DNA from: Desulfotignum sp.
GTDB lineage: Bacteria > Desulfobacterota > Desulfobacteria > Desulfobacterales > Desulfobacteraceae
DNA: 23,070 nucleotides
Reading direction: 5' to 3'
Assembly (NCBI GenBank): GCA_011390695.1
Contig: JAABRW010000414.1
Span: 1 to 23,070 of the forward strand
Part shown: positions 1-23,070 of the stretch, in pieces
Layout of the letters: each line of letters opens with the position of its first letter
How positions within the stretch are numbered: the stretch's first letter is position 1
Made by a program: the position numbers and the translations under genes
Notes under the pieces: model-generated
Told to the model about the DNA's origin: nothing
The model's input: the letters and a program-made list of their open reading frames with translations, nothing else
Databases searched by the model: none

Positions 1-343
1 CATGATGGGAGGGTAAGCGTGCACAATAGCGCAAAGCCCGATACCTGGTCAGTCCCATGGTGTGATTGAGGATGGCATTGCTCACAGGGTGTTCGCCTTA
101 ACCGGGGAAGCCTCATACAGTTCCTTACAGGATAGGAGACATCAAGGAGAAATCCGAGACAATCCGATGCTGTGTGAGGTGGCAGAAGAATCCGTAGTAG
201 TATTGAAATTCCGGCCTGTGAAGCCTGGTAACAGAGTGGAGGGGAAAACCGGGATGACCTGCAGCCTGGTCTGCAGGGACTGATCATGGCCAAAAGCCTG
301 GTTGGTTGCGAAGGGAGGAAGTATATCTGAATAGTTTTGAAAA
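1..343 (+). other. Possible 5' remnant of a group II intron
   Basis: There is no convincing complete gene here. A 73-residue frame (62-283) contains a stretch like the N-terminal leaders that precede group II intron reverse transcriptases, with EVAEES near residue 40 followed by KPGNRVEGKTGMT. The surrounding GC-rich, G-run-rich DNA would fit structured intron RNA. No reverse transcriptase motif follows, because the sequence is interrupted at about 344 by the left end of an insertion sequence. The resemblance is from memory of family style rather than an alignment, so the call is tentative. It could equally be unrelated degraded sequence. Confidence 0.3.
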
Positions 344-360
344 CCCTAATATTGCATAAA
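344..360 (+). repeat. Left terminal inverted repeat of the IS1380-type element
   Basis: The repeat reads CCCTAATATTGCATAAA. It pairs with the right end with one gap and a few mismatches, and the TTGCATAAA core is identical. It sits 40 bp upstream of the transposase start codon. Confidence 0.75.
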
Positions 361-399
361 GAAGATAGCAAGTAAGTAAAAAAATTCTTGAGGAGCCCC

Positions 400-1837
400 A
401 TGAATAAAGCTTATAATGAGTTATCAAAACAAAAAACAACCATATTCAGGAGGCCACCTCAAGTGAAGTCCAGTAAAGCACAAATTTTTGCTAAATTCCA
501 CAAAATTCCGACAATCCGTTTTGAAGATCAGGAACTGACATCTTTTTCCGGCATGATTGTTTTTCAACTCCTGTTCAAGCGGCTTGCACTGAAAAAAAGG
601 TTGAAAGGATGTTTTTCCCATCTGAAGATATCCCCTATATTCGGCCATCACCTGGTGGTAATGCTTCTTGTCACCCACTTGATTTTGGGTTTCAGACGAT
701 TGCGTGAAATTGCCTATTACAAAGACGATCCAATGATTCTCCGAACGCTGGGCCTCCGGTCTCTTCCGGATGTATCGACCATTTCAAGAAATCTTTCACA
801 AATGGATGATGCCAGCGTTGATAACGTGCAAAACCTGTCCCGATCCCTTGTGGTTGAAGGCCTGGTGCGGGAACAGTTCCCGCGCTTGACTATGGATTTC
901 GACGGATCTGTATTGTCGACAAAAGGACATGCCCAAGGTACTGCCGTTGGTCTCAACAAAGTCAGGAAAGGGTCCAGAAGCTATTATCCCCTGTTTTGCA
1001 CCATTGCCCAGACCGGTCAATTTTTTGATATGCACCATCGCCCCGGCGATGTCCATGATTCAAATGGTGCCTCTGAATTCATGAAAATGTTTTGAACATA
1101 TCAGGGCTCAATTTCCCGGATCAATCATTGAATCCCGGATGGATGGGGCATTTTTCAATCAGAAAATCATTGATATGATGTCTCAAAGGCGGATCAGTTT
1201 CACCGCCTCCGTTCCTTTTCACCCGTTCACAGAGCTCAAACAATTGATAGAAACCTGCGATTCATGGATCGATATTGATGACAACTGGTCGTATTTTGAA
1301 GCTCAATGGAAACCAAAATCCTGGAACAGCCGGTATCGGTTTGTGTTCACCAGAAAAAAAGTGAAAAAGATCCAGAAAGGCGCTCTTCAGCTGGATCTTT
1401 TTGAACCGGTCTCCAAAGAGTATCAGTACAAGGTGGTTGTAACCAATAAAATGGAATCGGCAAAAGCAGTTGTCCTGTTTCATAATGGCCGCGGATCTCA
1501 GGAAGTTTTGTTTGGAAATGCCAAAAATGATACGGTCCTCAGCGTTATCCCATGCAAAAGGCTCAACGCCAACCGGATTTTCACTCTGGCATCGATGATG
1601 GCCCACAACTTATCCCGTGAGATGCAGATGGTTGCAAACCCGGGAAAAACACATACCAGACCAAAACGCCCAGCAGGATGGACATTCAAAAGACTTGATA
1701 CGATCCGTCATCAGATCCTTCAGCGAGCCGGCAGGTTTATCAGGCCTCAAGGGAAACTCACCTTGGTAATGAGTGCAAACCGTGCTGTAAAAAAGGATCT
1801 GGTGCATATTATGGACAAACTTCTTGAAGCTGCATGA
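400..1837 (+). pseudogene. IS1380-type transposase, frameshifted
   Basis: The likely start is ATG at 400, with AGGAG six bases upstream; a TTG at 388 in the same frame lacks a ribosome binding site. The first frame runs to a TGA at 1093-1095 and the rest continues in the +1 frame to 1837. Conceptually joined, the protein is about 480 residues, normal for the family. The first frame carries the first catalytic aspartate (LTMDFDGSV). The second carries the next aspartate (SRMDGAFF) and the glutamate (GRGSQE). The switch falls at ATGAAAATGTTTTGAA around 1081-1096: removing one A from the A4 run restores M-K-C-F-E-H. A single-base insertion is therefore the simplest cause. Programmed frameshifting is not usual for this family. 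Confidence 0.85.
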
Positions 1838-1870
1838 TTTGAGTGGTTTTTGGAAGTAGTTTTTACAAAT

Positions 1871-1889
1871 TTTTATGCAACGTTAAGGG
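1871..1889 (-). repeat. Right terminal inverted repeat of the IS1380-type element
   Basis: The complement reads CCCTTAACGTTGCATAAAA and matches the left end at 344-360. It begins 33 bp after the transposase stop codon. Confidence 0.75.
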
Positions 1890-1900
1890 TAATTTTGTGG

Positions 1901-1929
1901 TTGTCAAAACAAGGAAATTTTCTTATACA
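1901..1929 (+). promoter_or_regulatory. Sigma-70-type promoter for the PAS regulator
   Basis: A -35 box TTGTCA (1901-1906) is followed by a 17-base spacer and a -10 box TATACA (1924-1929), giving 5/6 and 4/6 consensus matches at ideal spacing. Transcription would start near 1936, about 95 bases before the ATG at 2032. It lies just outside the right end of the insertion sequence, so the insertion may have replaced upstream control sites. Confidence 0.5.
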
Positions 1930-2031
1930 TGAGCTGAACAGTTACATTTTTCAATTTGCAATTTGCCGGTTTGCTAAAAAACGAAAGTCAGCCAGTAATG
2001 CTTAAACCCGAAAGTTGAAATAGGTAGTATT

Positions 2032-3771
2032 ATGCTTTCTTCTTATGACCAAAAAATCATATCCTTGAGTATTGATTCATCACAAAATGGTATCATCGTA
2101 GTAAACAGGGATGGAATTGTTCTGATCTACAACAAAGCTGCAAGAATAATTTTCAGTGATGGGGAAGTTGATTTTAGAGGCCGGAATATTAATGAAATTA
2201 GACCAGAAGTATGTGATGACTTTGAAATCATATTTAAAACAGGCCAACCGCAGGTCGGCAGAAAAATAACTTTCAGTGGGGCAACAATTATAACAAATCG
2301 TGCTCCAATATTTGTCAAAGAAAAAATAGTCGGCATTATCTCAGTTTTTCAAGATATTTCGGAATACGAAGCGATTATTTCTCAACTTTCTAATTTTCAA
2401 AAATTACATAGAGAGTTAGAGGTGATTTTTGAGACTTCCTACGATGGCCTCTTTGTATCAGATGGGAGTGCCAATTGTCTGAGAGTAAATAGATCTTATG
2501 AAAAAATTACCGGTATTCAGCGAGAGAGTCTGATTGGTAAACAATCAAAATCACTTGTTAAAGACAAGGTTGTTGATATTTCCGTCACGTTAGAAGTTCT
2601 AAAACAGAAAAAGCAAATTACACTGTTGCAGGTAATTAAAGAGAAAAAAGAGGTGATAGTCACCGGGACTCCCGTATGGGATGATGACGGAAATATATCC
2701 AAAGTGGTGGTCAACATTCGTGATATTACAGAACTCAACGAGCTCAAAAGGCAGCTAGAAAAAACCCGCAACAAGAGAAACTTATATTATCAGGCGCTCC
2801 AGGAATATCATGAGAAAGAACATGCCATGCAGGAAATGGTTGCTACCAGTCAGGTCATGCGAAGAATTTTAGTCAAAACCATGAAAGCGGCGAAGACTGA
2901 GGCGCTGATTCTTCTGACCGGGGAGTCTGGAGTGGGCAAAAGCATGCTGGCAAGACTGATACACGAAATGAGTCAGCGCAAGGATCAGGCCTTTATTAAG
3001 ATAAATTGTGGTACCATCCCCCACAGCCTAATGGAAAGTGAGCTTTTCGGTTACGAGAAGGGGGCATTCACCGGTGCGTTATCGAGTGGTAAGATGGGTC
3101 TTGTTGAAGTAGCGGACAAAGGAACTGTTTTTTTTGACGAAATCGCTGAACTCCCACTTGAAATGCAGGTTAAGCTGCTTGAGGTTATTGAAGAAAAAAA
3201 AATTAAACCCGTGGGGGCGAATCAAACGACTTCAGTTGATGTCCGAATTATTGCCGCGACAAATAAAAATATTTTTGAACACGTTAAACATGGGCTTTTC
3301 CGGGAAGATCTCTATTACAGACTCAATGTCATACCCATAGATATTCCGCCTTTGCGGAAGCGCCGGGATGACATTCCACTTTTATGTGAAAACATTCTTC
3401 AGAAGCTTAATCGTAAAATGGAGGGCAGAAAGCGCTTTCACCCAATTTTAATTGAATTGTTAAGACAGTATGATTTTCCCGGTAATGTCAGAGAACTAAT
3501 TAATATTATCGAACGAATCACCGTCTTCAGTGAGGGGGATGTCCTGGTTCCCACTGATCTGCCGCGTGAAATCCGGATAAATTCCATACCCGATTCCAGT
3601 GTAAATGAAAAAATTCCACCTTTGAAGCAGGCGGTGTCAAATTATGAATGCAAGCTCTTGCAGAAGGTCGTTGAAAAGAGTTCGTCAATTCAACAAGCCG
3701 CAGATATGCTGCAAATTCATCCAACAACCCTGTCAAGAAAATTAACAAAATTTAACATATTAGCCCCCTAG
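2032..3771 (+). CDS. Sigma-54-dependent transcriptional activator, PAS-PAS-AAA+-HTH
   Basis: This 579-residue enhancer-binding protein activates RNA polymerase carrying sigma-54. Two PAS sensor domains (about residues 8-110 and 125-235) are followed by a coiled coil (about 235-265) and an AAA+ domain. The AAA+ domain has Walker A GESGVGKS near 297-304, the sigma-54 contact loop GAFTGA near 344-349 and Walker B VFFDEIAEL near 366-374. The C-terminal helix-turn-helix (about 550-576) is of Fis type. There is no receiver domain, so it probably senses a small ligand or redox state through PAS. It lies directly upstream of, and co-directional with, a sigma-54-promoted TRAP/dehydrogenase operon, so it is the likely activator of that operon. 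The ribosome binding site is weak. The specific ligand cannot be told from sequence. Confidence 0.93.
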   Translation: MLSSYDQKIISLSIDSSQNGIIVVNRDGIVLIYNKAARIIFSDGEVDFRGRNINEIRPEVCDDFEIIFKTGQPQVGRKITFSGATIITNRAPIFVKEKIVGIISVFQDISEYEAIISQLSNFQKLHRELEVIFETSYDGLFVSDGSANCLRVNRSYEKITGIQRESLIGKQSKSLVKDKVVDISVTLEVLKQKKQITLLQVIKEKKEVIVTGTPVWDDDGNISKVVVNIRDITELNELKRQLEKTRNKRNLYYQALQEYHEKEHAMQEMVATSQVMRRILVKTMKAAKTEALILLTGESGVGKSMLARLIHEMSQRKDQAFIKINCGTIPHSLMESELFGYEKGAFTGALSSGKMGLVEVADKGTVFFDEIAELPLEMQVKLLEVIEEKKIKPVGANQTTSVDVRIIAATNKNIFEHVKHGLFREDLYYRLNVIPIDIPPLRKRRDDIPLLCENILQKLNRKMEGRKRFHPILIELLRQYDFPGNVRELINIIERITVFSEGDVLVPTDLPREIRINSIPDSSVNEKIPPLKQAVSNYECKLLQKVVEKSSSIQQAADMLQIHPTTLSRKLTKFNILAP

Positions 3772-3780
3772 TATCGCCTT

Positions 3781-3915
3781 GCCTGCATAATTGCAGGCAG
3801 CCGCATTTTTGCAGAAATCACCATAACTATTTGATATAAAAAACTATATTAGAGAAATTCGCTCGGCCATTTTTTGGCTGTCCTGCATTACTGCAGCCTC
3901 GTTTGCAGTAATGGC
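3781..3915 (+). promoter_or_regulatory. Cluster of TGCA-N4-TGCA dyads, candidate activator binding sites
   Basis: Four sites share the form TGCA-N4-TGCA. The first is a perfect palindrome GCCTGCATAATTGCAGGC (3781-3798). A weaker copy lies at 3802-3813 (CGCATTTTTGCA). The third is CTGCATTACTGCAG (3883-3896) and the fourth a partial copy from 3904 (TGCAGTAATGGC). Their centres are near 3789.5, 3807.5, 3889.5 and 3909.5. The last two are 20 bp apart and together form a 10-bp inverted repeat (3886-3895 with 3904-3913, 8-base loop). They sit about 75-200 bp upstream of the -12 element at 3988, a typical enhancer distance. The first palindrome begins 9 bases after the regulator stop codon and might also act as a weak terminator. 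Confidence 0.55.
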
Positions 3916-3974
3916 CTTCCTAAAATGCATTCATAAGGTGCAATTTCAGCGAGTTACCTTTTTTCGTTTTTGTG

Positions 3975-3990
3975 TGGCATGTATTGTGCA
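3975..3990 (+). promoter_or_regulatory. Sigma-54 (-24/-12) promoter of the TRAP operon
   Basis: The sequence TGGCATGTATTGTGCA has the invariant GG and GC separated by exactly ten bases and otherwise matches TGGCACG-N4-TTGCA closely. Transcription would begin near 4001, giving a leader of about 187 bases before dctP. It is flanked upstream by dyad sites and by the gene for a sigma-54 activator. Confidence 0.75.
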
Positions 3991-4071
3991 AATTTGGATC
4001 ACAAAGGCTGATTTTGCCGAAAAGGGGTGATCGCGCTCTAATTGGTGCTAACTGCAGACGGGTATTCTTTT

Positions 4072-4098
4072 GCCCATCTTAATAGTCCAATCATGGGC
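4072..4098 (+). other. Possible hairpin in the dctP leader
   Basis: GCCCAT (4072-4077) can pair with ATGGGC (4093-4098). An upstream GGG at 4060-4062 could instead pair with the CCC, so the two structures would exclude each other. No riboswitch class is recognised, and the long leader otherwise shows nothing clear. Confidence 0.2.
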
Positions 4099-4187
4099 GA
4101 CAAGATTAATGGACACTCATCAAGATGAGATTGAAATTAACAATTCAACCTTACTAATTTTTTGAAAATTTAATCAGGAGGCTCGTT

Positions 4188-5408
4188 ATGGAAAAACAAG
4201 ATCAACAGAAGTTTAAAAAACTGGATCGCCGTAATTTTTTACATCTGTGTGCCACCTTTGGGACGACTGCCGCTATAGGAGGGGTATTGGCTGCAGTTGC
4301 TAATGCGGGAGAAAAAGAAATTAAACAGCAAATTTCAATTCAGGCGGATGAAGAGAAAAAAAAGGCTGCAAAAGCCAAACATAATTTGATATTAGGATTG
4401 GACGGGGTGGCCAATCGCTGGCCGGACGGAGTGATATGTACTTCAACTATGTGGGTTGTCGGGGCGTGGAGACTTAAAGAAAACATAGAAAAACATTCCA
4501 ACGGTTCGATTTATGTCCAGATTGTCGAAGGGGGGGCGCTTGGGGGGCAGGTCAAAGCAGCCAGAAAAGTTCAGCAAGGCATTATTCAAGCCTGTACTGC
4601 AAGCACTCAGAATATGGCCGCCTTCGCACCAGTATGGAACGTAACGGATATCCCTTTTGCTGTCGGTCCGGTAGAAAATTATTGGAAGCTACTTTATTCG
4701 AAGGAAATCAACGACACACTCCGGGCAACAAGTATGGCCCAGGGCGTTATGAATCTCGCAACTTTCCCACAGACACGATGGCTTGAATTGAAAATGGGGC
4801 TTCCGGGCGATGTTCGATTGCCCGAACATCTCAATGGGCTGAAGATTCGCGTGACAGGTTCGAAGCTTGAGCAAGCAATTTTTGATATTTTGCCATCCAG
4901 CCCCACCCCGATTGCCTGGGGTGAGGTATACACCGCCATGAAAGAAGGGGCTATTGACGGCATCCATGTCGGTCCAGCTTCGGTGGCCGACGCAGGCATT
5001 CACGAAGTGGTCGGCCAACTTGTAAATACTGAATTTATGTATAATGCCGACACATTTTGGCTCAATACCAGATGGTTTAAAAAATTATCACCTGTCCTGC
5101 AAGAAGCTGTTTTGGAAGCCTCATATCAGACACAGCTGTTTATCGAAGCCATTTACGAGCCGCTCCATTCTCTTCAAGCTGGGCTCAGGCCAAACTCCCC
5201 TCCCGATGCCATCTGGAAAAAAGTTGGAGCTAGGCAGGTCATTTTAACTGCCGAGGAGAAGGCTGCCTGGCAGGAATTTCTCTCTTTCGAGAATAACAAA
5301 GAGCGCTTTGAACCCATGGTGAAGCAGTTCGGGCAAAAGGAATTTGAAGCAGTAACGCGGGTAGCAAAATCAGGAGATACCGAAAAAGGACGATGGTGGA
5401 AGGCATAG
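4188..5408 (+). CDS. dctP: TRAP transporter substrate-binding protein, DctP family
   Basis: This 406-residue periplasmic binding protein captures an organic anion for the DctQM permease encoded just downstream. It starts with a twin-arginine signal: R14-R15 within LDRRNFLHLC, a hydrophobic stretch to about residue 39 and an ANA-type cleavage site near residue 40. Folded export by Tat is therefore likely. The DctP fold is supported by GLKIRV in the middle of the protein, whose arginine normally binds the ligand carboxylate, and by WGEVYTAMKEGAIDG further on. A strong ribosome binding site (CAGGAGG) precedes the ATG. Genomic context (SuyAB, TauE, alcohol dehydrogenase) suggests a C3 sulfonate as substrate, but the sequence alone does not decide this. 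Confidence 0.9.
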   Translation: MEKQDQQKFKKLDRRNFLHLCATFGTTAAIGGVLAAVANAGEKEIKQQISIQADEEKKKAAKAKHNLILGLDGVANRWPDGVICTSTMWVVGAWRLKENIEKHSNGSIYVQIVEGGALGGQVKAARKVQQGIIQACTASTQNMAAFAPVWNVTDIPFAVGPVENYWKLLYSKEINDTLRATSMAQGVMNLATFPQTRWLELKMGLPGDVRLPEHLNGLKIRVTGSKLEQAIFDILPSSPTPIAWGEVYTAMKEGAIDGIHVGPASVADAGIHEVVGQLVNTEFMYNADTFWLNTRWFKKLSPVLQEAVLEASYQTQLFIEAIYEPLHSLQAGLRPNSPPDAIWKKVGARQVILTAEEKAAWQEFLSFENNKERFEPMVKQFGQKEFEAVTRVAKSGDTEKGRWWKA

Positions 5409-5532
5409 GCGGTTATTCTGAAATCCAGTGAGGCGATAAACCGAAAGGTCAATGCCTTACTGGATTTTGAGCCGGGGCAGGTCTTGGTTGCTTCTTGGAG
5501 ATAGATTTGGATGGCAAGTGTTAGGAGAACTC

Positions 5533-6030
5533 ATGAAATTGGTCAAATGGATAGATGAGAATATCGAGTATTGGCTCTGTTTTGTTTTTTATTCATATAT
5601 GGCTGGGATTATTGTTGTTGAGGTCTGCCGCCGGTACTTTTTCGGCGCCAGCAGTTCCTGGGGTGAAGAGACAGCAATTTATGCTTTCATTTGGATGACA
5701 TACTTGGCAGCTGCTCATGGTGTTCACGGCCGAAGGCACCTCTCTGTTGAGGCTTTGCGCCACCGGATGACCCGGACACAAAAATACTATGCGTTTGTAT
5801 TGAGTGATGTTTGTTTTTTTATCTTGTCCGTGACGATAGCTTATTATTCAATGTTTCCGGTGATAGAGAGTATTAAATACGGACACCAAATGTTTGGGGC
5901 GAACCTTCCCTTTGCTCTGGCTACTTCTGCTATTACCACAGGCTGGATTCTGATCTCAATTAGGGTTGTTCAACGGTTTTTTGATACGCTTCAAAGATTT
6001 CGTCTCGGGCGGCCGCTGGTCGAGGATTGA
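5533..6030 (+). CDS. dctQ: TRAP transporter small permease subunit, DctQ family
   Basis: This is the four-helix small membrane subunit that partners DctM. The frame is open from 5452, but the ATG at 5533 has AGGAG five bases upstream and gives 165 residues, the usual DctQ length. The 27 extra residues of the longer version look like non-coding sequence. Four hydrophobic segments can be seen, with the family-like stretch GEETAIYAFIWMTYLAAAHG in the middle followed by HGRRHLSVE. It lies 124 bases after dctP and 66 bases before dctM, in one operon. Confidence 0.88.
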   Translation: MKLVKWIDENIEYWLCFVFYSYMAGIIVVEVCRRYFFGASSSWGEETAIYAFIWMTYLAAAHGVHGRRHLSVEALRHRMTRTQKYYAFVLSDVCFFILSVTIAYYSMFPVIESIKYGHQMFGANLPFALATSAITTGWILISIRVVQRFFDTLQRFRLGRPLVED

Positions 6031-6096
6031 ATATTTCATTTGTTAAGATCGGCGTGATTGTGGCTCAAAGAACCAGTAGATGAAAGGAGAAGAAAA

Positions 6097-7374
6097 TTGG
6101 AATTCTTGGAATTAGCATGTTTGCTGATTACCGCTGTGCTGCTCTTGCTGGGTGTAGAAATATTGGTTTGCCTTGGGATCGGGGCAATTTTGATGACACT
6201 TGTGACGAATGCCTTCCCGCTGGCAAATGTCGGATTTACTGCATTCAGTGCAATTGACATTTTCCCGTTACTGGCGATGCCCCTTTATATTCTAACAGGA
6301 GACTTGGTGTCAGCTGGGGGGATTTCCCATATGTTTGTCGTACTTGCCAAGTCTCTGGTCGGCTGGGTGCGAGGGGGGCTGGCAGTTACAACCATGGTTG
6401 CTGCAGAAGGGTTTGCGGCAATAAGCGGGTCCAATTCCGCAACCGTTGCCGCCATGGGGAGAATGATGGTCCCCGAACTCAAAGAGGATGGTTACCCGGA
6501 AGATTTCTCCGCTGCAACAATAGCCTGCTGTGGTACCGTAGGAATCATCACGCCTCCAAGTATCGTTTTTATTCTCTATGGCGTTACTGCCGGCACGTCG
6601 ATTGGTGATCTGTTTCTTGGTGGCATTCTTCCAGGCCTGGTGTTGATCTCCGCCATGTCAATTGCAGCACTGGTGGTCTGCTGGCGACGGGGATACGGGA
6701 GTACCTTTCCTTTCGATTTGCAAACAGCGCTTCGGGCGGCATGGAAAGCCAAATTGGCTTTCGGTGCTACCGCTATTATACTGGGGGGAATATACGGTGG
6801 TGTATTTTCCCCGACCGAAGCCGCTGGTATAGCGGTCTTTTATTGTCTTTTTGCCGGACTTTTCGTTACCAGAGAAATAAAGGTCAAACAACTTCCAGTA
6901 ATCATGTCCCAAAGTTCCCGTGTAAATGGAATGATCGCACCAATCATCGCCATGGCGGTGATTTTTTCTGAGGTCCTGGCTGTAACCGGACTTCCTGAGT
7001 CTGGAGTTCAATTTTTTCTGGGGTTTTCAGAAAATCCGACTGCGGTTATGGGGTTGGTTTTGGTGATAATTCTCATCGCAGGGTGCGTTATGGAGGCTAC
7101 GCCTAATATTCTTCTCCTGACGCCGCTTTTAGTCCCGGTGGCGAACACCCTCGGTTATCATCCCGTCCATTTTGGCGTCATGGTGGTAGTTACTCTGGCC
7201 ATTGGATTTGTCACTCCGCCCCTTGGACTGAACCTATTCGTGGCAAGCAGCGTCACTGGTGTCCCCTTTACACGGATTGCGGTGAAAGCCATTCCATATC
7301 TCATGGCCCTGGTAATAGGCCTTATTATCATTTGGCAGGTTCCCTATCTGTCCCTGGTATTTTTGAAAAATTGA
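6097..7374 (+). CDS. dctM: TRAP transporter large permease subunit, DctM family
   Basis: This is the multi-helix transport subunit, driven by a sodium or proton gradient, that moves the solute delivered by DctP. The best start is TTG at 6097, with AAGGAG seven bases upstream. It gives 425 residues beginning (M)EFLELACLL, the usual DctM length and N-terminus. A TTG at 6058 in the same frame has no ribosome binding site. Family features include the AAEGFAAISGSNSATVAAMG stretch, GTVGIITPPSI, SPTEAAGIAVFYCL and a late FVTPPLGLNLFVAS segment. About twelve hydrophobic helices are present. It is followed after 59 bases by the alcohol dehydrogenase gene. Confidence 0.92.
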   Translation: MEFLELACLLITAVLLLLGVEILVCLGIGAILMTLVTNAFPLANVGFTAFSAIDIFPLLAMPLYILTGDLVSAGGISHMFVVLAKSLVGWVRGGLAVTTMVAAEGFAAISGSNSATVAAMGRMMVPELKEDGYPEDFSAATIACCGTVGIITPPSIVFILYGVTAGTSIGDLFLGGILPGLVLISAMSIAALVVCWRRGYGSTFPFDLQTALRAAWKAKLAFGATAIILGGIYGGVFSPTEAAGIAVFYCLFAGLFVTREIKVKQLPVIMSQSSRVNGMIAPIIAMAVIFSEVLAVTGLPESGVQFFLGFSENPTAVMGLVLVIILIAGCVMEATPNILLLTPLLVPVANTLGYHPVHFGVMVVVTLAIGFVTPPLGLNLFVASSVTGVPFTRIAVKAIPYLMALVIGLIIIWQVPYLSLVFLKN

Positions 7375-7433
7375 CCCTGTTTGTTGAACAAAAAGTAGGT
7401 TGCTATTAATAAAATAAAGAGATTCGGAGAATA

Positions 7434-8612
7434 ATGACGATGGTGACTCAAAATTTTGAATTGTATTTCCCCACAAAGGTTATATTTGGCGTTGGCATAT
7501 CAAAAACTGCCGGTGAAGTCATTCAGTCACTCGGATGCCGAAACGTCCTGGTGGTAACTGATCCAGGCGTAAGTAAGGCAAACTTGCTGGACAGAATCCT
7601 CTCTTCGTTGGAGAAGAATGGTGTCGCTTACACTATCTTTTCAGATGTCGGGCATGAAGCTACTTTGACGAAGGTGCAGGAAGGATTGGATGTTATGCAG
7701 GGTGAACAAAGTGATATCATCCTGAGTGTCGGCGGCGGAAGTGTCATGGACACAGCTAAAGGGATTGGTTGCCTTGCAAACAATCCCGGTAACTTAAGAG
7801 ACTATGAGGGGCCTGAAAAATTCAAGAATCCTCCTGTACCAACGGTTGCAGTTCCCACCACAGCAGGAAGTGGCAGTGAATTAAGTTTTGGAGCTGTAAT
7901 TAATGACACGGAAAAAAATTACAAATTTTCCTTCAGGAGTGCGATGCAGATTCCTAAAGTCGCACTTCTTGACCCTGGGTTGCTGCAGACCACGCCACCG
8001 AAACTTGCGGCTGCAACGGGAATGGATGCACTTTCGCATGGCGTCGAGGCCTATGTATCAAAATGGTCAAACTTCATGACTGACGCTTACTGCAGGCAGA
8101 ATTTTTATCTCGTAGGTAGATATTTAAGGCGTTTTGTTTCTGATCCAACCGACGTTGAAGCGGCATCTGGTATGTTATTGGCGAGCTCTATGGGTTCCAT
8201 GGCCTTCAATATAGCAAGGTTGGGACTTGTGCATGCTATGGGGCATCCTGTTGGGGCGCATTTCCATTGGCCTCATGGGGTGGCTTGTGCAGTGTTGATG
8301 CCTCATGTAATGGAGTTCAACCTTACTGCATGTCCAGATAAGTTTGTGGACATTGCTGTCGGGCTGGAAGGAGCCATACAAGATGGGCCATCTGTGAAAA
8401 AGGCCCAATCAGCGGTCAGTGCAGTTGTGAGGCTTATGGATGATATCGGTATCCAGGCAGATTGTAATTCGTTTGATATCAATGAGAAGTTATTGTCACG
8501 CATTGCTGATGAAACATTGAGTTCTGGCATGCAATTGACAAATCCAAAAGATTGTGACAAAAATGATATATTAAATATACTTCACAAAACCTTTGAGAAT
8601 TGTAATAATTGA
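7434..8612 (+). CDS. Iron-containing alcohol dehydrogenase (group III type)
   Basis: This 392-residue NAD(P)-dependent dehydrogenase oxidises a primary or secondary alcohol to an aldehyde or ketone, or runs in reverse. The nucleotide-binding GGGSVMDTAKG lies at residues 100-110 and PTTAGSGSE at 141-149. The iron ligands are D198, H202, H267 and H281, all present with normal spacing. Two starts are possible, ATG 7434 and ATG 7440; GGAG at 7426-7429 serves either. It is the last gene of the TRAP operon, so it probably acts on the imported compound. Given the sulfonate-type genes opposite, a hydroxyalkane sulfonate (2,3-dihydroxypropanesulfonate or 3-hydroxypropanesulfonate) is a reasonable guess. 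General alcohol or aldehyde metabolism is the alternative. Confidence 0.92.
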   Translation: MTMVTQNFELYFPTKVIFGVGISKTAGEVIQSLGCRNVLVVTDPGVSKANLLDRILSSLEKNGVAYTIFSDVGHEATLTKVQEGLDVMQGEQSDIILSVGGGSVMDTAKGIGCLANNPGNLRDYEGPEKFKNPPVPTVAVPTTAGSGSELSFGAVINDTEKNYKFSFRSAMQIPKVALLDPGLLQTTPPKLAAATGMDALSHGVEAYVSKWSNFMTDAYCRQNFYLVGRYLRRFVSDPTDVEAASGMLLASSMGSMAFNIARLGLVHAMGHPVGAHFHWPHGVACAVLMPHVMEFNLTACPDKFVDIAVGLEGAIQDGPSVKKAQSAVSAVVRLMDDIGIQADCNSFDINEKLLSRIADETLSSGMQLTNPKDCDKNDILNILHKTFENCNN

Positions 8613-8695
8613 TTGAAAATTTTGCCAGGCATCCGTCCCCGAAAATTTCAAAAGCAAGGTTTCCGTTCAGCCACAAGGCAGTAATTTGATTTATG

Positions 8696-8731
8696 AACGA
8701 TTATCCCCCCCCGATGGGGGGGGTAATCGTT
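8696..8731. terminator. Very stable GC hairpin between convergent operons, overlapping the end of the moaD-like gene
   Basis: AACGATTA plus eight C (8696-8712, with one bulged T at 8704) pairs with eight G plus TAATCGTT (8716-8731) around a three-base loop. That gives a 16-bp stem. It lies between the stop codon of the + strand dehydrogenase (8612) and the end of the - strand operon. It could block or terminate transcription from both sides, although no clear T-run follows on either strand. It includes the last codons and stop of the MoaD-like gene. Confidence 0.5.
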
Positions 8732-8928
8732 ACATTGTCACCGTCTGAAAGCACCTGATCAAAGGTAGCCATTTTTTTATTAACAGACAGTGTGCACACT
8801 TGAGTTGTATCGATCATAAGCGTTTTCAGAAGATCATCAACGGTGGTACCTTTCGAAAGATGCACTTCTTCTATTCCCTGATTTCGATTTTTTCCAAGCG
8901 TGGCAAAAAACATGACATTAACTTTCAT
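8701..8928 (-). CDS. MoaD/ThiS-like ubiquitin-fold sulfur carrier
   Basis: This 75-residue protein of the MoaD/ThiS family starts MKVNVMFFATLG and ends in a Gly-Gly-Gly tail. The C-terminal glycines are the site where such proteins are activated as a thiocarboxylate for molybdopterin synthesis. ATG at 8928 is preferred over TTG at 8931. The gene overlaps the end of the aldehyde ferredoxin oxidoreductase gene by 11 bases, so the two are translationally coupled. Small MoaD-like genes often sit beside genes for this oxidoreductase family, which needs a tungsten- or molybdenum-pterin cofactor. The glycine codons lie in a homopolymeric run of eight bases, a likely slippage spot. Confidence 0.85.
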   Translation of the reverse strand: MKVNVMFFATLGKNRNQGIEEVHLSKGTTVDDLLKTLMIDTTQVCTLSVNKKMATFDQVLSDGDNVTITPPIGGG

Positions 8929-10801
8929 CAATCAGCCATTCCAAATTCAAATCCACTAATTTGCCGCGGGTGGGGTTGCCTTCTTTATCCCACCCAGAAA
9001 TCTCATAATAAAGGGCCAAAGCCCCCTGAAATTCATCCGGATCGATATTTTGTTCCTTGAGAGGACCCGTGGGCATGGGTTCATGCCAGCGGCGGATAAT
9101 CCTGTCGTCCTCAGTTTTAAAACCTTCCCGGTTATTGAAAACCCGCGACATTACATTACTACGTTCTGATACCCTCATCATGTCGTACAGGCTGGTATCC
9201 CAACCGGTAATTGCACGTATGGAATCTACCAGCATTTGAAACGTCATGGCGTGAATGGGCACGGAACAAAAATTACAGATACCATAACAGTTGTTGATTT
9301 GCCAGGCCTTTTGGCCGTTGACAAAGAATCTTACTTTCTGCGCGTTTGTATTAAGGGGTTCAATCGGCTCAAAAATTCCAAGGCCATAGAGTTTGCTTAC
9401 ACCGTCACCCTGGAAAGCGACATCATGAGGGGACTCCATATGTTCAGCTCCGGTTGGTGATAAAGCAAATCCCATACCCATTCCGGTCTTTCCCCGGCCA
9501 TCGTGCATAGGCATCTCTTGTCCTTTGATATGGAAGGCATATTTTTCTGCGCCCTTGCCAATAATATCGGCAGCTTTTCGGACACCCTCAGAAAGAATTT
9601 CACCAATGCCGCGGCGGTTTGCAATTTCTTCTATCAACCAGATCATGGCATCGGCATCCCCCCAGTTCAGAGGGCGACCATCTGTATCGTCTTTAGTGAG
9701 TATTCCCTTTTCAAAACACTCAAAAGCAAACGCAATGACTGAACCCGTAGATATTGTATCAAGCCCCAGAAGATTGCAACGCTGATTGCCGTGGGCTACA
9801 GCCGGTAAATTGTCTATACCGCACATCGAACCTAAGCCGGCGATGGTTTCATATTCCGGTCCACCAAAATGCTTGTTCAGAGGATATTTCTCATCCTTCA
9901 AGGAAACCCGGCGTTTACAACGGACTGCACAGGCGTAACATGTACTGTTTGATTCAAATATGGTGTTATGGTAAGTCTCATGATTAATGCTGTCAGCGCC
10001 TTCAAAAACGCCGTCCCGAAAATTGCGTGTAGGAAGAATCCCTGTAACATTAAGACCTTTTACCAGAATCGTGGTTCCAAATTTTGACAGATTAACATTT
10101 GGGGGATGAACTTTGATCCGGTCATTGTGCCATTCACGGATTACCTTAACCATCTGTGGATCAGCCATCTGTAATTTTTTGTGCCCTCTCACCGCGACAG
10201 CTTTGAGATTCTTCGACCCCATGACAGCCCCCATTCCAGTACGGCCGTTAAAGTGTTCCAGATCGTTCTGAACACAGGCATAAGGGACCATCCTCTCACC
10301 CGCTATCCCGATGGAAGCTACCCGGACCATTTTTTCATTGGTTTCATCCCGGATCTTTTCCAGAGTTTTCCAATTGTCCTGTCCCCAAAGCGCACCTGCA
10401 TCACGGATCTCTACTTTGCCATCATTAATATACAGATAGACAGGTTTAGGCGATCGTCCCGTCAACACCACTGCATCGAATCCCGCAAACTTTAATTCCG
10501 GGCCAAAATATCCACCTGCTTCGGTTCTCCCGATTGCCCCGGTCAATGGTGATTTGGCAGCGACCGTATAACGGCTATAGCCTGATAACGGGGCGCCGGT
10601 GACCACACTGCAGGCAAATACCAGGACATTTTCTTTTGAAAGTGGGTTTAAGCCAGGCTTAAGGTATTTGAGCAAATAATAGGCTGCCAGCGCAGTGCCG
10701 CCCACATAGGTCCGATACCAGGTTTCACTGGGTTCTTCAATCTCCCAGCTGCAGTCTGTCAAATTTACATGCAAAATTTTTCCATTATATCCAAACGGCA
10801 T
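8918..10801 (-). CDS. Aldehyde ferredoxin oxidoreductase, tungsten/molybdenum bis-pterin enzyme
   Basis: This 627-residue member of the AOR family oxidises an aldehyde to the carboxylic acid with ferredoxin as electron acceptor. The N-terminal domain begins GYNGKILHVNLT, followed by the pterin-binding region with GRTEAGGYFGPELK near 91-104. The [4Fe-4S] ligands C288, C291 and C295 form the CX2CX3C motif, and the fourth is probably C505 or C509. GPEYETIAGLGS near 314-325 is also typical. The length is normal. The ATG is preceded by AGGTG that belongs to the end of a short upstream frame. Likely substrates are aldehydes from the iron alcohol dehydrogenases nearby; a sulfonated aldehyde would fit the context. 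It would supply low-potential electrons. Confidence 0.93.
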   Translation of the reverse strand: MPFGYNGKILHVNLTDCSWEIEEPSETWYRTYVGGTALAAYYLLKYLKPGLNPLSKENVLVFACSVVTGAPLSGYSRYTVAAKSPLTGAIGRTEAGGYFGPELKFAGFDAVVLTGRSPKPVYLYINDGKVEIRDAGALWGQDNWKTLEKIRDETNEKMVRVASIGIAGERMVPYACVQNDLEHFNGRTGMGAVMGSKNLKAVAVRGHKKLQMADPQMVKVIREWHNDRIKVHPPNVNLSKFGTTILVKGLNVTGILPTRNFRDGVFEGADSINHETYHNTIFESNSTCYACAVRCKRRVSLKDEKYPLNKHFGGPEYETIAGLGSMCGIDNLPAVAHGNQRCNLLGLDTISTGSVIAFAFECFEKGILTKDDTDGRPLNWGDADAMIWLIEEIANRRGIGEILSEGVRKAADIIGKGAEKYAFHIKGQEMPMHDGRGKTGMGMGFALSPTGAEHMESPHDVAFQGDGVSKLYGLGIFEPIEPLNTNAQKVRFFVNGQKAWQINNCYGICNFCSVPIHAMTFQMLVDSIRAITGWDTSLYDMMRVSERSNVMSRVFNNREGFKTEDDRIIRRWHEPMPTGPLKEQNIDPDEFQGALALYYEISGWDKEGNPTRGKLVDLNLEWLIDES

Positions 10802-10805
10802 GGTT

Positions 10806-10973
10806 TCACCTCATTTTTTGTCGCAACCCGGAGTTAACAATCTTTTTGTCACCAGCGATGAAGGCATTTTTCCATCCTTCTGACGCGATGATTTTCCCTA
10901 GTTTTTTTGTCCCGCCGACTTCAAAAATACTTTTTGCAGGGGACAGGAACTCAAAGATTTTGTTACAATTCAT
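10806..10973 (-). pseudogene. 55-residue N-terminal fragment of an iron-containing alcohol dehydrogenase
   Basis: A short open frame with a perfect AGGAGG six to seven bases upstream reads MNCNKIFEFLSPAKSI and continues to a TGA at 10806-10808, four bases before the AOR start codon. It aligns along its whole length with the N-terminus of the complete alcohol dehydrogenase at 7434-8612: FEFLSPAKSIFEVGG against FELYFPTKVIFGVGI, then the K/G-rich helix and the beta-strand before the GDKKIVNSG / TDPGVSKAN turn. The remaining 330 or so residues, including the metal site, are missing. The two copies have diverged, so this is the remnant of a second dehydrogenase gene. The frame itself is intact, so it may still be translated as a small peptide that couples into AOR. 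Confidence 0.72.
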
Positions 10974-11186
10974 CAGTCCTCCTCTTTTTGTTAAGCACTG
11001 TTCAGCAGACAGGCAATTTCAGCTGTGCTTTGTCATGCTGAGGCATGCCATCTCTGTTGTTATTGAACTGAATATTTAGTAAAAAATTTGTATCTGCATA
11101 TAAATGTACATCTATTTATTCTTTGCATTCGAACAACTCGTATTTCAAAAGAAAGCGGTAAGGTTTTAAAGACCAGGGAATTACGC

Positions 11187-11951
11187 TTACCAAAGAATTC
11201 GAAGTCCGATGAAAAATATGATCAAAAGAATCATTATCCTGAACATTTCCTGAGGTATCCGCTTGTTCAGGTAGTTTCCCACAAAGCCGCCGAGGATGAT
11301 CACCGGTGATAGAGCGGCTACCATGAGCATGACCTGGCTGGTTATGATTTGGATTTTCATGTAGGCCCCGATTTTGAAAAGGTTGGTCAGGGCGAAAAAA
11401 AAGACCAGGGTTCCCACAAAGACCCGGGAACCGGTGTTTTTTTGGAACATGAAAACACTCATCATGAGGCCGCCGGCATGGGCCACGGTGCTGGCAATTC
11501 CTCCCAGAAGCCCGAACAGCATGGTAACCACCGGGCGGCTTTCGGCTTGTTTTGCCGGTCCGGATGCCTGTCTTTCCTTTTTTGGATACCGTTTCCAGGC
11601 GGTTATAATTATGTGTATGGATGAAAAAACCAGGGCAAAAACACCGATGATCTGTTTGAACAGGTGTTCGGGGGTGATGTCTATGAGGTAGCATCCGATG
11701 ATGACACCCAGGGCGGCAAAGGGGAGCAGAAAGGATAATTCTTTTTTATCCCATTCCATCCAGTAATTTTTTACCCCGACGATATCGGAAATCAACATGG
11801 CTGGTGCACCCAGTCCCAGTGCCAGTTTCGGTGGAAGCACCAGAGTAAGAATGGGCAAAAGAAAAATACCGGCACCGACGCCGACGCCGTTCTTGATCAC
11901 ACCTGAACCAAAAACCGCCACGCTGATAATAAGTATGTCAACCGGTGACAT
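11187..11951 (-). CDS. TauE/SafE-family membrane protein, putative sulfite/sulfonate exporter
   Basis: This 254-residue integral membrane protein has about eight hydrophobic helices and the internal repeat of the TauE/SafE family. GSGVIKNGVGVGAGIFLLPI near the N-terminus and a mid-protein GLLGGIASTVAHAGG are typical. Family members are linked to export of sulfite or sulfoacetate in bacteria degrading organosulfonates. Here it lies in the same direction as suyAB, whose product is sulfite, with the hydratase genes between. No strong ribosome binding site is seen before the ATG. About 200 bases separate it from the hydratase gene upstream; they hold only a weak inverted repeat (TTCAGGC at 11997, GCCTGAA at 12017). 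Direction of transport and substrate are inferred. Confidence 0.8.
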   Translation of the reverse strand: MSPVDILIISVAVFGSGVIKNGVGVGAGIFLLPILTLVLPPKLALGLGAPAMLISDIVGVKNYWMEWDKKELSFLLPFAALGVIIGCYLIDITPEHLFKQIIGVFALVFSSIHIIITAWKRYPKKERQASGPAKQAESRPVVTMLFGLLGGIASTVAHAGGLMMSVFMFQKNTGSRVFVGTLVFFFALTNLFKIGAYMKIQIITSQVMLMVAALSPVIILGGFVGNYLNKRIPQEMFRIMILLIIFFIGLRILW

Positions 11952-12150
11952 GGACTTTATTCCGATTCCATCAAAGGGTTGTCGTGCTTAAAACTGTTCA
12001 GGCGCCGCTGGTTTAGGCCTGAATGGGTTTGGGGCGCATGATGCTTGCATTAATCCATCAATCTTCACATGGTTTTCCCCGGCACTTGATGATCACGCAG
12101 GCGGATCGAGAGACCTGTAAGCGCGGGCGATCGGGACGTGTCTATTTTCA

Positions 12151-12747
12151 TTATGCTTCGATGCCCAACCGGTGATAAATTTCAGGCAGCCTTTTGCGTG
12201 TTTTTTCCTTGACTTCTTCAAACAGGTGCCTGCCGTGGCTGTCCATGGCCACGGTCAATGGGCCGAAATCTTTGACACGAAATTTGTACAGGGCCTCCGG
12301 ATGGAGATGCTCCCAGTAGACGGCCTCAATTTCCTGTATCTGGAGTGTTTCAAGGGCTGCTGAACCGCCCACGATGGCCAGGTATACTGCGGCATGCTCC
12401 TGCATGGCCTTGAGGCTGCCCTCGTACAGACCACCTTTACCGATAATGGCCTTAACACCGTACTGGCCGATGAGATCAGGTGAGAACCGTTCCATACGGG
12501 TGCTGGTGGTCGTGCCCACGCAGATTTTTTCCCACGTATCTCCAACTTTTTTCAGGCTGGGGGCGGTGTGGATGCAGGGCATTCCTTCAAGACTTACCGG
12601 TGGGGTATGCCCTTGATCGAACATGTAGATCTGGGTCAGGTCCCGGATACCGAACAGGGTTCCGTCAAAGTAAACGATGTCCTCGGCGTGAAGCCCCCTG
12701 ATGACGTCCTCGGAAAAAGGAGTTTGAAGGTGGTGAGTTTTTGCCAT
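12151..12747 (-). CDS. Class I fumarase/tartrate dehydratase-type hydratase, beta subunit
   Basis: This 198-residue small subunit of a two-part [4Fe-4S] hydro-lyase pairs with the alpha subunit encoded 21 bases upstream; AAGGAG lies eight bases before its ATG. The family signature is present as VGTTTSTRMERF near 77-88, IGKGGL near 102-107 and AMDSHG further on. The pattern GDTWEKICVG and the VKDFGPLTVAMDSHG segment resemble TtdB more than FumB-type domains. The segment that usually reads like T-x-R-D-x-A/C-H-K/R-R is GIRDLTQIY here (about 33-41). Arg-Asp is kept, but the histidine and following basic residues are lost. That hints at a different substrate. Fumarate, tartrate and, from context, 3-sulfoacrylate are candidates. 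Confidence 0.85.
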   Translation of the reverse strand: MAKTHHLQTPFSEDVIRGLHAEDIVYFDGTLFGIRDLTQIYMFDQGHTPPVSLEGMPCIHTAPSLKKVGDTWEKICVGTTTSTRMERFSPDLIGQYGVKAIIGKGGLYEGSLKAMQEHAAVYLAIVGGSAALETLQIQEIEAVYWEHLHPEALYKFRVKDFGPLTVAMDSHGRHLFEEVKEKTRKRLPEIYHRLGIEA

Positions 12748-12768
12748 TCGTTGATCTCCTTGTAATGA

Positions 12769-13650
12769 TTAATATCCGTATTCCACGCGGCCGTCAGGGT
12801 ATATTTGGGCCCTGGCACGCCGTGCCGGCCAGCACTGGGTGTTGATGGCAATGGGGTTCTGGGTAATGTGCGTGTGGGCGGTTTCAATGTGGACAGCCAG
12901 TGTGGTGATATCTCCCCCGAGCCCCATGGGACCTCGGCCCATGTCATTGATGGCCTCTTCAAGTTCTTGTTCTAATTTGGCTATCTCAGGATCATGGTGG
13001 CGCTGACCCACTGGACGGGCAATGGCTTCCTTGGCAAGTTTCATGACAAGGTCCGCAGTTCCGCCGAGGCCCACACCGATGATTCCGGGCGGGCAGGGGT
13101 TTGCACCGGTTTCAAAGACCGTGTCGATGACGAATTTTTTGAGTGCTGAAATACCGTGGGCAGGATAGAACATTTTCATTTTGCTCATGTTTTCTGATCC
13201 CGACCCTTTGGGGATCATCAGGATATCCAGATGCTCTGCATCCTCGATGAAATCATAATGTATCACGGGCAGCCCTTCTCCCACCGATGTCTGAGGATTG
13301 ACCCGGGTCAGGGTATGGGTTGAACTCCCCCGAAAAGGAAATTCCTGGGTAGCCCGCCTGGCACCCATATTTAACCGTTTTTTGATCTGAAACCCGTTCC
13401 AGGGAAACCGGGAACCGATTTTCACCATGTAAATAGGAAGGCCCGTGTCTTGGCAGATCAAGGTTTTATGTTCATCCGCCACCTCGATGGTTTTGAAGAT
13501 CGCCTTGAAAACTTCACGGGCCGTGGGATTGGTTTCTTTGTGATAGGCACGTTTCAATGCTTCCCGGACATCCGGCGGCAAGTCGCACAGGGCGCGGATG
13601 TATGTTTCCTTGGCAGCATCTTCAACAATCTGGTAATCAATTTCAGCCAT
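12769..13650 (-). CDS. Class I fumarase/tartrate dehydratase-type hydratase, alpha subunit
   Basis: This 293-residue catalytic subunit carries the [4Fe-4S] cluster that binds the substrate hydroxyl group. The three cluster cysteines are C66 (ICQDTG), C186 (NPCPPGIIGVGLGG) and C273 (NTQCWPARRA), all in the usual contexts. Length and order match stand-alone alpha subunits of the tartrate/fumarate hydratase family. GGAGG seven bases upstream fixes the start at 13650. It follows suyB by 171 bases, in the same direction. The known reaction of the family is reversible hydration of fumarate to L-malate, or dehydration of tartrate. Placement directly after suyAB raises the possibility that it hydrates a sulfonated fumarate analogue to sulfolactate. 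Confidence 0.9.
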   Translation of the reverse strand: MAEIDYQIVEDAAKETYIRALCDLPPDVREALKRAYHKETNPTAREVFKAIFKTIEVADEHKTLICQDTGLPIYMVKIGSRFPWNGFQIKKRLNMGARRATQEFPFRGSSTHTLTRVNPQTSVGEGLPVIHYDFIEDAEHLDILMIPKGSGSENMSKMKMFYPAHGISALKKFVIDTVFETGANPCPPGIIGVGLGGTADLVMKLAKEAIARPVGQRHHDPEIAKLEQELEEAINDMGRGPMGLGGDITTLAVHIETAHTHITQNPIAINTQCWPARRARAQIYPDGRVEYGY

Positions 13651-13707
13651 TATTAGTCCTCCAGAGGATGATATGTCCGATTCCTTTTCTTTTAATGGTG
13701 AGCAGGT

Positions 13708-13745
13708 GTGCCGGCAGAATTGGGTGAAATTCCGTTTGCCGGCAC
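13708..13745. other. Hairpin between suyB and the hydratase alpha gene
   Basis: GTGCCGGCA (13708-13716) is perfectly complementary to TGCCGGCAC (13737-13745). A further 5-bp stem (GAATT 717-721 with AATTC 728-732) lies inside the loop. No T-run follows on the - strand, so it is more likely an mRNA-processing or partial attenuation element than a complete terminator. Confidence 0.4.
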
Positions 13746-13821
13746 GGGCCGCTCATGACACTTCAAAGAACAAGCTTGAAGCGGTCTTTTAAAAAATCGG
13801 CCGTTGCTGTCCCGTTAATGA

Positions 13822-14985
13822 TTATGCACTCTCATACAGTTTGGTTAAAACATACTCTTCATGTCCCAGCACTTCCTGAGCGGTCAGCCGGCCGTTGCAT
13901 GTGCGGATCAGCAGCCCGAGCAAATTGATCCCTGATTCGTCCAGGGTCATTTCTCCCCGCAGGATGGCGGAACAATCATAGTCTATGTGTTCGGACATGT
14001 CACTGGCTGTCCGCGGATTGGCCGTCAATTTGATCACCGGTTCGATGGGGTTGCCGATGATATTGCCCTGACCGGTGGGGAAAAAATGGGCCACAAATCC
14101 GGCAGCTGCCCAGAGGGTCACAGCTTCAGCCGCAGCGCTGGAAGAATCCATATACCACAGTCCGGGACCGGTGGGGGTAACGGCTTTATCCAAAGCGCCT
14201 TCATAATTGATGGTTTTGCCGATTTTCTGGACATTGCCGAAGGCTTTTTCTTCGATGGTGGTCAATCCGCCGGCAATGTTTCCCTTGGTGGGCTGGCTTC
14301 CGGAAAGGTCATCGGTTTTGTTCCGGTCGATCATGGCCGCATACCGGTCAAAAAAGTACGTGAACTGTTCGGCTGCTTCCGGGGTTTTGGCCCGCTGTTT
14401 CACCGTGTCTTCCGCCCCGGTGATTTCACTGGTTTCGCCAAAAGAGCAGGTGCCGCCTATAGTAACCAGTTTTTCAAAGGCATTGCCGACACTGGGGTTG
14501 GATGCCAGGCCGGAGGTGGTGTCGGATTCTCCGCATTTGGTGGACACCCAGATTTCGCTCAGGTCGCAGGGTTCTCTTTTGAGCTCGCTGGCCCAGTGCA
14601 CATATTCCTTGGCTTTCCATGAAGCCATTTCAACGGTTTTGATATCCCCATGGCGCTCAATGGCAAAACCACTCACTGGTTTGCCTGTTTTGGCAATTCC
14701 TTCGACAACGCGGTTGGTCCATTCCGGTTCGATCCCGATGACCACAACAGCTGCTACATTGGGATTGGCGCCGGTACCGATCAGGGTTCGAAAAAACAGC
14801 TCCAGATCTTCACCGAACTGAAGCCGGCCATAGGCATGAGGCAGGGCTTTGCAGCCCTTGATGTTGTGGGCCACATTTTCACTGGCGGCATTGCTCAGAT
14901 CATCCAAAGGAAGGATGATGACGTGATTCCGGATGCCGACGCGGCCGTTTTCACGGCGATATGCCATAACGGTAGGGTTCTCCAT
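13822..14985 (-). CDS. suyB: (2R)-sulfolactate sulfo-lyase, large subunit SuyB (UxaA family)
   Basis: SuyAB cleaves the C-S bond of (2R)-3-sulfolactate to give pyruvate and sulfite. This protein begins [20 protein letters not shown] and continues with [47 protein letters not shown] and [19 protein letters not shown]. These match my recollection of SuyB more closely than altronate or galactarate dehydratases, which are about 500 residues and usually include the SAF domain. ATG 14985 is chosen over GTG 14994 because AAGGAGG lies eight bases before it. It gives 387 residues and starts two bases after the suyA stop. Altronate dehydratase-like activity is the main alternative. Confidence 0.85.
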
Positions 14986-14987
14986 GA

Positions 14988-15266
14988 TTACCACCTCCTT
15001 GTTTTCAAATTGTGAATATGAACATGTTGGCCTTTTTTGATGGGCTCAGATACCCGTCCGATATCTGCACCATATTTTATGACGGACGCGTCTGTTTCAT
15101 GGTCTTGTATAGCAATTTTATGTCCCAGGGGAATATCCTGAGAGACTGTTACTTCCAGCTGTTTTTGGTTGTCCATGAAAAGTCCTTGGACCGTTTCGCC
15201 AGAATTGATTGGAACCGTTGCGACACCAACTGTATCCAATTTTTCGTGAATTAGAAATTGAATCAT
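14988..15266 (-). CDS. suyA: (2R)-sulfolactate sulfo-lyase, small subunit SuyA (SAF domain)
   Basis: This 92-residue single SAF-domain protein is the small partner of the UxaA-family enzyme encoded next. SAF features include the VHIHNLKT end and the repeated IPLGHKIAI / IKKGQHVHI pattern. The frame is open from an ATG at 15281, but that codon lacks a ribosome binding site. The ATG at 15264-15266 has GGAGG eight bases upstream. The stop is followed two bases later by the suyB start. It lies 107 bases downstream of the cytochrome b-c gene on the same strand. Confidence 0.83.
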
Positions 15267-15373
15267 GCTGCTTTCCTCCATTGATAATGATGACTATTTA
15301 CGGTTATTTGTCGGCCGGTCCGCATCCGAAAATATGCGTTAGGCCATAAAAATATTTTAAAGTCTTTGTTCGT

Positions 15374-16804
15374 TTAATCAGTACCGTTCAAAACGGGTGT
15401 CATCGGCATAATATCATCCTTCTTAATGGTGCGTGGTTTGTTCTTCTTGAAATCTAAAGCCAGAATAAAATCGCTTAAGTCTAAGAGTTCATTTTCCTGG
15501 AGAGCGTATTTGGGCATAATGGAAAACCGGCTCTGGGATTGAGGGTCTTTGATAAACGCCGTCAAAAACTCCCGGGTTCGACCTTTGGCCTTCATATTTG
15601 AAAGGTCTGGCCCTATCCTGCGGCCACCCTTTCCCATGATGTTATGGCAGTAGGCGCATTCTTGTTGTGCATATATTCGGAGGCCATGGTTTTCCGTCCT
15701 GGACAGGGTCCGGTCAGGAATCACGAATGTGTTACCGTAGCTTAGCGTCCCGGCAAATCCGGTCACGGTCAGATAGACAATACCGACAACGACGGTAACG
15801 CCAGCTGAGACAGCCAGGGGCCGGTTGACGCTGCCGATAAATTTTGATTTTTCGATGAACGGCAGGGCGAACAAGAGCATTACACCAAGGGCTGGAATCA
15901 CTAAGCTGCCGATCACCTCGGTGGAACCTGAAAAATAAGTGAGGAGCTGGAAGAGCCACATGTAATACCATTCTGGGCGGGGCAGATAACTTTCATCAAT
16001 GGTTCGTGCAATTTCTTCCCTGGGGATTTCCCCAAAGAGGGACAAGAGGAGAATAATGCATAAAACTACCAGGAATACCAGTGAGCTTCGGGCCATGTGT
16101 TCAGGAAAAAATCTGTATATCCGGTTTGCTTTTCCGGAAGAATCAGCAGGCTTTGACGATTCATGCTCGCATACGCCGTGGAGGCGGACAAGATAGATGT
16201 GTCCGGCGATCAGCATCAGCATCAAGGAAGGCAGGACCAGCATATGAATCGCATAGAAACGGGTGATGGTAAAACCGGAAATGTCATCGCCGGACAACAA
16301 CAGGTTGGTGATTAACGGTCCGATCACCGGAAGGTCCTTGGGGATGTTCGCGCTGACAACAGTTGCCCAGAAGGCTTTCTGGTCCCATGGCAAAAGGTAG
16401 CCGGTAAAACCCAGACCAAGGGTAATCAGGAGCAGGCAAACACCGAAAATCCATGTCAGTTCCCGGGGTGCTTTAAAGGAACCAGAAAAGAAGACTGCAA
16501 TCAGATGCAAGAAGACCGCCAAGACCATGGCTCCGGCACCCCAGTGATGAAATCCCCGCAGAAGTGAGCCTGCGGGAACCTCGTTCATGATGTAGTCAAT
16601 AGAGGCGTATGCCTTGTCCGGAGATGGGTTGTAATACATGGCAAGGAACATCCCGGTCACTGCCATGAGGCCGAACAGGAGAACACACAGGCTGCCCAGG
16701 GTCGCGGACCAGCCTAAGTTCGATGGCAGTTTTTTATCAAGAAAGGGTTTCAGGTGAACTTCCCAGCCAATTCGTTGAGATATGATTTTGCTGAATTTTG
16801 ACAT
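15374..16804 (-). CDS. Cytochrome b (b6-type plus subunit-IV region) fused to a C-terminal cytochrome c
   Basis: This 476-residue quinol-oxidising subunit of a bc-type complex carries an N-terminal four-helix haem-b domain. It has H86/H87 and H100 in one helix and H187 and H202 in another, the spacing of cytochrome b6. The quinol-site motif PEWY is at 277-280, followed by three more helices. A C-terminal domain carries a haem-c motif CAYCH (383-387) and a likely axial methionine M430 in SIMPKY. Full-length cytochrome b and a monohaem cytochrome c are thus in one chain. Its start codon is one base after the stop of the SdhB-Rieske gene, so the two are translationally coupled. It is the natural partner of that gene's Rieske domain. 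Confidence 0.9.
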   Translation of the reverse strand: MSKFSKIISQRIGWEVHLKPFLDKKLPSNLGWSATLGSLCVLLFGLMAVTGMFLAMYYNPSPDKAYASIDYIMNEVPAGSLLRGFHHWGAGAMVLAVFLHLIAVFFSGSFKAPRELTWIFGVCLLLITLGLGFTGYLLPWDQKAFWATVVSANIPKDLPVIGPLITNLLLSGDDISGFTITRFYAIHMLVLPSLMLMLIAGHIYLVRLHGVCEHESSKPADSSGKANRIYRFFPEHMARSSLVFLVVLCIILLLSLFGEIPREEIARTIDESYLPRPEWYYMWLFQLLTYFSGSTEVIGSLVIPALGVMLLFALPFIEKSKFIGSVNRPLAVSAGVTVVVGIVYLTVTGFAGTLSYGNTFVIPDRTLSRTENHGLRIYAQQECAYCHNIMGKGGRRIGPDLSNMKAKGRTREFLTAFIKDPQSQSRFSIMPKYALQENELLDLSDFILALDFKKNKPRTIKKDDIMPMTPVLNGTD

Positions 16805-16805
16805 A

Positions 16806-18182
16806 TTACACCATTGCTATAAGAAGGTTTCCGCTCTCGACCTTGAACGCCATATGATCCAGCGGGCGTGGGGGAGGTCCGGCCATGACAGTGCCGTCAA
16901 GTGCAAATGCCCCGCCGTGGCAGGCGCACAGAAACATATTCTGGGTAGCATCCCAATGGACGGTGCATCCGAGATGGGTGCAGGTGCTGTTGTAAACAAT
17001 GATTTTATTCTGGTTGGGCAGACGCCATACAAGGACCGGCTTTACAAGTTCCTGACTATAAATACCGATATTTTCAGTATATCTCAGGTTCACCGTTGAC
17101 ACCTGACCAACAGGAAATTTTTCAATACTGCCGGCAGGCACCCACAGGGGTGGTTTTTTCTGCATAGCAGGCCCGACAAAGGATGCAGCCAATACCCCCC
17201 CCACGGTCAAGGCCGAAACGGCACCGATGCCCATGGTTAAGCCGACAAGAAAATTTCGCCGACTCCTGTTTCTGGCCTCCATGGCTTCAACATTTATGGG
17301 AGGCGTGTTTTCATGTCTGCACCGGATGGTGTTCTGTTCCAAAACCATGGCAGGTGTCGGGATAACCGGCGAGGTGCCAGGAGCCGTGTCCATAATGATG
17401 GTTTCTGGTTCCGGAGAACTTTCAACATCCTGGATGGGTTTGGGTTTTGCAGTCGATTTGAACGGTTCCTTTATGGCCAAACGCTGAATGTATTTGATGG
17501 CCCTTGTGCAGCTGATGTCCTTGGGGCAGACTTCGGTGCAGTTGAATTCAGTGCGGCAGTTGTAACAGGATTGAAGGACCTTATCCATCCGTTTTTCATA
17601 CAAAGCGTCCCGGCTGTCCATCAGCAGGGTGAATGCACGGTTCAGCGGGGCTGGTCCGGCATAATCTTTATGGTAGTTGGCCATGGTGCAGCTGGAAACG
17701 CAGCACCCGCAGGCAATGCATTCGGTGGCAAGGCCGATAGCCAGGCGCTCCTTGGAATCTGGCCGGATGATGGCTGGTTCGTCCATGATCTTACTGGGTT
17801 CGAAAAAAGGCAGGCATTCCTCATAATGCTTGAAAAATGGGCCCATGTCCACCACCAGATCCTTCACTACAGGGAAGTGGTTTAACGGCCGGATTGTGAT
17901 GCCCTGGTTGGCTGGAAAGTCGGATACATTGGTTTTGCATGCAAGGCCTTCCCGGCCGTTGATAACCATGCCGCACGAGCCACACATGTTGACTCGGCAG
18001 GCATAGCGAAAGGAAAGGGTTGAATCCTGTTCTTTCTGCAGTCGGATCAAGACATCCAGGATGGTGGTGTTGGTTTCATCTTCTATGGAAAGATCGAAAT
18101 GATCAAAGTGCCCTTCTCCGCCCTGTGTCGGATCATATCGAAATATGTCTATTTTACGGGTAGTCCCTTTTTTAGTCTTCAT
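16806..18182 (-). CDS. Fusion of SdhB/FrdB-type iron-sulfur protein with a Rieske protein
   Basis: One continuous 458-residue frame holds two proteins that are normally separate. Residues 1-240 are a complex-II iron-sulfur subunit. Its [2Fe-2S] ligands are C62, C67, C70 and C82. The second-domain cysteines are C155, C158, C161 and C165, with C209, C215 and C219-P220. Residues 241-305 are a Pro/Glu/Thr-rich linker. A twin-arginine-like RSRRNFL (306-312) leads into one membrane helix (about 311-333). Residues 345-458 are a Rieske domain with CTHLGC (401-406) and CACHGG (419-424). The predicted topology puts the SdhB part in the cytoplasm and the Rieske part outside. Extra cysteines C160 and C206 flank the cluster motifs. 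AAGGA precedes the ATG. Confidence 0.92.
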   Translation of the reverse strand: MKTKKGTTRKIDIFRYDPTQGGEGHFDHFDLSIEDETNTTILDVLIRLQKEQDSTLSFRYACRVNMCGSCGMVINGREGLACKTNVSDFPANQGITIRPLNHFPVVKDLVVDMGPFFKHYEECLPFFEPSKIMDEPAIIRPDSKERLAIGLATECIACGCCVSSCTMANYHKDYAGPAPLNRAFTLLMDSRDALYEKRMDKVLQSCYNCRTEFNCTEVCPKDISCTRAIKYIQRLAIKEPFKSTAKPKPIQDVESSPEPETIIMDTAPGTSPVIPTPAMVLEQNTIRCRHENTPPINVEAMEARNRSRRNFLVGLTMGIGAVSALTVGGVLAASFVGPAMQKKPPLWVPAGSIEKFPVGQVSTVNLRYTENIGIYSQELVKPVLVWRLPNQNKIIVYNSTCTHLGCTVHWDATQNMFLCACHGGAFALDGTVMAGPPPRPLDHMAFKVESGNLLIAMV

Positions 18183-18222
18183 GAGATATTTCCTTGTTCT
18201 TTTTTGTGCTCACTCAGAAACA

Positions 18223-18564
18223 TTAATAGATGGATTGCCAGATCAGTATCATCACCACCAGTCCCAACCCGGTTAGGCTCCAGATCAAAGCTCGCTGGTA
18301 TTTGACGTTCACCAGGTTAAAGTCCAAGAGGATCACGCGAAGCCCCAGGGTGGCATGAAATGTAACGGACAGGAGCAGCAGAAACTGAAGCCAGGGTTTA
18401 TAAGTCAGGGTGATGTGGAGTGTTAGAAAAAATACGATGGCAAGGGCTGAAATACGCTGCCACATCCATGCCCACATTCCCACGAACATGTTTCTGCGTC
18501 TATTCGGATCGAACTCTCCCCACTGCAGGGGGTTTCTATATTTGATGCTCATCTTGTCTTCCAT
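18223..18564 (-). CDS. Membrane anchor of the SdhA-like complex, SdhC/SdhD-type cytochrome b
   Basis: This short three-helix protein has WMWQRISALAIVFFLTLHI and FHATLGLRVILLDF, the paired signatures of complex-II anchors. The two histidines (LHI and FHATLG) are the likely haem-b ligands. Only one anchor gene is present rather than separate sdhC and sdhD. The frame is open to 18639, which would overlap the flavoprotein gene by 22 bases. The ATG at 18562-18564 has AAAGGGG about eight bases upstream and gives 113 residues starting MEDKMSIKYRN, so it is preferred. It links the flavoprotein and iron-sulfur subunits to the membrane quinone pool. Confidence 0.82.
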   Translation of the reverse strand: MEDKMSIKYRNPLQWGEFDPNRRRNMFVGMWAWMWQRISALAIVFFLTLHITLTYKPWLQFLLLLSVTFHATLGLRVILLDFNLVNVKYQRALIWSLTGLGLVVMILIWQSIY

Positions 18565-18617
18565 TTGTCGGGCCCCTTTATTATGCTGTATGAATAGTTG
18601 TTGGTTGGAATCAGATT

Positions 18618-20345
18618 TCATTTCTTGTAAATTTGACATTCCCGGAGAGATTTATACATGAAATCAACCGGTTCAGTGAAAAGAGACGGCCTGGCGTCGG
18701 CGCCGCGGGTCAGAAAGCTGTTAAAAAGGCCGTTGTCGTCATCCTGTTCCGGAAAGTCGCTGCGGTAATGGGCTGCCCTGGATTCCTTTCGGGCCATCGC
18801 CGAAGCGACTACCATGTCTGAGACATCCAGCATGTTTAGAAAGTCGATGTAGGTATTCCATGGCATGTTGTAGACTCTGGTGCCGGAGACCCGCAGCGAT
18901 TTTGCCTCTTCACGAATGGCGTCAATTGTCTTCAGGGCACTGGTCATGTCTTTGGCGTTACGGACGACGCCCACATTGTTCCAGTTGCACTCCTGGAGTT
19001 CAGCGCGTAGCATAAAGGTTTCTTCTTTACCTTTGCGGCCAAAGGGAGCCAGGTACTTTGCCATTAGTTGATCCACCATTTCAGGGGCTGTGTCTGGCAG
19101 TGATGTGCCATTTTCGGCCATGAACCGTGCCAAAGCTTTGCCTGCCTGTCTACCGTATACACTGGATTCGCAGATACCGTTACCACCTAAGCGGTTACCG
19201 CCGTGAACCCCACCGCCATCTTCACCGGCAACAAAGAGCCGGTCCAAGGATGTCAGGCAGTCCCTGTTGATACGGGCACCACCCATGACAAAATGTGCCG
19301 ACGGGGAAACTGGTACAGGGCTGCGGGATAGATCATAACCGAACTGGGCGCAGCGACTGCACATGCCGGGAAAATTTTTTAGGACAAATTCAGCCCCCAG
19401 GTGTCCGGCATCGATTCGGACACCACCTTCTTCACACTGGCGGCCGGCCATCATTTCTAAGTAGGAAGAGCGGCTGACCACGTCCCTTGTTGCCCGTTCT
19501 GCTACATCTGGTGCATAATGTTTCATGTAGCGATCACCGTTGCCGTTGTAGAGATATGCACCGGATCCCCTGAGACCTTCTTCCAAAAGGGAGCCTGCAA
19601 CAACGCTGCCATCAATGATCAGGCCAGTGGGATGAAACTGGATCATTTCCATATCCCGCATGACTGTACCCGCCCGATAGAGCATGCCTAAGCCGTCAAC
19701 GGATTTTTCAGGCCCGGGAGCGTGGAAGCGATACTGGGTCGGGCCGCCGCCGGAAGCAACCAAGGTTGCCGATGCTTCGGCTCGGATGAAATTGCCATGC
19801 TTCATGTTCAGGATCAGGGCACCCGTGACTTGATTACCGGATTTATCCTTGAGGAGATCTACGGCACGACATTCTTCCAGCACCCGTATTTTTCTTTTCA
19901 TGACCTGTTCGGTCATTCGGCTGATCATTTCAATTCCAGTCAGGTCGCCCTTGTGAACAGTGCGGTCAAAGGATTGTCCTGCAAATGGTTTCTGATGAAC
20001 GGTGCCGTCTGGGTTGCGATCAAAAAAACACCCGAACCGGGTCTCCATCTCTTTGATGGTGGGGGTGGCTTGTTCAACAAGAGTCCTGGCCAAATCTTGG
20101 TCATTGATGTACTGGCCACCTTTAAGGGTATCCATGAGATGCTTTTCATGGGAGTCGGCCTCATTCAATACAACATTAAACCCGCCTTGAACCATTCTGC
20201 TGCAGCCACCCTTTCCTTTCAGGGCCTTGGTGACAATCAGAATATTTAAGTCGGGGTTTTTGTCATGGGCATACAGAGCTGCAAGCTGTCCGGCTGCTCC
20301 CATGCCGATAATTAGAATATCTGACTTTATTGTCTCGGGTATCAT
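18618..20345 (-). CDS. SdhA/FrdA-like flavoprotein, fumarate-reductase/succinate-dehydrogenase family
   Basis: This 575-residue FAD enzyme interconverts a succinate-type single bond and a fumarate-type double bond. The FAD motif GMGAAG is at 14-19. The active-site set H238 (QFHPTG), R287 (TRDVVSRS), H351 (AHFVMGG) and R385 (GGNRLGG) is intact. Two positions differ from classical SdhA/FrdA. The histidine that covalently binds FAD is replaced by C48 in GGCSRMVQGG. The substrate-contacting Thr of the T-E-G-x-R-G motif is a glutamate (EEGLRG, about 255-260). It is first in an operon with its anchor and iron-sulfur subunits, directly behind a sigma-54 promoter. Succinate is the default substrate; 3-sulfopropionate is the context-based alternative. 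Confidence 0.88.
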   Translation of the reverse strand: MIPETIKSDILIIGMGAAGQLAALYAHDKNPDLNILIVTKALKGKGGCSRMVQGGFNVVLNEADSHEKHLMDTLKGGQYINDQDLARTLVEQATPTIKEMETRFGCFFDRNPDGTVHQKPFAGQSFDRTVHKGDLTGIEMISRMTEQVMKRKIRVLEECRAVDLLKDKSGNQVTGALILNMKHGNFIRAEASATLVASGGGPTQYRFHAPGPEKSVDGLGMLYRAGTVMRDMEMIQFHPTGLIIDGSVVAGSLLEEGLRGSGAYLYNGNGDRYMKHYAPDVAERATRDVVSRSSYLEMMAGRQCEEGGVRIDAGHLGAEFVLKNFPGMCSRCAQFGYDLSRSPVPVSPSAHFVMGGARINRDCLTSLDRLFVAGEDGGGVHGGNRLGGNGICESSVYGRQAGKALARFMAENGTSLPDTAPEMVDQLMAKYLAPFGRKGKEETFMLRAELQECNWNNVGVVRNAKDMTSALKTIDAIREEAKSLRVSGTRVYNMPWNTYIDFLNMLDVSDMVVASAMARKESRAAHYRSDFPEQDDDNGLFNSFLTRGADARPSLFTEPVDFMYKSLRECQIYKK

Positions 20346-20393
20346 AGTCTCACCTTGTTTATGATTACTGCCGTATGATTTGCCGAATAGAAA

Positions 20394-20409
20394 AGCAACA
20401 GGTGTGCCA
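20394..20409 (-). promoter_or_regulatory. Sigma-54 (-24/-12) promoter of the sdhA-like/suy operon
   Basis: On the - strand the sequence is TGGCACACCTGTTGCT. GG and GC are separated by ten bases, and the match to TGGCACG-N4-TTGCT misses one position only. Transcription would begin near 20383, giving a leader of about 38 bases. This is the best promoter match in the window and lies beside a divergent gene for a sigma-54 activator. Confidence 0.82.
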
Positions 20410-20496
20410 TTCGATCAGGCTTATTTTTAACCAGCTGATTTTGTATTGCTTTTTCGAGGCAGGGTTGGCTGCGATCAATATTTCAGACCCAAAATA

Positions 20497-20534
20497 GAGC
20501 CCATTATTGGGCTCGCAAGCCGATTATTGGGCTT
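20497..20534. promoter_or_regulatory. Tandem palindromes, candidate upstream activator sites
   Basis: The perfect palindrome GAGCCCATTATTGGGCTC (20497-20514) is followed by the near-perfect AAGCCGATTATTGGGCTT (20517-20534). The centres are 20 bp apart, about two helical turns. A further half site GGGCTT lies at 20541-20546. They stand about 90-130 bp upstream of the sigma-54 promoter at 20394-20409 and upstream of the divergent regulator. This fits enhancer sites for that regulator and possible autoregulation. The rest of the 20346-20688 intergenic region shows no other clear element. Confidence 0.65.
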
Positions 20535-20688
20535 GACTTTGGGCTTGAAAATGATACCGTTATTCCAAGGACAAATAACTTTTTTTATCACGGTTAAAAT
20601 GGCCCGTAACTCTTTGTGACGACATCGAAACCGCAATGCACGGAATTGTCCGGAACTGTTAAAAACAGATAATCTGAGGGGAGAAAAA

Positions 20689-22251
20689 ATGCACTGGAGC
20701 CTGACGACCAAGTACAAGATCCTCCTGGAAATCAACAATGCTGTGATTTCCAACACATCCAAGGATGATTTTTTCAAGGCGCTGTCAATGGAGCTGAAAA
20801 AGCATTTTTATTATGATCGATTCAGTATTTTTCTTTATAACCAGGAGAATCAGTCCCTCAGATATTTTACGTTAGCTGAAGGTGTGGAGCCGGAAGGGTT
20901 CGCAGCCACTGAGCGGCGTTTGGCAAGCGGTGCGGTTGCCAACATGGTGATTCAGTCCAGAAAACCGATTGTCATTGATGATCTATCTTGTTACTCGGAG
21001 CATCCTTCCATCAGCGCCATGGTAAGGGCTGGCCTGGTGGCAACCATGGCATTTCCCATGATTGTGAGGAATAAGATTATTGGAACCTTTCACCTCTCGT
21101 TCAAGCATCGACCGGATTACCTGTCGGAACTGTCAGAACTCCTGCCGGATGTTTCCAAGCAGATTGCTATCGCCGTAGGCAACATGATCTCGTTTAATCG
21201 ACTGATCAAGGAAAAACATAACCTTGAACAGGAAAAGCAATACCTCCTGAGCGTTTCTGAAGATTACAGACCCGAGAAATTTTTATATGTATCCTCGGCT
21301 ATGGAAGATATCATGAAATTGGTGGAAAAAGTGTCTGGAATCGATTCCCCACTCCTGATCACCGGGGAAACCGGGACCGGAAAAGACTATCTGGCCCGCT
21401 TTATCCATCTGATAAGCCTTCGGAAGGATCACCTCTTTGTCAAGGTAAGCTGCCCGGCCCTGACGCCGTCGCTGTTTGAAAGCGAGCTGTTCGGCCACGC
21501 GAAAGGGGCATTTACCGGTGCCGATTCGACCAGGCTCGGGCGGTTTGAAATGGCGGATCAGGGAACGGTATTTCTGGATGAAATTGCAGAACTTCCCAAT
21601 GCCCTTCAGGCAAAATTCTTACAAGTTCTTCAGGAAAACCGGTTTGAGAGGGTGGGTGACAACCGGTCCGTGAAGGTAAATTTCCGTCTCATTACCGCCA
21701 CAAACCGCGATATTCCCACTTTGATCAGCCAGGGACAATTCCGCCAGGACCTTTATTACCGTCTCAATACCATTCAGATCCACGTGCCTCCGCTCCGCGA
21801 ACGAAAAGAAGATATCCCCTATCTACTGGATAAGATCAATAAGAGTGAGTCTTTTGAGATGAACCACCCCATACCAAGATACACAGATAAGGCGATCCGG
21901 CTTCTGTCAGACTACCACTGGCCCGGTAATATCCGGGAACTCAAAAATCTGATTAAGCGCATGATTATTATAAAGGCTGGTGAAACAATCTCCGTGTCTG
22001 ATCTGGAGAATCTGCTCAGCAGGAAAGAAAACACGTTTGCCATGAAACCCGAAGACAAGGTCTTAAATCACGGTAGAAAGGTTTCCAAGCTGGCAGAATC
22101 AGAGCTTCACTGCATCAAGGGTGCTCTGAAGGAAACAAGGGGCGTTGTCGGCGGGGCGAGCGGGGCCGCCTCTCTGCTGGGGGTTCCCAAATCAACACTC
22201 CAGTACCGTTTGAAAAAATACGAGATTGATCCTGCAGACTACAGAATCTGA
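20689..22251 (+). CDS. Sigma-54-dependent transcriptional activator, GAF-AAA+-HTH
   Basis: This 520-residue enhancer-binding protein has an N-terminal GAF sensor domain (about 5-165) and a short coiled segment. The AAA+ domain has Walker A GETGTGKD near 226-233, GAFTGA near 273-279 and Walker B VFLDEIAEL near 294-302. A Fis-type helix-turn-helix (about 497-516) is at the C-terminus. There is no phosphoreceiver domain, so a small molecule bound by GAF is the likely signal, as in FhlA-type regulators. GGGGAG precedes the ATG. It is divergent from the SdhA-like/Rieske/suy operon, whose promoter is sigma-54 dependent and is preceded by tandem palindromes. It is therefore the probable activator of that operon. 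Confidence 0.93.
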   Translation: MHWSLTTKYKILLEINNAVISNTSKDDFFKALSMELKKHFYYDRFSIFLYNQENQSLRYFTLAEGVEPEGFAATERRLASGAVANMVIQSRKPIVIDDLSCYSEHPSISAMVRAGLVATMAFPMIVRNKIIGTFHLSFKHRPDYLSELSELLPDVSKQIAIAVGNMISFNRLIKEKHNLEQEKQYLLSVSEDYRPEKFLYVSSAMEDIMKLVEKVSGIDSPLLITGETGTGKDYLARFIHLISLRKDHLFVKVSCPALTPSLFESELFGHAKGAFTGADSTRLGRFEMADQGTVFLDEIAELPNALQAKFLQVLQENRFERVGDNRSVKVNFRLITATNRDIPTLISQGQFRQDLYYRLNTIQIHVPPLRERKEDIPYLLDKINKSESFEMNHPIPRYTDKAIRLLSDYHWPGNIRELKNLIKRMIIIKAGETISVSDLENLLSRKENTFAMKPEDKVLNHGRKVSKLAESELHCIKGALKETRGVVGGASGAASLLGVPKSTLQYRLKKYEIDPADYRI

Positions 22252-22370
22252 AAAGCGGAATTGCAATAAAGCCTGGTTGCCACTTACTGTAAGATTCAAC
22301 AGATTCAAGCCGTGGACAACCTGTCCTGGCAGATCGTACCATTTTTTCCCCTGACCCTGTCTTTGCTGAT

Positions 22371-23009
22371 TTAAGCGCTTTTTGTTTCCTGAACATCCTT
22401 TTCCAGGCATCCGGTCCCGGCACTTAGGGCCTCCAGGGCGCTCTGCCGCATGGACCGGGCGATCTCCTCCAGGGAATCCAGGTGTTTTAAAGAATTGCGA
22501 AGAATGCCCAGCCCTTCGGAAAGGGCAAGAATGGTGGCGGCCGCCTTTTCCTTGTCCGGCACGTTGACCAGACCGGCATTTTCCCAGGCGGTGATCTCTT
22601 TGATGCCGAAGGCGATGAATTTTTTCTGCATGGCCTGGATCCGGTCCCGGATATCGGGATTTCTGAACCCCATGGCATAGCAGGACCAGAACACCGCATC
22701 CCGCTGGGGCCCTTTGGAGCTGGTGGAGAACAGGATGTGCATCAGACACTGGAACCGGTCCTCGGGGGTGGTGTGTTTTTCCAGTTCCGCATGATAGGAT
22801 TCCATGGAAATTTTGAACAGATAATCCACCATTTCCATGATCAGGCCTTCCTTGCTCTTGAAATAATGGATCAGCAGCCCGGAGTTGACCCCCATGCGGT
22901 TGGCGATCTTGCCGATGGTCATGCCCATGAACCCTTCATCTTCCACCACTTGATAGGTATGGCGAAGGATTTCGGGTTTCCGGATGTGAGAGATGCTTTT
23001 GCGGCCCAT
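22371..23009 (-). CDS. TetR-family transcriptional regulator
   Basis: This 212-residue repressor-type protein has an N-terminal TetR helix-turn-helix: IRKPEILRHTYQVVEDEGF, then TIGKIANRMGVNSGLLIHYF with the typical HYFKSKEGL end. The C-terminal part is helical and somewhat like BetI-type regulators; the ligand is not evident. An AAAGGA element lies about ten bases before the ATG. It is convergent with the sigma-54 activator gene. The 119-base gap between them holds only weak inverted repeats (GGTTG...CAACC, 22275-22321). Its target may lie beyond the right edge, and nothing connects it firmly to the sulfonate genes. Confidence 0.88.
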   Translation of the reverse strand: MGRKSISHIRKPEILRHTYQVVEDEGFMGMTIGKIANRMGVNSGLLIHYFKSKEGLIMEMVDYLFKISMESYHAELEKHTTPEDRFQCLMHILFSTSSKGPQRDAVFWSCYAMGFRNPDIRDRIQAMQKKFIAFGIKEITAWENAGLVNVPDKEKAAATILALSEGLGILRNSLKHLDSLEEIARSMRQSALEALSAGTGCLEKDVQETKSA

Positions 23010-23070
23010 GCACAGGATCCTTTTTTTGATTGTCTGTCCGCTTATTTATATAAGGCCCTGTAGGGGATGT

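Follow-up and report, generated by a model that had tools for sequence, protein, structure and literature searches.

Eight co-directional genes in the window (the whole 23,070-nucleotide stretch of DNA analysed here) probably constitute a dedicated catabolic route for 3-sulfopropionate, a reading to which we assign a probability of roughly 0.78 (Table 1). Judged by protein family, a dehydrogenase, a hydratase and a sulfolactate-cleaving enzyme are encoded together: an SdhA-like flavoprotein would oxidize 3-sulfopropionate to (E)-3-sulfoacrylate, passing electrons via SdhB clusters to the membrane; a fumarase-type hydratase would add water to yield (2R)-3-sulfolactate; and SuyAB would split the latter into pyruvate and sulfite. 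The initial annotation had proposed that these three modules form one desulfonation route and that (2R)-sulfolactate is the spatial analogue of (S)-malate, which by our own reasoning is sound under the CIP rules. The proposal of a single route gains weight from gene context in several phyla, co-occurrence within one bacterial family, clade-specific pocket changes and other sdh and fum genes in relatives; no such co-occurrence emerged from a broader sample at phylum level. The host is probably a sulfate-reducing, Desulfobacteraceae-like bacterium, in which the sulfite would feed dissimilatory sulfite reduction and any surplus would be exported by TauE.

The intermediates proposed here are the same as those of a route from 3-sulfopropionate through sulfoacrylate to sulfolactate, proposed for Roseovarius nubinhibens in the Mayer thesis as cited in Chen 2024 (PMC11489063). 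The citing passage gives no gene names, whereas genes, an anaerobic-type version and an electron-transfer complex are proposed here; among open papers, we found none naming genes for the conversion of 3-sulfopropionate to sulfolactate. Bacterial degradation of 3-sulfopropionate was said in 2024 not to have been previously reported (PMC11489063), and a 2026 review describes its mechanism as remaining unclear. The same sources describe Enterococcus gilvus as making 3-sulfopropionate from the plant sulfosugar sulfoquinovose via HpfXYZ (PMC11489063), similar genes as occurring in gut Firmicutes, and Bilophila wadsworthia as respiring the compound to H2S. The E. gilvus route thus involves the same compound but produces it, whereas the cluster described here would consume it.

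All eight open reading frames were confirmed on the minus strand at 12151-20345, and Pfam and NCBIfam searches agreed with the assigned identities of their products. The SdhA-like gene starts approximately 50 bases downstream of an exact match (TGGCACACCTGTTGCT) to the sigma-54 -24/-12 consensus, bearing out the earlier description of eight genes in one direction behind such a promoter. With one mismatch allowed, the pattern occurs twice in the window against 1.22 matches expected by chance, so the match count by itself is no evidence. Exact sites were present in 7 of the 109 loci examined, in four of which (L002, L003, L014 and L017) the site lies just upstream of the flavoprotein gene. A plasmid megablast with the cluster as query returned no match.

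Table 1. Features of the window, with coordinates, strand and distinguishing marks.
Feature	Coordinates	Strand	Remarks
PAS-sigma54 activator upstream of TRAP genes	2032..3771	+	
TRAP transporter DctP-DctQ-DctM, possible sulfonate importer	4188..7374	+	
Iron-containing alcohol dehydrogenase, putative	7434..8612	+	
Aldehyde:ferredoxin oxidoreductase (AOR)	8918..10801	-	
TauE/SafE-type sulfite/sulfonate exporter, predicted	11187..11951	-	
Hydratase beta subunit FumB	12151..12747	-	Substrate loop GTTTSxRMxR
Hydratase alpha subunit FumA, class I fumarase type, proposed 3-sulfoacrylate hydratase	12769..13650	-	
SuyB, large subunit of (2R)-sulfolactate sulfo-lyase	13822..14994	-	
SuyA, small subunit of (2R)-sulfolactate sulfo-lyase, SAF domain	14988..15281	-	
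Cytochrome b fused to cytochrome c domain	15374..16804	-	PEWY, CxxCH
SdhB iron-sulfur subunit fused to membrane-tethered Rieske domain	16806..18182	-	
Membrane anchor, SdhC/D-like, three hydrophobic stretches	18223..18639	-	
SdhA-like flavoprotein, proposed 3-sulfopropionate dehydrogenase	18618..20345	-	C48 at FAD-His position, E255 at FrdA T244 position
Sigma-54 type -24/-12 promoter	20394..20409	-	Exact match TGGCAC-N5-TTGCT, TGGCACACCTGTTGCT
GAF-sigma54 activator, divergent, candidate cluster regulator	20689..22251	+	
TetR-type regulator	22371..23009	-	Kept beside cluster in closest relative too

The flavoprotein shares its fold, SdhB clusters, anchor and four active-site residues with the complex II family (succinate dehydrogenase/fumarate reductase). 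Across 75 near-full-length family rows (4 fragmentary ones of 79 were left out), H232, R287 and H355 (FrdA numbering, by alignment) were kept in every row and R390 in 74, with one gap; these residues have catalytic and carboxylate-binding roles in FrdA. Unlike complex II, the family carries Glu at FrdA position 244 (75/75 rows; Thr or Ser in 15/17 comparison rows) and Cys at the position of the FAD-linking His44 (75/75; His in 13/17 comparison rows). The placements of Glu255 and Cys48 come from alignment, in which phmmer left a gap opposite Cys48; this residue falls at FrdA His44 when counted from the QGG motif. In the tree the family grouped, with support 99, as a single clade that excluded the SdhA comparison sequences, and a two-part signature, [ILV][ILM]EEGLRG plus GC[ST]RMVQGG, was complete in 75/75 family rows and 0/17 comparison rows, the conservation of RMVQGG being partly ascertained by a search pattern that itself selected for it. 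The pocket glutamate is not an obvious sulfonate binder, which counts against the sulfopropionate reading.

Where named in their sources, these flavoproteins are often called L-aspartate oxidase or fumarate reductase. The identified sources include genera of the marine Roseobacter group, Marivita among them. Neither Bilophila nor Roseovarius nubinhibens appeared by name among the best 120 matches of either listing, in which many matches are nameless, so this does not show that they lack the flavoprotein.

The hydratase would, as proposed from its sequence, act on 3-sulfoacrylate. Like class I two-subunit fumarase and L-tartrate dehydratase TtdAB, it keeps the CQD motif, the substrate Arg/Lys and cysteines 66, 186 and 273 of FumA (present in 39, 40 and 39 of 40 type-1 rows, the remainder being gaps), presumably the [4Fe-4S] ligands as in Leishmania fumarase. 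It differs from them in that the GPTTS loop has become GTTTSxRMxR and in forming its own clades across phyla. Pro79 of the GPTT(S/A) loop, retained in 11/12 comparison rows, was replaced by Thr in 38/38 type-1 rows and by Ala in 15/16 type-2 rows. The hydratases also have a basic residue at position 87, which occurs in 2/12 comparison rows too, as His60 does in 2. An identity cut put the L068 beta subunit in type 2, whereas the tree places it in type 1; L106, labelled housekeeping, is a type-1 paralogue, since it has the full GTTTSTRMER loop and lies inside the cluster clade.

In a further departure from complex II, the SdhB subunit is fused to a Rieske domain and has a cytochrome b-c partner. 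In the fusion protein, the SdhB cluster motifs, three in number, begin at C62, C155 and C209; a twin-arginine and hydrophobic stretch comes next at 308-340, and two Rieske motifs, CTHLGC at 401 and CACHGG at 419, follow it. The cytochrome b-c protein has PEWY at 277 and a haem-c site, CAYCH, at 383. An apparent cytochrome-hydratase gene fusion in L004 was ruled out, as a run of N bridges the two. The module would physically couple the dehydrogenase to a bc-type complex. With considerable doubt, we suggest that it might be a new respiratory complex, in which the sulfopropionate dehydrogenase is joined via SdhB-Rieske to cytochrome b-c, the bc part, in a reverse Q-cycle, spends proton-motive force to drive electrons from 3-sulfopropionate, which are of rather high potential, into menaquinone, and the flavin is held by Cys (8-alpha-S-cysteinyl FAD) at the complex II His place.

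SuyAB comprises a separate small SAF subunit and a large GD_AH subunit encoded by adjacent genes, the architecture of the SuyAB of Cupriavidus pinatubonensis and Paracoccus, with which it is 65-67% identical. By sequence, SuyB belongs to the SuyB clade rather than to altronate/galactarate dehydratases: proteins on 13 plasmids match it at 60-67% identity, followed among the matches listed by one at 39%, and E. coli UxaA shares 29%. The best plasmid match, from C. pinatubonensis, lies beside hpsN/hpsO; unlike in known systems, where sulfolactate comes from DHPS via HpsN/HpsO, the upstream enzymes here would supply it from sulfopropionate.

Turning to the flanking genes, TauE-like open reading frames occur in 17 loci of the flavoprotein family, and the DctP, DctQ and DctM genes of the window are 39, 35 and 49% identical to those adjoining the NT-26 plasmid cluster. 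Ldh_2 and 2-hydroxyacid dehydrogenases recur near clusters (22 and 16 loci, respectively). The AOR and the alcohol dehydrogenase had been suggested as feeders of the route, a suggestion that found no support: neither gene is on the closest relative's contig, of which the whole 57.7 kb, and that contig alone, was examined, leaving their membership of a conserved unit unsupported. The alcohol dehydrogenase also scored far below the cut-off of the NCBIfam sulfoacetaldehyde reductase model.

The same enzymes could in principle run backwards, with sulfolactate dehydrated to sulfoacrylate, whose reduction to 3-sulfopropionate would serve as an electron sink resembling fumarate respiration, a reading we consider improbable. 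Loss of the FAD-linking histidine would favour the reductive direction, unless the cysteine substitutes as the link; in E. coli FrdA, losing this histidine reportedly cripples succinate oxidation. Reduction would also suit a host that is probably anaerobic, the best NCBIfam match of the flavoprotein (the fumarate reductase model TfrA, below cut-off) and the occurrence of ComA, phosphosulfolactate synthase, in one SuyB-less cluster. Sulfolactate would, however, be destroyed by the SuyAB of the same operon, and the Rieske/cytochrome b-c module would better fit electrons exiting the enzyme. Moreover, of seven annotated plasmid regions with versions from aerobic relatives, three contain a sulfite dehydrogenase/oxidase, which in one of them scores above the SorA cut-off, five contain a sulfate exporter type and six have TauE nearby.

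The initial annotation had suggested a search for the same gene order in other genomes; flavoprotein, hydratase and SuyAB recur as neighbours in several phyla, with shuffled gene order. In 70 loci fetched with flavoprotein patterns alone, FumAB was present in 44, SuyB in 29, both in 20 and at least one in 53; for the 26 loci flanked by 9 kb or more in both directions, the corresponding numbers were 19, 13, 10 and 22. SuyB was detected somewhere in 50 of the 69 distinct genomes behind these loci and was not found in 19, many of which resemble incomplete MAGs; setting 50/69 against the 7/142 given below combines different phyla and two different E-value limits (1e-80, 1e-90). An even sample of 148 genomes from the phylum of the closest relative contained the flavoprotein in 6 and SuyB in 8, with no association outside the centre genome, the only one to have both (SuyB in 1/6 carriers versus 7/142; p 0.29). 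An even sample of 247 genomes from one Desulfovibrio-type family, a second test drawn after this null result from a group richer in carriers, contained SuyB in 11/11 carriers versus 46/236 non-carriers (one-sided Fisher p ~4e-8), at 0.5-5.1 kb from the flavoprotein in 7 of the 11. G205 (the L056 genome), with SuyB and a fragmentary flavoprotein outside the limit, was left out of the carrier count.

These samples bear on whether the cluster is an ordinary C4 module, converting succinate via fumarate to malate and merely adjoining a SuyAB that receives sulfolactate from another source. While every fold and catalytic residue is of the succinate dehydrogenase/fumarase type, and SuyB occurs without the flavoprotein in both samples, flavoprotein carriers are nested within SuyB carriers in the Desulfovibrio-type family, the flavoprotein and hydratases fall in separate clades, and one residue that contacts the substrate is invariably changed in the flavoprotein. 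The initial annotation had also hinged on separate housekeeping sdh and fum genes, and such copies were found: of 12 relatives' genomes, a canonical SdhA (His44, T/S244) was read in 9 and a further fumarase candidate in all 12, the class II model also fitting aspartase. Taken with these observations, the C4 reading is very unlikely.

It is similarly unlikely that the window's cluster applies the same logic to a different substituted propionate, given that SuyAB sets sulfolactate as the compound to be reached and that SuyB accompanies 15 of the 18 rows of the window's own flavoprotein subclade (counted over the genome behind each row, and over the window itself for its own row), although a second subclade without SuyB exists and TPP enzyme, ComA or CoA-ligase genes occur in some SuyB-less clusters, whose subclades especially may use another substrate or desulfonation step. 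The phylum-sample carriers G031, G069, G105 and G134 fall in a subclade at 55% identity; wherever a longer part of the contig is present, the clusters of this subclade also include CCG, Fer4 or NarI-like proteins. Such SuyB-less carriers with extra proteins imply that the flavoproteins may not all have the same role.

If the catabolic reading is correct, the cluster would supply candidate genes for 3-sulfopropionate degradation, drawn from remodelled relatives of two citric-acid-cycle enzymes. The flavoprotein signature would then allow metagenomes to be read for the 3-sulfopropionate step, and L-aspartate oxidase and fumarate reductase annotations of these flavoproteins, including that of Marivita, would be corrected. 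Should the proposed complex, the sulfoacrylate hydratase and SuyAB act together, 3-sulfopropionate would be a full source of sulfite for anaerobes and aerobes across many phyla.

In the window of 23,070 bases, open reading frames and their Pfam and NCBIfam matches bore out the eight genes, all in one direction on the minus strand, and the coordinates (12151-20345) proposed for the cluster in the initial annotation (table). A TauE gene follows the eight, and the upstream side carries an exact sigma-54 site together with a divergently oriented GAF-sigma54 activator and a TetR regulator, which may control the cluster. In four relatives, an exact sigma-54 site was found immediately upstream of the flavoprotein gene.

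Features of the cluster and its surroundings in the window
Feature	Position	Strand	Identified by
SdhA-like flavoprotein	18618-20345	minus	Pfam/NCBIfam
Small anchor, SdhC/D-like		minus	Pfam/NCBIfam
SdhB with C-terminal Rieske domain	16806-18182	minus	Pfam/NCBIfam
Cytochrome b with cytochrome c tail	15374-16804	minus	Pfam/NCBIfam
SuyA, SAF domain		minus	Pfam/NCBIfam
SuyB, GD_AH		minus	Pfam/NCBIfam
Hydratase alpha and beta subunits, class I fumarase type		minus	Pfam/NCBIfam
Sigma-54 site, exact	20394-20409		
DDE_Tnp_1_4 transposase at window edge, two ORFs	388-1095, 1139-1837		

Scanning genome contigs with two short flavoprotein peptide patterns, we collected 70 loci spanning Thermodesulfobacteriota, Pseudomonadota, Actinomycetota, Bacillota, Nitrospirota, Acidobacteriota and others. 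The nearest belongs to a Desulfotignum MAG, with a flavoprotein 92% identical to that of the window and a locus that retains the TetR regulator, the activator, the eight genes and TauE, its own TRAP genes being placed before TauE. Since this closest locus shares the arrangement, the host of the window is probably a Desulfobacteraceae-type sulfate reducer. Across the 70 loci, both hydratase subunits occurred in 44, SuyB in 29, both modules in 20 and at least one in 53; of the 17 loci with neither, 13 are truncated to under 9 kb on one side or both. When at least 9 kb was available on both sides (26 loci), the hydratase was present in 19, SuyB in 13, both in 10, at least one in 22 and neither in 4. 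The modules of the initial annotation thus recur in several phyla, while their order differs among loci, which argues for selection on the gene set rather than simple descent. SuyB was found somewhere in 50 of the 69 distinct genomes behind these loci, and accompanies 15 of the 18 rows in the window's own subclade of the flavoprotein tree. Desulfovibrio cuneatus DSM 11391 (L035) and Desulfoscipio geothermicus DSM 3669 (L062) each have the flavoprotein clustered with FumAB, while their SuyB is encoded at another place in the genome.

Two even samples of genomes gave a split result on the association between flavoprotein and SuyB. Among 148 genomes from the phylum of the closest relative, the flavoprotein occurred in 6 and SuyB in 8, with no association (p 0.29) and only the centre genome holding both; the five other carriers were four members of a 55%-identity subclade and G038, the genome of locus L020. 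In a sample drawn afterwards, of 247 genomes from the family of a Desulfovibrio MAG (locus L063), SuyB was present in 11/11 flavoprotein carriers vs 46/236 non-carriers (one-sided p 4e-8), with the two genes 0.5 to 5.1 kb apart in 7 carriers and on different contigs in the other 4. Flavoprotein carriers in that part of the family are thus a subset of the SuyB carriers, the pattern that a requirement for SuyAB downstream would produce.

Several loci show other surroundings. G038 contains the hydratase and, adjoining the flavoprotein together with CoA-ligase genes, a ComA-type phosphosulfolactate synthase (L110:11011-11820, the same place as L020), with no SuyB found in the genome; ComA is possibly another way of handling the sulfolactate step. 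In the 55% subclade, clusters L111-L113 contain CCG, Fer4 or NarI-like proteins, and two of the three (L111, L112) a type-1 FumAB hydratase; no SuyB was found in their genomes, and two large ORFs tested (1208 and 896 codons) gave no Pfam match. A TPP enzyme (L082:7344-8987 and related loci) recurs beside clusters, some lacking SuyAB, and may represent an alternative sulfopyruvate or sulfoacetaldehyde branch.

The window's SuyB matched 13 plasmid records at 60-80% identity, the next among the matches listed being at 39%, and the E. coli altronate dehydratase at 29%. The best plasmid match, from C. pinatubonensis, is clustered with hpsN and hpsO, and these observations place the window's protein, as judged by sequence, in the sulfolactate sulfo-lyase clade. 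In Paracoccus versutus, a sulfate-exporter-type gene accompanies SuyAB.

The flavoproteins form a single clade against the comparison set (support 99), and their pockets were compared for 75 family members (79 rows minus the fragments L056, L060, L065 and L069) and 17 comparison sequences, in FrdA numbering. H232, R287 and H355 were retained in 75/75 and R390 in 74/75 (one gap), which should leave the chemistry of dehydrogenation and one of the carboxylate sites unimpaired; Q119, D122 and H126 are also invariant. The position of T244, which with H232 contacts the other carboxylate, is Glu in 75/75 (Glu255 in the window) vs Thr/Ser in 15/17 comparison rows, a change not self-explanatory for a sulfonate. 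The FAD-linking H44 is Cys in 75/75 (C48 in the window) vs His in 13/17. Where these proteins bear a name in public sources, it is often L-aspartate oxidase or fumarate reductase (P0083, P0164, P0250 and others), likely a misannotation; the named matches include marine Roseobacter-group genera.

The hydratase retains its FeS cysteines and the Arg/Lys residues that contact the substrate in fumarases of this class. In its beta subunit, the GPTTS loop is replaced by GTTTSxRMxR in type 1, the clade of the window (38/38), and by TATASxRFxK in type 2 (15/16), where Ala or Gly also replaces the CQD glutamine (15/15). His60 stands in place of Tyr in 54/54 cluster beta subunits, and the extra positive charge in the loop would fit a sulfonate. 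Position 87 is basic in 2 of the 12 comparison beta subunits and His60 occurs in 2; one of these, L106, carries the entire type-1 loop and is placed inside type 1 in trees. L106 is part of a paralogous hydratase pair on a long branch, far from the cluster of its genome, G004.

Aerobic versions of the cluster came from a plasmid search with a Hyphomicrobiales flavoprotein, which gave 14 records at 60-80% identity; 8 of these regions were examined, 7 of them annotated. In all 7 the flavoprotein has both hydratase subunits as direct neighbours, with TauE nearby in 6, a sulfate-exporter-type gene in 5 and a sulfite dehydrogenase/oxidase type in 3, that of M. oryzae scoring above the SorA cut-off; the Sulfitobacter S190 region has none of these three gene types. 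SuyAB lies inside the M. oryzae region and, in P. versutus, at a distance of about 21 kb on the plasmid that carries the flavoprotein. Extra genes encode a succinate-semialdehyde-type dehydrogenase in NT-26, alongside TRAP genes with 39/35/49% identity to those of the window, and a methylmalonate-semialdehyde-type dehydrogenase in Pseudomonas MPC6. Across family loci, Ldh_2 (22 loci) and D-2-hydroxyacid dehydrogenases (16) are recurrent neighbours, the two families to which sulfolactate-inverting dehydrogenases belong; for one Ldh_2 tested, the best model was L-sulfolactate dehydrogenase, below cut-off. A feed into the route by AOR and the alcohol dehydrogenase, suggested as possible in the initial annotation, gains no support from the closest relative, on whose 57.7 kb contig neither gene was found.

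In the annotated plasmid versions, the SdhB-type subunit is an ordinary 2Fe-2S protein accompanied by two anchors. The SdhB-Rieske fusion, which with the adjacent cytochrome b-c would form an SDH-bc type complex, was found in the window and 22 relatives (23 loci) vs 0/13 comparison SdhB sequences. A twin-arginine and hydrophobic stretch precedes the Rieske domain, and the cytochrome next to the fusion carries both a PEWY motif and a site for haem c. Of 25 cytochromes, 21 have PEWY, two PDWY and a distant homologue PAWY, with no such motif in a truncated one; in the 55% subclade (L111-L114), separate genes next to SdhA encode cytochrome b and the Rieske protein. Electrons would pass from the flavoprotein through these subunits, for which a tethered supercomplex is the simpler reading. 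Because succinate-type couples lie above menaquinone in potential, we speculate that the bc unit might drive uphill electron flow.

The strongest argument that the flavoprotein could instead work in the reductive direction is the missing His44. A FAD linked through Cys would do away with this argument, and Cys48 may hold the flavin as 8-alpha-S-cysteinyl FAD. Oxidation is favoured because SuyAB lies in the same operon and some aerobes have sulfite-oxidising neighbours.

The initial annotation had made a dedicated role depend on separate housekeeping sdh and fum genes, and most of 12 relatives' genomes hold them. A second class I fumarase was present in 10, the other two having a class II fumarase/aspartase-type gene, and a canonical SdhA (His44 with Thr/Ser244) was read in 9. 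For the other three, G004 gave a partial copy only, G011 was left out of the check, and the single additional flavoprotein retrieved from G001, the closest relative, was L097, which carries Asn44 and lacks an adjacent SdhB.

Titles and abstract openings in the open PMC literature, together with passages of the two papers cited below, yielded nothing naming the cluster genes or the SdhB-Rieske fusion. Parts of Chen 2024 (PMC11489063) describe respiration of 3-sulfopropionate by B. wadsworthia, state that no bacterial degradation of the compound had been reported before, and credit the Mayer thesis with proposing sulfoacrylate and sulfolactate as its intermediates in Roseovarius nubinhibens, the case of anaerobes being left open there; a passage of a 2026 review (PMC12890257) still calls the mechanism unclear. 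Taking together the recurrence of the modules, the SuyB clade and the pocket changes, we judge the dedicated route from 3-sulfopropionate to pyruvate and sulfite, as first proposed, to be the best explanation of the cluster, with a probability of roughly four in five.
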